Shown in pieces: positions 1 to 64,000 of a stretch of DNA of 64,000 nt. Source of the DNA: Roseateles koreensis (lineage in GTDB: Bacteria; Pseudomonadota; Gammaproteobacteria; Burkholderiales; Burkholderiaceae_C); contig NZ_JAQQXS010000007.1 of assembly GCF_028595305.1 (NCBI RefSeq), forward strand, positions 124,001-188,000. Reading direction: 5' to 3'. Both the position numbers and the translations under genes were made by a program. Under the pieces are notes generated by a model. That model was not told where the DNA came from. It made no database searches and saw nothing but the letters and a program-made list of their open reading frames with translations. Position 1 is the stretch's first letter; each line of letters begins with the position of its first letter.

Positions 1-978
1 GGATTGATTTTGAGCCTGCTGGTGACGGTGCTGATGGGCCTGAGCGATAACTTCTGGGTCTGGGCGCTGTCGCGTTACTTCGGCGGGCTGTGTGGCGCGG
101 CGGGCATGTTGTTGGGCTCGGGTCTGGTGCTGAATTGGCTGATGCGCGCGGGGCACCGGCCCGAGTTGGGCCTGCACTTCACCGGCATCGGCCTGGGCAT
201 TGTGGTGTCGGCGCTGGGGGCCTTGCTGATGGGGGGGCAAGGGCTGCATCTGAGTTGGGCACAGCAGTGGATTGGTTTTGCGTTAATCGGACTGGTGTTT
301 CTCGCTTTGGCGTGGCGTTGGCGCCCTCCGGTGCCCTCGGTGTTGCTGGCTGCCACGAACGCAAACGTCAGTGCGAACGCAACGGCCCAGCATGCCCTGG
401 CGGTGAAGCCGGCGCGCACCTGGACGGTTTTGATGACGGCGGTGTACTTCTGCGCGGGTTGGGGCTTTGTGATCAGCGCCACTTTCACCGTGACCATCGT
501 GGAGCGGCAACCCTTGCTGGCCGGGCAAGGGCCCTGGGCCTGGTTGCTGGTCGGGCTGGCGGCGACGCCGGCAGTGTTTTTGTGGGACCGCGTGGCCCGC
601 CGGGTGGGCGAGTTGCAGGCCTTGCTGATGGCGTTTGTTTTGCAATGCGTGTCGGTGCTGGTGCCGGCGTTGTCCGACACCTTGGCGGCGGCCTTGACCG
701 GGGCGCTCTTGTACGGTGCCACCTTCATCGGCATTGTCAGCATGACGCTGGCGCTGGTGGGGCGCCGCTCGCCCGCCAATCCGGGCAAGGCGATGGCGCG
801 CCTGACACTCAGCTATGGCGTGGCACAGGTGTGCGCGCCCGCCCTCAGCGGGGCCATGGCGCAGGCCAGCGGCAGTTACCGTGCGGCCTTGTTGTTGACA
901 GCACTGGTGCTGGCGCTGGGCATGGTGGGCTTGCTGGCGTTGATTCGTTGGGAGGCGAGGCGCATACCCCATGGCTGA
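1..978 (+). CDS. YbfB/YjiJ-family MFS transporter, 5' end cut by window
   Basis: This is an inner-membrane carrier of the major facilitator superfamily, and its substrate cannot be told from sequence. The frame is open from base 1, so the true start lies outside the window. What remains is about 325 residues with repeated hydrophobic spans. A central cytoplasmic loop (about residues 105-140) separates the two halves, as in 12-helix MFS proteins. The N-terminal half has the Gly-rich SRYFGGLCGAAGMLLGSG stretch typical of the YbfB group. The stop lies 8 bases inside the following sugar-kinase gene, so the two are probably co-translated and the substrate may be a sugar acid. That link is inferred from position only. 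Confidence 0.75.
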   Translation, partial: GLILSLLVTVLMGLSDNFWVWALSRYFGGLCGAAGMLLGSGLVLNWLMRAGHRPELGLHFTGIGLGIVVSALGALLMGGQGLHLSWAQQWIGFALIGLVFLALAWRWRPPVPSVLLAATNANVSANATAQHALAVKPARTWTVLMTAVYFCAGWGFVISATFTVTIVERQPLLAGQGPWAWLLVGLAATPAVFLWDRVARRVGELQALLMAFVLQCVSVLVPALSDTLAAALTGALLYGATFIGIVSMTLALVGRRSPANPGKAMARLTLSYGVAQVCAPALSGAMAQASGSYRAALLLTALVLALGMVGLLALIRWEARRIPHG

Positions 979-2518
979 ATTCATGCTCGGTGTCGACATC
1001 GGCACCACCAGTACCAAGGCGGTGTTGTTCACGCCGCAAGGTCGGGTCGTGGCGCACCACAGTGTCGGGTATCCCTTGCTGCGGCCCACGCCGGATGCGG
1101 CCGAGCAAGACCCCGCGCAGATTTTTCAGGCGGTGGTGGGCGCGATCCGCGTTTGCCTGGCTGCCCAAGCCGGCGCAGGGCAGCGTTTGCTGGGTGTGGC
1201 GTTCAGCGCGGCCATGCACAGCGTGATTGCGATGGGGCCAGACAACACGCCCCTGACCGGCAGCATCACCTGGGCTGACAACCGCGCGGCAGGCTGGGCT
1301 GAGCGCATTCAGCGCGACTGGGGCGGGCTGGCCATTTACCGCCGCACCGGCACGCCCACGCATCCGATGTCGCCGCTCGCCAAGATGGTGTGGCTGCGAC
1401 ATGAGCAGCCCGCGCTCTTCACCCAAACGGCACGTTTCATCGGTATCAAAGAGTACGTGTTCTTCAGGCTTTTTGGCCGCTACTGGGTGGACCACTCCAT
1501 CGCCTCGGCGACGGGGCTGTTCAATCTCTTCCAGCTCGACTGGGACGATGAAGCGCTGGCGCTGGCCGGCGTGCGGCGCGACCAGTTGTCGGAGTTGGTG
1601 CCCACCACGCACATCGTGCAAGGCCTGGCAGGCGACATAGCGCAGCAATTGGGGCTGCGGGCGGATACGCCTTTTGTCATCGGCGCCAACGACGGCGTGC
1701 TTTCCAACTTGGGGGTGGATGCGATTGCACCGGGAGACGTGGCAGTGACCATTGGCACCAGCGGCGCGATGCGCACCGTCATTCACGAGCCGCGCACCGA
1801 CCCCGGCGGGCGCACCTTCTGCTACGCCCTCACCGAGCAGCACTGGGCGGTGGGCGGCCCGGTGAACAACGGCGGCGTGGTTTTCAGATGGGTGCGCGAT
1901 GAACTCGCGGGCGCTGAATCAGCGCAGGCGCGGGTGCAAAATCTCGACCCTTATGACGAACTCACCCGCATGGCGGCGCAAGTGCCGCCTGGAGCTGAGG
2001 GTTTGCTGTTCCACCCCTATCTGGCGGGCGAGCGTGCGCCGCTCTGGAACGCGGATCTGCGTGCCTCCTTCTTCGGCCTGGGTTTGCGCCACCGCAAGGC
2101 GCACATGATTCGCGCCGCGCTGGAGGGCGTGATCTTCAATCTGCATGGCATCTTGCCCACCCTGGAAACCTTGGTGGGAACCGACACCCGGATCAAAGCC
2201 ACCGGTGGCTTTGCGCGCTCACCCCTGTGGCGGCAGATGATGGCCGATGTGTTCAACCGCGAGGTGGTGGTGCCCGAAAGCTTTGAGAGCTCTTGCCTGG
2301 GCGCGGCGGTGCTGGGACTGTATGCGCTGGGCCGCATCAAGTCGCTGAATGTGGTCAGCGAGATGGTGGGCGCCACGCACCGCCACAGCCCCATTGCGGC
2401 GCATGTTGAAATTTACCAACGGCTGCTGCCGATTTTTCATGCCATCCCGGTGCAACTGGCGCAGCAGTACGCGGCGTTGGCGCGCTTTCAGCGTGACAGC
2501 GGGGGGCCGGCGGTTTGA
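971..2518 (+). CDS. Gluconokinase-type FGGY carbohydrate kinase
   Basis: This 515-residue ATP-dependent sugar kinase is the normal length for the FGGY family. The N-terminal domain opens with the phosphate-binding DIGTTSTKAVLF motif. The SATGLFNL stretch near residue 180 is characteristic of the Bacillus GntK-like gluconokinases. The C-terminal domain carries IGTSGAMR and the adenosine-binding TGGFARSPLWRQMM segment. Gluconate phosphorylation to 6-phosphogluconate is the best guess, but xylulose or another polyol is possible. The ATG at 971 has a strong upstream GGAGGCGAGG (951-960) and overlaps the transporter gene by 8 bases, which supports a transport-and-phosphorylate pair. Confidence 0.82.
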   Translation: MAEFMLGVDIGTTSTKAVLFTPQGRVVAHHSVGYPLLRPTPDAAEQDPAQIFQAVVGAIRVCLAAQAGAGQRLLGVAFSAAMHSVIAMGPDNTPLTGSITWADNRAAGWAERIQRDWGGLAIYRRTGTPTHPMSPLAKMVWLRHEQPALFTQTARFIGIKEYVFFRLFGRYWVDHSIASATGLFNLFQLDWDDEALALAGVRRDQLSELVPTTHIVQGLAGDIAQQLGLRADTPFVIGANDGVLSNLGVDAIAPGDVAVTIGTSGAMRTVIHEPRTDPGGRTFCYALTEQHWAVGGPVNNGGVVFRWVRDELAGAESAQARVQNLDPYDELTRMAAQVPPGAEGLLFHPYLAGERAPLWNADLRASFFGLGLRHRKAHMIRAALEGVIFNLHGILPTLETLVGTDTRIKATGGFARSPLWRQMMADVFNREVVVPESFESSCLGAAVLGLYALGRIKSLNVVSEMVGATHRHSPIAAHVEIYQRLLPIFHAIPVQLAQQYAALARFQRDSGGPAV

Positions 2519-2538
2519 GCGGGTGCCCGCGTGGCGGG

Positions 2539-2997
2539 CTATTTTTCAATGCCTGCGAGTTGCTGGCGCACCGAGGCGTTGATGATGCGCAGCTCGGCCA
2601 ACGTGACGTCGATGTGGGCGCGCTTTTCTTCCAGCACCGCAATTTCATTGCTGGTGCGATCCAGTAGAAATTGCAGCTGCTTGGCACGTCCTTCGCCGTG
2701 GTCACCGTAAAGGTCGAGAAACTGCTTGATCTCGGCCAGTGAGCTGCCCAGCCGCTTGGCCCGCAAAATCAGTGTCAGGCGAACCCGGTCGCGCTGCGTG
2801 TAGACACGCGTGCCGTTGACGCGCCGAGGCATCAACAGGCCTTTGTCTTCGTAGAAACGAATGGCGCGAGGCGATAAGTCAAAGTCACGGCACAACTCGG
2901 TGATGCCGAACAGCGCCTCCGAGGGCGCGCCGCCGCTCAGGTCTTCGACATTGCGAGCGGCAGTCTGGTGCTGGCGTTTGGTTTGAACTGCGGACAT
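2539..2997 (-). CDS. MerR-family transcriptional regulator
   Basis: This 152-residue regulator has a MerR winged-helix DNA-binding domain at about residues 30-98 (FGITELCRDFDLSPRAIRFYE, shortened here to its recognition segment SPRAIRFYEDKGLL). A C-terminal coiled-coil dimerisation helix (about 105-150) follows. It lacks the Cys or His pattern of metal-sensing MerR proteins. This fits the acyl-CoA-responsive group that includes LiuR, which controls branched-chain catabolism in proteobacteria. It is transcribed with the SCP2 gene just upstream and points away from the divergent carboxylase operon, which it probably controls. A TTG three bases earlier is possible, but ATG at 2997 is preferred. 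Confidence 0.85.
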   Translation of the reverse strand: MSAVQTKRQHQTAARNVEDLSGGAPSEALFGITELCRDFDLSPRAIRFYEDKGLLMPRRVNGTRVYTQRDRVRLTLILRAKRLGSSLAEIKQFLDLYGDHGEGRAKQLQFLLDRTSNEIAVLEEKRAHIDVTLAELRIINASVRQQLAGIEK

Positions 2998-3035
2998 CAA
3001 TGAACAGGCTCCGGCCTTAGATCGTCAACAGGTGT

Positions 3036-3332
3036 TCAGACCACGCGCTGCAACTTCATGGCCACGCTCATGTCGCCGCTGACTTTGAACTTGCCCATCA
3101 TGAAGCCGTTCATCGGGTTGAGCTCACCCTTGAGCAGGGCGGCCAGGTTTTCTTTGCTGATGGCCACAGTGCAGTCGGCCTCGCGGTCTTCATTGCTGAT
3201 GGTGTTGGGCACGCTCTTGCCGTCGATGACGGCCACCCCGTCGGCGCCGCAGTCAAACTTGAGCACGGCACCCAGGCCGCAGTCTTCGGAGAGCTTGGCG
3301 CGCAGGGCTTCGGTGATGGCGGGCATGTCCAT
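3036..3332 (-). CDS. Small SCP2 sterol-carrier-domain protein
   Basis: This 98-residue protein consists only of an SCP2 fold, which forms a hydrophobic pocket for lipids or acyl-CoAs. The diagnostic C-terminal core ALLKGELNPMNGFMMGKFKVSG is present in pieces: LLKGELNPMNGFM, then GKFKVSGDMSVAMKL. The start ATG at 3332 is preceded by AAGGA about 8 bases away. A longer reading from 3446 has no site and an unrelated N-terminus. It lies 38 bases upstream of the MerR gene on the same strand and faces the acyl-CoA operon. A role in binding the hydrophobic substrate or its CoA ester is plausible but inferred. Confidence 0.8.
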   Translation of the reverse strand: MDMPAITEALRAKLSEDCGLGAVLKFDCGADGVAVIDGKSVPNTISNEDREADCTVAISKENLAALLKGELNPMNGFMMGKFKVSGDMSVAMKLQRVV

Positions 3333-3488
3333 GGTGGGTCCTTGATTAAAGAGTGAGGCGTTGAAGGGGCAGGGAAGCATTGACTCAGTAACGGCTAATT
3401 CAAGCGCATTGCATTCACTCAGCTTCGCGTTGGCTGAATCCGCCATGTCGCCAGCTTACCCAATCGGCATCACGCTGAGTTCATGGTA

Positions 3489-3524
3489 TTCACCAATATG
3501 AAATGGGGGTGACGTTAACGGAAG
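3489..3524 (+). promoter_or_regulatory. Candidate MerR-controlled promoter of the acyl-CoA operon
   Basis: In the 223-base divergent region, TTCACC (3489-3494) and GTTAAC (3514-3519) are separated by 19 bases, the long spacer typical of MerR-activated promoters. The downstream part contains TGACGTTAACG (3510-3520), whose ACGTTAACG core resembles the operators I recall for LiuR-type regulators. The operon start is at 3556, with CTGGAGACAG just before it as ribosome binding site. Assignment rests on pattern and position only. Confidence 0.35.
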
Positions 3525-3555
3525 CTATGCACCTCAAGAGACATCTGGAGACAGC

Positions 3556-4452
3556 ATGAGTGATGTACAAGAACCGGCGCAAGATGACAAGCCGGGTTAT
3601 CGCAGTGTTTTTCGACCGGGTCTGTTTGCCGGGCAACTGATCTGGGTGACGGGCGGGGGCTCGGGCATTGGGCGTTGCGTGGCGCATGAGCTGGCGGCGC
3701 TGGGGGCGCAGGTGCTGATCTCTGGCCGCAAGGCTGAAAAACTGCAGGCCGTGGCGGCCGAGATCGCGCAGGACGGGGGGCGCTGCGATTGGCGTGCCTT
3801 CGACATCCGCGATGAAGACGCAGTGAAAGCCCAGGTGGCCGAGGTGGTGGCCCGTTATGGCCCCATTCATGGTCTGGTCAACAACGCCGGCGGGCAGTTC
3901 CCTGCGCCCGCTATGGCCATCAGCAAACGTGGCTTCGAGGCGGTGGTGGCCAACAACCTCACCGGCGGCTTTTTGATGATGCGCGAAGTCTTCACGCAGA
4001 GCATGCAGGCCACGGGCGGCGCCGTTGTGAACATGACGGCGGACTTTCGCAACGGCATGCCGGGCATGGCGCACAGTGGCGCGGCCCGCGCCGGCATGAG
4101 CAACCTCACCATGAGCACCAGCTATGAATGGGCCCACGCCGGTGTGCGAGTCAATGCCGTTGCACCCGGTTGGGTTGCCTCCAGCGGTATGGACAGTTAT
4201 GGCGACGCCATCAAGGATGCCATCCGCAACTTGAAGCACCACGTTCCCTTGCGCCGTTTGGCGACCGAGGCTGAAATCAGCGCGGCCATCGTCTTCTTGC
4301 TTTCGCCCGCCGCGGCCTTCATCACCGGCGTGACCTTGCAGATTGACGGCGGGGCCTCGCTGGGCAACCCCATGTTTCCGTCCATCGACCATGCCGGCAC
4401 GCAGCGCTTTGAAGGTTTTCATCGCGCGGTTGATCCCAAGGTGCTGGCATGA
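3556..4452 (+). CDS. SDR-family oxidoreductase (AtuB-position), atypical active site
   Basis: This 298-residue Rossmann-fold protein has the nucleotide-binding TGGGSGIGR motif (about residues 31-39) and NNAGGQF (about 114). At the usual Tyr-x-x-x-Lys catalytic site it reads AHSGAARAGM, so both Tyr and Lys are missing. Trans-2-enoyl-CoA and dienoyl-CoA reductases of the PECR/DECR branch show a similar HSGAARAG sequence, so it probably acts on enoyl-CoA thioesters rather than as a plain alcohol dehydrogenase. It opens the operon, and its stop overlaps the carboxyltransferase ATG (ATGA at 4449). AtuB in the terpenoid operon is also an SDR at this place. The exact substrate is unknown. Confidence 0.82.
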   Translation: MSDVQEPAQDDKPGYRSVFRPGLFAGQLIWVTGGGSGIGRCVAHELAALGAQVLISGRKAEKLQAVAAEIAQDGGRCDWRAFDIRDEDAVKAQVAEVVARYGPIHGLVNNAGGQFPAPAMAISKRGFEAVVANNLTGGFLMMREVFTQSMQATGGAVVNMTADFRNGMPGMAHSGAARAGMSNLTMSTSYEWAHAGVRVNAVAPGWVASSGMDSYGDAIKDAIRNLKHHVPLRRLATEAEISAAIVFLLSPAAAFITGVTLQIDGGASLGNPMFPSIDHAGTQRFEGFHRAVDPKVLA

Positions 4453-6059
4453 GCCGGCTGGTGTCCCGGCTCAATTCTCGCTCGGCCGCTTTTCAGGCGA
4501 ATGTCGAGCGCATGACGCAGCGCTTGAACGAGGTGCGTGCACTGGAGGCACAGGTGGTGGCCGAGTCCGCCAGCAAGCGCGCGAAGTTCGAGGCCAAGGG
4601 CCAGATCCTGCCGCGTGAGCGGGTGGCGCGCTTGTTGGACCGCAATGCCGGCTTTTTGGAGTTGTCCAGCCTGGCCGGCCTGGGCATGCACGATGACGAC
4701 GGCAAGAAGAGTGTGCTGGGCGGCGGTTCGGTCGTTGGCATCGGCACCGTGGCGGGCAAGCGGGTGATGATCTCCGCCAGCGACAGCGCCATTAAAGGCG
4801 GCACCGTCGCGCCCATGGGGTTGAAGAAGGCCCTGCGTGCGCAGGAAATCGCCCGTGAGATGAAGCTGCCGCTGATCTATCTGGTGGAAAGCGGTGGCGC
4901 CAACCTGATGTACCAGAGCGAGATGTTTGTGGAAGGCGGGCGCAGCTTCGCCAACCAGGCGCGGCTCTCGGCCCAGGGCCTGCCGCAGATTGCGGTGGTG
5001 CATGGGTCTTCCACCGCCGGTGGCGCCTATCTGCCGGGCTTGTCGGACTATGTGGTGCTGGTCAAAGACCGCTCCAGCATCTATCTGGCTGGCCCGCCGC
5101 TGGTCAAGGCCGCTATTGGCGAAGACGCCAGCGACGAAGAGTTGGGTGGCGCCGATTTGCATGCCCGCGTGACCGGCCTGGGCGAGTATCTGGCCGATGA
5201 CGATGCCCACGCGATTGCCTTGGCCCGCGAGCTGATGGGCCAATTGCCTTGGGACCTCGCACCGCCACCGCCTGCATTTGAGCCACCCCTGTTCGACACC
5301 GAAGAATTGATGGGTGTGGTGCCGCAAGATGAGCGTGAGCCCTATGACGTGCGCGAGCTGATTGCGCGCCTCGTTGATGGCTCCGACTTTCTTGAATTCA
5401 AGGCCGTGTACGCGCCAGACACCGTCTGCGGCCACGCCCGCATCGAGGGCCATGCGGTGGGCCTGATCGGCAACAACGGGCCGATCCAACCGCAGGGCTC
5501 CACCAAGGCGGCGCAATTCATTCAGCTGTGCGAGCAGAGCGGCACGCCCCTGGTGTTTTTGCAGAACACCACCGGCTATATGGTGGGCAAGGCGGCGGAG
5601 CAGGGCGGCGCCATCAAGCATGGCGCCAAGATGATTCAGGCGGTGGCCAATGCCAGCGTGCCCAAGTTCACACTCGTGCTGGGTGGCTCGTTCGGCGCGG
5701 GCAACTACGGCATGTGCGGCCGTGGGTTTGATCCACGCTTCATCTTTTCCTGGCCCACCGCCCGCACCGCCGTGATGGGCGGCGCACAAGCTGCCAAGGT
5801 GATGGACATCCTCAACCGAAGCAAGCTCGAGCGCCTGGGCGCCCCGGTCAACGACGAAGCCTTGGTCGCCATGAGTGACCAGTTACGTCAGCGCATTGAC
5901 CGCGAATCGCACGTGCTGTTCGGCACCGCCCGCCTATGGGATGACGGCATCATCGACCCCCGCGACTCCCGCCGCGTACTTGGCCTGGCCCTGAGCCTGG
6001 CTGCAGAGGCCGCCCGGCGCGCCTTGCGCAGCAATACGTTTGGCGTGGCGCGTTTGTAG
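4449..6059 (+). CDS. Biotin-dependent acyl-CoA carboxylase, carboxyltransferase (beta) subunit; geranyl-CoA type suspected
   Basis: This 536-residue subunit moves CO2 from carboxybiotin to an acyl-CoA. Both halves of the carboxyltransferase fold are present. Acyl-CoA site segments include SGGANLMYQ (149-157) and HGSSTAGGAYLPG (185-197). Biotin-site segments include NTTGYMVG (373-380), IKHGAKM (389-395) and GGSFGAGNYGMCGRG (412-426). The stretch RGFDPRFIFSWP followed by RTAVMGGAQAAKV resembles geranyl-CoA carboxylase (AtuC) more than methylcrotonyl-CoA carboxylase, where I recall RAYxPRF and ISVMGGEQA. Together with gene order this suggests a longer branched enoyl-CoA substrate. Leucine-pathway methylcrotonyl-CoA remains the main alternative. 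It overlaps the SDR gene by 4 bases. Confidence 0.85.
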   Translation: MSRLVSRLNSRSAAFQANVERMTQRLNEVRALEAQVVAESASKRAKFEAKGQILPRERVARLLDRNAGFLELSSLAGLGMHDDDGKKSVLGGGSVVGIGTVAGKRVMISASDSAIKGGTVAPMGLKKALRAQEIAREMKLPLIYLVESGGANLMYQSEMFVEGGRSFANQARLSAQGLPQIAVVHGSSTAGGAYLPGLSDYVVLVKDRSSIYLAGPPLVKAAIGEDASDEELGGADLHARVTGLGEYLADDDAHAIALARELMGQLPWDLAPPPPAFEPPLFDTEELMGVVPQDEREPYDVRELIARLVDGSDFLEFKAVYAPDTVCGHARIEGHAVGLIGNNGPIQPQGSTKAAQFIQLCEQSGTPLVFLQNTTGYMVGKAAEQGGAIKHGAKMIQAVANASVPKFTLVLGGSFGAGNYGMCGRGFDPRFIFSWPTARTAVMGGAQAAKVMDILNRSKLERLGAPVNDEALVAMSDQLRQRIDRESHVLFGTARLWDDGIIDPRDSRRVLGLALSLAAEAARRALRSNTFGVARL

Positions 6060-6099
6060 GCCTCGCACTTGTCGACAACAACACCGGAGACTATTCATC

Positions 6100-7254
6100 A
6101 TGATCCTCACAGCAGAACATCGCGCGCTCTACGACACGGTTGCCAAGTTTGTTGAAAAAGAGCTCAACCCTCATGTGCCCGCCTGGGAAAAGGCGGAGCA
6201 GTTTCCGGCGCATGAGGTGTTCAAAAAGTTGGGTAACTTGGGTTTGATGGGGCTTAAATACCCTGAAGAATTCGGTGGTGCCGGCTTGGACTTCAGCTAC
6301 TCGATGGTGATGGCGGAAGCGCTGGGGGAGTGCTACTGCGCGGGCGTGCCGATGGCCATTGGCGTGCAGACCGATATGTGCACACCAGCCCTGGCGCGCT
6401 TTGGCAGCGATGAGTTGCGGCGCGACTACTTGGCGCCGTCGATTGCGGGCGATTTGGTGGGCTGCATCGGCGTGAGCGAGCCGGGTGGCGGCTCTGACGT
6501 GGCTGCCGTCAAGACCCGTGCCGTTCGTGAGGGCGACGACTACGTGATCAACGGCACCAAGATGTGGATCACCAACGGCATGCAGGCCGACTGGTGCTGC
6601 CTGCTGGCCAACACCAGTGACGGCCCGGCGCACAAGAACAAGAGCTTGATCGTCGTGCCCATGGACGCGCCGGGCATCAGCCGCCAGAAGATCCACAAGA
6701 TCGGCATGGACGCCTCGGACACCGCCCAGCTGTTTTTCGACAATGTGCGTGTGCCCCGCCGCAACCTGATCGGGCAGGAGGGCATGGGCTTCATGTTCCA
6801 GATGATGCAGTTCCAGGAAGAACGCCTTTGGGGCGCGGCTTCTTCGCTGCGCAATATGGACCGCCTGATCGACCTGACCATCGACTACACGCGCCAGCGC
6901 CAGGCGTTTGGCAAGTCGATTCTTGACAACCAAGTGGTGCACTTCCGCCTGGCCGAGTTGCGCACGGAGGTGGAGGCTTTGCGCGCTTTGACCTACTCAG
7001 CGGTGGAGCAATACGTGGCGGGCAAAGAGGTGCTGAAGCTGGCCTCCATGGCCAAGCTCAAGTGCGGGCGCCTGATCCGCGAGGTGGCGGATTCTTGCCT
7101 GCAATATTGGGGCGGCATGGGCTTTACTTGGGACAACCCGATCAGCCAAGCCTTCCGCGACGGCCGCCTGGTGTCCATTGGCGGCGGCGCGGACGAGGTG
7201 ATGCTGGGCATCATCTGCAAGCTGGAGGGCACCTTGCCCAAGGGGGCCCATTGA
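6100..7254 (+). CDS. Acyl-CoA dehydrogenase (AtuD/isovaleryl-CoA dehydrogenase-like)
   Basis: This 384-residue FAD enzyme introduces an alpha-beta double bond into an acyl-CoA and passes electrons to ETF. FAD and substrate segments include [13 protein letters not shown] (about 122-134) and [13 protein letters not shown] (about 156). The usual C-terminal catalytic Glu of IYEGT is missing (the sequence is SIGGGADEV). A Glu lies in FQEERLWGA (about residue 243), where isovaleryl- and long-chain dehydrogenases keep their base, so it belongs to that mechanistic group. ATG 6100 has CCGGAGA upstream. In the pathway it should supply the enoyl-CoA that the carboxylase uses. Citronellyl-CoA or a similar branched acyl-CoA is the candidate substrate. 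Confidence 0.88.
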
Positions 7255-8066
7255 ACACGCCGGGAAGTCCCGACCTGTTGGTGAGCCGCCGTGGTCCGGT
7301 GTTGCAACTCACCCTGAATCGGTCGGCCACACGCAATGCCCTGACGCAAGCCATGGTGGCTGCGCTGCGGGCGCAACTGGCGGCCCTGCAGTCTGCGCCG
7401 GGCGAGGTGCGTGTGCTGGTGCTGCGGGGGGCGGGCGGAAACTTTTGTGCAGGCGCCGATTTGGCGGACATGGCGCAAGTGCGCCAGCGCGTGGTCACCG
7501 AGGGCGCGGCGGCATTGCAAGCCGCCAACGCTGCCTTCGGTCACTTATGCGCTGAGGTGGCGAGTTTGGACATTGCCACCGTGGCCGTGCTGGAGGGCAC
7601 AGTCATGGGCGGTGGCCTGGGGCTAGCCTGCGTGGTGGATGTGGCGTTGGCCGCCGACACCGTGGACTTTCGCTTGCCTGAAACGGCGCTGGGGCTGTTG
7701 CCGGCGCAGATTGCGCCTTTCCTGATTGAGCGATTGGGGACCTCTCAGGCCCGCCGTCTGGCGGTGACGGGGGCGCGGGTGAAGGGGGCGCAGGCACTGG
7801 CAATGGGCCTGGTGCACGAGCTTCATCCTGCCGCACAACTGGACGAAGCGCTGACGCGCGTCTTGAATGACACCCTGCAATGCGCACCGCAGGCTTTGGC
7901 CGTTACGAAGCGCTTGATGCGCCAGGTTCAGCGGCAGGGCGTCACGCCCCAGTTGCTGGACGAAGCGGCCGGGCTGTTCGCCCAGGCCGCCCTGGGTGAA
8001 GAAGGTTTGGAAGGCACTGCTGCCTTCATGGCGCGGCGCCCGCCGCAATGGGGGGTGACGGTATGA
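7251..8066 (+). CDS. Enoyl-CoA hydratase/isomerase family protein (AtuE/LiuC position)
   Basis: This is a 271-residue crotonase-fold enzyme. The two oxyanion-hole segments are clear: GAGGNFCAGADLADM (about residue 64) and GTVMGGGLGLACVVD (about 112). PETALGLLPAQIAPF (about 143) carries the usual active-site Glu region and matches methylglutaconyl-CoA hydratase relatives. It would hydrate the carboxylated enoyl-CoA made by the carboxylase. Translation starts at TTG 7251, inside a TTGA overlap with the dehydrogenase stop and 5 bases after AGGGGG. No ATG near the family N-terminus exists in this frame. Confidence 0.85.
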   Translation: MNTPGSPDLLVSRRGPVLQLTLNRSATRNALTQAMVAALRAQLAALQSAPGEVRVLVLRGAGGNFCAGADLADMAQVRQRVVTEGAAALQAANAAFGHLCAEVASLDIATVAVLEGTVMGGGLGLACVVDVALAADTVDFRLPETALGLLPAQIAPFLIERLGTSQARRLAVTGARVKGAQALAMGLVHELHPAAQLDEALTRVLNDTLQCAPQALAVTKRLMRQVQRQGVTPQLLDEAAGLFAQAALGEEGLEGTAAFMARRPPQWGVTV

Positions 8067-10042
8067 GCGCCGGGAAGTTGAGCAAAGTTCTGGTGGCCAA
8101 TCGCGGCGAGATTGCCTGCCGCATCATGCGCAGCGCGAAGGCCATGGGCTTGCGTACCGTGGCGGTCTACAGCGAGGTGGAGGCTGATGCCCCGCACGTG
8201 GCCTTGGCTGACGAGGCGCTGTGCATCGGTGCGGCACCCGCCAGCGCCTCTTACCTGAACATCGAGGCGCTGCTGCAGGCGGCCCGCCAGAGCGGCGCCG
8301 ACGCCATTCATCCGGGCTACGGCTTCCTGTCTGAGCGGGCCGACTTTGCCGCCGCCTGTGTGGCGGCCGGCCTGGTATTCATCGGGCCCAGCGCGGCCAG
8401 TATCGAGGCCATGGGCAATAAGGCGGCCGCCAAACGCCGCATGCTGGAGGCCGGCGTGCCTTGCGTGCCCGGCTATCTCGGTGCTGTGCAGGACGAGGCG
8501 CATCTGATCAGCGAGGCGCTGACGCTGGGCTTTCCCCTGCTGGTCAAGGCGGTGGCGGGTGGTGGCGGGCGCGGTATGCGCACGGTGCATCGTGCCGAGG
8601 AGTTGCCCGGTGCCTTGAGCAGTGCCCGGCGCGAAGCCGAAAGCGCCTTTGGTGATGGCACGCTGATGTTGGAGCGCCTGATCGAAGCTGGGCGCCATAT
8701 CGAGATCCAGGTGTTTGCCGACCACCACGGTTACACGATTCATCTCGGCGAGCGCGACTGCAGCACACAGCGCCGCCGCCAGAAAGTGATCGAGGAAGCG
8801 CCCTCGCCGGTGCTGAGCGAGGCGCAACGCCAGGCCATGGGGGTCGACGCGGTGGCTGCCGCTCGGGCAGTCGGTTATGTGGGCGCCGGGACGGTGGAGT
8901 TCATGCTGGACGCCCAAGGCCGGCACTATTTTTTGGAGATGAACACCCGCCTGCAGGTGGAGCATCCAGTCACCGAAATGATCACGGGGCTGGACCTGGT
9001 GGAATGGCAATTGCGCGTGGCCGCCGGGGAGCCGCTGCCGCTGCGCCAGGAGCAGGTGCAGTTCAAGGGCCATGCCATCGAGGTTCGTCTGTACGCCGAG
9101 GACCCCTACGACGGCTTTGCGCCGCAGACCGGTACCGTCAGTTGGTGGCGCCCCGCCTGCGCGGCCGCAGGCCTGCGCGTGGACAGCGGCATCTTCGAGG
9201 GCGGCCGGGTGCAGCCTTTCTACGACCCCATGCAGGCCAAGCTGATTGCCCACGGGTGCGACCGGGCGGATGCCATCCGGCAACTGGCCAGCGCGCTGGC
9301 GGACAGCCCATTGCTGGGCTTGCCCAATAACGGCCGATTTCTGCGGGATCTGTTGTTGCATCCCGATTTTGAAGCGGCGCGGCTCAACACCGCCTCGCTG
9401 GACGATTGGGTGGGTCAGCAGGCGGTCATTCTTCAGCGCCCGGCACCGCAGCAGCAAGACTGGCTGGTGGCCGCCGGAGCCTTGATTCTGGCGGACGGGC
9501 CCGTGGGGCCGCGACCCGCAGGTGTTGCGAGTTATGCGCTGACGCTGCAGTGCCGAGATGTGCGCCAACACTTTCGCGTGAGTGCACTGGGGCGGCACGT
9601 GACGCTGGAGCTGGGCGGCGTGACCCATCAGTTCGAGCAGGTTGGCGAGGACGCGTTGGGCCGCCTCAGACTGCGCCTGAACGGCCACCTGCATTGCTGC
9701 ATCGTGGCGAGGCAAGCGGGGGGCATCGAGCTCAGCCGGGACGGGGCCGCCTGGCTGTTCACCGAGCCCTCGCCTTACCCTGAACCGGCCGACAGCCGTG
9801 ACCCGGCGCGTGCCCTGGCGCCTGTGGCCGGGGTGGTGGCGCAAATCCTGGTGCGCGTGGGTGACACCGTGCAAGAGGGGCAGCCGCTGCTCAGCGTCGA
9901 GGCCATGAAGATGGAGATGTGGCTCACGGCGGGCTGCACGGGCCGCGTCAAGGCCATTCACGCCGCAAGCAAAGACTCAGTGGCGGCGGGCGCCGTGCTG
10001 GTTGAACTGGATGCATCCAATATGGAGACTGAAACACCATGA
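8063..10042 (+). CDS. Acyl-CoA carboxylase alpha subunit: biotin carboxylase plus biotin carrier
   Basis: This 659-residue protein uses ATP and bicarbonate to carboxylate its own biotin. Its domains in order are the biotin carboxylase N domain (KVLVANRGEIACRI, residues 7-20), the ATP-grasp domain with the Gly-rich KAVAGGGGRGM loop (about 164) and MNTRLQVEHPVTE (about 293), the biotin carboxylase C domain, a linker/BT region, and a C-terminal biotinyl domain with the EAMKME motif and the biotinylated Lys at 616. Size and layout match MCC/GCC alpha chains (LiuD/AtuF). It starts at ATG 8063 in an ATGA overlap with the hydratase gene and partners the carboxyltransferase encoded at 4449. Confidence 0.9.
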   Translation: MSAGKLSKVLVANRGEIACRIMRSAKAMGLRTVAVYSEVEADAPHVALADEALCIGAAPASASYLNIEALLQAARQSGADAIHPGYGFLSERADFAAACVAAGLVFIGPSAASIEAMGNKAAAKRRMLEAGVPCVPGYLGAVQDEAHLISEALTLGFPLLVKAVAGGGGRGMRTVHRAEELPGALSSARREAESAFGDGTLMLERLIEAGRHIEIQVFADHHGYTIHLGERDCSTQRRRQKVIEEAPSPVLSEAQRQAMGVDAVAAARAVGYVGAGTVEFMLDAQGRHYFLEMNTRLQVEHPVTEMITGLDLVEWQLRVAAGEPLPLRQEQVQFKGHAIEVRLYAEDPYDGFAPQTGTVSWWRPACAAAGLRVDSGIFEGGRVQPFYDPMQAKLIAHGCDRADAIRQLASALADSPLLGLPNNGRFLRDLLLHPDFEAARLNTASLDDWVGQQAVILQRPAPQQQDWLVAAGALILADGPVGPRPAGVASYALTLQCRDVRQHFRVSALGRHVTLELGGVTHQFEQVGEDALGRLRLRLNGHLHCCIVARQAGGIELSRDGAAWLFTEPSPYPEPADSRDPARALAPVAGVVAQILVRVGDTVQEGQPLLSVEAMKMEMWLTAGCTGRVKAIHAASKDSVAAGAVLVELDASNMETETP

Positions 10043-10932
10043 TTGCCCCCACACACAAAGACAAAGCGATCTTGACCTGCGCCTTGACGGGCGTCCTGAC
10101 CAATCCCAAGCAACATCCGGTGCCGGTCACACCCGAGCAGATGGCGGCACAGGCGCGCGAGGCCTTCAACGCCGGTGCGTCGGTCATGCATGTGCATTTG
10201 CGCATGCAGCAAGAAGGGTTGGGCCATCTGCCGAGCTGGGACCCGGATGTTGCCGAGGCCATCATCGGCGCCATTCGCGCCGCCTGCCCGGGTGTCATCA
10301 TCAACCTCACCACCGGTGTGATCGGGCCAGACATCGAGGGCCCGCTCGCCTGCATCCGCCGTGTGCGCCCGGAGGTGGCGGCCTGCAACGCGGGCAGCCT
10401 GAACTACCTCAAGCTCAAGGACGACGGCAGCTGGGCCTGGCCGCCCATGGTTTTTGACAACCCGGTTGCCAAAGTGCAGGCGTTTTTGGCGGTGATGGAG
10501 GAGTGCGGGGTGCACCCCGAATTCGAGTGCTTTGATGTGGGCATCGTCCGCTCGGTGGGCATGTACGTGAAGAGCGGTCTGTTCAAGCCCAGCATGGGGC
10601 GCCCTGAGTACAACCTGGTGATGGGCGTGGCCTCGGGCATGCCTGTGGATGCGGAGTTATTGGCCTTGCTGCCGCGCTATATGGTCGACGGCGCCTTGTG
10701 GCAGAGCACCTTGATCGGGCGCGCCGAGATCTGGCCCGTCCACCAGCGAACGGCGGAACTGGGCGGTATGTTGCGCACCGGGCTGGAAGACAGCTTCTAC
10801 CTGCCCGACGGTTCACGCGCCAGCGGCAACGGCGTGATGATCGAAGCTTTGGCGCAGTGCGCCACCCGTGCCGGCCGCAGCGTTGCCAGCCCGGCTGAAG
10901 CACGCCTCATGATGGGCCTGGCCACCGCCTGA
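10039..10932 (+). CDS. BKACE family (DUF849) beta-keto acid cleavage enzyme
   Basis: This 297-residue TIM-barrel metalloenzyme belongs to the family founded by 3-keto-5-aminohexanoate cleavage enzyme. Members condense a beta-keto acid with acetyl-CoA, giving acetoacetate and a new acyl-CoA. The metal-binding HVHLR (His51, His53) and the distal RTGLEDS (Arg246, Glu250, Asp251) are present. The residue before the first metal region, Glu in the founder (GAEVT), is Leu here (TGVLTNP), so it belongs to a different subgroup. It overlaps the alpha-subunit gene by ATGA and ends the operon, where liu operons carry HMG-CoA lyase. Its substrate is unknown. The position suggests cleavage of a branched 3-oxo or 3-hydroxyglutaryl-type product. 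Confidence 0.85.
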   Translation: MIAPTHKDKAILTCALTGVLTNPKQHPVPVTPEQMAAQAREAFNAGASVMHVHLRMQQEGLGHLPSWDPDVAEAIIGAIRAACPGVIINLTTGVIGPDIEGPLACIRRVRPEVAACNAGSLNYLKLKDDGSWAWPPMVFDNPVAKVQAFLAVMEECGVHPEFECFDVGIVRSVGMYVKSGLFKPSMGRPEYNLVMGVASGMPVDAELLALLPRYMVDGALWQSTLIGRAEIWPVHQRTAELGGMLRTGLEDSFYLPDGSRASGNGVMIEALAQCATRAGRSVASPAEARLMMGLATA

Positions 10933-10951
10933 TTTGCGGCTTGGGCCGTGT

Positions 10952-11923
10952 TTACGAATCGCCGGAGGTTTCAGAGTCGCCCGGGGCTTCTGACTCGCTC
11001 GCCCGAAACTTTTTCTTGCGCAGCGCAGCCTTGGCCTTGCGCTCGGCCTCCGCCTTGTCAGCGGCGGCTTGCCAGCTCAGAAATTCGTCCGGCGTTTCCA
11101 GGGTGATGCGCCCCAGCACGTTCTGGCGGAATTCGTAGATCAGCACTTCGGCCGCCTTTTGCAGGTTCACCCGCCCGCCGCTCAGCATGGCGCCGCGCTT
11201 GCGGCCGATGGCGGCCAGCAATTCTTCGTCGTTCAGGCTGGGGATGCTGTCGGGGTCCAGCTTGTAGCGGGCGATCAGCAGGGCGGGGTAGTGGACGCGC
11301 AGATAAGCCAGCAGTTCGACGGCAACCTCGGCTTCGTCAAAGGCATTGCGGCCGATGGCGCCGCTGGCGGCGAGGTTGTAGCCGCTTTCTTCCACGCTGA
11401 TGCGCGGCCACAGCATACCGGGGGTGTCGAAGAGGTAGAAATCGTTTTCAAGGACGATTTTCTGCTCCAGCTTGGTGATGCCGGGTTCGTCACCCGTCTT
11501 GGCGGTGCGCTTGGAGGCCAGCGTGTTGATCAGCGTGGATTTGCCTACATTGGGAATGCCGCAAATCAGCACCCGCACCGGCTTGACCATGCCGCCGCGC
11601 AAGGGGGCCAGTTCACGGCAGGCCTTGATGAGGGCCTGTGCAGGGGCTTTGACGCTGGCGTCCAGACCGATGGCGCGGGTTTCGGGCTGGGCGTTGTAGT
11701 GGTCCAACCAGAGGGCGGTACGGGCGGGGTCGGCAATGTCTTGCTTGTTGAGCAGCTTGAGGGTGGGCTTGCCCAAGGTCAGCTGGGCCAGCAGCGGGTT
11801 TGCGCTGGAGCCCGGGCAGCGGGCGTCCAGCATCTCAATCACGACGTCGAGCCCCGCTTTCATGCGATCGTTGATCGCATTGCGGGTCGAGTTCATATGC
11901 CCCGGGAACCAGTGAATCGCCAT
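10952..11923 (-). CDS. ylqF: YlqF/RbgA-type ribosome biogenesis GTPase
   Basis: This 323-residue circularly permuted GTPase has its motifs in the order G4 (NKQD, about 58-61), G1 (GIPNVGKST, about 123-131) and G3 (DTPG, about 167-170). This order defines the YlqF/YawG family, which helps mature the large ribosomal subunit. The start MAIHWFPGHM is a family hallmark and matches ATG 11923. The C-terminus after about residue 285 is a charged Lys/Glu-rich helix followed by an acidic Ser/Glu tail. It converges with the BKACE operon, with only 19 bases between stops and no evident terminator. Confidence 0.9.
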   Translation of the reverse strand: MAIHWFPGHMNSTRNAINDRMKAGLDVVIEMLDARCPGSSANPLLAQLTLGKPTLKLLNKQDIADPARTALWLDHYNAQPETRAIGLDASVKAPAQALIKACRELAPLRGGMVKPVRVLICGIPNVGKSTLINTLASKRTAKTGDEPGITKLEQKIVLENDFYLFDTPGMLWPRISVEESGYNLAASGAIGRNAFDEAEVAVELLAYLRVHYPALLIARYKLDPDSIPSLNDEELLAAIGRKRGAMLSGGRVNLQKAAEVLIYEFRQNVLGRITLETPDEFLSWQAAADKAEAERKAKAALRKKKFRASESEAPGDSETSGDS

Positions 11924-12104
11924 GTGCTCTTTTGCGCCGTCAAAAGCCCGTATTGTCCTCGACCCGCATGATTTGTAATCAGCTGTGTCCCAGGGGGCTG
12001 CGGCTTACAGCTTGTTTCAGCACGCGCGCGGCCGTGGCGCATGATGACCCCCATCAACGTGGCGCGGATGTTTGCGCTGCGGTTAATGCGTGGGTAAACA
12101 GGCG

Positions 12105-12596
12105 ATGCGATTCGAAGGTACTTTGACGGAATGGAATTACGAGCGGGGCTTCGGAGCGATTGCGCCCAGCCAGGGCGGGCAGAATTTGTTCGTTCATGTC
12201 TCCGCCTTTCCCTCCGCAGGCGAGCCGCCCAGTTTGGGTGAATTGCTCAGCTTTGAGCTGGCGCTGGACGCACGGGGGCACAAACGCGTGATGCATGTGC
12301 AGCGTTGCACGCCGGCCCGCTCACATGCGCCCTCGGGGGCGCAGGCGCCTCAGATGCAGGCGTTCATGATGCCAACGCCGCGCCGGGGTCGGTTCATCGC
12401 CAAGTCTGGCGCACGCTGGCGGCTGGGTTTGGCGGTCGCCGGGGTGTTGGGCGCCGTGGTGGCTGCCGTCATCTGGTTCATCGGCGCGCGGCCGCATGAG
12501 GGCGATGCCAACGGGGCCCAGGCCCGTTATGCGGGTGCCAGCCTTGCCAAGGACAGCGGCACCCACGCGCCGGGCAAACACACGCGGCGCCAGTAA
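12105..12596 (+). CDS. Cold-shock-domain protein with C-terminal membrane span
   Basis: This 163-residue protein starts with a cold-shock domain (residues 1-68). The nucleic-acid-binding signatures appear as ERGFGAIAP and NLFVHVSAFP. A low-complexity linker follows, then one hydrophobic helix (GLAVAGVLGAVVAAVIWFIG, about 106-125) and a polar tail. Relatives in this group of bacteria often carry a DUF1294 membrane domain after the cold-shock domain. Here only one span is present, so it is shorter. ATG 12105 gives the family N-terminus, with a weak AACAGG upstream; a GTG at 12090 is an alternative start. Its function is unknown. RNA binding tethered to the membrane is an inference. Confidence 0.75.
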   Translation: MRFEGTLTEWNYERGFGAIAPSQGGQNLFVHVSAFPSAGEPPSLGELLSFELALDARGHKRVMHVQRCTPARSHAPSGAQAPQMQAFMMPTPRRGRFIAKSGARWRLGLAVAGVLGAVVAAVIWFIGARPHEGDANGAQARYAGASLAKDSGTHAPGKHTRRQ

Positions 12597-12655
12597 CCTT
12601 TTAAGCCGACTGATTGGCGAACAAGGCCCAGCCCTCCAGGCCATCCCTCCATCCA

Positions 12656-13165
12656 TCAATCCGTGTCTTTGCCCCAGGGCAAGGCACTGGCTTTGCGATC
12701 GGCGCCCTTGCGGGTGCGCAGAATGGCGTCAAATGCCTGGTTGCTGCCATTCACGAGGCCGGTCAACAGGCCCACCACGTCGTCGTTGCTGAGCGATTCG
12801 GTGTCACGGCGAAATTGTTTGATCGCCATTGCCAGCATCTCCCGCGGCACCGTGGGGTGGGTCGCCGCCACGGTGAACAGCGCATTGAACAAGTCCGGGT
12901 AGCGCAGGCATAGGGCTTTGATGCGCCGCAGGGCTTGGGCTGGCGTATAGCTGGCGTTGGGCCCGATCCATGCCAACTCGTTGTTGGCGGCGCTGAGCAT
13001 CGCCTCCAGACATTGGATACGAACCTTCAGGTAGTCGTGGTCTTCCGCGGCCAGGGCCAGCGCATCGACTTCCGCGTCGCTTTCGGCCTGGTTGTATCGC
13101 TCTTGAACGATGGCATCCAGCGCCGCTTCCAACTCGGGCAGTGGGACTGCGGGGGTGACAGGCAT
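12656..13165 (-). CDS. Uncharacterised helical protein
   Basis: I do not recognise this 169-residue protein. It is rich in Ala, Leu and charged residues and looks all-helical. An acidic segment (ERYNQAESDAEVDALALAAED, in part) is followed by a middle region with conserved-looking aromatics (NELAWIGPNASY) and a C-terminal Arg/Lys-rich part. It has no signal peptide or membrane span. ATG 13165 is preferred; the upstream extension to 13261 is basic and has no ribosome site. It converges with the cold-shock gene. Codon use matches its neighbours, so it is likely a real gene. Confidence 0.6.
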   Translation of the reverse strand: MPVTPAVPLPELEAALDAIVQERYNQAESDAEVDALALAAEDHDYLKVRIQCLEAMLSAANNELAWIGPNASYTPAQALRRIKALCLRYPDLFNALFTVAATHPTVPREMLAMAIKQFRRDTESLSNDDVVGLLTGLVNGSNQAFDAILRTRKGADRKASALPWGKDTD

Positions 13166-13361
13166 GGCGGTACGCTCACAAATAGGGCGGTAGTTCTCCG
13201 ATTTCGGCTGTTTTTTGCTGCACTTGAGCGCGGCCACGCCGCCTGCCCTGCGGGGCGGCATTCGGGAAGCCCCTCTTGTGGCCGGGCTCGGTTGAACTCA
13301 GGATCGCATGCGCCGTGTTTTCAGATACGTGCCGACCCACGTGCCCTTGCTGGAGTTTTGT

Positions 13362-13451
13362 ATGCCATCACTGTCGCAACTCCGTTTTCGCCACAAGCTG
13401 ATGTTGGCTTTGCTGGTGTTGATGGCGTTGGTCGGCGCTGTGGTGATTTGA
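13362..13451 (+). CDS. 29-residue membrane peptide or truncated sensor remnant
   Basis: A 30-codon frame starts at ATG 13362, with GGAG at 13352-13355 (7-base spacing), and ends with TGA at 13451. It encodes a basic N-terminus (RFRHKL) followed by one hydrophobic helix (LMLALLVLMALVGAVVI). This matches the first membrane span of many histidine kinases, chemoreceptors or diguanylate cyclases, after which translation simply stops. It could be a genuine small membrane protein or the 5' stump of a deleted sensor gene. It lies alone between two minus-strand genes. Confidence 0.35.
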   Translation: MPSLSQLRFRHKLMLALLVLMALVGAVVI

Positions 13452-13499
13452 GGGGCCAGGACGCTCAGCCCTTGTCCCCTCGGGTTTGCCAGTGCGCTC

Positions 13500-15065
13500 T
13501 TAGCGCATGAAGGTCTTCAAGGCGTCCAACATCACGCTGGGGTCGGTGGTGGCGTTGTAGACCTCGGGTGATTTCTTGTTCAGGCGCAGCAGCGTGTAAA
13601 CCGCTGCCTGGGCCGCCCGAACCGAGTACTCCACCGTGAAGACCACGTCTTTGGGCTGCTCGCAGAACTGGCTCACGAAGGCAAAGTTGGTGGAGCCCGC
13701 CGGCACCACGGCTGGGCGGTCATGCGCTTCGCGCAGCAGGAATTCGGCGGTGATGTAGGGCAGCTTCACGGGGACGCAGCGGCAGGTTTTCAGCACTTTG
13801 TCCTCGTGCTCGCGCAGCCGCAGGTGCCCCAGCAATTCTTGGAGAATCTCGGCGCCCGAGCATTCACCCATGGGTTTGGCGACGAAGTTGCCCGGCCGGT
13901 TCGGGAACAGGCCATAGCCCCAGAATACCTGGATGTCCGCCGGTTGGTTGATGAAGTGGGGTTGCTTGGCGATCACGAAGCTCATCAGCCAGTTCGAGTC
14001 CGCCAAGGTGACCAAGGCGCCGGTGCCGGCGGAGTTGCCGCTGAAATCCTCGATCAATTGCAGGAACAGCGGGTCGCGGCAGGTGACGGTGAAGGACTCC
14101 CAAAACGACTCGTCCACATGGTCGCAGAAGGTGCCTGGCGTGCCGAAGTCGCGGCGGTTGCGGGCGATTTTTTCCCACAGCGCCCATTCGGGTGTTTTTT
14201 CGGTGTTCAGCGGCGGTGCCTGCTCGTGGCTGCCGATGCTGGCGGCCGCGGTCATCGACCCATTGGTCATGAACACCAAATCTCCAGGGTTGACCGCCAG
14301 GGCCTTGGCCTGGCCTTGCTCGCGCAGCAGCAGCCGTTCAGCCGTCACTTCTCCGGGCGTGGGTTTGAATTGAATGTCTTCCACCACGCAGGCTTGGCGA
14401 AAGTTCACGCCTTGCGCACGCAGCCAAGTTTCGATCGGCAGAATCACCGAGTCGTATTGGTTGTAGGGCGATCGGTCCACGCCGGCCAATGTGTTGATGC
14501 GCGGAAACTCATGCATGAAGCGATGCAGATAACGCTTGAACTCCACGGCGCTATGCCAAGGCTGAAAGGCGAACATCGTGCACCACATCAACCAGAAGTT
14601 GGTCTCGAAAAAGTGGGGTTGAAAGCATTCGTCGATGCGTTTGCGGCCCAGCGCGACTTCGCTGCTCCCCACGATCTGCGCCATGTCCAGGCGGTCGTGG
14701 GCGTCGAAGCCCATGCGGTCGGTGTTCGCCACGATCTGGCCGCCCCGCACTAGGCGGGCCTGGGCATGGGTCTTGTTTTCAGCGTTGAAGGACTCGAACT
14801 CTTGCAGCACGGTTTTGCTTGGGTCCGTCAGGGACGGGATGAAACCCAGCAACTCGTAGGTGCAGAGGTAAGAGAAGTTGAACATGCGCCCGCCGCGAAT
14901 GACGTAGTCTTGCGCCGGCGAGCCGCTGCCGTCCATGCTGCCGCCATTGATACCGGCCGCTTCCAGAATATGGATCTCGCTGCCCTTGAATCCGCCGTCG
15001 CGGATCAGGTGTGCGGCGCTGGCGAGCGAGCCGATGCCGCCCCCGATCAAATAGGCTTGAGTCAT
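13500..15065 (-). CDS. ohyA: Oleate hydratase
   Basis: This FAD-dependent enzyme adds water to the cis-9 double bond of unsaturated fatty acids, giving 10-hydroxy acids. It is 521 residues long. The N-terminal dinucleotide site is GGGIGSLASAAHLIRD (about 7-22). The family segments GGSMDGSG and RGGRMFNFSYLCTYEL (about 57-72) carry catalytic and FAD contacts, and YNQYDSVILP and FSGNSAGTGALVTLADSNW follow. The start MTQAYLIGGG at 15065 is preferred over a 20-residue longer reading. It is monocistronic by appearance. Such enzymes detoxify free unsaturated fatty acids or feed hydroxy-fatty-acid metabolism; which applies here is not shown. Confidence 0.92.
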   Translation of the reverse strand: MTQAYLIGGGIGSLASAAHLIRDGGFKGSEIHILEAAGINGGSMDGSGSPAQDYVIRGGRMFNFSYLCTYELLGFIPSLTDPSKTVLQEFESFNAENKTHAQARLVRGGQIVANTDRMGFDAHDRLDMAQIVGSSEVALGRKRIDECFQPHFFETNFWLMWCTMFAFQPWHSAVEFKRYLHRFMHEFPRINTLAGVDRSPYNQYDSVILPIETWLRAQGVNFRQACVVEDIQFKPTPGEVTAERLLLREQGQAKALAVNPGDLVFMTNGSMTAAASIGSHEQAPPLNTEKTPEWALWEKIARNRRDFGTPGTFCDHVDESFWESFTVTCRDPLFLQLIEDFSGNSAGTGALVTLADSNWLMSFVIAKQPHFINQPADIQVFWGYGLFPNRPGNFVAKPMGECSGAEILQELLGHLRLREHEDKVLKTCRCVPVKLPYITAEFLLREAHDRPAVVPAGSTNFAFVSQFCEQPKDVVFTVEYSVRAAQAAVYTLLRLNKKSPEVYNATTDPSVMLDALKTFMR

Positions 15066-15195
15066 GATGAAGTCGCTGAAATCGCGCGAGTGAAGTTGCA
15101 ATAAGCCATGCTCGACGGCCTGCAAACTTCAGTCAATCGCCAGCATTGACTTTGAGCAAGGTTGACGGAAATTCAATCGCAGCCCCGCGCCACCA

Positions 15196-15230
15196 TGAAA
15201 AAACCCGCCGATGCGAGCAAGCGGCGGGTT
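15196..15230 (-). terminator. Rho-independent terminator after the TonB-domain gene
   Basis: A 9-bp perfect stem (AACCCGCCG at 15202-15210 with CGGCGGGTT at 15222-15230) is followed, reading the minus strand, by a run of six T. It lies 38 bases past the stop of the gene at 15269. Confidence 0.85.
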
Positions 15231-15268
15231 AGCGGGGAGGCCGAAGGGGGCAGGCCCGAGGGCCGAGT

Positions 15269-15625
15269 TCAGTCTTCGTTCTTGAACACCAGTTTCACTT
15301 CGTGTGTCTGCTTTTCACCCGAGGGCTCGAAACGCCATTCCATCAGTGCACGTGAGACGGCTTTGTCGAACACGCGGCGAGGCTCGGCTTCAATAATTTC
15401 AACCGCGCTGACTTTGCCGTCAGCGTCGATGGACAGTTTGGCTTTCACCACCCCGCTGGAGATGGACTGCTGGGCGGCTTCGCGTGGAAATTCCGGCGGC
15501 ACCTTCTTGATCACCTTGGGTGCGGCTGCATGGACGCTGAAGGCCAGGGCCAGCGCGCTGCAGAACAAGCTGGTGGTGCGCATGGCGTTGCGGAGCAAGG
15601 GGCGGGGGGAGGGCAGGGTGGTCAT
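15269..15625 (-). CDS. Exported TonB C-terminal-domain protein
   Basis: This 118-residue protein has an N-terminal signal sequence (hydrophobic LFCSALALAFSVHAAA, cut after Ala about 35) and then a TonB C-terminal fold. KKVPPEFPREAAQQ starts the domain, VVKAKLSIDADGKVSAVEII forms the central strands, and ALMEWRFEPSG is the typical end. It lacks the long Pro-rich periplasm-spanning arm of a classical TonB and is exported rather than anchored, so it is not a complete energy transducer. ATG 15625 has AGAGG about 10 bases upstream; an internal ATG at 15583 is possible. A terminator follows directly. Confidence 0.75.
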   Translation of the reverse strand: MTTLPSPRPLLRNAMRTTSLFCSALALAFSVHAAAPKVIKKVPPEFPREAAQQSISSGVVKAKLSIDADGKVSAVEIIEAEPRRVFDKAVSRALMEWRFEPSGEKQTHEVKLVFKNED

Positions 15626-15718
15626 AAAAAGAAGGCCTCTTGGGGAGTGAGGAAATCGCAAGTTAGGGGTGCGGCACCGTCCAGGGCGAATAGCCCAACA
15701 TGCGGTGCCCGGTTGGTA

Positions 15719-17278
15719 TCAGTAGGCTGACTTGGCCGAACGGAAGAACCCGACGGCATCCAGGAGACGGGCCGAACTGTTTTTCAAGGATTCGGTCGAA
15801 CGCCCCAGATCGTCCACCAGCGTGGTGTTTTGCTGAGTGGTGCGGTCGAGCTCGTTCATGGCGTTGTTGACCACGCCCACGCCGGCCGCCTGTTCTTGCG
15901 CCGAGTGGGAGATTTCTTCAATCAGTTGGCCCATATTGTTGACTTCGTCGACCACGCTGCGGATGGTCACGCCAGCGTTGTTGACCAAGGCGGTACCGTT
16001 TTCGACTTTGACTGAAGATTCCTGGATCAAGACCTTGATCTCCTTGGCCGCAGCGGCGGAGCGAGACGCCAGCGCACGCACTTCAGAGGCCACCACGGCA
16101 AAGCCACGGCCGTGCTCACCGGCGCGGGCGGCTTCCACCGCAGCATTCAGGGCCAGGATATTGGTCTGGAAGGCGATGCCGTCGATCACGCCGATGATGT
16201 CGCCGATCTTGCGTGAGCTGGCGCTGATCTCTTCCATTGTGTCCACGACCTTGGCCACCACGGCGCCCCCTGCAGAAGCGGATTGGCGCGCCTTGGTGGC
16301 AATGCCGGCAGCGCGGCGCGTCAGGTCGCTGGCGCCGTTCAGGTTGGCTGCAATTTCCTCCACCGAAGCGGCGGTGTTCTGCAAACTGGCTGCCGAGCGC
16401 GCGGTGCGGTCTGACAAGTCGACATTGCTTTGAGCGATGTCCGTGGAGTTTTGCGCCACCTCACCGGCCGCATTGCTCACGCTGCTGACCACACCGGAGA
16501 GTGCCATTTGCATCTCTTTCATGGCGTGCAGCATTTGATTGAGCTCGCAAGTGCCATTGGACTGAATGTCCAGGGTCAGATCACCCGCGCTGATGGCTTC
16601 AGCCGCAGCCTGTGCACGACGCGCCGGCTCGACGATAGAGCGGGCGATGACAAAGCCGCCACCGATACCGAGCAAGGCCGCCACCAAAACGATGGCTACG
16701 GTCAGCAGCACGGAGGTACGAGCGGTTTCGCCGCCTGACACGGCCAGATCCCGCGCGCTGTCGAACTGCAAGTCCACCAGCGCCTTGAGGCTGGCCTGAT
16801 ACGCCTGCTGAACGGGGCGGACGTCGGTGATCAGACTTTCACGGGCTTCGTCCGGGCTGCCGTCTTGTTGTACTTTCTCGAATTTCGCGACGGAGGCTAT
16901 GAACTGGGTCTGGCTTTCGCGTACCTTGGCGACAAGTTCTTTTTCCTTGTCCTGGTCCAGGCTAGCCTCGAGGCTGGTCAACTGTTTCTCGCTGTCTTGG
17001 CCAGCCGCTTCAATGGCAGCTTTTTGCTTCTTGATCTGCCGGGCTTCATCGAGGAGCAGCAAATCGCGTGAAGCTCTTGCAATGATGTTGACGTTGCCTT
17101 CCAGCGCATTGGCTGCGGCAATCTTCACCAAGCTGGAGTTGGCCGTGCGGTCCAGGTCATGGGCCAATTTGCTGGCGGTGTTGGCGCCATAACTCCCGAT
17201 GGCGATCATCAACACAATCATCAGGCCGAAACTCACGGCCAAGCGCTGGCTGATGCGCAAATCTGTCAATAGCTTCAT
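15719..17278 (-). CDS. Methyl-accepting chemotaxis protein
   Basis: This 519-residue chemoreceptor sits in the inner membrane. It has a first membrane helix (about 12-32), a periplasmic four-helix-bundle sensor domain (about 33-188), a second span (about 190-211), a HAMP domain (about 213-265) and a long methyl-accepting coiled coil. The highly conserved hairpin tip that binds CheA and CheW reads [20 protein letters not shown] (about 365-384) and [16 protein letters not shown]. There is no C-terminal NWETF pentapeptide for CheR, so it would depend on other receptors for efficient adaptation. The ligand is unknown. It appears to be transcribed alone. Confidence 0.93.
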
Positions 17279-17628
17279 TACTGGAGATACTCCTCAAGGA
17301 TCAATCTTGTGGTCACTCTTGGCGGAATATGTGGTTCCCGAGTGAGGGGCGGCCTGCTCGTGGTACGGGGCCTTGAGGCTCTTTCGGAGCATGGCTTCAG
17401 GACTTGAGCGATTTGTCAGTGTAAGTATGGAGTAATTTTTCTTGATGTGACTTAATGCGCAATCAATCCCCCGAACCCATGGAAAACCCGGGAAAGCACG
17501 GTGGAGTGCGGGAATTGGTTGCCGTCGAATTCAAGGGTTATCCCTTGATTTTCAGGTATATCATTTTGAATATAGATTCAACGGCTTTATTACTAATCAA
17601 GTAACTCATTATTTGGCATGCTGGCGCG
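17279..17628 (-). other. 350-base AT-rich intergenic region with two inverted repeats
   Basis: No gene is visible here. The region lies between the end of the trihaem cytochrome gene and the start of the chemoreceptor gene and must hold the latter's promoter; I see no convincing sigma-70 or sigma-28 site. Two perfect small inverted repeats occur: CAAGGG-TTAT-CCCTTG (17532-17547) and TTGAAT-ATAG-ATTCAA (17566-17581). Base composition from about 17540 to 17620 is clearly more AT-rich than the flanks. Confidence 0.6.
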
Positions 17629-18951
17629 TCAGTTCACTTGTTGGCGTTTCAGTTGCAGGACGTCCATAGGGCGGACGTCGCTGTCGCCTTGTGCCTGATT
17701 GCCCCAGGCACTGCGCAGATAACTTGTTAGCGCTGCTTGCTGGTCGTCGCTCAGAACCCCCGAAAACGGCGGCATGCCGAAGGGGCGTGGGTTGCCCGTC
17801 GTGGCCGGCGCAAAACCGCCGCGCTGGATGATGCGCAGCAGATTTGCGGGCGACGCCATAGTGACCGTGCGGCTGCCTGCCAGCGCCGGATATGCGCCTG
17901 GTACGCCCTCGCCGTTCACGCCATGGCAGTGGGCGCAATGCTCTGCGTACAGCGGGCGGCCGAGCGAGCGCAAGGCGGGCTCCGCTCTTCGTCCCGGGGT
18001 TTGGGGTGGGGGCGACTTGATCTGCGGAAGGCTTTGCAGATAGGTGGCCAGGGCAACCAGATCGGCGTCGCTCAGGTGCTGCGTGCTTCCTAGAATGACC
18101 TCGCTCATGGGCCCCAGGGCGCTGCCCTGCGGCCCGGTGCCGGTTTTCAGCCAATGGCGCAGGGCGGGCTGCGGCCAGTCGCGCACGCTGGCTTCGCTGG
18201 GGTCTTGCAAGGAGGGCGCGTACCAACCCAGCTCGGGCATGAATCCGCCGGAGAAGTCTTGCGGCCCCGGTGTTGCGCCCAGGCTGTTGCGGGGGGCGTG
18301 GCAGGCGTTGCAATGGCCCAGGCCTTGCGCCAGGTAGGCGCCGCGGTTCCATTCAGCGCTGCGTTGCGCGTCGTTCTGGTACACCCCAGGGCGAAAGTAG
18401 AGCGCCCGCCACACGGCCAGCGCAGGCTGAGTCCCGAAGGGGAAGTGCATCTCCTGTGCGCGATTGGCTTGCGACACCGCGGTCAAGCTGCGCAGATAGG
18501 CCCACAGGGCGTCGCTGTCCGCCCGGCTGACCAGGCTGTAGTTGCTGTAGGGGAAGGCGGGGTTCAGAAGCCGGCCATCGCGCCCGCGCCCGTTGTGCAA
18601 TGCGGTCCAGAAGTCATCTGCGCTCCAGGCGCCCAGGCCGTGCTGGATGTCGGGGGTCAGGTTGGGTGAAAAGACACTGCCAAAGGGCGTGGCAATGGCC
18701 CGCCCGCCCGCATAGGGGCGCCCGCCCACGGCCGTGTGGCACCCCATGCAATTGCCGGCCCGGGCCAGGTAGCTGCCACGGGCGATTTGCTCCGGCTTGG
18801 CCAGGGTGGCGGTGGTTGTTGTCGTTGTTGTTGCTGCCATAGCGGTTGCCGTGGGCGGCGTTTCATCGAGGTGGTTCAGCCTGACGAGGGCCGCCACGCA
18901 AGCGCCTGCCAGGAGCAGCCCGGCAAGCGCCCATTGGCGCGCCCGGTTCAT
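17629..18951 (-). CDS. Trihaem c-type cytochrome (membrane-anchored dehydrogenase-subunit type)
   Basis: This 440-residue exported cytochrome has three haem sites, CMGCH (about 68), CNACH (about 215) and CAHCH (about 342). Each heads a class I cytochrome c domain with its own Met ligand candidates. Length and three-domain layout match the cytochrome subunits that accept electrons from membrane alcohol, aldehyde or gluconate dehydrogenases, but no flavin or quinoprotein subunit is nearby. The N-terminus is one hydrophobic helix (WALAGLLLAGACVAALV) that may stay as an anchor, followed by a Thr run. It overlaps the cytochrome c4 gene by ATGA at 18948-18951, so the two are co-translated and probably form one electron-transfer chain. 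Confidence 0.85.
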   Translation of the reverse strand: MNRARQWALAGLLLAGACVAALVRLNHLDETPPTATAMAATTTTTTTATLAKPEQIARGSYLARAGNCMGCHTAVGGRPYAGGRAIATPFGSVFSPNLTPDIQHGLGAWSADDFWTALHNGRGRDGRLLNPAFPYSNYSLVSRADSDALWAYLRSLTAVSQANRAQEMHFPFGTQPALAVWRALYFRPGVYQNDAQRSAEWNRGAYLAQGLGHCNACHAPRNSLGATPGPQDFSGGFMPELGWYAPSLQDPSEASVRDWPQPALRHWLKTGTGPQGSALGPMSEVILGSTQHLSDADLVALATYLQSLPQIKSPPPQTPGRRAEPALRSLGRPLYAEHCAHCHGVNGEGVPGAYPALAGSRTVTMASPANLLRIIQRGGFAPATTGNPRPFGMPPFSGVLSDDQQAALTSYLRSAWGNQAQGDSDVRPMDVLQLKRQQVN

Positions 18952-19682
18952 TGCAAACCTCCACAGTCCAGCGGCAGTGCGGCGGGCAGCTTTTCCGCCG
19001 GCTTGGCGCCGATGGGCAGGGCTTGTGAGGCCAACCAGTGGCTGATGGCGTTGATGTCTTCGTCCTGGAGGGTCTTGGCGATGCGCGCCATGCAGTCCGG
19101 TGTCGCCGCTTGACGTTGCCCGTTGCGCCAGGCGCCTAACTGGCCATTCAAGTAGTCTCTTGATAGGCCCAGCAAGCCGGGAATGAAGGGCTGAACGCCG
19201 GTCAATTGCGTGCCGTGGCACTGCACGCAGGCGGGCAATTGCCGGCGCCTGTCGCCGTGCAGGACCAAGTCGCGGCCCCGGGCGAGTGTTGGCGCGGGCA
19301 AGGTGGAGGTTTGAGGGGCAGGATAGGGCAGCTGGATTTGCGAGAAATAGCCGGCCAGCTCGTTCAGGTAGGCGTCGCTCAGCGGGGCAATCAACTCGTT
19401 CATCAAGCCGTAATGGCGTCGGCCGTCGCGAAAATTGAGCAACTGTTTGTAAAGATAGCCTTGCGGTTTGCCGGCCAGGCGCGGGTAGTAGCCGTCGGCA
19501 GCGGCCCGGCCTTCTTTGCCGTGGCAGGCGGTACAGGCCAGGGCCCGCTGGGCCATGGTGTCTTCAAAGGGCGCAACTGCGACTGCAGAGGGCTGTGGCT
19601 GCAGTTGCGGTTGCGGTTGCGCAGGGGCGCTGCTCAGGCCTAGGCTGAGGCACAGCGTGGCCAGCGCAGATTGCGGACTCAT
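18948..19682 (-). CDS. Dihaem cytochrome c4-like protein
   Basis: This 244-residue periplasmic protein has two haem-binding sites, CTACH (about 50) and CVQCH (about 155), in two similar domains, the layout of cytochrome c4. Domain signatures include YYPRLAGKPQGYLYKQLLNFRDG and IPGLLGLSRDYLNGQL, given here in part. A signal peptide (residues 1-21) is followed by a Pro-Gln repeat linker (QPQPQLQPQP). GGAGG lies 8 bases before the ATG, which overlaps the yggS stop (ATGA). It probably passes electrons between the trihaem cytochrome and a terminal oxidase. Confidence 0.85.
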   Translation of the reverse strand: MSPQSALATLCLSLGLSSAPAQPQPQLQPQPSAVAVAPFEDTMAQRALACTACHGKEGRAAADGYYPRLAGKPQGYLYKQLLNFRDGRRHYGLMNELIAPLSDAYLNELAGYFSQIQLPYPAPQTSTLPAPTLARGRDLVLHGDRRRQLPACVQCHGTQLTGVQPFIPGLLGLSRDYLNGQLGAWRNGQRQAATPDCMARIAKTLQDEDINAISHWLASQALPIGAKPAEKLPAALPLDCGGLQ

Positions 19683-20389
19683 GCGGCGTACCTCCGGGCG
19701 CCGAAGATGGCCGAGCCGACGCGCACCATCGTGGCGCCTTCGGCAATGGCGGCTTCAAGGTCGGCGCTCATGCCCATCGACAAGGTGTCGAGTGCCAGAT
19801 GGGGCCCCGGCGCGGCCTGCTGCAAGGCGTGTTGCAACTCGGCCAATTGGCGGTGCGCGTGCCGCTGAGTTTCGAAGTCAGCAGTGGGCTCTGGCACACC
19901 CATGAGCCCGCGCAGGCGCAGGCGCGGCAATTGGGCCACGGCGGCGGCCAGCGCGGGCAAGTCGGCCGGCGCGACACCACTTTTGCTGGCCTCGCCGCTG
20001 GTGTTCACTTGCAGGCAAATGTTCAAGGGCGGCAACTCGGGTGGGCGCTGTTCCGACAAGCGTTGCGCGGTCTTGAGCCGGTCCACGCTGTGCACCCAGT
20101 CGAAATTCTCGGCCACCAACCGGGTCTTATTACTTTGCAGGGGTCCGATCAAATGCCACTCAATTTGAGCGCGGTGGTCGGCCAGCGCGGCGATTTTCTC
20201 CAGACCCTCCTGAACATAGTTTTCGCCGAAACGGCGGGCGCCCGCCGCAATGGCTTCGCGCACGGCGTCGGCCGGAAAGGTCTTGCTCACGACCAGCAAC
20301 GTGACACTTTCCACGGGGCGCCCGGCAGCCTGTGTTGCGGCCGCGATGCGGGCGCGCTGTTGCTGTAAGTTGCTTGTGATCGTCGCCAT
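19679..20389 (-). CDS. yggS: YggS/PLPBP pyridoxal-phosphate homeostasis protein
   Basis: This 236-residue single-domain PLP-binding protein keeps free pyridoxal phosphate in balance and has no known catalytic activity. The PLP Lys lies in VSKTFPADAV (about residue 36). FGENYVQEG, WHLIGPLQSNK, LDTLSMGMSADLEAAI and VRVGSAIFG are all family signatures. ATG 20389 gives the family N-terminus. It faces pilT with only 37 bases between start codons, an arrangement known from other proteobacteria. Less usual is that its stop overlaps the cytochrome c4 gene, making it the first gene of a cytochrome operon. Confidence 0.93.
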   Translation of the reverse strand: MATITSNLQQQRARIAAATQAAGRPVESVTLLVVSKTFPADAVREAIAAGARRFGENYVQEGLEKIAALADHRAQIEWHLIGPLQSNKTRLVAENFDWVHSVDRLKTAQRLSEQRPPELPPLNICLQVNTSGEASKSGVAPADLPALAAAVAQLPRLRLRGLMGVPEPTADFETQRHAHRQLAELQHALQQAAPGPHLALDTLSMGMSADLEAAIAEGATMVRVGSAIFGARRYAA

Positions 20390-20426
20390 AATGTCCCTGC
20401 CCAAAAATTTCGCGGATCGCCCTGTC

Positions 20427-21470
20427 ATGGACATCACCCAACTGCTCGCATTCTCGGTCAAGAACAAAGCCTCGGACTTGCACCTCTCGGCCGGCTTGCC
20501 GCCGATGATTCGCGTCAACGGAGATGTGCGGCGCATCAATGTCGAAGCACTGGAACATCGCCAAGTGCACGACATGGTGTACGACATCATGAACGACAGC
20601 CAGCGCAAGGTTTTTGAAGAGTCGCTGGAGGTGGACTTCTCTTTCGAGATTCAAGGTCTGGCGCGATTCCGGGTCAATGCCTTCAACCAGAACCGGGGCG
20701 CAGGCGCCGTGTTCCGCACGATTCCTTCCAAAATCCTGTCGCTGGAGCAATTGAACGCGCCGAAGATTTTTGGTGAACTGGCCTTGCGCCCGCGTGGTTT
20801 GGTGCTGGTGACTGGCCCCACGGGCTCGGGTAAATCGACCACCTTGGCGGGCATGGTCAATCACCTGAATGAAAACGAGTACGGGCACATCCTGACCATC
20901 GAGGACCCGATCGAGTTTGTGCACGAGTCCAAGAAGAGCCTGATCAATCAGCGCGAGGTGGGGCCGCACACCATGAGCTTTGCCAATGCGTTGAAGTCGG
21001 CCCTGCGCGAAGACCCGGACGCGGTGCTGGTGGGTGAAATGCGCGATCTGGAGACGATCCGCCTGGCCCTGACGGCCGCTGAAACGGGCCACCTTGTGTT
21101 CGGCACTCTGCACACCAGCTCGGCCGCAAAGACGGTGGACCGGATCGTCGACGTGTTCCCGGCAGCTGAAAAAGAAATGGTGCGCGCCATGGTGTCGGAG
21201 TCTTTGGTGGCGGTGATTTCTCAGACCTTGTGCAAGCTCAAAGACGGCAGCGGGCGGGTGGCTGCTCACGAAATCATGCTGGGCAATTCGGCGATCCGCA
21301 ATTTGATTCGAGAGAACAAGGTGGCGCAGATGTACTCGGCCATTCAAACGGGCAACAACCAGGGCATGCAAACCCTGGACCAGAACCTCACGGATTTGGT
21401 ACGGCGCAACGTGATTTCGCCGGCTGAGGCGCGCGCAAAGGCCAAATTCCCCGACAACTTCCCGGGTTGA
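20427..21470 (+). CDS. pilT: Type IV pilus retraction ATPase PilT
   Basis: This 347-residue hexameric ATPase disassembles the type IV pilus and drives twitching. The N-terminal PAS-like domain (about 1-100) is followed by Walker A GPTGSGKST (about 131-139), the Asp box (TIEDPIEFVH), Walker B LVGEMRD and the His box (GTLHTSSAAKTVDR). The AIRNLIRENK region required for retraction near the C-terminus is present. ATG 20427 is chosen because it gives the standard MDITQLLAF start. It is followed by pilU, and its promoter must overlap the 5' end of divergent yggS. Confidence 0.95.
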   Translation: MDITQLLAFSVKNKASDLHLSAGLPPMIRVNGDVRRINVEALEHRQVHDMVYDIMNDSQRKVFEESLEVDFSFEIQGLARFRVNAFNQNRGAGAVFRTIPSKILSLEQLNAPKIFGELALRPRGLVLVTGPTGSGKSTTLAGMVNHLNENEYGHILTIEDPIEFVHESKKSLINQREVGPHTMSFANALKSALREDPDAVLVGEMRDLETIRLALTAAETGHLVFGTLHTSSAAKTVDRIVDVFPAAEKEMVRAMVSESLVAVISQTLCKLKDGSGRVAAHEIMLGNSAIRNLIRENKVAQMYSAIQTGNNQGMQTLDQNLTDLVRRNVISPAEARAKAKFPDNFPG

Positions 21471-21576
21471 GTTCGTCATCGATGGCATGCTTCAGGCATG
21501 CGCCATAAGTTCGAAATTCAGCGGAGTCCGTCGATGACAGACCCGAATCGCGGCAGTTGAGGAGGGAAGAAACACC

Positions 21577-22713
21577 ATGGAACGTGATCAAGCCACCAAA
21601 TTCATCAACGACTTGTTGCGCTTGATGATTTCCCGCAAAGGCTCAGACCTGTTTCTGACGGCTGAATTTCCGCCCGCCATCAAGGTGGACGGCAAGGTCA
21701 CCAAGGTGTCGCCTCAGCCCTTGTCCAGCCAGCACACGCTGCAGTTGGCGCGGGCGATCATGAACGACAAGCAAGCCGCTGAGTTTGAGCGGTCGAAGGA
21801 GTGCAATTTCGCGATTTCGCCGCAAGGCATTGGGCGATTCCGCGTCAACGCATTTCTGCAGCAGGGTTGTGTTGGCTTGGTGCTGCGGACGATTCCGGCC
21901 ACCTTGCCCAGCATTTCGTCTCTGGATCTGCCGCCGGTGTTGCGCGAGGTGGTGCAGTTCAAGCGCGGACTGGTGATCGTGGTGGGGGCCACCGGTTCGG
22001 GCAAGAGCACGACCTTGGCGGCCATGATCGATGAGCGCAATGAGACCACCTTCGGCCACATCATCACGATTGAAGACCCGGTTGAGTTTGTGCATCCGCA
22101 CAAGAACTGCATCGTCACCCAGCGCGAGGTGGGGATTGATACCGACAACTGGGACTCTGCGCTGAAGAATTCTTTGCGCCAGGCACCCGACGTGATTTTG
22201 ATGGGCGAGTTGCGCGACCGCGAGACCATGGATCACGCGGTGGCCTTTGCTGAAACCGGCCATTTATGCATGGCCACGCTGCATGCCAACAGCGCCAATC
22301 AGGCTTTGGACCGCATCATCAACTTCTTCCCCGAAGAGCGGCGTGCGCAATTGCTGATGGACTTGTCGCTGAACCTGCGCGCTCTGGTGTCGCAGCGTTT
22401 GCTGCCGCGGCGCGAGGGCAAGGGCCGAGTGGCGGCCGTGGAGATCTTGTTGAACTCGCCCTTGATCTCCGATTTGATCTTCAAGGGCGAGGTGAGCGAG
22501 GTGAAGGAAATCATGAAGCGCTCGCGCGAGCAAGGCATGCAGACCTTTGACCAGGCTTTGTTTGACCTGTATGAGGCGGGCAAGGTTACCTACGAAGATG
22601 CACTGCGCAATGCTGATTCAGTCAATGACCTGCGGCTACAGATCAAGCTCAACAGCGAGCGCGCACGCGCCGGCGACTTGACGTCGGGCACCGAACATTT
22701 CACCATTCTTTGA
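21577..22713 (+). CDS. pilU: PilT-like accessory retraction ATPase PilU
   Basis: This 378-residue second retraction ATPase works with PilT to increase force. It has Walker A GATGSGKST, an Asp box (TIEDPVEFVH), Walker B LMGELRD, a His box (ATLHANSANQALDR) and the SREQGMQTFDQALFDL end shared by PilU proteins. It is about 30 residues longer than PilT at the C-terminus, as expected. A good GAGGAGGGAAG ribosome site precedes the ATG. The 106-base gap after pilT contains an imperfect hairpin (21482-21505), so pilU may have its own control. Confidence 0.95.
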   Translation: MERDQATKFINDLLRLMISRKGSDLFLTAEFPPAIKVDGKVTKVSPQPLSSQHTLQLARAIMNDKQAAEFERSKECNFAISPQGIGRFRVNAFLQQGCVGLVLRTIPATLPSISSLDLPPVLREVVQFKRGLVIVVGATGSGKSTTLAAMIDERNETTFGHIITIEDPVEFVHPHKNCIVTQREVGIDTDNWDSALKNSLRQAPDVILMGELRDRETMDHAVAFAETGHLCMATLHANSANQALDRIINFFPEERRAQLLMDLSLNLRALVSQRLLPRREGKGRVAAVEILLNSPLISDLIFKGEVSEVKEIMKRSREQGMQTFDQALFDLYEAGKVTYEDALRNADSVNDLRLQIKLNSERARAGDLTSGTEHFTIL

Positions 22714-22724
22714 ATCGAGTTTTC

Positions 22725-23624
22725 ATGAGTACAGCCTCCCGCAGTTATGACCCCACGCTGGCCCGCAAGGTCGCCTTCATTGGTCTGGGGGTGATGGGAT
22801 ATCCCATGGCCGGGCATCTCGCGCGTGCGGGCCACGCCGTGACGGTCTACAACCGCACGGCGGCCAAAGCGCAAGCCTGGGTGGCCGAGTACGGCGGTGC
22901 TGCGGCCGCCTCGCCCGCTCAGGCGGCTGTCGGGGCCGATATTGTGTTTGCCTGTGTGGGCAACGACGATGATTTGCGTGCCGTGGTGCTGGGTGAGCAG
23001 GGCGCGTTCACGGGCATGAAGCCGGGCGCGATTTTTGTTGACCACACCACAGCCTCCGCGGAAGTGGCGCGGGAGTTGCACGCCGCAGCCTTGGCGCAGG
23101 GCTTTCACTTTGTGGACGCGCCCGTGTCCGGCGGGCAGGCCGGGGCGGTGAATGGCGCCCTGACGGTGATGTGCGGCGGTGACGCTCCCCCCTTCGATGC
23201 CATCCGCCCGGTGGCCTTGGCCTTCTCCAAGGCGGTGACCTTGGTGGGCGCTTCGGGCGCCGGCCAATTGGCCAAGATGGTCAATCAAATCTGCATTGCG
23301 GGCCTGGTGCAGGGGCTCTCCGAGGCGATTGCCTTCGGCCAGAAAGCGGGCCTGGACATGGTGCAGGTGCTGGACGTGATCGGCAAGGGCGCCGCTCAAA
23401 GCTGGCAGATGGACAACCGGGGCAAGACCATGGTCGAGGGGCAATTCAACTTTGGCTTCGCTGTGGATTGGATGCGCAAAGACTTGGGCCTGGTGCTGGA
23501 CGAAGCCCGCCGCAATGGCGCGCGCCTCCCGGTGACGGCGGTGGTGGACCAGTTCTATGCCGATGTGCAGGCCCAGGGCGGCAGGCGCTGGGACACCTCC
23601 AGCCTGATCACCCGGTTGAAATAA
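22725..23624 (+). CDS. NAD(P)-dependent beta-hydroxyacid dehydrogenase (3-hydroxyisobutyrate dehydrogenase family)
   Basis: This 299-residue enzyme has an N-terminal Rossmann domain (KVAFIGLGVMGYPMAGHLARAG, residues about 15-36, in part) and a C-terminal helical domain with the catalytic Lys in GQLAKMVNQI. The substrate-binding DAPVSGGQAGAVNG signature is clear. It could act on 3-hydroxyisobutyrate, tartronate semialdehyde or a related acid. The start is uncertain: ATG 22725 is chosen, and a TTG at 22710 would overlap the pilU stop. A hairpin follows the gene. Confidence 0.87.
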   Translation: MSTASRSYDPTLARKVAFIGLGVMGYPMAGHLARAGHAVTVYNRTAAKAQAWVAEYGGAAAASPAQAAVGADIVFACVGNDDDLRAVVLGEQGAFTGMKPGAIFVDHTTASAEVARELHAAALAQGFHFVDAPVSGGQAGAVNGALTVMCGGDAPPFDAIRPVALAFSKAVTLVGASGAGQLAKMVNQICIAGLVQGLSEAIAFGQKAGLDMVQVLDVIGKGAAQSWQMDNRGKTMVEGQFNFGFAVDWMRKDLGLVLDEARRNGARLPVTAVVDQFYADVQAQGGRRWDTSSLITRLK

Positions 23625-23650
23625 CTGCCAAATTGGGTGGATGGGGGCGG

Positions 23651-23689
23651 GTGCCTGCGGCGCTGATGCACCGTAGGCACCGCAGGCAC
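23651..23689. repeat. Hairpin with a 9-base tandem repeat between convergent genes
   Basis: GTGCCTGCGG (23651-23660) pairs perfectly with CCGCAGGCAC (23680-23689). The right side is a tandem of three near-identical 9-base units, GCACCGTAG, GCACCGCAG, GCACCGCAG (about 23668-23694), so the left arm can pair with more than one unit. It lies between converging genes and may act as a terminator, but there is no T run. Confidence 0.6.
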
Positions 23690-23704
23690 CGCAGGCCTGA
23701 CCCG

Positions 23705-24388
23705 TTATTTCGTCGGCGCGGGCGACTTGGCTTGGGAGGGGACAGTGCGGGCGAGTTCATCTTCGCTGATGATCTCGAAGGCGCGCACCACCTTCTTGAC
23801 ACTGCTGACGCCGCGCACGATCTCGGTGGCGCGCTTGGCTTCACGCTCGGTGACGCGGCCCATCAAGAATACGGTGTCGCGTTCTACCACCACATAGAAG
23901 GCATTCGACAGCAGGTCGGGTGCGTCGACCAGGGCCGCCTTGACCTTGGTGGCGGTGAGCAGGTCGTTCGAGCGGGTGCTGACCGAGCTGGGCGGCATGA
24001 CGCCGGTTTCGTTCAGCACGGTGCGCACGTTTTCGACGCCGGCCATCACGTTTTCAAGCTTGACGCGGTCGGCTTCCGAGGCCACTTCACCGGTGAGCAG
24101 CAGCAGTCGGTTGTAGCTGTTGACGGAGACATGGGTGTTGCCGCCAAAGTTGTCCCGGATGCGGGCTGCGGCCTTGTACTCGATGCCTTCGTCTTCCACC
24201 TGCGTGCCCGAGGTGCGCCGGTCGGTGGCCACCAGGGCGCCACCCACCATTGCACCGCCGATCACCAAGGGGGCGCAGGCTGAGCTGACAACCGCAGCCG
24301 CGAGGGCCGCGATCAACAGGGCATGGCGGGGCAGTTGCGACAGGCGAGACGTGCGGTCAGAGGTGGGCATGGGCGTGGGCATGGTCAT
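23705..24388 (-). CDS. BON-domain outer-membrane lipoprotein (DolP/YraP-like)
   Basis: This 227-residue protein has a signal sequence ending in a lipobox-like VVSSAC, so it is probably lipid-anchored. A short linker leads to two BON domains (about 68-135 and 143-208), the fold that binds phospholipid headgroups in DolP. The second domain has VERDTVFLMGRV and the first LLLLTGEV. DolP in E. coli supports outer-membrane integrity and beta-barrel assembly. The gene is downstream of the SIS and yraN genes, the same neighbourhood as in E. coli (yraN-diaA-yraP), which strengthens the call. The start among ATGs at 24388, 24382 and 24370 is uncertain. Confidence 0.85.
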   Translation of the reverse strand: MTMPTPMPTSDRTSRLSQLPRHALLIAALAAAVVSSACAPLVIGGAMVGGALVATDRRTSGTQVEDEGIEYKAAARIRDNFGGNTHVSVNSYNRLLLLTGEVASEADRVKLENVMAGVENVRTVLNETGVMPPSSVSTRSNDLLTATKVKAALVDAPDLLSNAFYVVVERDTVFLMGRVTEREAKRATEIVRGVSSVKKVVRAFEIISEDELARTVPSQAKSPAPTK

Positions 24389-24452
24389 TGAGGGGGATGG
24401 CTCGGGCTTGAGCAAGCGGGTGGTCAGGTCGGTGCGGGCGTCAATGTGGACA

Positions 24453-25025
24453 TCATTCACCGGTGCCGAGCAGTTGCAGGTCGACGGCATCGCAAAGGCA
24501 ATGCGCCAGCAGGCGATGTGCTTCAGTCACGCGTGAATAGCGCGAATGGGGGACACGAATTTGGATGTCGGTGTCCTGGAGCAACCCACGCAGCTCGTCC
24601 GTGGTGCTGCCGGTGATGGCAATGACGCTCATGTCTTGGGCATGGGCGGCCTCCAGCACGGCGGCCCAATGGCCAAGTTGGGCAGGGAGTGATTCGAAGA
24701 TCAGCAGCAAATCGCCCGGATGCCCCAGACTCTGCACCTGGCGGGCCAGTGCAGCCTCGGGTGTGCTGCCATGCGCTTGCGCGCTCAGGGCGAGCGCCGC
24801 CAAGCCGGGGCGGTCTTGCTCAAAGCGCCCGACCAGCAGGGCAGCCATGTACTGGGCGTCCAGGGCGCTCAGGCCCAGGCCGCAGCACAGCACCCGTCCG
24901 CCGCCGGTGATGCCTTCATTCAGCATTTGCGCCGCGTTGGACAAGGGGCGCGACAGGTTCTCGGCCGCTTGGTACAGCAGGTCGGCGCTTTCAAAGAATT
25001 GTTGTTGGATGCGTTGCTCTAGCAT
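24453..25025 (-). CDS. SIS-domain protein, DiaA/phosphoheptose isomerase-like
   Basis: This 190-residue sugar-isomerase-fold protein is placed like diaA between yraN and the dolP-like gene. The phosphosugar-binding motif, usually GNGGSAADAQHFAAELVGR, appears here as CGLGLSALDAQYMAALLVGR, keeping DAQ and LVGRFE but losing the first GNGGS signature. DiaA binds DnaA and promotes replication initiation, while GmhA relatives make heptose for LPS. The altered motif argues against isomerase activity and for a DiaA-like or other binding role. The start ATG at 25025 gives the family N-terminus. Confidence 0.75.
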   Translation of the reverse strand: MLEQRIQQQFFESADLLYQAAENLSRPLSNAAQMLNEGITGGGRVLCCGLGLSALDAQYMAALLVGRFEQDRPGLAALALSAQAHGSTPEAALARQVQSLGHPGDLLLIFESLPAQLGHWAAVLEAAHAQDMSVIAITGSTTDELRGLLQDTDIQIRVPHSRYSRVTEAHRLLAHCLCDAVDLQLLGTGE

Positions 25026-25104
25026 GGGGCGGGATCATAAGGCTTGCAGGCAAACCCTTGGCGAGCGACGGCTGCGGGGCTGTAAGAAGGTGTTGGCGAT
25101 TGAC

Positions 25105-25503
25105 TCAGGGCGCATCGAAGGCGGCTTGCAGCCACTCGATCGCCTCACCCTCAATGGCCACCACGTCGAAGCGGCAGGGGGGTGGCGTGGCCAGGCGCAA
25201 TAAGTAGTGCCGGGCGGCATAGACCAGCCGCCGCTGCTTGGTGGCGCTGACACTGGCTGCCGCGCCGCCATGCGAAGCATCGGCCCGCGCCCTGACTTCA
25301 ACGAAGACGGTGGTGCCGTCTGAATCGCGCATGATCAAGTCCACCTCGCCGGCGCGCGCATGTGGGCCCGCTGCAACCCGATAATTGCGCTCCAACAGGT
25401 TCAGGCCGCGTTGCTGCAGATAGTGCAGCGCACGGTCCTCCGCCTGCTCCCCTCGCGTCTTGGATGGCGCCGCATTTTTGGAAGCTCTCCACTTGAACAA
25501 CAT
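25105..25503 (-). CDS. YraN-family (UPF0102) endonuclease-like protein
   Basis: This 132-residue protein has the restriction-endonuclease-like fold. Motifs are GEQAEDRALHYLQQRG (about 18-33, in part), the active-site pattern GEVDLIMRD and VFVEVRAR, and a KQRRLVYAARHYL helix. All match YraN; the family is often linked to Holliday-junction or DNA-uptake processing, but its role is not established. The ATG at 25503 is followed by the family-like basic start. Its 5' end overlaps the 5' end of divergent rsmI by 11 bases if rsmI begins at TTG 25493. Confidence 0.88.
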   Translation of the reverse strand: MLFKWRASKNAAPSKTRGEQAEDRALHYLQQRGLNLLERNYRVAAGPHARAGEVDLIMRDSDGTTVFVEVRARADASHGGAAASVSATKQRRLVYAARHYLLRLATPPPCRFDVVAIEGEAIEWLQAAFDAP

Positions 25504-26431
25504 CGTCGGCAACGCCTCCTTGATGACCCAGGCCGCAGCAGCCGCTGCAGGTGCCCAGCAGTATCCGCCGGCCACGCTTTATGTGGTGGCCACGCCGATT
25601 GGCAATCTGGCCGATCTGACCTTTCGTGCCGCCCATGTGCTGGGACTGGTTGATGCGGTGGCGTGTGAAGACACTCGGGTCAGCGCGGGCCTGTTGCGCC
25701 ACCTGGGCCTGCACAAGCCGCTCATTGCCCTGCACCAGCACAACGAGCATGAGGGCAGCGCCACGCTGATTACACGCCTGCAGCAGGGCGAGCGCGTCGC
25801 CTATATCAGCGACGCGGGCACGCCGGCCATCTCCGACCCCGGCGCGGTTTTGGTGGCGGCCGTGGCCCGTGCGGGTTTGCGGGTGTTTCCGGTGCCGGGC
25901 GTTAGCAGCACTGTGACGGCCCTGAGCGTGGCGGGCGACACGCAGGCGCAGGGCTTCGCCTTTGCCGGTTTTTTGCCCACCAAGACCGCAGAGCGCCGCA
26001 CGGCCTTGCAGCGCCTTTGCGGCAGCCCCTGCAGCCAGGTCTTGTTTGAGGCACCGCACCGTATCAAAGCCTTGGTCGATGTGCTTGCCGAACTGTGCCC
26101 GACACAGCATGTGACGGTCTGCCGCGAGTTGACCAAGCAATTCGAAACCGTTTACACCGCCCAGGCTGTCGAGCTGCCTGCCTGGATGGCGGCGGACCCC
26201 CTGCGCGAGCGGGGCGAGTTTGTGCTTGTCTTGCATGCCGTGAAAGCTGAGCAGGCCAGCGATACTGAATTGCCCGCGCAAGCGCTGCGGGCCTTGACCG
26301 TGCTGGCCGCAGAACTGCCTTTGAAGCAGGCCGTGAGCTTGGCCGCTGAATTGAGCGGGGCCCCGCGCAACAAGTTGTATGAGCTCGCGCTGGCTGAGAA
26401 AAAGGCGCGGGAACAAGGCCTTGCAGAATGA
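25493..26431 (+). CDS. rsmI: 16S rRNA (cytidine-1402-2'-O)-methyltransferase RsmI
   Basis: This 312-residue SAM-dependent enzyme methylates the ribose of C1402 in 16S rRNA. It has the tetrapyrrole-methylase fold with LYVVATPIGNLADLTFRA, the VACEDTR segment, YISDAGTPAISDPG (SAM site) and VPGVSSTVTALSVAG. The C-terminal region PRNKLYELALAE is typical. Start choice: TTG 25493 has GGAAG 8 bases upstream, while ATG 25523 has no clear site, so TTG is preferred. It is divergent from yraN, as in many proteobacteria. Confidence 0.92.
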   Translation: MNNIVGNASLMTQAAAAAAGAQQYPPATLYVVATPIGNLADLTFRAAHVLGLVDAVACEDTRVSAGLLRHLGLHKPLIALHQHNEHEGSATLITRLQQGERVAYISDAGTPAISDPGAVLVAAVARAGLRVFPVPGVSSTVTALSVAGDTQAQGFAFAGFLPTKTAERRTALQRLCGSPCSQVLFEAPHRIKALVDVLAELCPTQHVTVCRELTKQFETVYTAQAVELPAWMAADPLRERGEFVLVLHAVKAEQASDTELPAQALRALTVLAAELPLKQAVSLAAELSGAPRNKLYELALAEKKAREQGLAE

Positions 26432-26505
26432 GCGGTTCGCGCCGTTGTTGCGACCTTGATGGCGGCCCCTCAGCAGGGTGATGGCGGCCCTCCTACAATG
26501 TCCCC

Positions 26506-27969
26506 ATGATTTCCCGCGAACCCACACTAGCCCGCTTGCAGACTGCCCGTAGCCAATTGCTGGAGCCCTACGGCCTCGGCGATGCGGTGTTGAGCAAGGC
26601 CTTGCGATTGATCACCGAGCACCGCGTTGATGACGCCGACCTCTACTTCCAGACCACCCGTTCCGAGGGTTGGAGCCTGGAGGAGGGCATTGTCAAGAGC
26701 GGCTCTTTCAGCATCGACCAAGGCGTGGGCGTGCGGGCGGTGGCGGGGGAAAAAACCGCGTTCGCGTATTCCGACGACATTTCAGAAGCTGCGATTCTGG
26801 ACGCCGCGTTGACGGTGCGCAGCATTGCCGCCGCGGGCCAGAGCCGGCGTGTCAAGGTGCCCTCGGCTCACACCGTGGCAGGCAGCCGCGATCTCTACGG
26901 CATGACTGACCCCATCGCGAGCCTGGACAGTGCCGAGAAAGTGGCCCTGCTGGAGCGCACCGAGCGCATGGCGCGCGCCAAAGACCCGCGCGTGGCCCAG
27001 GTGATGGCAGGCTTGGCAGCGGAGCATGAGGTGATCTTGGTGGCCCGTGCAGACGGGACGTTAGCGGCCGATGTGCGGCCCTTGGTGCGACTCTCGGTGA
27101 CGGTGATTGCCGAGAGCAATGGCCGCCGCGAGGTGGGGTCGGGCGGCGGTGGCGGGCGCTTTGGCCTGGCCTATTTCACCGACGAGATGATTGCCAGCTA
27201 CGTGGAGCAGGCCGTCACGGCGGCTCTGACCAATCTGGAATCGCGCCCGGCTCCGGCCGGCGAGATGACTGTGGTGTTGGGCCCAGGCTGGCCCGGCGTC
27301 TTGCTGCATGAGGCCATCGGCCATGGCCTGGAGGGCGACTTCAACCGCAAGGGTTCCAGCGCCTTTGCCGGTCGCATCGGCCAACGCGTGGCCGCCAAGG
27401 GCGTGACTGTTTTGGATGACGGCACCTTGCCCGACCGCCGCGGCTCCATGAATGTGGACGATGAAGGGTGCGCCTCGCAACGCAATGTGTTGATCGAAGA
27501 CGGCATTTTGAAGGGCTATATCCAGGACGCGATGAATGCACGCCTGATGAAGGTGGCGCCCACCGGCAACGGTCGACGTGAGAGTTATGCCCACGTGCCC
27601 ATGCCCCGCATGACCAACACCTACATGTTGGGCGGCGACAAGGATCCCCAGGAAATCATCGCCAGCATCAAGAAGGGCATTTACGCCAGCAACTTCGGCG
27701 GCGGCCAGGTGGACATCACCAGCGGCAAATTCGTCTTCTCCGCCAGCGAGGCCTTCTGGGTCGAGAACGGCCAGATTCAGTACCCCGTCAAGGGCGCCAC
27801 CATCATTGGCAGCGGTCCCGAGGCGCTGACCCGCGTCACCATGATCGGCAACGACATGCAACTGGACACCGGCGTGGGCGTCTGCGGCAAAGAGGGCCAG
27901 AGCGTGCCGGTGGGCGTGGGCCAGCCTACCTTGCGCATTGACGGTTTGACGGTCGGCGGCACGGCTTGA
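26506..27969 (+). CDS. tldD: Metalloprotease subunit TldD
   Basis: This 487-residue catalytic subunit of the TldD/TldE protease processes small peptides and modified peptide toxins. It has the HEAIGHGLEGDF zinc motif (about residues 267-278) with the second ligand region in the C-terminal half. MTNTYMLGGDKDPQEII and the end GQPTLRIDGLTVGGTA are family signatures. No tldE/pmbA is nearby in the window. The next transcribed element downstream is the aroG leader, 58 bases after the stop. Confidence 0.95.
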   Translation: MISREPTLARLQTARSQLLEPYGLGDAVLSKALRLITEHRVDDADLYFQTTRSEGWSLEEGIVKSGSFSIDQGVGVRAVAGEKTAFAYSDDISEAAILDAALTVRSIAAAGQSRRVKVPSAHTVAGSRDLYGMTDPIASLDSAEKVALLERTERMARAKDPRVAQVMAGLAAEHEVILVARADGTLAADVRPLVRLSVTVIAESNGRREVGSGGGGGRFGLAYFTDEMIASYVEQAVTAALTNLESRPAPAGEMTVVLGPGWPGVLLHEAIGHGLEGDFNRKGSSAFAGRIGQRVAAKGVTVLDDGTLPDRRGSMNVDDEGCASQRNVLIEDGILKGYIQDAMNARLMKVAPTGNGRRESYAHVPMPRMTNTYMLGGDKDPQEIIASIKKGIYASNFGGGQVDITSGKFVFSASEAFWVENGQIQYPVKGATIIGSGPEALTRVTMIGNDMQLDTGVGVCGKEGQSVPVGVGQPTLRIDGLTVGGTA

Positions 27970-28027
27970 CGGCGGCTTGCCGTTCTCACGCTCCGACTAC
28001 GCCACTTCACGTGCTACATTTGATTCC

Positions 28028-28111
28028 ATGAATTCGCGCTTTGCCTTTTTTAGCTTTTGGTTCTCGCACCGCACCGGCGGCTGGAGAGGCAACAGCGTGA
28101 CCCACAAGTAA
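28028..28111 (+). CDS. aroG leader peptide, Phe-rich (27 residues)
   Basis: A 28-codon frame between tldD and aroG starts at ATG 28028 and ends with TAA at 28109-28111. The first part reads MNSRFAFFSFWF, with five Phe codons (positions 5, 7, 8, 10, 12) and Trp at 11 and 19. Such clustering of the end-product amino acid directly before a terminator and a DAHP synthase gene is the hallmark of ribosome-mediated attenuation. No strong ribosome site is visible upstream, and a possible -10 TACATT lies at 28015-28020. Confidence 0.75.
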   Translation: MNSRFAFFSFWFSHRTGGWRGNSVTHK

Positions 28112-28127
28112 CGCAGCGAATCTCAGC

Positions 28128-28162
28128 AAACCGCCGGGCACCAGCCCCAGGCGGTTTTTTTT
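28128..28162 (+). terminator. aroG attenuator terminator
   Basis: AAACCGCC (28128-28135) pairs with GGCGGTTT (28150-28157), with an inner GGGC/GCCC helix, followed by eight T (28155-28162). CCGGCGG at 28074-28080, inside the leader reading frame, is perfectly complementary to CCGCCGG (28131-28137). It could form a competing antiterminator when a ribosome stalls on the Phe codons. The aroG start is 38 bases downstream. Confidence 0.85.
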
Positions 28163-28199
28163 CGTCCTTCATTTCTTTTCTTTCCCTGAGAGTGACAGC

Positions 28200-29324
28200 A
28201 TGAATGCCAAGAACGCAAAGTCCGTGGAACCTGAACGTTGGTACTCGCCGCAGGACAAGACCAGCCAGACCGATGATCAGCGCATCCGCGACGTTACGCC
28301 CCTGCCACCGCCTGAGCATCTGATCCGGTTTTTCCCTATCAGCGGCACGCCGATGGAGAAGCTGATCAGCGACACCCGCAGCCGCATCCGCCACATCATG
28401 GAGCGCAAGGACGACCGTTTGCTCGTGGTGATCGGCCCGTGCTCGATCCACGACCCGGCGGCTGCGGTGGAGTACGCCCGCCGCCTGCAGGTGCAGCGCG
28501 AGAAATACGCCGACACGCTGGAAATCGTCATGCGTGTGTATTTCGAAAAGCCACGCACCACCGTGGGCTGGAAGGGGTTGATCAACGACCCCTACCTCGA
28601 CGAGAGCTACCGCATCGACGAGGGGCTGCGCATGGCGCGGCAGCTGCTGCTGGAAATCAACCGCATGGGCGTGCCGGCCGGCTCGGAATTCTTGGATGTC
28701 ATCTCACCCCAGTACATCGGTGACTTGATCAGCTGGGGGGCCATTGGCGCCCGCACGACCGAGAGCCAGGTGCACCGCGAACTGGCCTCGGGGTTGTCCG
28801 CCCCGATTGGTTTCAAGAACGGCACTGACGGCAATATCAAGATTGCGACTGATGCGATTCAGGCGGCTGCCCGCCCTCACCACTTTTTGTCGGTTCACAA
28901 AAATGGCCAAGTCGCCATCGTGGAGACCAAGGGCAACAAGGATTGTCACGTCATCCTGCGGGGCGGCAAGGCGCCCAACTATGACGCCGAAAGCGTTGCG
29001 GCGGCCTGCAAGGATTTGGTGTCAGCCAAGCTGGCGCCGAGCTTGATGATCGACTGCTCACACGCCAACAGTTCCAAGCAGCACCAGCGTCAGCTGGATG
29101 TGGCGCGTGATATCGCGGCGCAGATGAAAGCGGGCGGTCAGAGCATTTTTGGCGTTATGGTGGAAAGTCATTTGCACGACGGCGCTCAGAAATTCAGCCC
29201 CGGTAAGGACGATCCGGCCAAGCTGGAATATGGCAAGAGCATCACCGACGCTTGTTTGGGCTGGGACGACTCGCTGGCGGTGCTGGATGTGCTGAGCGAG
29301 GCCGTCAAGGCCACGCGAGGCTGA
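28200..29324 (+). CDS. aroG: 3-deoxy-7-phosphoheptulonate (DAHP) synthase, class I
   Basis: This 374-residue enzyme condenses phosphoenolpyruvate and erythrose-4-phosphate, the first step of aromatic amino acid synthesis. Class I signatures are VVIGPCSIHDPAAA (about 77-90), MRVYFEKPRTTVGWKG (metal and PEP contacts), SWGAIGARTTESQVHRE, the KNGTDG motif and MIDCSHANSSK near the metal-binding His. The first 55 residues form an extended N-terminal arm as in AroG/F/H enzymes, where feedback inhibitors bind. The Phe-rich leader upstream suggests phenylalanine control, though the inhibitor cannot be proven from sequence. Confidence 0.95.
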   Translation: MNAKNAKSVEPERWYSPQDKTSQTDDQRIRDVTPLPPPEHLIRFFPISGTPMEKLISDTRSRIRHIMERKDDRLLVVIGPCSIHDPAAAVEYARRLQVQREKYADTLEIVMRVYFEKPRTTVGWKGLINDPYLDESYRIDEGLRMARQLLLEINRMGVPAGSEFLDVISPQYIGDLISWGAIGARTTESQVHRELASGLSAPIGFKNGTDGNIKIATDAIQAAARPHHFLSVHKNGQVAIVETKGNKDCHVILRGGKAPNYDAESVAAACKDLVSAKLAPSLMIDCSHANSSKQHQRQLDVARDIAAQMKAGGQSIFGVMVESHLHDGAQKFSPGKDDPAKLEYGKSITDACLGWDDSLAVLDVLSEAVKATRG

Positions 29325-29402
29325 AGCGGCAACATGCACACGTTGGGCTTGATTTTTGCGCCAAAATCGACTCGCTATCTGCCCCAACAATAGGAGACCC
29401 GC

Positions 29403-29714
29403 ATGCACAGCAGTGTGAAAGTCGTGTTCAGCCCGGCGCAGGAGTTTGACCTGCACGTGGATGCCAGCGAGGTGCTGTCTTTCGAGGCGGCCCGGCGCTG
29501 GCTGGACGAGCAGTTCGTCAAGCACGAGTGCGAGCCGATGCGGGGCTCCGGCAAGGTGTTGATCGCCGACAAGATCGTTTCTGTCGCTGCTGCGGTTGGG
29601 CCGGCGGCTTTTGCCGACCCCGCGTTTGCGCTGGACTATGCGCGCGCCGCTAGCGGCGCCCTGAGCAAGGCTTTGCTGCGGGTGGATGTGGCCAAGCACG
29701 CGATCTCGTATTGA
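29403..29714 (+). CDS. Uncharacterised small protein
   Basis: I do not recognise this 103-residue protein. It starts MHSSVKVVFSPAQEF with AGGAG 7-8 bases upstream, so it is a credible gene. It is soluble, Ala-rich and slightly acidic, mixing strands and helices (VVSFEAARRW-like middle, then a long C-terminal helix with ALDYARAASGALSKALLRV). It has no Cys pair or known motif. It lies between aroG and the heat-shock promoter of htpG and may be read with aroG, since no terminator separates them. Confidence 0.65.
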   Translation: MHSSVKVVFSPAQEFDLHVDASEVLSFEAARRWLDEQFVKHECEPMRGSGKVLIADKIVSVAAAVGPAAFADPAFALDYARAASGALSKALLRVDVAKHAISY

Positions 29715-29744
29715 GATTGTGCGCACCGCGTCCCCGCTGCGGCT

Positions 29745-29772
29745 CTTGAAATCCTGAACAATGCCTCCATGT
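29745..29772 (+). promoter_or_regulatory. Sigma-32 (heat-shock) promoter of htpG
   Basis: CTTGAAA (29745-29751) matches the sigma-32 -35 box exactly. CTCCATGT (29765-29772) matches the CCCCATnT -10 box in seven of eight positions (the second base differs), with a 13-base spacer. It lies 80 bases before the htpG start, giving a 5' leader of about 70 bases. The match and the gene it precedes together make this strong. Confidence 0.8.
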
Positions 29773-29851
29773 CAGAGGCCTTGGCCGCGCTTTGCCTGAA
29801 CGGTGGGCGCGGTATCCCTTTTTTTGTTGTTTGAACTCCTCTCTACACGCC

Positions 29852-31732
29852 ATGGCAAAGCAAACCCATTCCTTCCAGGCCGAAGTCAAGCAGGTCCTGC
29901 ATCTGGTCACCCATTCGCTTTACTCCAACAAGGAGATTTTTCTCCGCGAGTTGGTGTCCAACGCGTCTGACGCTTGCGACAAACTCCGCTTTGAAGCTTT
30001 GGACAATGCGGCCTTGTTTGAAGATGCGCCGAACCTCGAAGTTCGGGTCAGTTTTGACGAAGCTGCCCGCACGGTGACGATCAGCGACAACGGCATCGGC
30101 ATGAGCGAGGAAGAGGCGATTGCCCACCTTGGCACCATTGCCAAGAGCGGCACCCGCGAGTTCATGGCCAAGCTTGAAGGTGACCAGAAGAAGGATGCCA
30201 ACCTGATCGGCCAGTTCGGCGTGGGCTTTTATTCCGGCTTCATCGTGGCCGACCGCATCACGGTTGAAACCCGCCGCGCTGGCGTGGCCGCCGATCAAGG
30301 CGTGCGCTGGAGCTCGGAAGGCACCGGCGACTACGAGGTCGAAACGATCAGCAAGCCCGGGCGCGGCACCGACGTGGTCTTGCATCTGCGCGACGGCGAA
30401 GAGGAGTTTCTCAAGACTTGGCGCCTGAAGTCGGTCATCAGCAAGTACTCCGACCACATCTCGCTGCCCATTCTGATGAAGAAGGAAGAGTGGGATGCTG
30501 ACGCCGCCAAGCAAGTGCTCAAGGACGAGTGGGAGCCGGTGAACAAGGCCTCCGCCCTGTGGTCGCGCAGCAAGAGCGAGGTGACGCCTGAGCAGTATGA
30601 AGAGTTTTACAAGCAGATCAGCTACGACACTGAGGCGCCGTTGAGCTACACCCACAACCGGGTGGAGGGTCGCAGCGAGTACACGCAGCTGCTCTACATC
30701 CCCAAGAAGGCGCCCTTTGATTTGTGGAACCGGGACAAGCGCGGCGGCGTGAAGCTGTACGTGAAGCGCGTCTTCATCATGGACGACGCGGAGGCCCTGA
30801 TGCCGGTGTATCTGCGCTTCGTGAAGGGGGTGATCGATTCCGCTGATCTGCCTTTGAACGTCAGCCGCGAGTTGCTGCAGGAAAGCCGCGACGTGAAGGC
30901 GATCCGCGAAGGGTCGACCAAGCGCGTGCTGTCCATGCTGGAATCGCTGGCGGACAGTGAGGATGCTGCCGAGCGCGCCAAGTACGCGGAGTTCTGGAAA
31001 GACTTCGGTTCGGTGCTGAAAGAAGGCGTTGGTGAAGACCACGCCAACCAGGAGCGACTGGCCAAGCTGCTGCGTTTTGCTTCTACGCAAGCGGACGAGG
31101 GCGTCTCTTTGGCCGACTACCTGAAGCGCGCCAAGGACGACCAAGAAGCGATCTACTACATCACCGCCGACTCTCTGGCGGCCGCCAAGAACAGCCCGCA
31201 GCTGGAGATCTTCCGCAAGAAGGGCATTGAGGTGCTGCTGCTGACGGACCGGGTCGATGAATGGATGCTCTCGCACCTGTATGAGTTCGAGGGCAAGCCG
31301 CTGCAGTCCGTCGCCAAGGGTGCCATGGACCTGGGCAAGCTGCAGGACGAAGATGAGAAGAAGAAGGCAGAAGAAGCCGCTGAAACCTTTAAGCCCCTGC
31401 TGGATCGCTTGAAGGCCGCCCTCAAGGACCGCGCCAAGGACGTGCGCGTGAGCACCCGTCTGGTTGACTCACCTGCCTGCATCGTGGTGGAAGAGGGCGA
31501 TATGAGTGGCCACCTGGCCCGCTTGCTGAAGCAGGCCGGCCAAGCGGCGCCTGCGTCGTTGCCGACGCTGGAAATTAATGCCGAGCATGCACTGGTGAAA
31601 AAGCTGGACGCCTCGGCTCAGTTTGATGATCTGGCCCACGTCATCTTTGATCAGGCGGTGCTGGCTGAAGGCGGCCATCTGGAAGACCCTGCCGCCTACG
31701 TGAAACGCGTCAACGCGATGTTGTTGGCCTGA
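29852..31732 (+). CDS. htpG: Molecular chaperone HtpG (Hsp90)
   Basis: This 626-residue cytosolic ATP-dependent chaperone of the Hsp90 family has an N-terminal GHKL ATPase domain with [17 protein letters not shown] (about 25-41), [10 protein letters not shown] (about 81) and [11 protein letters not shown] (about 116-126). A middle domain with [10 protein letters not shown] and [12 protein letters not shown] follows, then the C-terminal dimerisation domain. The start [14 protein letters not shown] matches the family; no clear Shine-Dalgarno site is seen in the T-rich leader. Control by sigma-32 is indicated by the upstream promoter. A long hairpin follows the stop. Confidence 0.97.
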
Positions 31733-31750
31733 GCCTCTCGGGCTGCAGGA

Positions 31751-31780
31751 TGAAATCGGGCCCGCTTGGGCCCGATTTCA
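31751..31780. terminator. Long hairpin between htpG and srkA-like gene
   Basis: TGAAATCGGGCCC (31751-31763) and GGGCCCGATTTCA (31768-31780) form a perfect 13-bp stem with a GCTT loop. The tail has only three T on the plus strand. Lying between convergent genes, it probably serves both, mainly htpG. Confidence 0.7.
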
Positions 31781-31793
31781 TTTCAGTTGTCAG

Positions 31794-32882
31794 TTATTTG
31801 AACGCCGAGTCGTCGATTTCGTAGGCATCATCCGGGCGGCCGACTTCGAGATCGTCCGGCTTGGGGTTCATCAAGGCCAACTGTTCGTTCAATTTGGCGA
31901 CTTGGTCATGCCAGTAGTTAGCGCTTCCAAACCAAGGGAAGGCGAGTGGAAAGGCCGGATCGCCCCAGCGCTTGGCCAGCCAGGCACTGTGGTGAATCAT
32001 GCGCAGGGTGCGCAGCGCCTCGATCAGGCGCAACTCGCGGCGGTCGAAGGGGGCGACGGTTTCGTAGCCTTCCAGCACCCACGCTAGTTGCTGGCGTGCG
32101 GCCACCTCGTCGCCGGACAGCAGCATCCACAAGTCCTGAATGGCGGGGCCCATGACGGCGTCGTCCAGGTCCACAAAATGTGGACCGTGGTCCGGGGTCC
32201 AGAGAATATTGCCGGGATGGCAATCGCCGTGCAGGCGCAAGATCTCCAGTCCAGGCACGCTGTCGAAGGCGGCTTGAATCGCCGTCAGGCAGTGGTTCAC
32301 CACCGCGGTCCAGTCGGGCAAGACCTCAATCGGGATGCAGTCGTCCGCCAGCAGTCCGTCGCGCGCGATCCGCCCTGGCTCGGCGCTGTCCCAGTGCTGG
32401 CGGTGCAGGAATGGTCGCTGCCGGCCGACGTCGTGCAGGCGCGCCAGCAGGCGGCCGATCCAGCGCAGCACTTCAGGGTCTTCCAACTCGGGCGAGCGGC
32501 CGCCTTGGCGCGGCGTGACGGCAAAGCGCTGGGGGCCGAAATGTGCCAATGTGGTGGGTTCACCAGCCAGGCTGAGCAGGCCTTTGTGGTCATTCAAGGT
32601 CCAGGGGGCCGCGACTGGCACCTCGGCTTGGGCCAATTCAGCAGCGAAGGCGTGTTCTTCAAGAATCTGCGCATCGCTCCAGCGCCGCGGTCGGTAGAAC
32701 TTGGCCACGGCGATGCGCCCGTCCTCCAAATGCACCTGCAGCACCCGGTTTTCGTATGAGTTCAGTTGCAGCATGCGCCCGTCGCCGTAAAGCCCGGCGG
32801 CATCCAAGGCGTCAAGCATGAATTCTGGCGTCAGCGTGCCAAAGGCCGGGTCGTGAGCGGGATCAGGTTTTTGAGTGTTCAA
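31794..32882 (-). CDS. srkA: SrkA/YihE stress-response serine/threonine kinase
   Basis: This 362-residue kinase of the APH-like fold counters stress-induced cell death in E. coli (SrkA). Signatures are LNSYENRVLQV (about 41-51), the catalytic loop LHGDCHPGNILW (about 219-230) and the metal-binding VDLDDAVMGPAIQDLWML. The start codon is TTG at 32882, as no ATG gives the family N-terminus; Met22 (32819) would cut into it. It converges with htpG. A thiol-disulfide partner (dsbA), often next to yihE, is absent. Confidence 0.9.
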   Translation of the reverse strand: MNTQKPDPAHDPAFGTLTPEFMLDALDAAGLYGDGRMLQLNSYENRVLQVHLEDGRIAVAKFYRPRRWSDAQILEEHAFAAELAQAEVPVAAPWTLNDHKGLLSLAGEPTTLAHFGPQRFAVTPRQGGRSPELEDPEVLRWIGRLLARLHDVGRQRPFLHRQHWDSAEPGRIARDGLLADDCIPIEVLPDWTAVVNHCLTAIQAAFDSVPGLEILRLHGDCHPGNILWTPDHGPHFVDLDDAVMGPAIQDLWMLLSGDEVAARQQLAWVLEGYETVAPFDRRELRLIEALRTLRMIHHSAWLAKRWGDPAFPLAFPWFGSANYWHDQVAKLNEQLALMNPKPDDLEVGRPDDAYEIDDSAFK

Positions 32883-32960
32883 TGAAAAACGGCGCCAGCC
32901 ATCAGGGCAGGCGCCGTTGCCAGTATCGCAGGCGATGACGTGTAGGGGGCCGAGTCGGTT

Positions 32961-33791
32961 TTAGCGATGGGGGCGGCCTGTGCCATAGCGGGGGGAGTCC
33001 ACCACCATCCCGACGATGTCGTTGGGGGCTTCGTCGGGATATTGAGACTCGGCGCCCAAGGGCTCTGCAAAGGACGGGGATTTAGGTACGCCGGTTGCGG
33101 CGCTACGACCCAGGCGGCTCGACTCCAGGCCGCTTGGCGGGTCAAAACGGCTGTCTGGGGCGAAAAAGGAGTCGTTGAACATGGACGAGTCTTGCCACAG
33201 ATCTTGGGTTCGCCCACGGCGCGGCAGGGCCCCTTTGTTCAAATTGGGGCGGTTAGCGGCCATGGCGCTGGGGGCCGGCGCCGCTTGCGGGCCTCGGGAT
33301 TGGCTGTTGCTGTAGGGCACCAGCAATTGCAACTCCGCGGCGGTGGGCAGGTTGTCGATGGGGCAGCGCAAATAGCGAACACGGCAGGCGCCCAGCACCG
33401 ATTGTTTGATTTGCAGGGTACGGCCCGAAATACCACGCTCACTGTCCAGGTCCACGGCGGCCAGCACACGGCCATTGGGGCTGCAGATTGCGAAGGTCAC
33501 GTGAATCGCGCCCAAGAGTTCGAACCAATAGCGCACCTCTTGCGCCTCGGTCGGTTGGCAGAAACGCACCAGCGGCAATTTGGCGAGGATCACGTGATGC
33601 GGCAGCGCCTCCTTGAGCAGGCGATAGACGCGCCGCTCATCGCTGCTGAAGACGGGGCGAGCGGTTAGTGCCCATTCACGCGGAAGGGGTTTGCTACTCG
33701 CTGTGGGCCTTCGAAAGGCCCAAAACAAGCCCGACGCCGCCACGGCAAAGCCAACGGCTAAGGCTGTTATCCACAATTGGGTGGTTTGCAT
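32961..33791 (-). CDS. DUF2726-domain membrane-anchored protein
   Basis: This 276-residue protein has one N-terminal membrane helix (LWITALAVGFAVAASGLFWAF, in part residues 6-26). A DUF2726 domain (about 43-155) follows with the start LTARPVFSSDERRVYRLLKE and the later FAICSPNGRVLAAVDLD. This domain resembles nuclease-like folds found in many proteobacterial proteins of unknown role. The last 110 residues are polar, Pro/Ser-rich and probably disordered. ATG 33791 is the only good start. Nothing nearby hints at a function. Confidence 0.75.
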   Translation of the reverse strand: MQTTQLWITALAVGFAVAASGLFWAFRRPTASSKPLPREWALTARPVFSSDERRVYRLLKEALPHHVILAKLPLVRFCQPTEAQEVRYWFELLGAIHVTFAICSPNGRVLAAVDLDSERGISGRTLQIKQSVLGACRVRYLRCPIDNLPTAAELQLLVPYSNSQSRGPQAAPAPSAMAANRPNLNKGALPRRGRTQDLWQDSSMFNDSFFAPDSRFDPPSGLESSRLGRSAATGVPKSPSFAEPLGAESQYPDEAPNDIVGMVVDSPRYGTGRPHR

Positions 33792-33821
33792 TTCCCTCGG
33801 CGGCCCGTCTTTTGTTATGGC

Positions 33822-33905
33822 GTACCCTCGGTTTGGGTACCAACTTCAGCGGCGAATGTAGCGGAATTCGATGAAAATTACCTTAGGGGCAATGGGGGTA
33901 CCCCC
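33822..33905. repeat. Two GGTACC-centred inverted repeats in intergenic region
   Basis: GTACCC (33822-33827) and GGGTAC (33835-33840) form an inverted repeat with a 7-base loop. At 33894-33905, GGGGGTACCCCC is a perfect 12-base palindrome. Both share GGGTACCC-like sequence and lie 54 bases apart between two minus-strand genes. They could be operator copies or stem-loops; no T run follows. Confidence 0.5.
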
Positions 33906-33943
33906 CTAATTCAAGGGGCGGGCGGAAGAGGTAGAGCGACGAC

Positions 33944-34717
33944 TCAGAGCTTGGCGGCCTTGCCGCTGCTGCCCTCCAGCTTGGATTTCACTTCGGCCAC
34001 CCCCTCGAGAATTTCCCCGAAAACATGGACGTGGCGTTTGAGCTGGAAGTCCAACTCGGCCATGTGCCGCTCGATCGCTTCGCCCACGTGGGAGGATACC
34101 GTGTCGGGGGGCAGTCGCAACCAGGCCTCCGACTCTGAGCCATCGCGCTCGACCAAGGCGCCTGCGTTGCGGGCAATTTTCAGCATGGCCCCGTTTTCGC
34201 TCAAGGCGTGAATGAACAGGGTGTCGATGCCGCGGTTTCTGGCATGCAAGGCGGCGCGCTCAAACAAACGGGCACCAAAACCGCGGCCGCGCACGTGTTT
34301 GGATACTGACACGCCAAATTCCGCCATGGCTGGCTGACCAGCGCGCTGCGGTGTGGGTGCGTAGGCGAGGTGCGCCATGGACACCAGTTCCAGCCGCCGA
34401 TTGAAGATGCCCAGCACTTCATCGCGCTCAAAGTCCAGCGACATGGCGTAGCGGCTGATCTGTTCGTCAGACGCCGGGTAGCCAAAGCGCAGATAGCGGT
34501 CGCGCTCTTCCAGCTGCAGCAGGTGCTGGGCGATGCGGTGCCGGTGGCGGCGCGCCAGTGAACGGATCGGCACCCACGACGACAGGCGCTGCAGGGCAGC
34601 CGTGGGCAACCAACTGGACGAGGCGGCGTCTGCCGCCGCCTTATCAGCGTGCTGATGGGCGGCTTGCGGGTTGGCTGCGGGTCCGTCTTCTTTGGGGGCT
34701 TGTGGCATGGCGTTCAT
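33944..34717 (-). CDS. GNAT-family N-acetyltransferase
   Basis: This 257-residue protein has an acetyl-CoA-binding GNAT domain at about residues 75-205. SVSKHVRGRGFGARLFERAALHARNRG contains the pyrophosphate-binding RGRGFG motif. The first 35 residues are a disordered Ala/Pro/His-rich stretch. After the domain a C-terminal helix (ERHMAELDFQLKRHVHVFGEI, in part) could form a coiled coil. The substrate is unknown. ATG 34717 is chosen, with ATG 34708 as the alternative. It is divergent from rplM. Confidence 0.8.
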   Translation of the reverse strand: MNAMPQAPKEDGPAANPQAAHQHADKAAADAASSSWLPTAALQRLSSWVPIRSLARRHRHRIAQHLLQLEERDRYLRFGYPASDEQISRYAMSLDFERDEVLGIFNRRLELVSMAHLAYAPTPQRAGQPAMAEFGVSVSKHVRGRGFGARLFERAALHARNRGIDTLFIHALSENGAMLKIARNAGALVERDGSESEAWLRLPPDTVSSHVGEAIERHMAELDFQLKRHVHVFGEILEGVAEVKSKLEGSSGKAAKL

Positions 34718-35040
34718 GGTGAGACCGGGCGGGTCTGGTAGTAACCCTGATACTACCTGCAGATGGCTGCGCATGCGCAGCGCTAGAAAACAATAAAGCT
34801 GGCAAAGTTCTCGAATGTTTGCTAGACTAGCAGGCTTTCCTCGATCTTGGTTGCGGGGGAAGAGTCTTTGCGCTTCGTGTGAGAGGTTGCGTGAGTGGTC
34901 AAAGTTTGTAGGGTTCAGTGAACCTGGCGGGCCGATTACTTTCAATAAGCAGCACCAAACAGAAGTACCAAAGATCTGAATCAACCATCCGACGTTGGCC
35001 TCATTCTTGAATGAGTGGGGCGAACATTCGAAAGAAACTC
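34718..35040 (+). promoter_or_regulatory. 323-base rplM upstream region with three inverted repeats
   Basis: No gene is seen. The region carries the divergent promoters of the GNAT gene and the rplM-rpsI operon. Visible symmetric elements are GGTAGTA-ACCCTGA-TACTACC (34737-34757), the perfect palindrome CTGCGCATGCGCAG (34767-34780) and GGTTCA-G-TGAACC (34912-34924). The last could fold in the rplM leader and serve ribosomal-protein feedback, but this is inferred only. I could not choose a promoter with confidence. Confidence 0.45.
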
Positions 35041-35469
35041 ATGAAGACCTTCAGCGCCAAGCCGGCCGAAGTGACGCACGAGTGGTTTGTGATTGACGCC
35101 ACCGACAAGGTGCTCGGACGTGTTGCCAGCGAAGTGGCACTCCGTTTGCGCGGCAAGCACAAGGCCATTTATACGCCTCACGTGGATACCGGCGATTTCA
35201 TCGTCATCATCAACGCAGAAAAGCTGCGCGTCACTGGCAACAAGGCCAATGACAAGGTGTACTACCGTCACTCGGGTTTCCCGGGCGGCATCTACGCCAC
35301 CAAGTTCAAGGACATGCAAGCCAAGCACCCAGGCCGCGCCCTGGAAAAGGCTGTCAAGGGCATGCTGCCCAAGGGTCCTTTGGGCTACGCCATGGTGAAG
35401 AAGCTGAAGGTCTATGCCGGTGCCACGCACCCGCACGCCGCTCAGCAGCCCAAGGCTCTGGAAATCTAA
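35041..35469 (+). CDS. rplM: 50S ribosomal protein L13
   Basis: This 142-residue large-subunit protein has the same length as in E. coli. Signatures are [10 protein letters not shown] at the start, [34 protein letters not shown], and [20 protein letters not shown] 35041 is chosen; an in-frame start at 35011 adds ten residues not found in the family. It forms an operon with rpsI, 9 bases downstream. Confidence 0.98.
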
Positions 35470-35478
35470 GGAACGATG

Positions 35479-35871
35479 ATGATCGGAAACTGGAACTACG
35501 GTACAGGCCGCCGCAAGTCGTCGGTCGCACGTGTCTTCATCAAGAAGGGCACGGGCCAAATCGTCGTCAATGGCAAGGCCATCGGCGAATATTTCGGCCG
35601 TCAAACCTCGATCATGATCGCCAAGCAGCCTTTGCTGCTGACGAACCATGGCGAGACCTTCGACATCAAGGTGAACGTGCATGGTGGCGGTGAGTCGGGT
35701 CAAGCCGGTGCTCTGCGCCACGGCATCACCCGTGCGCTGATCGACTATGACGCGACCCTGAAGCCCGAACTGAGCCGCGCTGGCTTCGTGACGCGTGATG
35801 CGCGTGAAGTCGAGCGTAAGAAGGTCGGTCTGCACGGTGCGCGTCGCCGGAAGCAGTTCAGCAAGCGCTGA
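35479..35871 (+). CDS. rpsI: 30S ribosomal protein S9
   Basis: This 130-residue small-subunit protein reaches the P-site tRNA with its C-terminal tail, which ends RRRKQFSKR as expected. [32 protein letters not shown] and [16 protein letters not shown] are S9 signatures. Two ATGs are adjacent (35476, 35479); the second gives the usual MIGNW start, with AAGGAACG upstream. Confidence 0.98.
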
Positions 35872-35919
35872 TCGAACTTCCCGAGGCTGGCTCCGTTTTT
35901 GGCGGGGCTGGCTCATCAA

Positions 35920-35950
35920 CAAGGCCGCTTTTCAGCGGCCTTGTTTGTTT
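35920..35950 (+). terminator. Terminator of rplM-rpsI
   Basis: CAAGGCCGCT (35920-35929) pairs with AGCGGCCTTG (35934-35943) around a TTTC loop, followed by a T-rich TTTGTTTTG tail. Confidence 0.85.
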
Positions 35951-36059
35951 TGGGGGTGGCAATAACCTTGCCGATCACCGGCTTGTCGCGGTGCCGATAC
36001 GACATGCCCCACTGTTTTCGTCGACAATAGGCCCCAGTGTTCGAATGAGAGGAATGACC

Positions 36060-36437
36060 ATGAGCGCAGTGCTTGAAACTACAAATGCCCCGCAGGCTGA
36101 TGAGATGCCCGCCCCGCTGGTGTTTACCGACAGCGCGGCCGACAAGGTGCGTGATCTGGTGGCCGAAGAAGGCAATCCTGAATTGAAGCTGCGCGTCTTT
36201 GTTCAGGGTGGCGGCTGTTCTGGCTTTCAGTATGGATTCACCTTTGATGAAGCCGTGAACGACGACGACACGCAGATGAACAAGAATGGCGTGACGCTGC
36301 TGATCGACGCCATGAGTCTGCAGTACCTGATCGGTGCTGAGATCGACTACAAAGAAGATTTGCAGGGTGCGCAATTCGTGATCAAGAATCCGAACGCCAC
36401 CACCACCTGCGGTTGCGGCTCCAGCTTCTCTGCCTGA
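36060..36437 (+). CDS. erpA: Iron-sulfur cluster insertion protein ErpA
   Basis: This 125-residue A-type carrier delivers Fe-S clusters to apoproteins, including those for isoprenoid synthesis. The three ligand cysteines are present, in [11 protein letters not shown] and the C-terminal [30 protein letters not shown] opens the domain. ATG 36060 lies 6 bases after GAGAGGA; an ATG at 36054 would sit on top of that site. Placement after rplM-rpsI is typical of Burkholderiales. Confidence 0.95.
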
Positions 36438-36466
36438 ATTCGCTGTTCCGGCTCCGTGCGCCACTC

Positions 36467-36490
36467 AAAGCCGCCTGCCTAGGCGGCTTT
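36467..36490. terminator. Hairpin terminator between erpA and anmK
   Basis: AAAGCCGCCT (36467-36476) and AGGCGGCTTT (36481-36490) form a perfect 10-bp stem with a GCCT loop, followed by GTTGTTTG. It ends erpA and could also serve the convergent anmK. Confidence 0.8.
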
Positions 36491-36518
36491 GTTGTTTGAG
36501 CGAGGGTGTGGGTGTGAC

Positions 36519-37676
36519 TCAGGCAGGGTAGAGTGCGCCGAGAACGCGTGGCCCGGCAGCACCCGTGACCTGCGCCAGATTGCCTGGGCTGCGTTTCATG
36601 AAGCGCATGGCCAGCCAAGCAAATGCGGCGCCCTCTACCTGCATGGCGGGCAAGCCATGCGCGTCGGTGGGCCGCACCTGCGTCTCGGGCAACAAGGTTT
36701 GCAATTGCTGCATGAGCAGGGTGTTGAGCGCGCCGCCCCCGCAGACCAGCAACTCGCTTGCCTTCGAGCCCTTGGCGCGCAGTGAGCTATGGGGCTCGAT
36801 CTTTTCACCGAGGTGCAGGCCCAGGTGCAAGCTGTCGACGATGCTGCGCACTGTCAGGGCCAGGAGTGTGCGTTGCACATCCTCCGGCGCTTCGGCGCCG
36901 CTGAGGTAACGCTTTACCCATGCGGTATTGAAGAGGTCGCGTCCCGAGCTTTTTGGCGGAGCAGCGGCAAAGAAGGGTTCCGCCAACCAAGCCTTGAGCA
37001 AGGTGGGCAGAACCTGTCCCGTAGCCGCCCAGGTGCCTTGGTCGTCATAGGCCTGGCCCAAGTGCCGTGCCGTCCACGCATCCATCAGGCAGTTGCCGGG
37101 GCCGCAGTCGAAGCCCAGGGTCCAGCCCTCGCGACCCAGGATGCTGATATTGCTGATGCCGCCAATGTTCAACACCGCCACGTCGGCGTCACTGCGACCG
37201 AAGAGGGTGCGGTGAAAGGCCGGCACAAGAGGTGCGCCCTGGCCGCCCGCGGCAAGATCACGGTTGCGAAAGTCACAGATCACGTCGATGCCGGTCTGCT
37301 CTGCCAGCAGCGCGCCATTCAGCAGCTGAGTGGTGTACCCGCAGCCATCAAAGGCGCTGGGTTGATGCCGCACGGTTTGGCCGTGGGCGCCCAGCGCGGT
37401 GATCTCGCGGGTCTTCAGGCCGCTGTGCTCCAGCAATTGGGCCACCAGATCAGCATAGCTGCGTGCTACCGCATTGGCGGCCAGGGCGGCGCGGTGCAGT
37501 TCGTTGCTGCCGGGGCTGTTCAAGGCCAACAACTCGTCGCGCAGGGCGGGTGGGTAGGCGTGATGCAGGTGGGCTCGTACAGCCATGGACGGTTGGGTGC
37601 CGTCAAAGCTGGCCAACACGGCGTCAACGCCGTCCAGCGATGTTCCGGACATCAGGCCGATGTAGAACTCGGGCAT
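36519..37676 (-). CDS. anmK: Anhydro-N-acetylmuramic acid kinase
   Basis: This 385-residue enzyme opens and phosphorylates 1,6-anhydroMurNAc to MurNAc-6-phosphate in murein recycling. It starts YIGLMSGTSLDGVDAVL (about 4-20), the phosphate-binding motif of the ASKHA fold. LGAHGQTVRHQP, NIGGISNISIL, FDCGPGNCLMD and LLVCGGGALNTLLM are all family signatures. ATG 37676 is used; a longer reading has an unrelated basic N-terminus. Murein metabolism links it to the peptidase gene upstream. Confidence 0.96.
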   Translation of the reverse strand: MPEFYIGLMSGTSLDGVDAVLASFDGTQPSMAVRAHLHHAYPPALRDELLALNSPGSNELHRAALAANAVARSYADLVAQLLEHSGLKTREITALGAHGQTVRHQPSAFDGCGYTTQLLNGALLAEQTGIDVICDFRNRDLAAGGQGAPLVPAFHRTLFGRSDADVAVLNIGGISNISILGREGWTLGFDCGPGNCLMDAWTARHLGQAYDDQGTWAATGQVLPTLLKAWLAEPFFAAAPPKSSGRDLFNTAWVKRYLSGAEAPEDVQRTLLALTVRSIVDSLHLGLHLGEKIEPHSSLRAKGSKASELLVCGGGALNTLLMQQLQTLLPETQVRPTDAHGLPAMQVEGAAFAWLAMRFMKRSPGNLAQVTGAAGPRVLGALYPA

Positions 37677-37734
37677 CGCTGTTCTTTGCAAATGAACGGT
37701 TGAGCGGGCGACGGCGGCCCGTTCGTGCGCCGCC

Positions 37735-39114
37735 TTAGTCGGCAGCGGTGGCGCCTTTGTCCAGCGATTGCGCAACGCTCAACTGGGTTTTCACGCTGGC
37801 AACCACTTGTTGGAATTGGCCTCGAGCGTAATTGGGCAAGGCCACCGCCTCGGCGGCGCGTGCGATCACGCGGGGGTCTTGGTGTTGGCCTTTGACGCGA
37901 AACTCGAAGTGCAGATGTGGCCCGGTGGCCCAGCCGGTAGCGCCGACGGCACCGACACGCTGGCCTTGCTCAATGCGCTGACCCTTTTTGACATCGATGC
38001 GGCTCAAGTGGGCGTACACCGTGGTGCGGTCGCCGCTGTGGCGCACATGCACGACATTGCCGAAGCCATTTTGCCAACCCGCAAATTCAACCGTGCCGTC
38101 GCCCACTGTGCGCACGGGAGTGCCGCTGGGCGCGCCGTAGTCCACACCCAGGTGCTGGCGCCAGGTCTGCAGAATGGGGTGAAAGCGCATGGCGAAACCG
38201 GAGGTCACGCGCGAGAACTCCATCGGGCTGGCCAAGAAGGCGCGGCGCTTGCTCTTGCCGTCGAAGCCGTAAAAGCTGCTCTTGCCGGTGGCCTGGTCTT
38301 TGAACAGCACGGAGCTGTAGGTACGGCCATTGTTGACGAATTCACCGGCCACCAAGCGACCTGCGGCGTCCCAGTTGATGGGTTCGCCGTCAGCGGTCAT
38401 GCTTTCGAACACGATCGAGAAGCGGTCGCCTTTTTGCAGGTCGCGGTGAAAGTCAATGTCCCCCGAGAACATCTCTGCCATTTGTGAGGCTACGGCGTCG
38501 GGGATGCGAGATTCGTCGGTGGCCGCAAACAAGGAGCTGCGGATGGTGCCGCTGGCCAGGCGCACTTGCGATTGCAGCGGTGCGGCTTCGAGCTTGGCGC
38601 TGAAGTGATCGCCCTGGCGGGTGATGCTCAGGCGATTGAAATGGGTGGCCTGCTGCTCAGCCGCGTCAACTGGAAAGCGGGCGACCAGCGAGTGCACCTT
38701 GCCCGAGGCATCGGCGGTGACTTGCACCATCTTGCCGCCGCGCCCTTGCAGCAGTCGGCGCGCCACGGCGTCGCTGCGCAGGAACTGGGCGGCCGTGGTA
38801 TCAAAGGCGCCCATGCGCTTGAGCAGGCTGTCGGCCGTGTCGCTGCTGCGGGTCAGGTCGTTGCGGGTGAGGCCAACTTGAAACTCAGCCAATGCGTTCA
38901 GTTGTTCGTCGAGACTGCCTGCCTCGACGGTTTGCTCGACGACGGTTTGCGGCAGGTCGTGCGCATCCGGCGCCAAGGGTGCAATACCAAAGGCGGTGAC
39001 AGCAAAACCGGTGAGCAAGGTGACGACGGCGCCCGTCAATGCACGGGGATGGCGGGCCGCAAAGCTTTCGACTTTCGTCAGCGAGTTTTTGAGGACGTTG
39101 ATTCGATCAGTCAC
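37735..39114 (-). CDS. M23-family murein DD-endopeptidase (MepM-like)
   Basis: This 459-residue envelope protein has one N-terminal membrane span (about 29-47) that anchors it to the inner membrane. A LysM/OapA-like periplasmic middle region with [15 protein letters not shown] follows. The C-terminal M23 (LytM) domain has the zinc ligands in [12 protein letters not shown] (with the preceding His) and [12 protein letters not shown]. It should cleave peptidoglycan cross-links. The start is GTG 39114, as upstream sequence does not resemble the family. It is divergent from tyrS across a 265-base gap. Next to anmK, it forms a small murein-metabolism pair. Confidence 0.85.
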
Positions 39115-39379
39115 GCTTGAAGAGATTCCAACGATCTTGTGGTTGTGGCCCCCCTTACAGAGGGCCCACAACACCCCGAGGACTAGGCCACATACACAGA
39201 CGCCACAGTTTGCGAATCGCTTCGCCTCGGGACGTCCACTAGAATTGTCTGAAACGCGCAACAAGCCTTGTTTTGTGGGCTTGCTTTTGCAGCATGGGCC
39301 GGAGTATACCGACGCGCCCGCCGAGTCAATGTCACGAAAACCCGATAAATCCAAGCTTTACCTAGGCCCCGCTGCTGTT

Positions 39380-40651
39380 ATGTCCGAATTGCGAACACCT
39401 GAAAATGCCCCGTCCTCCGCCTCCGCCAAGTCGGTGGCCTATCCGGTGACCGACCGTGTCCAGGCCGCTATGGCTTTGTCGCTGCGGGGCTGTGAGGAGT
39501 TGTTGCCACAGGCCGATTGGCTGCAGAAATTGGCGCGCTCTGAAGCCACGGGCGTACCGCTGCGCATCAAGCTGGGCCTGGACCCGACGGCGCCTGACAT
39601 CCACATTGGCCACACCGTGGTGCTCAACAAGATGCGCCAGTTGCAGGACTTGGGGCATCAGGTGATTTTTCTGATCGGCGATTTCACCTCCATGATTGGC
39701 GACCCGTCGGGGCGCAATGCCACGCGTCCGCCGCTCACGGCCGAGCAGATCAAGCTCAACGCAGAAACCTACTACCGCCAGGCCAGCCTGGTCTTGGACC
39801 CGGCGCGTACCGAGATTCGCTACAACTCCGAGTGGAGCGACCCGCTGGGCGCGCGCGGTTTGATTCAACTGGCGGCCAAATACACCGTGGCGCGCATGAT
39901 GGAGCGCGACGACTTCACCAAGCGTTTTGCGGCGCAGACCCCGATTTCGGTGCACGAATTTCTGTACCCGCTGATGCAAGGTTATGACTCGGTGGCGTTG
40001 AAGAGCGATCTGGAGTTGGGCGGCACCGACCAGAAGTTCAATCTCTTGATGGGCCGTCATCTGCAGCAGGAATATGGCCAGGAGCCGCAGTGCATCTTGA
40101 CCATGCCGTTGTTGGAAGGGCTGGACGGCGTCGAGAAGATGTCCAAGTCCAAGAATAACTACATTGCGGTAACGGAAGCTCCCAACACCATGTTTGCCAA
40201 GGTGTTGTCGATCAGCGATGCGCTGATGTGGAAGTGGTTCAATCTGTTGAGCTTCAAGAGCCTGGATGAGATTGCAGCCTTGCGTGCCGAGGTTGACGGT
40301 GGGCGCAACCCGAAAGATGCCAAGGTCATGCTGGCCAAGGAAATAACGGCCCGCTTCCATAGTGCCCAGGCAGCCGAAGCCGCTGAGGCGGATTTCAACA
40401 ACCGGGCCAAGGGTGGTATCCCGGATGAAGTGCCTGAAGTCAGCCTGGCTGGCGCACCGCTGGGCATTGCGGCCTTGTTGAAGTCGGCTGGCTTGGTGGC
40501 GTCTAACGGCGAGGGTACACGCATGATCGAGCAGGGTGGCGTGCGTGTTGATGGCGCCGTGATCAGCGACAAGGGCTTGAAGCTTGAGGCCGGCAGCTAT
40601 GTGCTGCAGGTGGGCAAACGCAAGTTCGCTCGGGTTACGCTGAGTGCTTGA
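39380..40651 (+). CDS. tyrS: Tyrosyl-tRNA synthetase
   Basis: This 423-residue class I synthetase charges tRNA-Tyr. The HIGH motif is [13 protein letters not shown] (about residues 73-85), and KMSKSKNNY (about 254-262) is the KMSKS loop. The tyrosine-binding [22 protein letters not shown] is present in part. A C-terminal S4 RNA-binding domain ([10 protein letters not shown]) ends the protein. ATG 39380 is chosen; an in-frame ATG at 39330 would add 16 residues. It belongs to the TyrZ-like type with a DLELGGTDQ motif. Confidence 0.97.
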
Positions 40652-40698
40652 AACCAGCGCTTGAAATTCGCACCTGATACCCGCGGTTGGCGCGGCGT

Positions 40699-41598
40699 TC
40701 AGAGATTGGAAATGCCCGCCGCCACATGCCCTGATGGCACGTGGACGGCCGCGCTGGCGATGTGCCCGGCCTGATCGTCGAAGAAAAAGTCGGGCTCGAA
40801 CTCACGCAGGAATTCGCCCTTGGCCAGGCCGCCCAGAAACATGGCTTGGTCGACTTCGATGTGCCAGTCCATCAGGGTGCGGATGGCACGCTCGTGTGCG
40901 GGCGCGCTGCGTGCCGTCACCAGGGCGGTGCGCACGCGCATGCGGCCGCTGGGGGCTTGCTGAAGATGATGCAAGGCTTCCAGCACCGGCTTGAAGGGGC
41001 CCGCCGCCAGGGGGGTGTTGGCATGCGTGGATTCATGGCTCTGGAAGGCGTCGAGGCCATCGCGCTGGTAGACGCGCTCCGCCTCGTCAGAAAACAGCAC
41101 AGCGTCGCCGTCGAAGGCAATGCGCAATTCGTCCGGGTGTGCGGCTGAGGCATGCGCCGAATGCGGAAACACCCGCGCCGCAGCCACACCGGCAGCCAGG
41201 GCCTCACGCACGTCGGCTTCGTTGACCGACAAGAACAGTTGCGCTTTCAAAGGCCGCAGATAGCGCCACGGCGACTCGCCCCGGGTGAACACCCCGCGCT
41301 GGATGGGCAAGCCGTAATGCGCGGCGGAGCGAAACACCCGCAGGCCTGAGATGGGGTCATTGCGTGACAGCATCACCACTTCAACCCGGGGCTGCGCCGG
41401 ATCGTGGTTGAACGCCAGCAGCTTTTGCACCAGGGAGAAGGCAACGCCCGGCTTGGCCGGCAGGTCCAGGCGCTGCTGTTGCAAGGCCATGTAGGCGTGG
41501 TCGTCACTGGCCTCGAAGCGCTGATTTTCTTCTTCGAAATCAAACAAGGCGCGCGAGGAAATGGCGACGACGAGTTGACCGTCAAGGGTGGCTGGCAT
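40699..41598 (-). CDS. Cytosolic 5'-nucleotidase (PF06189-type)
   Basis: This 299-residue protein resembles the 5'-nucleotidase family related to eukaryotic cytosolic cN-I. It has VVAISSRALFDFEEEN near the start, with the catalytic FDFEE-type Asp, then VVMLSRNDPISGLRVF, IAFDGDAVLFSDEAE and the late FFFDDQAGH. These fit the haloacid-dehalogenase-like phosphatase fold. It dephosphorylates nucleoside 5'-monophosphates; base preference is unknown. ATG 41598 is used. It converges with tyrS and lies downstream of gspF on the same strand. Confidence 0.82.
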   Translation of the reverse strand: MPATLDGQLVVAISSRALFDFEEENQRFEASDDHAYMALQQQRLDLPAKPGVAFSLVQKLLAFNHDPAQPRVEVVMLSRNDPISGLRVFRSAAHYGLPIQRGVFTRGESPWRYLRPLKAQLFLSVNEADVREALAAGVAAARVFPHSAHASAAHPDELRIAFDGDAVLFSDEAERVYQRDGLDAFQSHESTHANTPLAAGPFKPVLEALHHLQQAPSGRMRVRTALVTARSAPAHERAIRTLMDWHIEVDQAMFLGGLAKGEFLREFEPDFFFDDQAGHIASAAVHVPSGHVAAGISNL

Positions 41599-41627
41599 GG
41601 TCGTGGGGCGCGATGTTCGGTGGCGGG

Positions 41628-42839
41628 CTACTTCACCCAAGTATTGAGTTGGATGATGGGCAGCAGCACGGCCAGCACGATCATCAGCACGATGCCGCCC
41701 ATGCCCACAATCATCAGCGGTTCAAGCAAGGTGGCGGCAGCCATGGCCCGGCGCTGCACTTCAACGCTCAACTGGCGGGCGGCACGGTCCAGCATTTCCG
41801 GCAACTGACCGGTTTGCTCACCCAGGCGGGCGAACATGGCCAAGATGCCTGGAAAGCGCTTTTTACCGGCCAATGCGGCCCCGAGCGGCGCGCCTTCGCG
41901 CACCTGCACCAGCGCGTCCAGCGCGTCAGCGCGCATGGCATGGTTGGAGAGGGTTTCAGCCGCCGCTTGCAGCGCTTTCAAGATCGGTACGCCCGAGCCC
42001 GCCAGCATGGCCAGGGTCCCGGCGAAGCGCGCCGCGTTGTAGCCGCGAGCCAGGCGACCGACCAGCGGCAGCTCCAGCAAGCCCGCATCAAAGCGCAGCC
42101 GAAAACGGGCCCGTTTCAAGGCCGCGTTCAGACCCAACCCGCCGGCGACAAGCATCAGCAACATCAACCAGCCCCAGTTGCGCACAAACGCGCTGAGGGC
42201 CAGCATGCCCACGGTCAAGGCGGGCAAGGCGCGTTTGGAGTTGGTGAACACGGTGGCGATCTGCGGCACCACGTAGGTGACCAGAAAAATCACGATGAAC
42301 ACCGAGATCAGCGACACGATGGCCGGGTAGGCCATGGCGCCCATCAGCTTGCCTTTGAGGTCTTGGCGCTCTTCCAGGTCGTCAGCCAGCTTTTCGAGCA
42401 CGACGCCCAGGGCGCCGCTTTGCTCGCCAGCGGCCACCACGCCGCGGTAGACCTCGTCGAATTCTCTCGGTGCGCTGCCGAGCGCGCGGGCGAAGGGAGC
42501 GCCAGCGTTCACTTCAGCCTTGAGTTGCGACAGCAACTCGCGCTGTCGGGCATCCTCGCTTTCATCGGCCAAAGCGGATAGCGCCCGCTCTAGGGGCAGG
42601 CCCGACCCCACCAAGCCGGCCAGTTGCCGCGTCCAGACCGCCAGCGCCGAGGGGCTGAAAATGCGCCGCGCAAAGCGTTTGCCGCCGGCCTGGCCCTGCT
42701 GCTGAACTGGGGTGATGAGCACCGGTACCAGGTTCATGCCGCGCACCTGCGCACGCGCAGCCCGCGGGGTATCGGCTTCGATCAGGCCGCTGCTGCTGCG
42801 GCCAGCGGCGTTGATGGCTTCGTATTTGTAGGCAGGCAT
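41628..42839 (-). CDS. gspF: Type II secretion inner-membrane platform protein GspF
   Basis: This 403-residue polytopic membrane protein links the GspE ATPase to pseudopilus assembly. It has two repeated GspF domains (about 70-190 and 275-395), each ending in membrane helices. Signatures include WTRQLAGLVGSGLPLERAL, GVVAAGEQSGALGVVLEKLAD and the C-terminal LLEPLMIVGMGGIVLMIVLA in part. The start MPAYKYEAINAAG is the family norm. It is the last gene of the minus-strand gsp operon. Confidence 0.96.
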   Translation of the reverse strand: MPAYKYEAINAAGRSSSGLIEADTPRAARAQVRGMNLVPVLITPVQQQGQAGGKRFARRIFSPSALAVWTRQLAGLVGSGLPLERALSALADESEDARQRELLSQLKAEVNAGAPFARALGSAPREFDEVYRGVVAAGEQSGALGVVLEKLADDLEERQDLKGKLMGAMAYPAIVSLISVFIVIFLVTYVVPQIATVFTNSKRALPALTVGMLALSAFVRNWGWLMLLMLVAGGLGLNAALKRARFRLRFDAGLLELPLVGRLARGYNAARFAGTLAMLAGSGVPILKALQAAAETLSNHAMRADALDALVQVREGAPLGAALAGKKRFPGILAMFARLGEQTGQLPEMLDRAARQLSVEVQRRAMAAATLLEPLMIVGMGGIVLMIVLAVLLPIIQLNTWVK

Positions 42840-42873
42840 GGGGATGGAGGGCGGTCAGGGGGGCGCTTGCGAT

Positions 42874-44307
42874 TCAGTCGCGGGTCACCCGCAGCACTTC
42901 TTCTTCGGAGGTGATGCCTTGCTCGATCAAGCGTGCGCCGTCCTCGCGCATGGAGCGCAAGCCGGCTCGTTGTGCCGCTTGCACCAACTCGCTTTCGGCG
43001 GCCTGGTTGTGGATGAGGGCCCGCACCGTGTCGTCCGCCACCATCAGTTCGTAGACGCCAGTGCGCCCTTTGTAGCCGGTCTTCGAGCAGGCCTCGCAGC
43101 CGACGGGGTGATACCTGACGACGCCTTCGCTGCTGGTTTCCGCCCGGCGGCAAACCGGGCATAACTTGCGAACCAGACGTTGTGCCAAAACCCCCAGCAG
43201 GCTGGAGCTCAGCAAGAAGGGCTCGATGCCCATGTCGGTCAGTCGAGTGACTGCGCTAGGGGCGTCGTTGGTGTGCAGCGTGGCCAGCACCAAGTGGCCC
43301 GTCAGCGAGGCTTGAATGGCAATTTGCGCGGTTTCGTAATCGCGGATTTCGCCAATCATGATCACGTCAGGGTCTTGGCGCAGGATGGCCCGCAAGGCTT
43401 TGGCGAAGGTGAGGTCGATCTTGGCGTTGACCTGGGTCTGCCCCACGCCGGCCAGCTCATACTCGATGGGGTCTTCCACCGTCAACACATTGGTGGTGCG
43501 GGTGTCCACGGTTTGCAGCGAGGCGTACAGGCTGGTGGTCTTGCCGGAGCCGGTCGGGCCGGTCACGAGCACGATGCCGTGCGGTTGCTGCACCAGATGC
43601 TTGAAGGCGGAGAGCACATCGCCGCTCATGCCCAGGCCTTCCAGCGTGAACTTGCTTTCGGTCTTGTCGAGCAGGCGGAGCACGGCGCGTTCACCGTGGG
43701 CCGACGGCAGAGTGGAGACGCGCACATCGATGGCGCGCCCGCCGATGCGCAGGCTGATGCGCCCGTCTTGCGGCAGGCGCTTTTCGGCGATGTCCAGCTC
43801 GGCCATGATTTTCAAGCGGGAAATCAGGGCGGCGTGCAAGCCGCGATTGGGTTGCACGACCTCGCGCAAGGTGCCGTCCACCCGGAACCGCACGGAGCTT
43901 GCGCGTTCGTAGGGCTCGATATGGATGTCGCTGGCGCCGTCTTTCGCGGCCTGGGTCAATAACGCGTTCAGCATGCGGATGATGGGGGCGTCGTTGGCGG
44001 CCTCCAGCAAGTCTTCCACAGCGGGCAGGTCTTGCATCATTCGGCTCAGGTCGACAGCGCTTTCAACCTCGCCGATCACGACCGCCGCGCTGGACTCGCT
44101 GCCCGCATAGGCGGCGTTGATGCGCTCCGCCAGAGAGGCCGCGGCCTCGCTTTCGAAGCGGTCGACGACGTACAGGCGCTGGACTTCAGCCAGGCTGGAT
44201 AACTTGACTTCCGGCGGAGCCCACAGCACCAGCGAAGTGCCGTCGTCCTCCAGCAGGACGGCGTGGGCCTTGGCGAAGGCGTAGGGCAAAGGGTGGCGGG
44301 TGGCCAT
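42874..44307 (-). CDS. gspE: Type II secretion ATPase GspE
   Basis: This 477-residue ATPase drives pseudopilus growth. The N1E domain is at about 1-90. The ATPase core has Walker A GPTGSGKTT (about 247-255), the Asp box TVEDPIEYELAGV, Walker B IMIGEIRDYETA and the His box ATLHTNDAPSA. The zinc-binding insert has CPVC and, 20 residues later, CEAC (about 392-418), as in GspE proteins. Its start is just 8 bases after the gspD stop. Confidence 0.96.
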   Translation of the reverse strand: MATRHPLPYAFAKAHAVLLEDDGTSLVLWAPPEVKLSSLAEVQRLYVVDRFESEAAASLAERINAAYAGSESSAAVVIGEVESAVDLSRMMQDLPAVEDLLEAANDAPIIRMLNALLTQAAKDGASDIHIEPYERASSVRFRVDGTLREVVQPNRGLHAALISRLKIMAELDIAEKRLPQDGRISLRIGGRAIDVRVSTLPSAHGERAVLRLLDKTESKFTLEGLGMSGDVLSAFKHLVQQPHGIVLVTGPTGSGKTTSLYASLQTVDTRTTNVLTVEDPIEYELAGVGQTQVNAKIDLTFAKALRAILRQDPDVIMIGEIRDYETAQIAIQASLTGHLVLATLHTNDAPSAVTRLTDMGIEPFLLSSSLLGVLAQRLVRKLCPVCRRAETSSEGVVRYHPVGCEACSKTGYKGRTGVYELMVADDTVRALIHNQAAESELVQAAQRAGLRSMREDGARLIEQGITSEEEVLRVTRD

Positions 44308-44315
44308 GGTTGCGA

Positions 44316-46562
44316 TCAGGGCTGTTGGGGAGGCGTGCCGTCCGATGCGGCCTTGCTCTGCCCACCGGCGGGCGTGGCGGGGCTTGGCGGCAGCACGGGG
44401 GCGCCCGTATTGGGCAGGAGAGCGCTGTCAGCGGGTTGCGAGACCTGCTGCAAGGCGCGAATGGACTCGTAACGGTCCATGGTCAGCTGGTCGGCGGTTT
44501 GCTGGTTGCGCATGACCACCGGGCGGAGGAACACCAGCAGATTGGTTTTGACGCGTTTGCGGCTCTCGGTTTTGAACAGATTGCCGATCAGGGGAATGCT
44601 GCCCAGGCCGGGCACGCGGTCGTCACCGTCGCTGTATTCGTCTTTCAGCAATCCGCCCAGCACCAGAATGGCGCCGTCATCCACCGTGACGGTGGTTTCG
44701 ATGGCGCTCTTGTCGGTGGTCGGGCCATTGACGCTGCTGGCGGTGCTGGCCACCACGGACGAATTCTCCTGGTAGACCGTCATGCGGATGGTGCCGCTCT
44801 CGCCAATCTGGCTGCGAATGCGCAAGGTCAGGCCAACGTCTTTGCGGTCCACCGTCTGGAAGGGGTTGACCGAGCTGCTGCTGGAGCCCGTGCTGGTGTA
44901 GGAGCCGGTCACGAAGGGCACGTTCTGGCCGATCACAATCTTGGCCTCTTCGTTGTCCAGGGCCACCAGATTGGGCGTAGAGAGCACATTGGCGCCGGTC
45001 TGGCTTTCCAGGAAATTCGCCATGGCACCGAGCGTGAAGTGGCTGCCCACCTTTTTGAACACACCGATGTTGAAGCCGGTAGGCGCCGCGCTGCTCGCCA
45101 GCTGGGTGCCCGTGGCGGTGAGGCCGGAGGCGGTGGCGATCGAGCTGGTGATGATGTTGCTGGTGCCGGTGCCGAAGTTTGTGCCCACGCCCGTCAGCAC
45201 GCTGTCAGTGGTGCTGCCGAACAGGTTTTGCCACTGCACGCCAAACTGGCCGGCCTTGGTGACGTCCACCTTGACGATCATCGACTCCACATAAACCTGG
45301 GCGCGCCGCACATCGAGTTGGTCGATCACGCCGCGAATCTGACGGTACATGGGCTCAGGCGCCGTGATCACCAGGGAGTTGGTGGACGGGTCCGCCTGCA
45401 CAAAGCCGCCCGTCGAAGGGCCTTGGGAGGCCGACACCGGCGTGGTCGATGCGCTGGAGTTGCTGCCGGTGGTGCTGGTGCCGCTTGAATTGGTGGTGGG
45501 TGTGGTGCTGCCCAGTGGTGAATTGCCCAGGCCGCTGATGGGGCTGGCGCTGGCATTGCTGCTGGCGCCACCACCACCACTGCTGCTGCCGTTGGTATTG
45601 GCGGCAAAGGCGGCCCGCAATACCGTGGCCATTTTTGCGGCGTCGGCGTTTTTCAGATAGACCACATGGATATTGCCGCTGGGGTTGTTGCTGCCGGGCT
45701 GGTCCAGCTTGTCGATCATGCTGCGCGCGGCGGCCAGTCGCGCAGGGTTGCTGGCGCGCAGGATCAGCGAATTGCTGCGCGGGTCGGCGAGCACGCTGAC
45801 GCTGTTGCTGGATTGGCCCGGTACCGTCGAAGTGTTGCTGTTGCCGTCGGTCAGCTTTTGCACCAGCGCGGCGATGTCCGACGCCACGGCGTGCTTGAGT
45901 TGCACCACTTCAAGATCGGTGCTGCCCGGCGTGTCCATGGTGGCGATGATCCGGCCCAGGCGCTGCAGATTGTCTGCATAGTCCGTGATCACGAGGCTGT
46001 TGTTGCCCGGGTTGGCGTTGATGGTGTTGTTGGGGCTGATCAGGGGCCGCAGCACCGCCACCAGATTGTTAGCGTTTTCGTGGTTGAGCTTGAAGATCTG
46101 CGTGATGATTTGATCACCTCGGACCGAGCTGCTGCCCACGGCGACGGCGCCGGCTTGCAGCTTGCCATCTGCTTCCGGCACGACCTTGAGCATCCCCGAG
46201 TTCTCGACCACGGTGAATCCCAGGCCGCGCAGCGCCGCCAGGTAGTTGAGGTAGGCATCGCGCACCGACACCGGTTGTTCGCTGTAAACCGTGATCTGGC
46301 CCTTGACGCGTGGGTCGATGATGAACTGGCGGTCCAGCATCACGCCGATGGCACGGGTAACGGCCTCGACGTCTGCGTTGACAAAGTTCAGCGTGACCGG
46401 CGTACGCGATTTCAGGGCCGGGCTGCTGATACGTGCAGCCGGTGACTTGGCAATGGAGTCGTCATTGACCTGCGCCAGCACGGGGCCGGCGGCAATGGAC
46501 AGCGCCAACAACGAAAAACCGGCGCGACCCGGAGAACGACTTGACAGACGTTTCATGCTCAT
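44316..46562 (-). CDS. gspD: Type II secretion outer-membrane secretin GspD
   Basis: This 748-residue secretin forms the outer-membrane channel. It has a signal peptide (about 1-30, ending PVLAQ), an N0 domain (VTLNFVNADVEAVTRAIGVM), N1-N3 ring domains and then the secretin core with VPFVTGSY, VGLTLRIRSQI and DGAILVLGGLL. The N3 region carries a long Ser/Gly/Thr/Asn-rich insert (about residues 345-400). Start ATG 46562 overlaps the gspN stop (ATGA); an ATG at 46556 is the alternative. The C-terminal Pro-rich tail may hold the pilotin-binding part, though no GspS gene is seen. Confidence 0.96.
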   Translation of the reverse strand: MSMKRLSSRSPGRAGFSLLALSIAAGPVLAQVNDDSIAKSPAARISSPALKSRTPVTLNFVNADVEAVTRAIGVMLDRQFIIDPRVKGQITVYSEQPVSVRDAYLNYLAALRGLGFTVVENSGMLKVVPEADGKLQAGAVAVGSSSVRGDQIITQIFKLNHENANNLVAVLRPLISPNNTINANPGNNSLVITDYADNLQRLGRIIATMDTPGSTDLEVVQLKHAVASDIAALVQKLTDGNSNTSTVPGQSSNSVSVLADPRSNSLILRASNPARLAAARSMIDKLDQPGSNNPSGNIHVVYLKNADAAKMATVLRAAFAANTNGSSSGGGGASSNASASPISGLGNSPLGSTTPTTNSSGTSTTGSNSSASTTPVSASQGPSTGGFVQADPSTNSLVITAPEPMYRQIRGVIDQLDVRRAQVYVESMIVKVDVTKAGQFGVQWQNLFGSTTDSVLTGVGTNFGTGTSNIITSSIATASGLTATGTQLASSAAPTGFNIGVFKKVGSHFTLGAMANFLESQTGANVLSTPNLVALDNEEAKIVIGQNVPFVTGSYTSTGSSSSSVNPFQTVDRKDVGLTLRIRSQIGESGTIRMTVYQENSSVVASTASSVNGPTTDKSAIETTVTVDDGAILVLGGLLKDEYSDGDDRVPGLGSIPLIGNLFKTESRKRVKTNLLVFLRPVVMRNQQTADQLTMDRYESIRALQQVSQPADSALLPNTGAPVLPPSPATPAGGQSKAASDGTPPQQP

Positions 46563-47446
46563 CCAATCGAAAAGACGGAACGGTCGCCCTGGCGGCGGCC
46601 GATGATATTCAGGAGATTGTTCAGGGCGTCTTCGCGCCCCGGGGCCGCGGTGGCTTCCAACGTGAAGCGCGGTTTGCCCTGGGTGACGCTGCCTTGGCCA
46701 TTCAAGATCAGCGCGCCGTCCAGCGTACTCAGTTGCAGCAGGCTGGTGTCGACGTGACTGGCCTGTGCCGTCTGTGCGATCACGCTGAGCCGGTAGCTGC
46801 CCAAGGGCGCCAAGGTCGACACGCGGGACGACACATTGAGCAGGTCGATATCCAACTGACCGAACTGCTGCATGCGACCTTGCGCCCAACTCAGGCGAAA
46901 GTCTTTGGCGGCAAGGCGCATGGAGCCGCCGAGTTGTAGCGTGTTCCAAGGGGCGCCCAAGCCGGCCAGCCAGCCGGCGGGCCAGCGGGCGAGCCACTCA
47001 GCGGGCTGGACCACGCTGAGGTCAAAACGGTTCCAGCCGGGGCGCAGCAGGAGTTGCACGGTGCCATTGATGCAGCAGTCCTGCCGTGCGTCGAGGCGCA
47101 ACCCTGCGCCTTGCAAACCCATCGACCAGCTCAGGCGCCCGGGCAACTGGCTGGCGTCATGGCTGCCTTCGCCGCCACTCAGCACCAGCACGCCGCTGCC
47201 GTGCCAGATGCTGCCACGCGAATCAGTGATCAGCAGGTGCTGCCCACTGGCCTTGGCCAGGCTGCGCGCCAGCCAACTCGCCGGGGCAAAGGCGATCAAG
47301 GCCATGAAGCCGCCGGTCAGCCCGCCTGCTACGGCCCAACGCAGCACCTTGCTCGAGCTTTTTCGTTGAGCGGTGTCAGTGTTGATGCCTAGCGTTGCTT
47401 GCGCTCCGGCGGGCTGCTTGCGCCCTGAGAATGCCCAGGCACTCAT
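46559..47446 (-). CDS. gspN: Type II secretion protein GspN
   Basis: This 295-residue protein has one N-terminal membrane helix (about 37-58, LRWAVAGGLTGGFMALIAFA in part) and a periplasmic beta-rich domain. GspN is an accessory subunit found in only some secretion systems. Short signatures are DSRGSIWHGSGVLVL and WNTLQLGGSMRL. It contains a Cys-Cys pair (about 123-124), possibly a disulfide-related feature. ATGA overlaps link it to gspM before and gspD after. Confidence 0.85.
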   Translation of the reverse strand: MSAWAFSGRKQPAGAQATLGINTDTAQRKSSSKVLRWAVAGGLTGGFMALIAFAPASWLARSLAKASGQHLLITDSRGSIWHGSGVLVLSGGEGSHDASQLPGRLSWSMGLQGAGLRLDARQDCCINGTVQLLLRPGWNRFDLSVVQPAEWLARWPAGWLAGLGAPWNTLQLGGSMRLAAKDFRLSWAQGRMQQFGQLDIDLLNVSSRVSTLAPLGSYRLSVIAQTAQASHVDTSLLQLSTLDGALILNGQGSVTQGKPRFTLEATAAPGREDALNNLLNIIGRRQGDRSVFSIG

Positions 47447-47952
47447 GGCGCGTTGGCTCCCAGGCTCAGCACCACGGTGCCGGCGAATCCCTTGGGTCCG
47501 CGCTGTAGTTGCGCCTCGACCGGGCGGGCCCGGGCCGCGCTGCGCACTTCGCCCAGCCAGGCTTGCAGGGCCTCGCTGCTCACGCCATTCAGGGTGAGCA
47601 CCGCACGATCACCGTTCAAGGTGAGGTGGGCACCGCTGCCCAGATGGTCACTGGCCGCTTGCAGCGCCTGGGTGGCGGCTGCCGCAGGCACGGGGGGAGT
47701 GGCCCGCAGCGCTTTTGTTTCTTGGGCCAACGCTTGCATTTCCTGCAATTGCAGATCAACCGCTTCAAGCTGGGCCGGGCTTTGCGCCAAGACGTGCAGG
47801 GCCGGCTGGACGGCCACCAGCCACAGCAGCAACACGCCCAGGGCGGCGCCTGTGATTTTGAGCAGTCGGCGGTCGCGCGGGCCCAACTGCTGCCAATGGT
47901 TTTGCACATTGTGGGCAGCGGCCTGCCAGGGGGAAAGAGGGCGCTCGCTCAT
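47443..47952 (-). CDS. gspM: Type II secretion protein GspM
   Basis: This 169-residue protein has a cytoplasmic start (LSPWQAAAHNVQNHWQQL), one membrane helix (about 32-52), then a periplasmic ferredoxin-like domain that pairs with GspL. WQQLGPRDRRLLKI before the span is characteristic of this subunit. Its start overlaps the gspL stop, and its stop overlaps gspN. Confidence 0.88.
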   Translation of the reverse strand: MSERPLSPWQAAAHNVQNHWQQLGPRDRRLLKITGAALGVLLLWLVAVQPALHVLAQSPAQLEAVDLQLQEMQALAQETKALRATPPVPAAAATQALQAASDHLGSGAHLTLNGDRAVLTLNGVSSEALQAWLGEVRSAARARPVEAQLQRGPKGFAGTVVLSLGANAP

Positions 47953-49289
47953 GTCTTGTTGGCCTTGTCTTTGCCACTGCTATTGTTGTTGTCGCGGCCA
48001 TCAACGCGGGCTCCTGCGCCCCCGTCCTTGCTGTTGCGCGGGTCGATGCGGGCGCGGCTGAGTGTCAATTTGCCCTCGCTGGCATCAAGCATCCAGCCTT
48101 CGCTGCGCAGCCGGCTCCGAAATTCTTGGATTTGCGCCTCGCTCCAGCCTACGGCAGACAGCACTAGGCGCCCAGGTTCGAAACTGAGACTGTCCATCGG
48201 GCCGCGGTCGGCGGGCCAGGCGGTGGCGGCAGCGGAGAGCAGTGACTCAAGGTCGTGCGCGCCCGGGCGGCCAGCCATGGCGCGCAGGCCATCGGTCTCA
48301 CGGCGCATTTGAGTCGGCGCGTCGTAGACCGCGCGAACCCGGGGATAGCTTTCCAGCAGCGTCTTGCCGAGCGCCGCCTGGCGGGTCTGCAGTTGTTGGC
48401 GTTGCTGCCAGGCCAACAGGTTGAGCCCCAACAATTGCACAAGCACCAGCCCGGCCAAGCCCCAGCGAACGGCCTGCCATTCACGTTGCATGAAGCTTCG
48501 ATAGAACTGGCGCAGGGTGCGGGTGCCGCGTGTGCGTTGTGCCAACTCGAACTGGCGCAGGTTCCAGGGGCTGTCGATCACCCGCAAAGCGCGCTGGGCG
48601 GGGCTCAGCAGGGTGACGGCGGCACCCAGCCAAGCTTCGGCTGCGGCTGCGGCTTCGGGTGTGGCGCTCCAGAGGGTGTCTTGATCCGTTGCCGCAGGCA
48701 GCAGTTGCCGAGCCAGCCCGCCGTTCAAAGGCAAGGTGCTCACGCCGTCGGGGTGGCTCCAGCGCAGGGCCAGTGCGGGGGTGTCCAAGCCCGTGGTGTA
48801 AAAATGCCCGCGCGGTGACTCCGGCCACGACAGGGGGGTCACCCGGTCCACGAAAACATGAGCCGCTTCGAGTGTGCTCAGGTGTTGTTGCAGCCAATTG
48901 CGCTCGCACAGGGCCACCCAGGCCAGGTCTGCGCCTTGCGCGCCGGGCTCAAGGGCGAAGTGAAGGTGCTCGGGGTCGTCCAGCAGACTCTCTTCAAGCA
49001 TGCCCGCCAAAGCGGCACGCATTTGCCGGCCCGCTTTGGGCAATTGCACCCGTTGCCACGCCACGTCGGAGTCGGCGGGGATCACGATCACTGTGTCGGC
49101 ATGTGGCAATTGGCTGGCGCTTTGTGTGCCTTGGCTGAGGATGTGCTGGCCGTCTCCGGTGAGCAAAAAATCGTAGTCGCTGTTCAGTGCTGTGGCGGGC
49201 GTATGCCCCAGTCCTTCGGTGGATTGCACGGCACGGCCCTGCGCTCGCAAGCGACTGCGGGGAGGAAGAAAAACAAGCAGAGTACTCAT
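47949..49289 (-). CDS. gspL: Type II secretion protein GspL
   Basis: This 446-residue inner-membrane protein recruits GspE. The cytoplasmic actin-like domain (about 1-260) is followed by a membrane helix (about 273-293, WGLAGLVLVQLLGLNLLAW in part) and a periplasmic ferredoxin-like domain that binds GspM. The extreme C-terminus is disordered, rich in Gly, Asp and Asn. A 154-base gap separates it from gspK, the largest gap within the minus-strand gsp series, so an internal promoter is possible there. Confidence 0.9.
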   Translation of the reverse strand: MSTLLVFLPPRSRLRAQGRAVQSTEGLGHTPATALNSDYDFLLTGDGQHILSQGTQSASQLPHADTVIVIPADSDVAWQRVQLPKAGRQMRAALAGMLEESLLDDPEHLHFALEPGAQGADLAWVALCERNWLQQHLSTLEAAHVFVDRVTPLSWPESPRGHFYTTGLDTPALALRWSHPDGVSTLPLNGGLARQLLPAATDQDTLWSATPEAAAAAEAWLGAAVTLLSPAQRALRVIDSPWNLRQFELAQRTRGTRTLRQFYRSFMQREWQAVRWGLAGLVLVQLLGLNLLAWQQRQQLQTRQAALGKTLLESYPRVRAVYDAPTQMRRETDGLRAMAGRPGAHDLESLLSAAATAWPADRGPMDSLSFEPGRLVLSAVGWSEAQIQEFRSRLRSEGWMLDASEGKLTLSRARIDPRNSKDGGAGARVDGRDNNNSSGKDKANKT

Positions 49290-49443
49290 GGGCGCAAGTT
49301 GGCGTCACTGGACCGGACACGCAGAAGTGCTTGAATCGGCCACAAAGGCTGGCGCATTCTAGGAGGGGAAAATTGCTGAATTGCGAGGGTCGTACCCGAT
49401 TCACACATTATTTGAATTGAGTTCAGCGCTCCCCGGGGCGCGT

Positions 49444-50466
49444 TCATGGTTTGTCGGCGCGTCCGTCGAGTACCCGATTGACCCGTTCACGGTCGATGAT
49501 CAACACGTCCAAGTCGCGCCTCTGGACGAGCGAGCGTTCTTCCATGACGCGTTCATCCAGGCGCATGCGGCCCCTGACGATAAAGTAGGCGCTGACCGAG
49601 TTGACCCGTTCGGCGCTGAGTACCGCTGAGCTGGGCAGGTAGTTCTTGGCCTCTTGGGGCGATTTCAAAGGGGTGGATTGACGGGCTTGTACCAGCCGCT
49701 GGGCCGAGGCCAGATCGACGCCGTCCAGCACGCCGGCAATCACTTCACGCGGCGCCGTGTTGAGGTTGACCGGCGTGGCTGTTGGCAGCAGGGTGACGAA
49801 GGGCCGCAAACGGTTCAGGGTGTCTTCACTCAGGCCAAACCAGGCCAATTGGTCCAAATTTTGGGGTTGCAGCGGCACATCGCTGCTTGTCGACGTGGTG
49901 GTTTCTGTGTTGCCTGAACTGCCTGCGGCCACCTTGACCGGAAAGGCACTTCGCAACTTGGCGATGATCAGGGCTGCGGTACCCGGGGGCGCTTGCGCGC
50001 TCTCGCAGAGGCGTTCCAGCGTGCGTTGTTCGAGCGGCGCCACCTGTGCGCCGCCTGTCAGGTTGCGCAGGTTGTACTGCGCCTGGGCATCGGTGATGCT
50101 GCCTGACAGGTAGGCTTCCGGCCCCGTGTTGGTGTCGTTGCCGTCCAGGGCCAGGAAGGTGGAGATGCGGCCTTCGGCCACCGGCACCGCCCATACCTCG
50201 TTGAGGTTGTCGGTTGGCGTGGTCCGGTTGCCCACGGCATCTTCACGCAAGATCAGGCGAGCCCAGTCCAAGGCGCCGCGCAACATCAGGGCCGACTGCG
50301 CGCGGGCGCGCTCGGCACTTTCGATCTGAACGGCACGGTACTGGCGCCACACCATGGCCGCGGCCAAGCTGGCCACCAAGGTGACGATGATCATCGCGGT
50401 GAGCAGCGCGGCCCCGCTTTGATGCGGACGCCTGGCCACCGGCGGTTTGAATGGCGGAGGTGTCAT
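49444..50466 (-). CDS. gspK: Type II secretion minor pseudopilin GspK
   Basis: This 340-residue large minor pseudopilin caps the pseudopilus tip. The prepilin cleavage site is HQSGAALLTAMIIVTLVAS (about 15-33), with the hydrophobic helix following. As in other GspK proteins there is no Glu at position 5. The middle helical domain includes VNLNTAPREVIAGVLDG and ARQSTPLKSPQEAKNYL. The start lies 3 bases after the gspJ stop. Confidence 0.92.
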   Translation of the reverse strand: MTPPPFKPPVARRPHQSGAALLTAMIIVTLVASLAAAMVWRQYRAVQIESAERARAQSALMLRGALDWARLILREDAVGNRTTPTDNLNEVWAVPVAEGRISTFLALDGNDTNTGPEAYLSGSITDAQAQYNLRNLTGGAQVAPLEQRTLERLCESAQAPPGTAALIIAKLRSAFPVKVAAGSSGNTETTTSTSSDVPLQPQNLDQLAWFGLSEDTLNRLRPFVTLLPTATPVNLNTAPREVIAGVLDGVDLASAQRLVQARQSTPLKSPQEAKNYLPSSAVLSAERVNSVSAYFIVRGRMRLDERVMEERSLVQRRDLDVLIIDRERVNRVLDGRADKP

Positions 50467-50469
50467 GGC

Positions 50470-51120
50470 TTACATCCCCAGGGTGATCTGGCGGGTCAAG
50501 GGGCCCGCAAAACCACTGGCCGGCGCGAATTGCAAGACCACGCGCACCCCCGTGGGCAAGGCCGTGCGCTGTTTGTTGTCACTGTTGCTGCCAGCGCTCT
50601 CCTGCAGGTTGTCGCTGGACTGCGCATTGCTCCAACTGTTGCCCCGGTAGTAGTAGAGCTGCCACCCGGCCACGCCCGGCAAGGCCAATAATTGGCTGGC
50701 ATCTTGATTGACTTGGAGTTGGCTGCGTTGGTAGCTTTCTTCCAGGGCGGCGAGGGTCTGAACCGTGGGCCCCTCCCATCGGTACAGACTGCCGCTTCGA
50801 ACGGTCCAGGCCACCACTTGCAAACCGCCGGGCTGATGGCGGGTCAGGCGCAAGCTGGCACCGTCAAAACTGAGCGCATCCACCCCGTTGGACGCTTGCA
50901 CCGAGTGCATGTCTTGTTCCCACTGCGCCATCACCGTCAGCAGGCGCATGCTCTGCTCAAGGTGGGTTTGTGCAATGTCCCGGCTTTTCACCAGGGCATC
51001 AAGACCTTGCCAGGAGACCATCGCCATGATGGCCATCACCAGCAGCGCCACCAGCACCTCAACCAAGGTGAAGCCGGCTTCTTGGCTTGGGGCCCGCCGC
51101 TGACGGATGTTTTCAGCCAT
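50470..51120 (-). CDS. gspJ: Type II secretion minor pseudopilin GspJ
   Basis: This 216-residue pseudopilin has the prepilin peptidase site QEAGFTLVEVLVALLVMAIM (about 13-32), cut between Gly and Phe. The Glu at mature position 5 is present. The C-terminal domain includes YRWEGPTVQTLAALEE and a VAGWQLYYY segment typical of GspJ. It follows gspI with a one-base gap. Confidence 0.92.
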   Translation of the reverse strand: MAENIRQRRAPSQEAGFTLVEVLVALLVMAIMAMVSWQGLDALVKSRDIAQTHLEQSMRLLTVMAQWEQDMHSVQASNGVDALSFDGASLRLTRHQPGGLQVVAWTVRSGSLYRWEGPTVQTLAALEESYQRSQLQVNQDASQLLALPGVAGWQLYYYRGNSWSNAQSSDNLQESAGSNSDNKQRTALPTGVRVVLQFAPASGFAGPLTRQITLGM

Positions 51121-51121
51121 G

Positions 51122-51550
51122 TCAGTAACGCCCCAGGATGGCGCTGAGCTGCAGTTGATGGCCGCTCACGGGATCACTGACCACGGCATCAACCCGCCGA
51201 AGATTGGCGTTAGGCGTGGCACGCACGGTCAAGCGTCCGATGTAGCTGCGCCCCAGTTGGTCGCAACTGAAGTCGGTGTCGCCGATGCCGGGGAATTGTT
51301 TGCTGAGACGCAACTCGGTCAGTTGGTTTTCAGCGCACCACTGTGCGGAGCTGATGGCCCTCAGTCTTTCAGCGTTATCGGTCAAGGCGCCCGCTGCTTT
51401 GATGCCAGCACCAAGAGCGATGGCCACAATGACCAAGGCAACCAGCACTTCGATCAAGGTGAAGCCGCGAGCGCTCTGCAAGCTGCGTGGTGTGGGCCAG
51501 GGCCTATTGCTGCGCACTGCTGCTGGTGATTTCAAAGGGCGACAGACCAT
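51122..51550 (-). CDS. gspI: Type II secretion minor pseudopilin GspI
   Basis: This 142-residue pseudopilin (from ATG 51550) has the cleavage site ARGFTLIEVLVALVIVAIA. The domain after it has AQWCAENQLTELRL, a GspI signature, and a Cys pair that could form a disulfide. The start is uncertain: ATG gives a 29-residue leader, while GTG at 51517 gives a more usual 18-residue one. Either start lies within the end of gspH, so the genes are translationally coupled. Confidence 0.88.
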   Translation of the reverse strand: MVCRPLKSPAAVRSNRPWPTPRSLQSARGFTLIEVLVALVIVAIALGAGIKAAGALTDNAERLRAISSAQWCAENQLTELRLSKQFPGIGDTDFSCDQLGRSYIGRLTVRATPNANLRRVDAVVSDPVSGHQLQLSAILGRY

Positions 51551-52061
51551 CGGTGGCCAAGGTGATTTGTTGCGAGCCCAAATGCAGGCGCACTTGTTGG
51601 GCGCCGATCATGGGCTCTGGGCCTAGACGCACGCTGGCGCCGTTGGCAATTTCAACGCTAAGGGGTTGGCCCAGCCAACGGTGCGGCAACTCCACGCGGC
51701 CCGGCAGACCGATGAAGCGGAATTGCTCATCGTTGTCGCTGCCGTTGTTATTGCTGGCTTGAACAGGCGCCCACTGAACCATCACGCCCGCGGTGCGGCT
51801 TTCAACCCGTGCAGTTTCGAACAAGGCAACGAGGCGCTCACCTTCCCGCTCGAGTTGATTGGCAGCGGGGTCGCGCAAGGCGAGGCTGACCGTGGCGGTG
51901 GCAATCGCAATGAGGGCCACCACGACCAGCAATTCGATCAAGGTGAAGCCGCGATTCAGGTGGCCTGGGTCAGGCAATGCGCTGGCCCGGGAGCTGCATG
52001 CCCAAACCGAGCGGGCGGCGGGGCTTGTCAGCGTTTTCAGCGCTGTCGGTGTTATTGCCAC
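51504..52061 (-). CDS. gspH: Type II secretion minor pseudopilin GspH
   Basis: This 185-residue pseudopilin has the prepilin site LNRGFTLIELLVVVALIAIA at about 36-55 and Glu at mature position 5. GLPGRVELPHRW lies in the C-terminal beta domain. The start is GTG at 52061, overlapping the gspG end by 10 bases; it gives an unusually long 38-residue leader. No ATG exists closer, so the true start may be a later GTG or CTG. Confidence 0.87.
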   Translation of the reverse strand: MAITPTALKTLTSPAARSVWACSSRASALPDPGHLNRGFTLIELLVVVALIAIATATVSLALRDPAANQLEREGERLVALFETARVESRTAGVMVQWAPVQASNNNGSDNDEQFRFIGLPGRVELPHRWLGQPLSVEIANGASVRLGPEPMIGAQQVRLHLGSQQITLATDGLSPFEITSSSAQQ

Positions 52062-52519
52062 GACCCAATGTCTGCATCGTTGCCTTCGCCGCCAGCGCGG
52101 CCATCGGCGCCGTAGCTGTAGACATCAATTTCCCCTTTGATACCAGGGTTGGCGTACTGATAGGGGCGGCCCCAGGGGTCGTTGGGGAGCTTGTCGATAT
52201 ACGACTTCCAGTTGGGCGGCGGGGTGCCAACGGTGGGCTTTTGGACCAGCGCCTCCAGGCCTTGCTCGGCACTGGGATAGCGTTGGTTGTCAAGTTTGTA
52301 AAGTTTCAGCGCCTGCATCAGCATATTGACGTCAGTGCGTGCGGCGGTTACTCGGGCGTCGTCAGCCCGGTTGAGCACATTGGGGACCACCAACGCGGCC
52401 AGCACGCCGATGATGACAAGCACCACCAGCAACTCAATCAGGGTGAAGCCACGTTGCCGCCGCAGGGCGGGCGGTGCAGGTAGTGCAGGGACGGCGACAG
52501 AGTGTTCTAGTGTGGACAT
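52052..52519 (-). CDS. gspG: Type II secretion major pseudopilin GspG
   Basis: This 155-residue main building block of the pseudopilus has the cleavage site RRQRGFTLIELLVVLVIIGV, cut after Gly24. The family signatures YKLDNQRYPSAEQGLEALV, WGRPYQYANPG and YSYGADGRAGGEGNDADIG include the acidic Ca-binding loop. It is the first gene of the minus-strand gsp operon, divergent from gspC. Confidence 0.96.
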   Translation of the reverse strand: MSTLEHSVAVPALPAPPALRRQRGFTLIELLVVLVIIGVLAALVVPNVLNRADDARVTAARTDVNMLMQALKLYKLDNQRYPSAEQGLEALVQKPTVGTPPPNWKSYIDKLPNDPWGRPYQYANPGIKGEIDVYSYGADGRAGGEGNDADIGSWQ

Positions 52520-52686
52520 GGCAACGAGTGCGTGCGTGATGACGAAGATGTGACGACCATGGAAGCCGACTCAAGAATGGGCTGGAGGCGGTGAAGTTGG
52601 ATAGCTTAGGGCACAACCCATGACACAACGCCAGTGCGGGCCAACAAGGGCCGACGAGGGCGCTACGCTTGAATCATAATCCGCCC

Positions 52687-53400
52687 ATGCTTGCACGAAT
52701 AATGGCTTTTGGGGTGTGGGGCTTGTTGGCCTGCAGTGGTGGCTATTGGCTGATCCAATTGTTGGCCAAGCCATTGCCGACGCCGGTTCAGGCTGTGGCT
52801 GTGGGTGAGCAGGGCGGGCCGGTGGCTGATTTGACACGCCTGTTGGGCGCGCCTGAGGCTGCGGCCGTTGACGTTGCACCGGCGATTGACAGCCGGTTCA
52901 AATTATTGGGCGTGGTCGCTCCCAAAAATGAACAGCAAAGCCGCGCGGGTGAAGGTGTGGCGCTGATTGCGGTGGATGGCGTGGCACGCACGGTGCGCAT
53001 TGGCGCCGTGCTGGATGGTGATATCCGCCTGATTGCGGTGGACAAGCATTCGGCCAAACTGGGCGCGGCAGGGGTGGTGAGCATTCAGTTGCAGATGGCG
53101 GCGCCCGTCTCGGCGGCAACGGGTGCTTTGCCACCCGCCCAGGCCTCGCTGACCAATTTGGGTGGCGCGCCCTTGCCGGTTGGCGCGGTCGCTGGCGCAC
53201 CAATTCCCGGGGCGCCTGGCACGGTTGCACAGATGGTGGGGACGTTGCCGCCGACGCGGGTTCCGGTGCCTGGACGTTTCCCTAAAATGCCGGGACAGCC
53301 GCAACAAGCGCAAACGGCCGATCCCTCGGGCCTAGTGAGCCCCTCAAACGGCGACCCGTTGGTGCCGCCACTGGACGCCACGGGCAATCCCATTCGCTGA
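52687..53400 (+). CDS. gspC: Type II secretion protein GspC, short form
   Basis: This 237-residue protein connects the inner-membrane platform to the secretin. It has one membrane helix (about 6-26), then the homology region (about 66-140) with DSRFKLLGVVAP, ALIAVDGVARTVRIG and LDGDIRLIAVDKHSAKLG. Instead of the PDZ or coiled-coil end found in many GspC proteins, it ends in a Pro/Gly/Ala-rich tail. ATG 52687 is chosen; the frame extends to a TTG at 52669. It is transcribed divergently from gspG, an arrangement that splits the cluster. Confidence 0.85.
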   Translation: MLARIMAFGVWGLLACSGGYWLIQLLAKPLPTPVQAVAVGEQGGPVADLTRLLGAPEAAAVDVAPAIDSRFKLLGVVAPKNEQQSRAGEGVALIAVDGVARTVRIGAVLDGDIRLIAVDKHSAKLGAAGVVSIQLQMAAPVSAATGALPPAQASLTNLGGAPLPVGAVAGAPIPGAPGTVAQMVGTLPPTRVPVPGRFPKMPGQPQQAQTADPSGLVSPSNGDPLVPPLDATGNPIR

Positions 53401-53404
53401 CTTT

Positions 53405-54490
53405 TTAGAGGTTCAGCGGATTGTCGAGGGCTTGGTGAAGGGTCGGCAACGAACTGCTGTTCAAGAAATCGGGCGACCCCGGCCCTTCGTGCAGGTCCGC
53501 CAGCAAGGCTGCAGCACTGCGGATCATGGGCCAGGCGAGGGCTGCGCCGGTACCGTCGGCGCTGTCCATGCCCAACTCGAGCAGCGCCGATGCGTGGAAT
53601 TGCGCCAGGGCTTCGTCCAGGCCCCGGTGGGCGTGGCTGCGACAAAAAACCGCATAGTCGGTCACCGGTGAAGCAATTCGTGCGGCGAGTTTGAGGGCGG
53701 CGCACGCGGTGATGCCGTCCACAATGATCAGGCTGCGTTTGGACGCGGCGACCAGCATGGCACCCACCATTACCGCCATTTCATAGCCACCAAAGGCCGC
53801 CAAGACTTCCATGGGGTCTTGAACGTCCCGGTGTCTGGTTTGTGCGGCACTCAGCACCGATAGCAGGTGCGTCAGGTCCTCCTGGCGCATGTCCGGGCCT
53901 GACACCACGAAATCACGCACCGGGCAGTCGGTCAACCGGGACAGCACCAAGGCCGCGCTTTCTGCGGAGCCCTGGCCCATGCCCGCGCACACCAGCGCGT
54001 TGCCCGCCAGCTTGTCAGCGATTTCCATGCCGACGCGCACGCCAGCATGGGCTTGTTCGAGGCTCATGGCGGGGCCGACCCGGCAGTTGCGGGTGCCATG
54101 GGCGATCTTGCGAGACAGCAGGCGAGGGTGCGGTGTCAAATTTTCGGCGACACCACAGTCGATGACGCTCAGCTGCAGCCCTTGGAGTCTTGCAAAGGCC
54201 GCCAGGGGTAGCCGGCCTTGCAAGGCCATTTGCGCCTGTTCACGGGTGCTGCGGCCCCATTGGTGGCCGATACCGTCGACGACCAACCCGTGATCCGCTG
54301 CGAACAGGGCCAGCAGCGGATCGCGGAATTTCGGCGTCAGGCTGTTTTGCACCAGCCCCAGGCGCACGGCCAGGGGCTCTAATTCCCCCAGTCCCCCGGC
54401 AATCGCGGCATGCCGTTCGACGCGCTCGCGCAAGGCCTTTTCCAGGTCTGGATTGGCGGTGGGCGAAATCAAGGACTGTTGGACGGGCAT
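53405..54490 (-). CDS. cobT: Nicotinate-nucleotide-dimethylbenzimidazole phosphoribosyltransferase
   Basis: This 361-residue enzyme activates dimethylbenzimidazole (giving alpha-ribazole phosphate) for the lower ligand of cobalamin. LALFAADHGLVVDG (about 81-94), the RVGPAMSLEQAHAGV stretch, LVCAGMGQGSAESAAL and VLAAFGGYEMAVMVGAM are family signatures. The catalytic Glu lies near the C-terminus (LLELGMDSADGTGAALAWP). No other cobalamin gene is in the window, so the rest of the pathway lies elsewhere. It is transcribed with ilvA upstream, 54 bases apart. Confidence 0.93.
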   Translation of the reverse strand: MPVQQSLISPTANPDLEKALRERVERHAAIAGGLGELEPLAVRLGLVQNSLTPKFRDPLLALFAADHGLVVDGIGHQWGRSTREQAQMALQGRLPLAAFARLQGLQLSVIDCGVAENLTPHPRLLSRKIAHGTRNCRVGPAMSLEQAHAGVRVGMEIADKLAGNALVCAGMGQGSAESAALVLSRLTDCPVRDFVVSGPDMRQEDLTHLLSVLSAAQTRHRDVQDPMEVLAAFGGYEMAVMVGAMLVAASKRSLIIVDGITACAALKLAARIASPVTDYAVFCRSHAHRGLDEALAQFHASALLELGMDSADGTGAALAWPMIRSAAALLADLHEGPGSPDFLNSSSLPTLHQALDNPLNL

Positions 54491-54544
54491 GGCGGACAGG
54501 CAATCATCGAACGGCGAAGCAAGGCGTGCGGGCGCACGAAGAAC

Positions 54545-56149
54545 TCATCGCAGGAAGAAACGGTAAACCGGATTGTTGCTCTCGTCCTCAAACGGGTAGT
54601 TGAGCGTGCCGAGGAATTGTTTCAAGGCGGCATTGTCACTCTTGGGCACTTGCAATCCAACCAAAATACGGCCGTAGTCTGCGCCTTGGTTGCGGTAGTG
54701 GAACAGGCTGATGTTCCAGTCCGGGTGCATGCTGGAGAGGAATCGCATCAAAGCGCCGGGGCGCTCGGGGAAGATGAAGCGGTAGAGGCGTTCGTCCTGG
54801 GCCAACTCGCTGCGTCCGCCCACCATGTGGCGGACATGCTGCTTGGCGAGTTCGTTGTCGGTCAGGTCGGTGGCGGCGAAGCCGGCCTTGGTGAACGCCT
54901 TCAGAAGCTTTTGCGACTCTTCGCGATTTTGAGTGGCAATGCCCACGAAGATGTGGGCTTGGGCGGAGTCTGAGATGCGGTAATTGAACTCGGTCACACT
55001 GCGCGGGCCCAGCAATTCACACAGGCGCTTGAAGCTGCCCTGCTGCTCTGGGATGGTCACGGCGAACAGCGCCTCCCGGTGCTCGCCGACTTCGGCCCGC
55101 TCGGCGACAAAGCGCAGGCGGTCGAAATTCATGTTTGCGCCGCAGGTGATGGCGATGAAGGTCTTGCCCTTGCAACCTTGCGCCGCGACGTACTGCTTCA
55201 CCGCAGCAACGCCCAGGGCGCCAGCCGGCTCCAGGATGCTGCGGGTGTCCTGAAACACATCCTTGATGGCAGCGCAGACGGCGTCGGTGTCCACGCGGAT
55301 GTAGTCGTCTACCAGCGCGCGGGTGATGCGAAAGGTTTCCTCTCCCACCAATTTGACCGCCGTGCCGTCCGAAAACAGGCCAACGTCTGCCAACTGCACG
55401 CGCTTGCCGGCCTTGACCGAGCGGATCATGGCGTCTGAATCGTGGGTCTGCACGCCGATGATTTTGATCTCGGGCCGCACCGCCTTGATGTAGGCGGCCA
55501 CACCAGAAATCAAACCCCCGCCGCCGATGGCCACGAAGATGGCGTCGATCGGCCCTTGATGTTGGCGCAACAGCTCCATGGCAATGGTGCCTTGGCCTGC
55601 GATCACGTCGGGATCGTCAAATGGGTGGACGAAGGTCAGGCTCTGCGCATTTTCAAGCTCCAGGGCATGGCCATAGGCGTCGGTGTAGCTGTCGCCGAAC
55701 AATACGACCTCGCCGCCCAAGGCCTGGACGGCGTCGATCTTGAGTTTGGGCGTCGTAACAGGCATCACGATAACCGCGCGGCACCCCAGCTTTTTGGCGG
55801 ACAAGGCCACGCCCTGCGCATGATTGCCGGCGGAAGCGCAAATGACGCCTTTGGCCAACTGCTCAGCAGTCAGATGCGCCATCTTGTTGTAAGCGCCACG
55901 CAGCTTGAAGCTGAAGACGGGTTGCTCGTCCTCACGTTTGAGCCAAATCTTGTTGCCCAGGCGCTTGGACAGGCTTTTGGCTGGCGTCAGCGAGGTTTCC
56001 TTCGCGACGTCGTAGACCCGCGCGTTCAGAATTCGTTGCAAGTAGCTGTTGCTGTTGGGAATCAAGGAGGGCATGCCGGCGGCGGCTTCGCTCTTGCCTT
56101 TGCTTTTTGTAGGGGTCGGGGTCTTGCGCGCGCGGGCGGGGGTGGCCAT
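54545..56149 (-). CDS. ilvA: Threonine ammonia-lyase, biosynthetic
   Basis: This 534-residue PLP enzyme deaminates threonine to 2-oxobutanoate, the first step of isoleucine synthesis. The PLP Lys is in PVFSFKLRGAYNK (about residues 78-90), and the phosphate-binding loop is AIGGGGLISGVA. Two C-terminal ACT-like regulatory domains (from about 350 and 445) bind Ile and Val, so it is the feedback-controlled form. The first 27 residues are an extra low-complexity Ala/Lys/Thr tail. A promoter and terminator lie upstream, which suggests leader-based control. Confidence 0.95.
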   Translation of the reverse strand: MATPARARKTPTPTKSKGKSEAAAGMPSLIPNSNSYLQRILNARVYDVAKETSLTPAKSLSKRLGNKIWLKREDEQPVFSFKLRGAYNKMAHLTAEQLAKGVICASAGNHAQGVALSAKKLGCRAVIVMPVTTPKLKIDAVQALGGEVVLFGDSYTDAYGHALELENAQSLTFVHPFDDPDVIAGQGTIAMELLRQHQGPIDAIFVAIGGGGLISGVAAYIKAVRPEIKIIGVQTHDSDAMIRSVKAGKRVQLADVGLFSDGTAVKLVGEETFRITRALVDDYIRVDTDAVCAAIKDVFQDTRSILEPAGALGVAAVKQYVAAQGCKGKTFIAITCGANMNFDRLRFVAERAEVGEHREALFAVTIPEQQGSFKRLCELLGPRSVTEFNYRISDSAQAHIFVGIATQNREESQKLLKAFTKAGFAATDLTDNELAKQHVRHMVGGRSELAQDERLYRFIFPERPGALMRFLSSMHPDWNISLFHYRNQGADYGRILVGLQVPKSDNAALKQFLGTLNYPFEDESNNPVYRFFLR

Positions 56150-56234
56150 GAAGTCTCCGTTGCAATCTATTGCAGCGCAGCATGATAAGGCAGGCGTCCG
56201 GGTCGCTGCTCAGCACCTCACCGGGCGTCAAAGC

Positions 56235-56266
56235 AAAAAAAACCCGAGCCTCTTGCGGGGCTCGGG
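56235..56266 (-). terminator. Rho-independent terminator in ilvA leader
   Basis: CCCGAGCC (56243-56250) and GGCTCGGG (56259-56266) form a perfect 8-bp stem, followed on the minus strand by eight T. No minus-strand gene ends here. It lies 85 bases before the ilvA start and about 130 bases after a good promoter, so it likely acts as an attenuator or ends a small RNA. Confidence 0.7.
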
Positions 56267-56380
56267 CTGAATCCACCATGGAGGCGGTGGAGGAGACAAA
56301 CGGTGCGCTGGAAGTTTGAGCGGGCTTGAAATCCCTCAAGAATCGGGGTTCAGCATCAAAGTTCTGAGCGCTTGGCTAGA

Positions 56381-56410
56381 ATTTTAAGCGCAAGCAATGC
56401 TGCGCTGCAA
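56381..56410 (-). promoter_or_regulatory. Promoter of the ilvA leader
   Basis: Reading the minus strand, TTGCAG (56405-56410) and TAAAAT (56381-56386) are separated by 18 bases, close to the sigma-70 consensus. Transcription would start near 56374. The site drives the attenuator and ilvA. Confidence 0.6.
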
Positions 56411-56491
56411 TAATTTTGCGTGACTTTTGTCGGGTCTCCAGTCTAGAACTAGGGGGTAGACCGGCGAGGCGCGTCCACAACGGAGAATTTT

Positions 56492-56914
56492 ATGGAATGC
56501 ACGGTCGATTGGATGGGCGCTGGCGGTATGGCGTTTGCGGCGGAAACCGGAAGCGGGCATCTGGTGACCATGGACGGCGCTCCCGAAGCTGGCGGCCGCA
56601 ACTTGGCCCCCCGCCCCATGGAACTGCTGTTGGCCGGGACAGGGGGGTGCACGGCGTTTGATGTCGTGCTGATCCTCAAGCGCGGACGGCACGACGTGCG
56701 TGGGTGCCAAGTCAAACTCAAGGCCGACCGTGCCGACACCGAGCCCAAGGTGTTCACCGCCATTCATATGCACTTTGTGGTGACGGGCAAAGGGCTCAAG
56801 CAGGAGGTGGTGGAGCGTGCCGTCGCCATGTCGCACGAAAAATACTGCTCGGCCAGCATCATGCTGGGCAAGACGGCGGCGATTACCACGTCAGTGGAGT
56901 TGGTGGAAGGCTGA
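56492..56914 (+). CDS. OsmC-family protein (YhfA-like)
   Basis: This 140-residue protein of the OsmC/Ohr fold usually acts on peroxides or thiols. The two redox Cys are in AGTGGCTAFDVV (about residue 53) and HEKYCSASIMLG (about 118). MECTVDWMGAGGMAF is the YhfA-like start. It is distinguished from Ohr by sequence around the first Cys. ATG 56492 has ACGGAGA upstream. It lies alone, divergent from the ilvA leader. Confidence 0.88.
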   Translation: MECTVDWMGAGGMAFAAETGSGHLVTMDGAPEAGGRNLAPRPMELLLAGTGGCTAFDVVLILKRGRHDVRGCQVKLKADRADTEPKVFTAIHMHFVVTGKGLKQEVVERAVAMSHEKYCSASIMLGKTAAITTSVELVEG

Positions 56915-56978
56915 GCGCTCCGCGCCCGCAGGGTGTCGCCCTGCGCATGGTGCGCGATGCGCAGGGAAGCCGCTCCGC

Positions 56979-57629
56979 TCAGATGTAGTGGGCTGTCTGG
57001 GTCATGACGCCTGCGGCGAATTTCATGGCGGCCTTGATGGGCTGCGGTACGAGCCGTGCGCCCGCTGCCATCGCTTCATCAGCATGACGGGCTTCTTCTT
57101 CTTTCATTTGGGCGACGATGGCTCGTGAGGCGTGGTCCTCCTCGGGCAGACGGTCCATGTGGCTGGCGAGGTGCTGTTCGACTTGCCGTTCGGTTTCGAC
57201 CACAAAGCCCAGGCTGTAGGCGTCGCCAGCCAATCCGGCCAGGCAGCCCATCCCGAAGGCGCCCGCATACCAGAGCGGGCACAGCAGGCTGACACGCCCT
57301 CCCAACTCATCCAGGCGTTGCTGGGTCCAAGCCAGGTGATCTTTTTCTTCGATGGCGGCGTGAGCGAAATGTGCGCGGAGTGCTGGGTTGCGCGTCATCA
57401 AAGCCTGTGACTGGTACAGCGCCTGCGCACAGACCTCGCCCACATGGTTGACACGCATCAATGCACTGGACAGTGCCACTTGCTTGGCGCTCGGCGGTGG
57501 CGCAACCTGCGATTCAGCCGCCCGGGGCATGGCGCGGGCGGCACCCGATTTGCCGAACACCGTGTGCAGTCCTTGCTGCACGCTTGAGAGCAGGCGGTCG
57601 AGCGGAGGGGGCGGCGGGAAGGGGGGCAT
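56979..57629 (-). CDS. coq7: Ubiquinone biosynthesis hydroxylase Coq7
   Basis: This 216-residue diiron enzyme hydroxylates the demethoxyubiquinone ring. The ligand motifs are all visible: VNHVGEVCAQALY (Glu), AIEEKDHLAW (Glu and His), VETERQVEQHL and KEEEARHADEA. The first 40 residues are Pro-rich and disordered. ATG 57629 is chosen; the longer reading to 57731 has a different N-terminus. Its presence, rather than UbiF, fits betaproteobacteria. Confidence 0.93.
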   Translation of the reverse strand: MPPFPPPPPLDRLLSSVQQGLHTVFGKSGAARAMPRAAESQVAPPPSAKQVALSSALMRVNHVGEVCAQALYQSQALMTRNPALRAHFAHAAIEEKDHLAWTQQRLDELGGRVSLLCPLWYAGAFGMGCLAGLAGDAYSLGFVVETERQVEQHLASHMDRLPEEDHASRAIVAQMKEEEARHADEAMAAGARLVPQPIKAAMKFAAGVMTQTAHYI

Positions 57630-57945
57630 AGAGGAAAGGTGTTGCTGCGGGGGGTAAAGGGCGTTATCTGCCTGCGATCCAGTCAGAAGTTTACGTGGCC
57701 CCCGAAATGGCTGCACCAAAAATGGCTGCACCTAAATGGAAAGTACTCTTAGTAATGTGTCTGATTTGTGATAGCTAACATTCGTTGTGCGATCACAACG
57801 TAAACCCTATATTTCAACCTGCGCAAGCCGGTGTAAGGCCATTCGTCTGGTGAAATAGGGCAACTTCCACTGAGGGGGTTGGTCCGGTGGGCTTGCTGTC
57901 GAGCTCTGCAGATCGGGACCTCGTTGAATTCTTAGGAGTAATCGA
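57630..57945 (+). other. 316-base region between coq7 and porin with direct repeats
   Basis: No gene is visible. AAATGGCTGCACC occurs twice (57705-57717 and 57720-57732, period 15), with a third partial AAATGG at 57734. The porin promoter described separately lies in the right half. A 126-base untranslated leader follows the predicted start site. Confidence 0.6.
57783..57813 (+). promoter_or_regulatory. Promoter and operator-like repeat of first porin gene
   Basis: TTGTGC (57785-57790) and TATATT (57808-57813) are 17 bases apart, near the sigma-70 consensus. The -35 box lies within a perfect inverted repeat, CGTTGTG-CGAT-CACAACG (57783-57800), so a dimeric regulator could bind and block or replace it. 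The regulator is unknown. Confidence 0.65.
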
Positions 57946-58950
57946 ATGAAGAAATCTCTCGTTGCATTGGCCGTTCTCGGCTCTTTCGCTGGTGTTGCTG
58001 CCGCTCAATCGTCGGTGACCCTGTTTGGCGTGGTTGACGTTGCTGCTCGCTACACCTCGGCCAACGACCAACACGTGTACAGCCTGGCTTCGGGTGGCAA
58101 CACCACCAGTCGTTTCGGCGTGCGTGGCGTTGAAGACCTGGGTGGCGGCCTGAAGGCTGGTTTCTGGCTGGAAAGCGGCATCAACGTCGACACTGGCACC
58201 ACTGACTCTGCCTTCTGGGCACGTCGCTCCACCGTCAGCCTGATGGGCAACTTCGGTGAAGTGCGCCTGGGTCGCTTCAAGTCTGCTGCTCAGCTGCAGA
58301 TCGAAGACTTCGACCCCGTGGCCACCACCGGTCTGGGTTCGGTTGAAAACCTGTACTCGGCTCTGGGTTCGGGCGTGAACTACAAGCGTTTCGACAACCA
58401 AGCTACGTACATCCTGCCCGAGAACCTCGGCGGTTTCTACGGCTCGGCTGAAGTGGCTGCTGGCGAAGGCACCAACGCCATGAACAAGATGGTCGGTGGC
58501 CGTCTGGGTTTCAAGGCTGACGCGTTCAACGTGAGCGGTTCTTACTTTGAAGCTGGCGTGTCGACCAAGTTCAAGCTGACGACCGTGGGCGGTTCTTACG
58601 ACTTCGGCATGGTCAAGCCTGCCTTCATCTACTCGACGACCGAATTCGGTTCGTTGAAGCAAGAACTGTGGACCGTGTCCGCTACGGCACCTCTGGGCGC
58701 TGGCTCGCTGTGGGCTTCGTACACCGATGCCAAGAACAAGAGCTCCGTGGCACTCAAGGGCTTGGGTGATTCTTACCAAGTCGCTGCTGGCTACGTGTAC
58801 AACCTGTCCAAGCGCACTGCGCTGTACACCACCGTGTCCTACATCGACAACGGCGCTGGCGCTACGTTCAACCTGAACGGCAACACCCCCGCTGTGGTGG
58901 CCGATGGCCGTTCCGGTGGTGTTGACGTTGGCGTGCGTCACAGCTTCTAA
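57946..58950 (+). CDS. Gram-negative porin (Omp32-like)
   Basis: This 334-residue trimeric outer-membrane channel has a signal peptide (MKKSLVALAVLGSFAGVAAA, cut before QSS). The mature start is SSVTLFGVVDVAARY, the family hallmark. VRGVEDLGGGLKAGFWLES, RLGRFKSA and a C-terminal Phe (GVRHSF) needed for Bam insertion are present. AGGAG (57934-57938) precedes the ATG. Codon use is highly biased (preferred Gly, Ala and Leu codons), which suggests strong expression. It is the first of two tandem porins and has its own terminator. Confidence 0.93.
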   Translation: MKKSLVALAVLGSFAGVAAAQSSVTLFGVVDVAARYTSANDQHVYSLASGGNTTSRFGVRGVEDLGGGLKAGFWLESGINVDTGTTDSAFWARRSTVSLMGNFGEVRLGRFKSAAQLQIEDFDPVATTGLGSVENLYSALGSGVNYKRFDNQATYILPENLGGFYGSAEVAAGEGTNAMNKMVGGRLGFKADAFNVSGSYFEAGVSTKFKLTTVGGSYDFGMVKPAFIYSTTEFGSLKQELWTVSATAPLGAGSLWASYTDAKNKSSVALKGLGDSYQVAAGYVYNLSKRTALYTTVSYIDNGAGATFNLNGNTPAVVADGRSGGVDVGVRHSF

Positions 58951-58981
58951 ATCAAGAATCGGGCTTCGGTCTGATGCTTCA

Positions 58982-59010
58982 AAAGCCGCCTTCGGGCGGC
59001 TTTTTTTCGT
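58982..59010 (+). terminator. Terminator after first porin gene
   Basis: AAAGCCGCC (58982-58990) pairs with GGCGGCTTT (58995-59003) through a TTCG tetraloop and is followed by a T run. It is very stable and well placed after the stop. Confidence 0.92.
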
Positions 59011-59141
59011 TCTGAAATTGGTGGCAGTCACCCATGAGACAGGGTTATTGCTTGTTGGCGGTGTGCAACGCTATTGCCCCTAAATAAAGCGACACGTCCA
59101 GAATCAGCCATTGAGACGAATTTCAAACAGGAGACATCGAT

Positions 59142-60212
59142 ATGAAGAAAGCTACCCTGATCTTGAGCCTGCTGGCTGCCAGCACTTCCGCCGCTTGGGC
59201 CCAGTCCAGCGTGACCATGTACGGCATTGTCGATGTTGGCGTGCGCTACCTGAGCAATTCGGGCACGGTTCCCGGCACGGGCGCGCTGTGGCAGGTCGTC
59301 CCTGGCGGCATGTCGCAGAGCCGTCTGGGTTTCAACATTACCGAAGACCTGGGGGGCGGTTTGAAGGCCATCGCCAATTTGGAGCACCGTTTGAATTCGG
59401 ACACTGGTACGGTGGCGGCCGCTGACTTCTGGCGTCAATCCTGGGTGGGCCTGCAGTCGGCGGACTTCGGCCGTATTACCGTCGGCCGTCAGTACAACGT
59501 CTTGTTCGACATCTACACCTCGACCTACGCATCGTTCAAATATTCGCCTTACATCGAGGCATACAAGCCTGAAATCGGCTTGTCTATGGGCGCTCGCCAA
59601 GACAATATGGTCAAGTACATGGGCGAAATGGGCGGCTTGCGTGGTGAGTTGCAAGTCAGCGCCGGCGAAGGCACGGGTCCTAACAAGTCCATGGGCGGTC
59701 TGCTGCGTTATCAGATGGGTGACTTCGCACTGGGCGGCGCCTATTTGGAGGTGACTGAAGTCAATGGCAAGAAGGCAACCGGTGGCACTTTCGGTGGCGC
59801 CTGGAGCAGCGGCCCCTGGTACGTCAATGCCTCTTGGGCCACCAATAAATTTGATGCAGGTGGCATTTTGGGCGGCGCCTATACGGCCGGCCTGATTGGC
59901 TCTGGCGTGCTCAATGCCGCTGCCAATGATGTGAAGCAGCGCGATATGTACGCCGCAGGCCTGACTTATCAACTGACCACACAATTGAATCTGGGTGGGC
60001 ATTACTGGCATGCTGACCAGACGCACTATGTGGTGGGCCCCGCCACCAGCAAGGCCGACTATTTTGCGGCTGTGGCTGACTTTGCATTTTCCAAGCGTAC
60101 CGATGCCTATGCTGAAGTGGACTACACCACATTCAGCGATGGCTACGTGAAGCTGGCCAACAGCGCGACGCACCGCTACGGCGCGACGGTGGGCTTGCGC
60201 CATCGTTTCTGA
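59142..60212 (+). CDS. Gram-negative porin, second copy
   Basis: This 356-residue outer-membrane porin is related to the preceding one but clearly different in the loops. It has a signal peptide (about 1-20, ending SAAWA), a mature start SSVTMYGIVDVGVRY, VGRQYNVLFDIYTS and a C-terminal LRHRF. GGAGA (59131-59135) precedes the ATG. Codon use is less biased than in the first porin, so it may be expressed less or under other conditions. It has its own terminator, so the two are separate transcripts. Confidence 0.92.
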   Translation: MKKATLILSLLAASTSAAWAQSSVTMYGIVDVGVRYLSNSGTVPGTGALWQVVPGGMSQSRLGFNITEDLGGGLKAIANLEHRLNSDTGTVAAADFWRQSWVGLQSADFGRITVGRQYNVLFDIYTSTYASFKYSPYIEAYKPEIGLSMGARQDNMVKYMGEMGGLRGELQVSAGEGTGPNKSMGGLLRYQMGDFALGGAYLEVTEVNGKKATGGTFGGAWSSGPWYVNASWATNKFDAGGILGGAYTAGLIGSGVLNAAANDVKQRDMYAAGLTYQLTTQLNLGGHYWHADQTHYVVGPATSKADYFAAVADFAFSKRTDAYAEVDYTTFSDGYVKLANSATHRYGATVGLRHRF

Positions 60213-60236
60213 TCCCCACGCCACTGCGTGTGTGAC

Positions 60237-60263
60237 AAAAAGGGCCGCGATGCGGCCCTTTTT
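60237..60263 (+). terminator. Terminator after second porin gene
   Basis: AAAAAGGGCCGC (60237-60248) pairs with GCGGCCCTTTTT (60252-60263) around a three-base loop, with the T run inside the 3' arm. Confidence 0.9.
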
Positions 60264-60308
60264 CCTTTGCGTGATGCTTGTGCTTGGGAGTCTGTTCAAA
60301 TCCCGTGC

Positions 60309-61145
60309 ATGAAGTTGTTGAAATTCGTGAGTTCAGGGCGCGCACGCCATTTCGTATGGGCGAGTTCTGGGGCTTTGCTTCGGGTGCTGGTGGCGCTTGG
60401 CTTGGTCGGTGTGCAGGCTGCATGCATGACACCAACGCGGGCGCCGGCGCCGGGGCGGGAGACGGCTCCGGCGAAGCATTTAGGTGTGGAAACCGCGCTG
60501 GCCGACTGGTCGGCCAGAGAGCTACCGGGTAAGCCGGCCACCCACTATTCGGTGATCGAGCGAAGTGGGCGTCCCTGCGTGTTGGCGCAGGCGAACGAGT
60601 CAGCCAGCCTGTGGCGGCGGGGCATGGCTTTGGATGCCCATCAAATTGCCCGGCTGCAGTTTGATTGGTGGATTGGCGGCTTTGCACCCCAAGCCAGTGT
60701 GCTTGAGGCTGAAACCGATGATGCGCCTGCGCGCATCTTGTTGGGGTTTTCGGGGGATGAGTCGCAGTTGTCTTTTCGCAATCGCATGCAATTCGAGTTG
60801 GCGCGCACCTTGACCGGCGAGTCGCCACCCTACGCCTTGCTCATGTATGTGTGGGATGCCAATGCCGCGGTGGACACCTTGACCATCAGTTCGCGCAGTG
60901 ACCGCATCCGCAAGATTGTTGTGGGCACGGGCCCTCGCCAGGCGGCCAACAAGGGATGGGTTCGTCTGGAGCGCGATCCCGTTGCGGACTTCACGCGTGC
61001 GTTTGGCGAGGCGCCTGGCCGCTTGATCAGCATGGCATTGATGACGGACGCCGACAATACGCACAGCCAGGCTGACGCGTGTTATGGCAACATCCTGCTC
61101 TTGGACCCTGAGGGGCGGATCTTGCCTGGCAGCTTGCGCTTGTAG
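60309..61145 (+). CDS. DUF3047-domain exported protein
   Basis: This 278-residue protein has an N-terminal signal-like helix (LLRVLVALGLVGVQAAC, about 24-39). The Cys after QAA may be lipidated, but the lipobox is imperfect. The rest is a DUF3047 beta-sandwich with IARLQFDWWIGGF, ILLGFSGDES, PPYALLMYVWD and ISMALMTDADNTHSQADACYGNI. The role of this family is unknown. ATG 60309 is chosen. It precedes the ABC transporter genes by 73 bases, so it may be co-transcribed with them. Confidence 0.78.
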   Translation: MKLLKFVSSGRARHFVWASSGALLRVLVALGLVGVQAACMTPTRAPAPGRETAPAKHLGVETALADWSARELPGKPATHYSVIERSGRPCVLAQANESASLWRRGMALDAHQIARLQFDWWIGGFAPQASVLEAETDDAPARILLGFSGDESQLSFRNRMQFELARTLTGESPPYALLMYVWDANAAVDTLTISSRSDRIRKIVVGTGPRQAANKGWVRLERDPVADFTRAFGEAPGRLISMALMTDADNTHSQADACYGNILLLDPEGRILPGSLRL

Positions 61146-61218
61146 CCCTGTTGGCCACCGCCCGGTGCTGCGTGAGCCCGCTTGGCTTGTAGAGGTCGCC
61201 TGTGTCAGTTGAGTCTGA

Positions 61219-62196
61219 ATGCTAGTTTTCATCCTTCGCCGATTGGCCCAGGCCGTTGGTGTCATGCTCTCGGTGAGTTTCATTGCCTTCATGCTGTTTC
61301 AGTATGTGGGGGATCCGGTGACCAACCTCCTGGGGCAGGATGCGACCCAGGCGCAGCGCGTGGCGCTTCGGCATGATCTTGGCTTGGACGCGCCATTTCC
61401 TGCGCAATTTGCGCGCTTTATCGGGCGTGCGCTGCAGGGTGAATTTGGTTTGAGCTTGCGTCAGGGGCGTCCAGTGGCTGAGCTCATCGGTGAACGTCTG
61501 CCGGCCACGGTTGAATTGGCGGGCGGGGCGGCACTCTTGGCACTTGGGGTAGGCGTGCCCCTAGGGGTGGTTGCGGCGCTGCGGCGGGGCAAACCGAGCG
61601 CACAATTTTTGATGATGTTTTCTCTCCTGGGCGTCTCGTTGCCGACTTTTTTGATCGGGATTTTGTTGATTCTGGTGTTCTCGGTCTGGCTGAAATGGCT
61701 GCCCAGTTTTGGCCGAGGGGAGTTGGTTCATTTCGGTGTGTGGAGCACGGGCTTGTTGACCCGTGATGGTTGGCGGCATCTGCTGTTGCCGGCAGTCACT
61801 TTGTCCGTCTTTCAGTTGGCCTTGATCATGCGCCTGGTACGGGCGGAGATGCTGGAGGTTTTGCGCACCGATTACATCAAGTTTGCCCGCGCGCGTGGTT
61901 TGAGCATGCGCAGCATCTATTTTGGCCATGCCTTGAAAAACACGTTGGTGCCCGTGATCACGATCACCGGGCTGCAACTGGGCTCGCTGATTGCGTTCTC
62001 CATCATCACGGAAACCGTCTTTCAGTGGCCGGGCTTGGGCTTGCTGTTCATTCAGGCGGTGCAGTTCGCGGACATCCCGGTCATGGCGGCCTATCTGTGC
62101 CTGATTTCCTTCATGTTTGTCTGTATCAATCTGGCGGTTGATCTGCTGTATTTCATGGTCGATCCGCGCTTGCGCGTGGACGGCCGGGGCGCTTGA
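61219..62196 (+). CDS. ABC importer permease, DppB/OppB type
   Basis: This 325-residue inner-membrane permease of a peptide- or nickel-type importer has the N-terminal signature MLVFILRRLAQAVGVMLSVS, then six helices. The EAA-like loop that contacts the ATPase is DYIKFARARGLSMRSIYFGHALKNT, given here in part. Gene order B-C-D is that of Dpp/Opp/Gsi importers. The substrate-binding protein gene is not in view, so the substrate is unknown. Confidence 0.92.
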   Translation: MLVFILRRLAQAVGVMLSVSFIAFMLFQYVGDPVTNLLGQDATQAQRVALRHDLGLDAPFPAQFARFIGRALQGEFGLSLRQGRPVAELIGERLPATVELAGGAALLALGVGVPLGVVAALRRGKPSAQFLMMFSLLGVSLPTFLIGILLILVFSVWLKWLPSFGRGELVHFGVWSTGLLTRDGWRHLLLPAVTLSVFQLALIMRLVRAEMLEVLRTDYIKFARARGLSMRSIYFGHALKNTLVPVITITGLQLGSLIAFSIITETVFQWPGLGLLFIQAVQFADIPVMAAYLCLISFMFVCINLAVDLLYFMVDPRLRVDGRGA

Positions 62197-62198
62197 CG

Positions 62199-63143
62199 AT
62201 GCGTACAGTTCTCGAAACCACAAGGCGCCATCCCGTGCGCACGCTCATGCGTTTTTTCGACGGTGACGTCTGGCATTCGTTCACGTCATCGCCGGTGGCG
62301 ATGGGGGCGGCGATTGTTGCCATGCTCTGCATTTTCTGCGCGGTTTTTGCGGGCTTTGTGGCGCCGCACAATCCGTTTGACCTTGCCACCCTGGACTTGA
62401 TGGATTCTCGCCTGCCGCCCTTTTGGATGGAGGGTGGGCGCCACAACTATTGGCTAGGCACTGACGACCAGGGGCGTGATCTACTGTCGGCCCTGGTGTA
62501 TGGCGCACGAATTTCGCTGTTGGTAGGCTCGGCGTCAGTGATGGTGTCGATGTTGATCGGCGTCAGCCTGGGCTTGGTCGCGGGTTTTGTGGGCGGTACC
62601 TTGGACGCATTCATCATGCGGATCTGCGACGTGATGTTGTCTTTTCCGTCCATCCTCGTCGCCCTTTTGATCGATGGCATCGGGCGCACGATTTTTCCGC
62701 AAGCCCATGATGCGTTGGCTTTTGGCGTTTTGATCCTGGCGATCTCGCTGACGGGGTGGGTTCAGTACGCGCGCACGGTTCGTGGGTCGACCTTGGTGGA
62801 GCGCAGCAAAGAGTATGTTCAGGCCGCGCGGGTGATAGGCGTGTCACCGCTTCGCATCATGCGTCGGCACGTGTTGCCCAATGTGATGGGGCCGGTCATG
62901 GTGCTTGCAACGATTCAAGTTGCTTCCGCCATCATCACCGAAGCGACGCTGTCTTTCTTGGGCGTGGGCGTGCCGCCCACCAGCCCCTCCTTGGGGACGC
63001 TGATCCGAGGCGGCAATGATTTTCTGTTTTCAGGCGAATGGTGGATCGTTGTTTGGCCTGGCGCCATGCTGGTGCTCATCGCTTTGAGCATCAACCTCCT
63101 GGGCGACTGGCTGCGTGATGCGCTCAACCCGCGCCTGCGCTGA
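62199..63143 (+). CDS. ABC importer permease, DppC/OppC type
   Basis: This is a 314-residue second permease. It has an N-terminal cytoplasmic arm and helix, then NYWLGTDDQGRDLLSALVYGAR (in part), the OppC hallmark. The ATPase-contact loop is EYVQAARVIGVSPLRIMRRHVLPN. ATG 62199 is used; a TTG at 62193 would overlap the previous stop. It pairs with the upstream permease. Confidence 0.92.
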   Translation: MRTVLETTRRHPVRTLMRFFDGDVWHSFTSSPVAMGAAIVAMLCIFCAVFAGFVAPHNPFDLATLDLMDSRLPPFWMEGGRHNYWLGTDDQGRDLLSALVYGARISLLVGSASVMVSMLIGVSLGLVAGFVGGTLDAFIMRICDVMLSFPSILVALLIDGIGRTIFPQAHDALAFGVLILAISLTGWVQYARTVRGSTLVERSKEYVQAARVIGVSPLRIMRRHVLPNVMGPVMVLATIQVASAIITEATLSFLGVGVPPTSPSLGTLIRGGNDFLFSGEWWIVVWPGAMLVLIALSINLLGDWLRDALNPRLR

Positions 63144-63149
63144 ATAGCC

Positions 63150-64000
63150 ATGAATACGCCTTTGCTGGAAGTTCGTCATTTGCGGGTTGAGTTCCCGGGC
63201 CGTCATGGTGCCTTGCTGGCGCTGGACGACATTAGTTTCGAGATTGCGCCTGGGGAAATCATGGGCGTGGTGGGTGAATCCGGTGCGGGCAAGTCGCTCA
63301 CGGGCGCGGCCATCATCGGTCTCCTGGATCCGCCTGGCCGTATTGCAGGCGGAGAAATCTTGTTGCAGGGGCAGCGGATTGACAATTTGTCGCCAGCACA
63401 AATGCGCCATATTCGCGGGCGTCGGATTGGTGCAATTTTTCAGGACCCGCTCACGTCGTTGAACCCGCTGTATACGGTAGGCCGGCAGTTGGTCGAAACC
63501 ATCACCACCCACCTGGATTTGAGCCCGGCACAGGCCCGTCGCCGTGCGATTGAGTTGCTCGGCCAAACGGGCATTCCGGCGCCTGAAGCCCGGCTGGACC
63601 ACTACCCCCATCAGTTCTCGGGCGGCATGCGCCAGCGAGTGGTGATCGCACTGGCTCTGGCCGGTGAGCCCCAACTGATCGTGGCGGATGAGCCGACCAC
63701 AGCTCTGGATGTGTCCACCCAGGCTCAAATCATTGTCTTGCTCAAACGGCTTTGCAAAGATCATGGCGCGGCCGTGATGCTGGTGACGCACGATATGGGC
63801 GTGGTGGCTGAAACCTGTGACCGCGTGGCGGTGCTGTACGCTGGCCGCATGGTCGAGGTGGGGCCTGTGCAGGAGCTCATCCATCGGCCGGTTCATCCCT
63901 ATACCGTCGGGTTGATGGGCGCCATTCCGGCCATGGATCAAGACCGCGAACGGCTGCTGCAGATCGACGGGGCAATGCCGCGCTTGAATGCCATTCCTGC
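63150..64000 (+). CDS. ABC importer ATPase, DppD/OppD type, 3' end cut by window
   Basis: An open frame runs from ATG 63150 to the window edge, giving at least 283 residues. It has Walker A GESGAGKS (about 43-50), a Q-loop in [14 protein letters not shown], the signature FSGGMRQR, Walker B LIVADEPT and the H-loop VTHDMG. The HPYTVGLM segment near the end starts the oligopeptide/dipeptide C-terminal domain. With the two permeases it forms an importer; a DppF-like partner probably follows. Confidence 0.94.

Follow-up and report, generated by a model that had tools for sequence, protein, structure and literature searches.

In PMC4847356 and PMC9973270, roles are given for the genes of the Pseudomonas atuABCDEFGH operon and AtuA is proposed to be the lyase. 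In the terpenoid-pathway literature, AtuA as well as LiuE has been named as the enzyme of the cleavage step, whose products are given as acetate and a 3-oxoacyl-CoA. Terpenoid-type (GCC) and leucine-type (MCC) carboxylases are distinguished by a guideline according to which, in the GCC β subunit, a Gly replaces Phe191 of MCC and the three-residue insertion before it is missing (PMC4673880). BKACE (DUF849) enzymes use a free β-keto acid and acetyl-CoA as substrates (PMC12871164), act in unrelated pathways such as deoxyribonate catabolism (PMC6365646), and are described as promiscuous (PMC4922564). PMC12871164 also ties the homologue BsfD, which has Phe at the site of CcaKce Tyr145, to divergent chemistry.

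The operon described here lies in a 64,000-nucleotide stretch of the Roseateles koreensis genome (the window) and appears to encode a new variant of the atu pathway. It shares the gene order B-C-D-E-F, a GCC-type β subunit and an AtuB-like short-chain dehydrogenase/reductase (SDR) with the Pseudomonas atu operon, but ends in a BKACE gene, is preceded by SCP2 and MerR genes, has no counterpart of atuG or atuH, and belongs to a genome in which no AtuA (PF07287) match was found, although the same search detected the family in 71 of the 250 order genomes covered. The likeness to the liu operon extends to the carboxylase, dehydrogenase and hydratase classes; unlike in liu, the β subunit lacks the MCC Phe and insertion and falls outside the MCC clade, and the genome has its own, separate MCC/leucine set. 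As the initial annotation had suspected, no described pathway of this composition was found in the open-licence literature, in which we also found no paper on BKACE and terpene utilization or on citramalate lyase and AtuA, and no lead on acyl-CoA carboxylases in the breakdown of phytol or 3-methyl-branched acids.

Architecture of the operon

The features of the locus are as follows.

2539-3000, reverse strand: MerR-family regulator, divergent (Pfam MerR_1)
3036-3446, reverse strand: SCP2 (sterol-carrier-like lipid-binding) protein, divergent (Pfam SCP2, 1.1e-15)
3508-3524, no strand: predicted palindromic operator of the regulator, with its core, TGACGTTAACG, at 3510-3520; the consensus in relatives is TTGACGTTAACGTCAA
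3556-4452, forward strand: SDR, AtuB-like (Pfam)
4449-6059, forward strand: GCC-type carboxyltransferase β subunit, AtuC-like (Pfam Carboxyl_trans)
6100-7254, forward strand: acyl-CoA dehydrogenase, AtuD-like position (Pfam Acyl-CoA_dh)
7251-8066, forward strand: enoyl-CoA hydratase, AtuE/LiuC-like (Pfam ECH_1)
8063-10042, forward strand: biotin carboxylase α subunit with biotinyl domain, AtuF-like (Pfam; alternative start at 8048 possible)
10039-10932, forward strand: BKACE (DUF849; Pfam BKACE, 5.8e-81)

The six open reading frames at 3556-10932 and their Pfam families agree with the gene set and order first read from the sequence, and, with the atu roles taken from PMC4847356 and PMC9973270, with the atuB-F order claimed for them. 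The tight coupling noted then was also found: in the open reading frames of the window, neighboring genes overlap by four bases at 4449-4452, 7251-7254, 8063-8066 and 10039-10042, and the sole intergenic gap, between the β subunit and the dehydrogenase, spans 40 bases (6060-6099). The overlap at the hydratase reads TTGA, so that its start codon would be TTG.

Promoter and terminator scans of the sequence yielded no more candidates than shuffled sequence did. The predicted operator is, by comparison with relatives, nearly invariant in front of the operon: of 69 intergenic regions, in which some genomes are represented twice, 66 contain CGTTAACG, vs 0.6% of random stretches from the same sources. 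The exact core occurs once in the window, and the pattern was not found in the genome's own liu region. In many relatives the SCP2 match starts only at residue 38-39, and the true start of this gene may be near 3332.

The carboxylase and its neighbors

By its sequence features, the β subunit is of the GCC type and not of the MCC type. In a PDB search, its best match was the GCC β subunit 5ikl with 710 bits vs 540 for the MCC β subunit 3u9r, and its segment EMFVEG---GRSF has Gly at the MCC Phe191 site and lacks the three-residue insertion, as do 140 of 145 aligned β subunits, the remaining five being MCCs. In a quick tree of 100 rows (β subunits shorter than 500 residues and about three quarters of one fetched locus set were left out), the 37-row clade of the window joins PaGCC and three AtuA-linked β subunits with an SH-aLRT of 97, and the MCCs stand apart at 100. 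The terpenoid-type assignment of the initial annotation is thus upheld by the structure match, the Gly, the missing insertion and the β phylogeny that it had proposed against MCC and GCC. A leucine operon is ruled out by the β signature, the tree and the separate liu cluster. The best PDB match of the α subunit is the MCC α subunit 3u9s (565 bits), with no GCC α subunit among the best 60 matches; its biotin site, AMKM, is at residue 614.

The best PDB match of the SDR is 6lln, a 'citronellol' dehydrogenase, with 380 bits, followed by 1yxm, human trans-2-enoyl-CoA reductase (PECR), with 202 bits. Aligned with 1yxm, the SDR carries HSGAARAG instead of YxxxK, as PECR does, and H[ST]GAAR is present in all 64 sequences that are at least 50% identical (HSGAARAG in 59, HTGAARAG in four, HSGAARMG in one). 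This PECR-like motif may cast doubt on the reading of AtuB-type SDRs as alcohol dehydrogenases. The dehydrogenase carries QEERL and a second motif, and the second-best NCBIfam model of the hydratase is gamma-carboxygeranoyl-CoA hydratase, whose score of 168 bits is below the cut-off of 426.

Conservation in relatives

We compared the operon with 80 BKACE loci of Burkholderiales. Some genomes are duplicated among loci L008-L087 and L130-L141, which affects three totals in this work, namely 97 BKACE sequences, 145 aligned β subunits and 69 intergenic regions. The α subunit gene directly precedes BKACE in 76 of the 77 loci with at least 700 bases upstream, an adjacency that rules out chance or recent local assembly of the genes. 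Among the 62 loci with at least 6.5 kb upstream, β is present in 61, the dehydrogenase and the hydratase in 56 each, the divergent SCP2 in 60 and the divergent MerR in 56, and the front SDR is kept in only 18. The counts of 56 for the dehydrogenase and the hydratase include L078, a locus that lacks α and in which the distance limits of the automatic count (55 each) had missed the two genes. The operon is reduced to β, α and BKACE in L057, L073, L082, L084 and L086, and another carboxylase clade, distant from the first, has BKACE as well (L124, L125 and L127, along with L126, which a length filter dropped from the tree). Recurrent neighbors, of which one representative each was scanned, include an AMP-binding acyl-CoA synthetase, a thiolase, a protein that fuses hydratase and 3-hydroxyacyl-CoA dehydrogenase, and components of branched-chain-type transporters; they fit the breakdown of a branched acid without naming the acid.

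BKACE and AtuA beside GCC-type carboxylases

The initial annotation had proposed that BKACE replaces the lyase step, and the distribution of AtuA bears on this. We sampled 150 genomes of the window's family, of which 63 have a GCC-type β subunit among the matches listed at E 1e-130 or better; weaker β subunits would be missed in these counts. The motif check covered the fetched loci, excluding G284, G298, G354, G361, G368 and G370; genomes with a single β match of less than 72% identity were counted as MCC unless fetched, and G271 was left unclassified.

BKACE is present in 23 of the 150 genomes and, among the matches listed, lies within 12 kb of a GCC-type β subunit in 22 of them, the one exception, G361, being split across contig ends. 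An AtuA-family match was found, among the matches listed, in all 40 GCC-type genomes where BKACE was not found (one match is weak). Two of these clusters, in G350 (L143) and G353 (L128), are cut by contig ends, so the missing BKACE may be an assembly gap; setting them aside leaves 38 of 38. AtuA occurs in 5 of the 23 BKACE genomes, never within 50 kb of the cluster, and anywhere in the genome in 8 of 49 further BKACE genomes, with long frames in four of the eight. The AtuA coordinates in the genome of L067, one of these eight, are identical to those in G298 of the family sample, so that the two sets probably share a genome. In the wider order sample, where BKACE was not searched genome-wide, AtuA was found in all 19 GCC-like candidates fetched; these loci were picked by score, and the motif check covered all of them but L108, which was too short. 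Beside GCC-type carboxylases, AtuA and BKACE are thus largely complementary. A paired test of this complementarity found four supported independent pairs and was not significant (median p 0.125). It left out L116, a second GCC-like cluster in G344, since this genome, in which AtuA was not found, also has a BKACE cluster elsewhere.

The BKACE protein and the HMG-CoA lyase

BKACE is the sole member of its family in the genome (PF05853, 272 bits vs a cut-off of 24.8) and scores below the cut-offs of all four NCBIfam models that matched. Like the Kce/DUF849 enzymes, it has the His-His-Glu metal ligands and the catalytic Arg and Asp, and H51, H53, E250, D251 and R246 are invariant in 97 of 97 sequences. 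Unlike its Kce relatives, it is linked to a carboxylase and has Leu for CcaKce Glu14 and Phe (Phe165) for Tyr145, the latter in 97 of 97. PDB entry 3no5 also has Phe at the Tyr145 site, yet with 489 bits its sequence exceeds the 350 bits that NCBIfam requires for 3-oxoadipate:acetyl-CoA acetyltransferase; therefore, Tyr145 may not be defining for BKACE.

The genome has one HMG-CoA lyase (452 bits vs a cut-off of 246), which lies with the MCC β subunit and a hydratase on the same contig (C33:47391-60928). The initial annotation had named, as counter-evidence to its reading, a normal HMG-CoA lyase elsewhere together with a β subunit grouping with MCCs; the lyase is there, but the β subunit groups with GCC. 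Of the 23 genomes in the family sample that have BKACE, 22 have an orthologue of this lyase; as lyase matches occur in 145 of all 150 genomes, its presence says little. In G311, which has the BKACE operon and is 97% complete, we found only a paralogue of 41% identity.

A model for the removal of the β-methyl branch

Combining these findings, we propose, at roughly even odds, that the operon removes the β-methyl branch of isoprenoid-type acyl-CoAs, with HMG-CoA lyase making the cut and BKACE acting on the freed 3-oxo acid. The SDR would reduce an (E)-2-enoyl-CoA, the dehydrogenase would form the isomer accepted by the carboxylase, the GCC-type carboxylase would add CO2 to the β-methyl group, and the hydratase would give a 3-hydroxy-3-alkylglutaryl-CoA. 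HMG-CoA lyase from the separate leucine cluster would split this product into acetyl-CoA and a free 3-oxo acid, which is exactly the type of substrate that known BKACEs take. Since the freed acid needs CoA, BKACE would supply it, turning the acid and acetyl-CoA into acetoacetate and an acyl-CoA two carbons shorter, which would enter β-oxidation. Where relatives lack BKACE, the alternative cut, in which acetate is released and the thioester kept, would fall to AtuA. Citramalate lyase makes an acetate-releasing type of cut, and an AtuA-family protein in the PDB bears the name of its subunit A (weak match, E 0.0005). Several observations weigh against the model: the small number of independent replacements behind the complementarity, the AtuA genes in 8 of the 49 further BKACE genomes, the second GCC-like cluster of G344 in a genome where AtuA was not found, the lyase orthologue not found in G311, and the Phe that all 97 BKACE sequences share with BsfD.

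An unlikely alternative is that BKACE is an accessory enzyme that salvages free β-keto acids leaked from β-oxidation or other catabolism, with LiuE or some other enzyme as the actual lyase, whose product could be used as it is. The unrelated pathways served by known BKACEs and their promiscuity, described in PMC6365646 and PMC4922564, respectively, would suit such a role, as would the HMG-CoA lyase matches in nearly all sampled genomes, but the linkage to α points to a core role, and BKACE is retained where the dehydrogenase and hydratase are missing and recurs in the second carboxylase clade. Slightly less probable still is the earlier proposal that BKACE itself cleaves 3-hydroxy-3-alkylglutaryl-CoA as a one-for-one replacement of AtuA. 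Its positional part stands, as BKACE sits where AtuA, the proposed lyase, sits in relatives; the largely exclusive distribution of the two and the orthologue not found in G311 also agree with it. However, BKACE chemistry requires a β-keto acid and acetyl-CoA, the residues for it are kept throughout, and what it would have to cleave here is a tertiary-alcohol CoA ester. A BsfD-like reaction, in which the β-keto acid is acetylated and a diketone released, shares the invariant Phe but is very improbable, given 3no5 and the dead end that a diketone would presumably be in a catabolic operon. On balance, BKACE probably stands in for AtuA, although it would act after a lyase and not as one.

More broadly, and with somewhat less assurance than for the model itself, we suggest that bacteria may have two interchangeable endings for β-methyl branch removal from isoprenoid acids: AtuA, or an HMG-CoA-lyase cut followed by BKACE, which would restore the CoA without ATP. 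Long isoprenoids, for example phytol or farnesol derivatives, may be the substrates of the second, whose operon comes with SCP2 and an SDR resembling enoyl-CoA reductases. BKACE in AtuA's stead points to a second, previously undescribed route for the key carbon-carbon cut and makes the question of the cleavage step directly testable in this clade. If the model is true, this BKACE subfamily would gain a predicted pathway.

Conservation of the six-gene operon

Open reading frames and family matches confirmed the six genes of the initial annotation (window 3556–10932, in the order SDR, carboxyltransferase β, acyl-CoA dehydrogenase, hydratase, biotin carboxylase α and the DUF849 protein BKACE) with their positions, families and four-base overlaps; the start codon of the hydratase would be TTG. 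Family matches also place genes for an SCP2 protein and a MerR regulator upstream, on the opposite strand. Downstream of BKACE, a convergent gene ends at 10952, so the operon stops at BKACE. Further along lies an oleate hydratase-like MCRA family protein (13500–15125, − strand, Pfam 672 bits, about 2.5 kb downstream of the operon). An FGGY gluconokinase (971–2518, + strand; 729 bits against an NCBIfam cut-off of 649) is adjoined by a transporter-like ORF at 4–978 that has only a weak NCBIfam match.

A scan of the BKACE protein against one genome per species gave 329 relatives, and the window's proteins were mapped on the best 80 of these 329 loci, in which the named strains are Burkholderiales (e.g. 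Rhodoferax, Comamonas, Acidovorax, Simplicispira and Paucibacter). Among these best 80, α immediately precedes BKACE in 76 of the 77 loci whose upstream sequence reaches 700 bases or more. Where at least 6.5 kb is available upstream (62 loci), β is found in 61, SCP2 in 60, MerR in 56, the dehydrogenase and the hydratase in 55 each (56 each counting L078), and the SDR at the operon front in only 18. The clusters at L057, L073, L082, L084 and L086 lack both dehydrogenase and hydratase, yet keep β, α and BKACE; further exceptions among the mapped loci are L078 without α, L034 without β and dehydrogenase, and L013 without hydratase. The distribution of the operon is patchy, as a genome of the same genus in the family sample (G262) has neither BKACE nor a β of the geranyl-CoA carboxylase (GCC) type. 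L086 also has a second, partial BKACE match with 73% identity at 18428–18808, which is about 8 kb further downstream. Two of the family sample's 23 BKACE genes show one TGA inside the match, which may be real or a sequencing error (G354:C2:525260–526120 and G385:C34:43229–44101).

Type of the carboxylase

The operon β is of the GCC type rather than the methylcrotonyl-CoA carboxylase (MCC) type. Its best solved relative is the P. aeruginosa GCC β (PDB 5ikl, 710 bits, versus 540 bits for the MCC β 3u9r). Jurado et al. 2015 (PMC4673880) name two markers, namely Phe in MCC versus Gly in GCC and a three-residue insertion before that site in MCC. Gly without the insertion is found in 140 of 145 aligned β subunits, the window's included, and Phe with the insertion in 5 (PaMCC, the window genome's own second β and three other loci). 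In a quick tree of 100 β subunits the MCCs separate with support 100. The 37 rows of the window clade (support 100) join PaGCC and three β subunits linked to AtuA, the proposed lyase of the atu terpenoid pathway, with support 97.

Burkholderiales also have a second GCC-like clade, separate from this one, with 52 tree rows, L126 not among them; it includes L104, L109, L113, L118, L121–L127, L144, L147–L149, L160–L166, L172 and L176–L179. In its loci SDR-β-dehydrogenase-α is often succeeded by another dehydrogenase with about 35% identity; AtuA lies nearby or elsewhere, and a TetR gene stands in front in several loci.

At E 1e-10 or better, the β has three matches in its own genome: itself, the MCC β (C33:47391–48986, 52% identical to it) and a distant one (32% identical). 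A normal HMG-CoA lyase elsewhere in the genome, a case raised by the initial annotation, is present as a single gene on the same contig as MCC (C33:60020–60928, 303 residues, 452 bits against a cut-off of 246). BKACE occurs once, and AtuA gave no match in this genome in a search that was positive in 71 of 250 order-sample and 79 of 150 family-sample genomes. The genome's own leucine/MCC region (L005, G000:C33:38000–57000) also carries biotin synthesis genes at 14448–17493, between the hydratase and the more distant HMG-CoA lyase; bioD and bioB score above their cut-offs and bioF slightly below (415 versus 426 bits).

BKACE and AtuA tend to exclude each other

In the family sample of 150 genomes, a GCC-type β was counted in 63 (matches at E 1e-130 or better; motif checked in all but G284, G298, G354, G361, G368 and G370). 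An AtuA-family match was obtained in all 40 GCC-type genomes without a BKACE match, that of G353 being weak (1.8e-12); in 22 of the 40 AtuA is no more than 50 kb from β, and long frames (at least 560 codons) are found in 32. In two of the 40, G350 and G353, the window-type cluster is interrupted by a contig end, and BKACE is possibly just absent from the assembly; setting both aside leaves 38 of 38 with AtuA. Among the 23 BKACE genomes AtuA matched in 5, never within 50 kb of β and never with a long frame, and it is found in 34 of the 87 genomes without a GCC-type β. Fisher's test over the GCC-type genomes gives 1.3e-11 with kinship ignored; the tree supplies only 4 supported independent pairs. 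On average, AtuA differs in the direction opposite to BKACE in 3.6 of these pairs, and in no pair do the two go together (median p 0.125). AtuA is present in every one of the 19 GCC-like candidates taken from the 250-genome order sample.

In genus g135, G264 has BKACE without AtuA and G390 AtuA without BKACE, their β subunits being tree neighbours (support 85), and within the window clade G356 has β, α and a long-frame AtuA but no BKACE. Four divergent BKACEs (64–68% identical) sit in clusters of the second carboxylase clade and branch together, separately from the window type, in the BKACE tree. The mutual exclusion is a strong tendency and not an absolute rule, since AtuA occurs in 8 of 49 further genomes with window-type BKACE (with frames of more than 600 residues in four of the 8) and G344 carries a BKACE cluster and a second GCC-like cluster without AtuA. 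Eight fetched loci have an AtuA that is separated from the carboxylase or sits on a different contig; in 5 of the 8 (L182, L184, L186, L187 and L188) AtuA has a hydratase gene as its neighbour, as expected if the AtuA enzyme acts after hydration.

The BKACE-operon genome G311 has a single β match, of GCC type, and no MCC was found in it. It has no orthologue of LiuE, the HMG-CoA lyase of the leucine pathway, and only a 41% identical HMGL-like gene at about 9384–10238 of L198 (G311:C24:118001–137000), adjoining what by eye is an apparent family III CoA-transferase.

A predicted operator

The region upstream of the operon contains one candidate regulatory site:

3508–3524, near-invariant palindromic predicted operator, TTGACGTTAACGTCAA or close forms, in the window and its relatives, in the gap that separates the operon from the divergent SCP2 gene

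The pattern CGTTAACG is present in 66 of 69 intergenic regions, compared with 0.6% of stretches drawn at random from the same sources. It is missing from L022 and L141, which belong to a single genome, and from L055, where CGTATACG occurs. The exact core TGACGTTAACG occurs once in the window. The genome's own leucine region gave no match to the operator pattern, and a scan of 67 other loci gave it in just one; these 67 are made up of the clusters with AtuA and those of the second clade, three MCC loci, L124–L127 with BKACE clusters, and L128 and L129 without BKACE. Most simply, the palindrome would be the operator of the adjacent MerR gene.

Active sites

Residues of BKACE are numbered as in CcaKce, the sites other than Tyr145 following the Kce work. 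His46, His48, Arg226, Glu230 and Asp231 are kept in 97 of 97 BKACE sequences. The Glu14 site, which in CcaKce we take to bind the amino group of the substrate, is Leu in all 97, in line with a probably apolar substrate. Tyr145, the anchor of the numbering in a passage of PMC12871164, is likewise replaced throughout (Phe, 97 of 97). That passage describes the same change in BsfD, which does other chemistry, so the Phe is a warning; PDB 3no5 also has Phe there, yet exceeds the NCBIfam cut-off for 3-oxoadipate:acetyl-CoA acetyltransferase.

The best PDB match of the SDR is 6lln, named as a putative dehydrogenase of citronellol catabolism, and the next is human peroxisomal trans-2-enoyl-CoA reductase (PECR), which acts in phytol breakdown. 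As in PECR, HSGAARAG replaces the usual YxxxK, and all 64 SDR sequences compared retain H[ST]GAAR, a lead that the SDR may be an enoyl-CoA reductase. The acyl-CoA dehydrogenase carries a Glu within QEERL at the site that presumably serves catalysis in isovaleryl- and long-chain dehydrogenases; it is a candidate for that role here.

Proposed chemistry of the cleavage

AtuA has one PDB match, named as an AtuA-family protein and citramalate lyase subunit A (E 0.0005). Citramalate lyase yields acetate and pyruvate, a split with the same shape as the cut that releases acetate. The alternative cut is that of HMG-CoA lyase, whose products are acetyl-CoA and acetoacetate in free form. If the 3-alkyl group were larger, this lyase would set free a 3-oxo acid, R-CO-CH2-COO-, from which BKACE, with acetyl-CoA, could form acetoacetate and R-CO-SCoA, fit for β-oxidation. 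In a passage of PMC12871164, BKACEs convert a beta-keto acid and acetyl-CoA to acetoacetate and a CoA ester two carbons shorter. Passages of the terpenoid literature give acetate and a 3-oxoacyl-CoA as the cleavage products and name the enzyme as AtuA (PMC4847356) or as LiuE (PMC4097962), and the route from HMG-CoA lyase to BKACE, as we infer it, contradicts the product assignment published for LiuE. It would account for the linkage of BKACE to a carboxylase of this kind and for AtuA being dispensable in that case, and we give it about even odds as the best-supported mechanism. Titles and abstract openings of the open-licence literature yielded no published description that combines a GCC, an acyl-CoA carboxylase or terpene utilization with BKACE (DUF849, Kce).

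The proposal that BKACE replaces the lyase step thus stands in part: the distribution of the two families has it in the place of AtuA, but in the favoured reading HMG-CoA lyase would make the cut and BKACE would act afterwards. The operon itself is real, conserved and recurrent; it is atu-like with a GCC-type carboxylase, and BKACE takes the place of AtuA in it.
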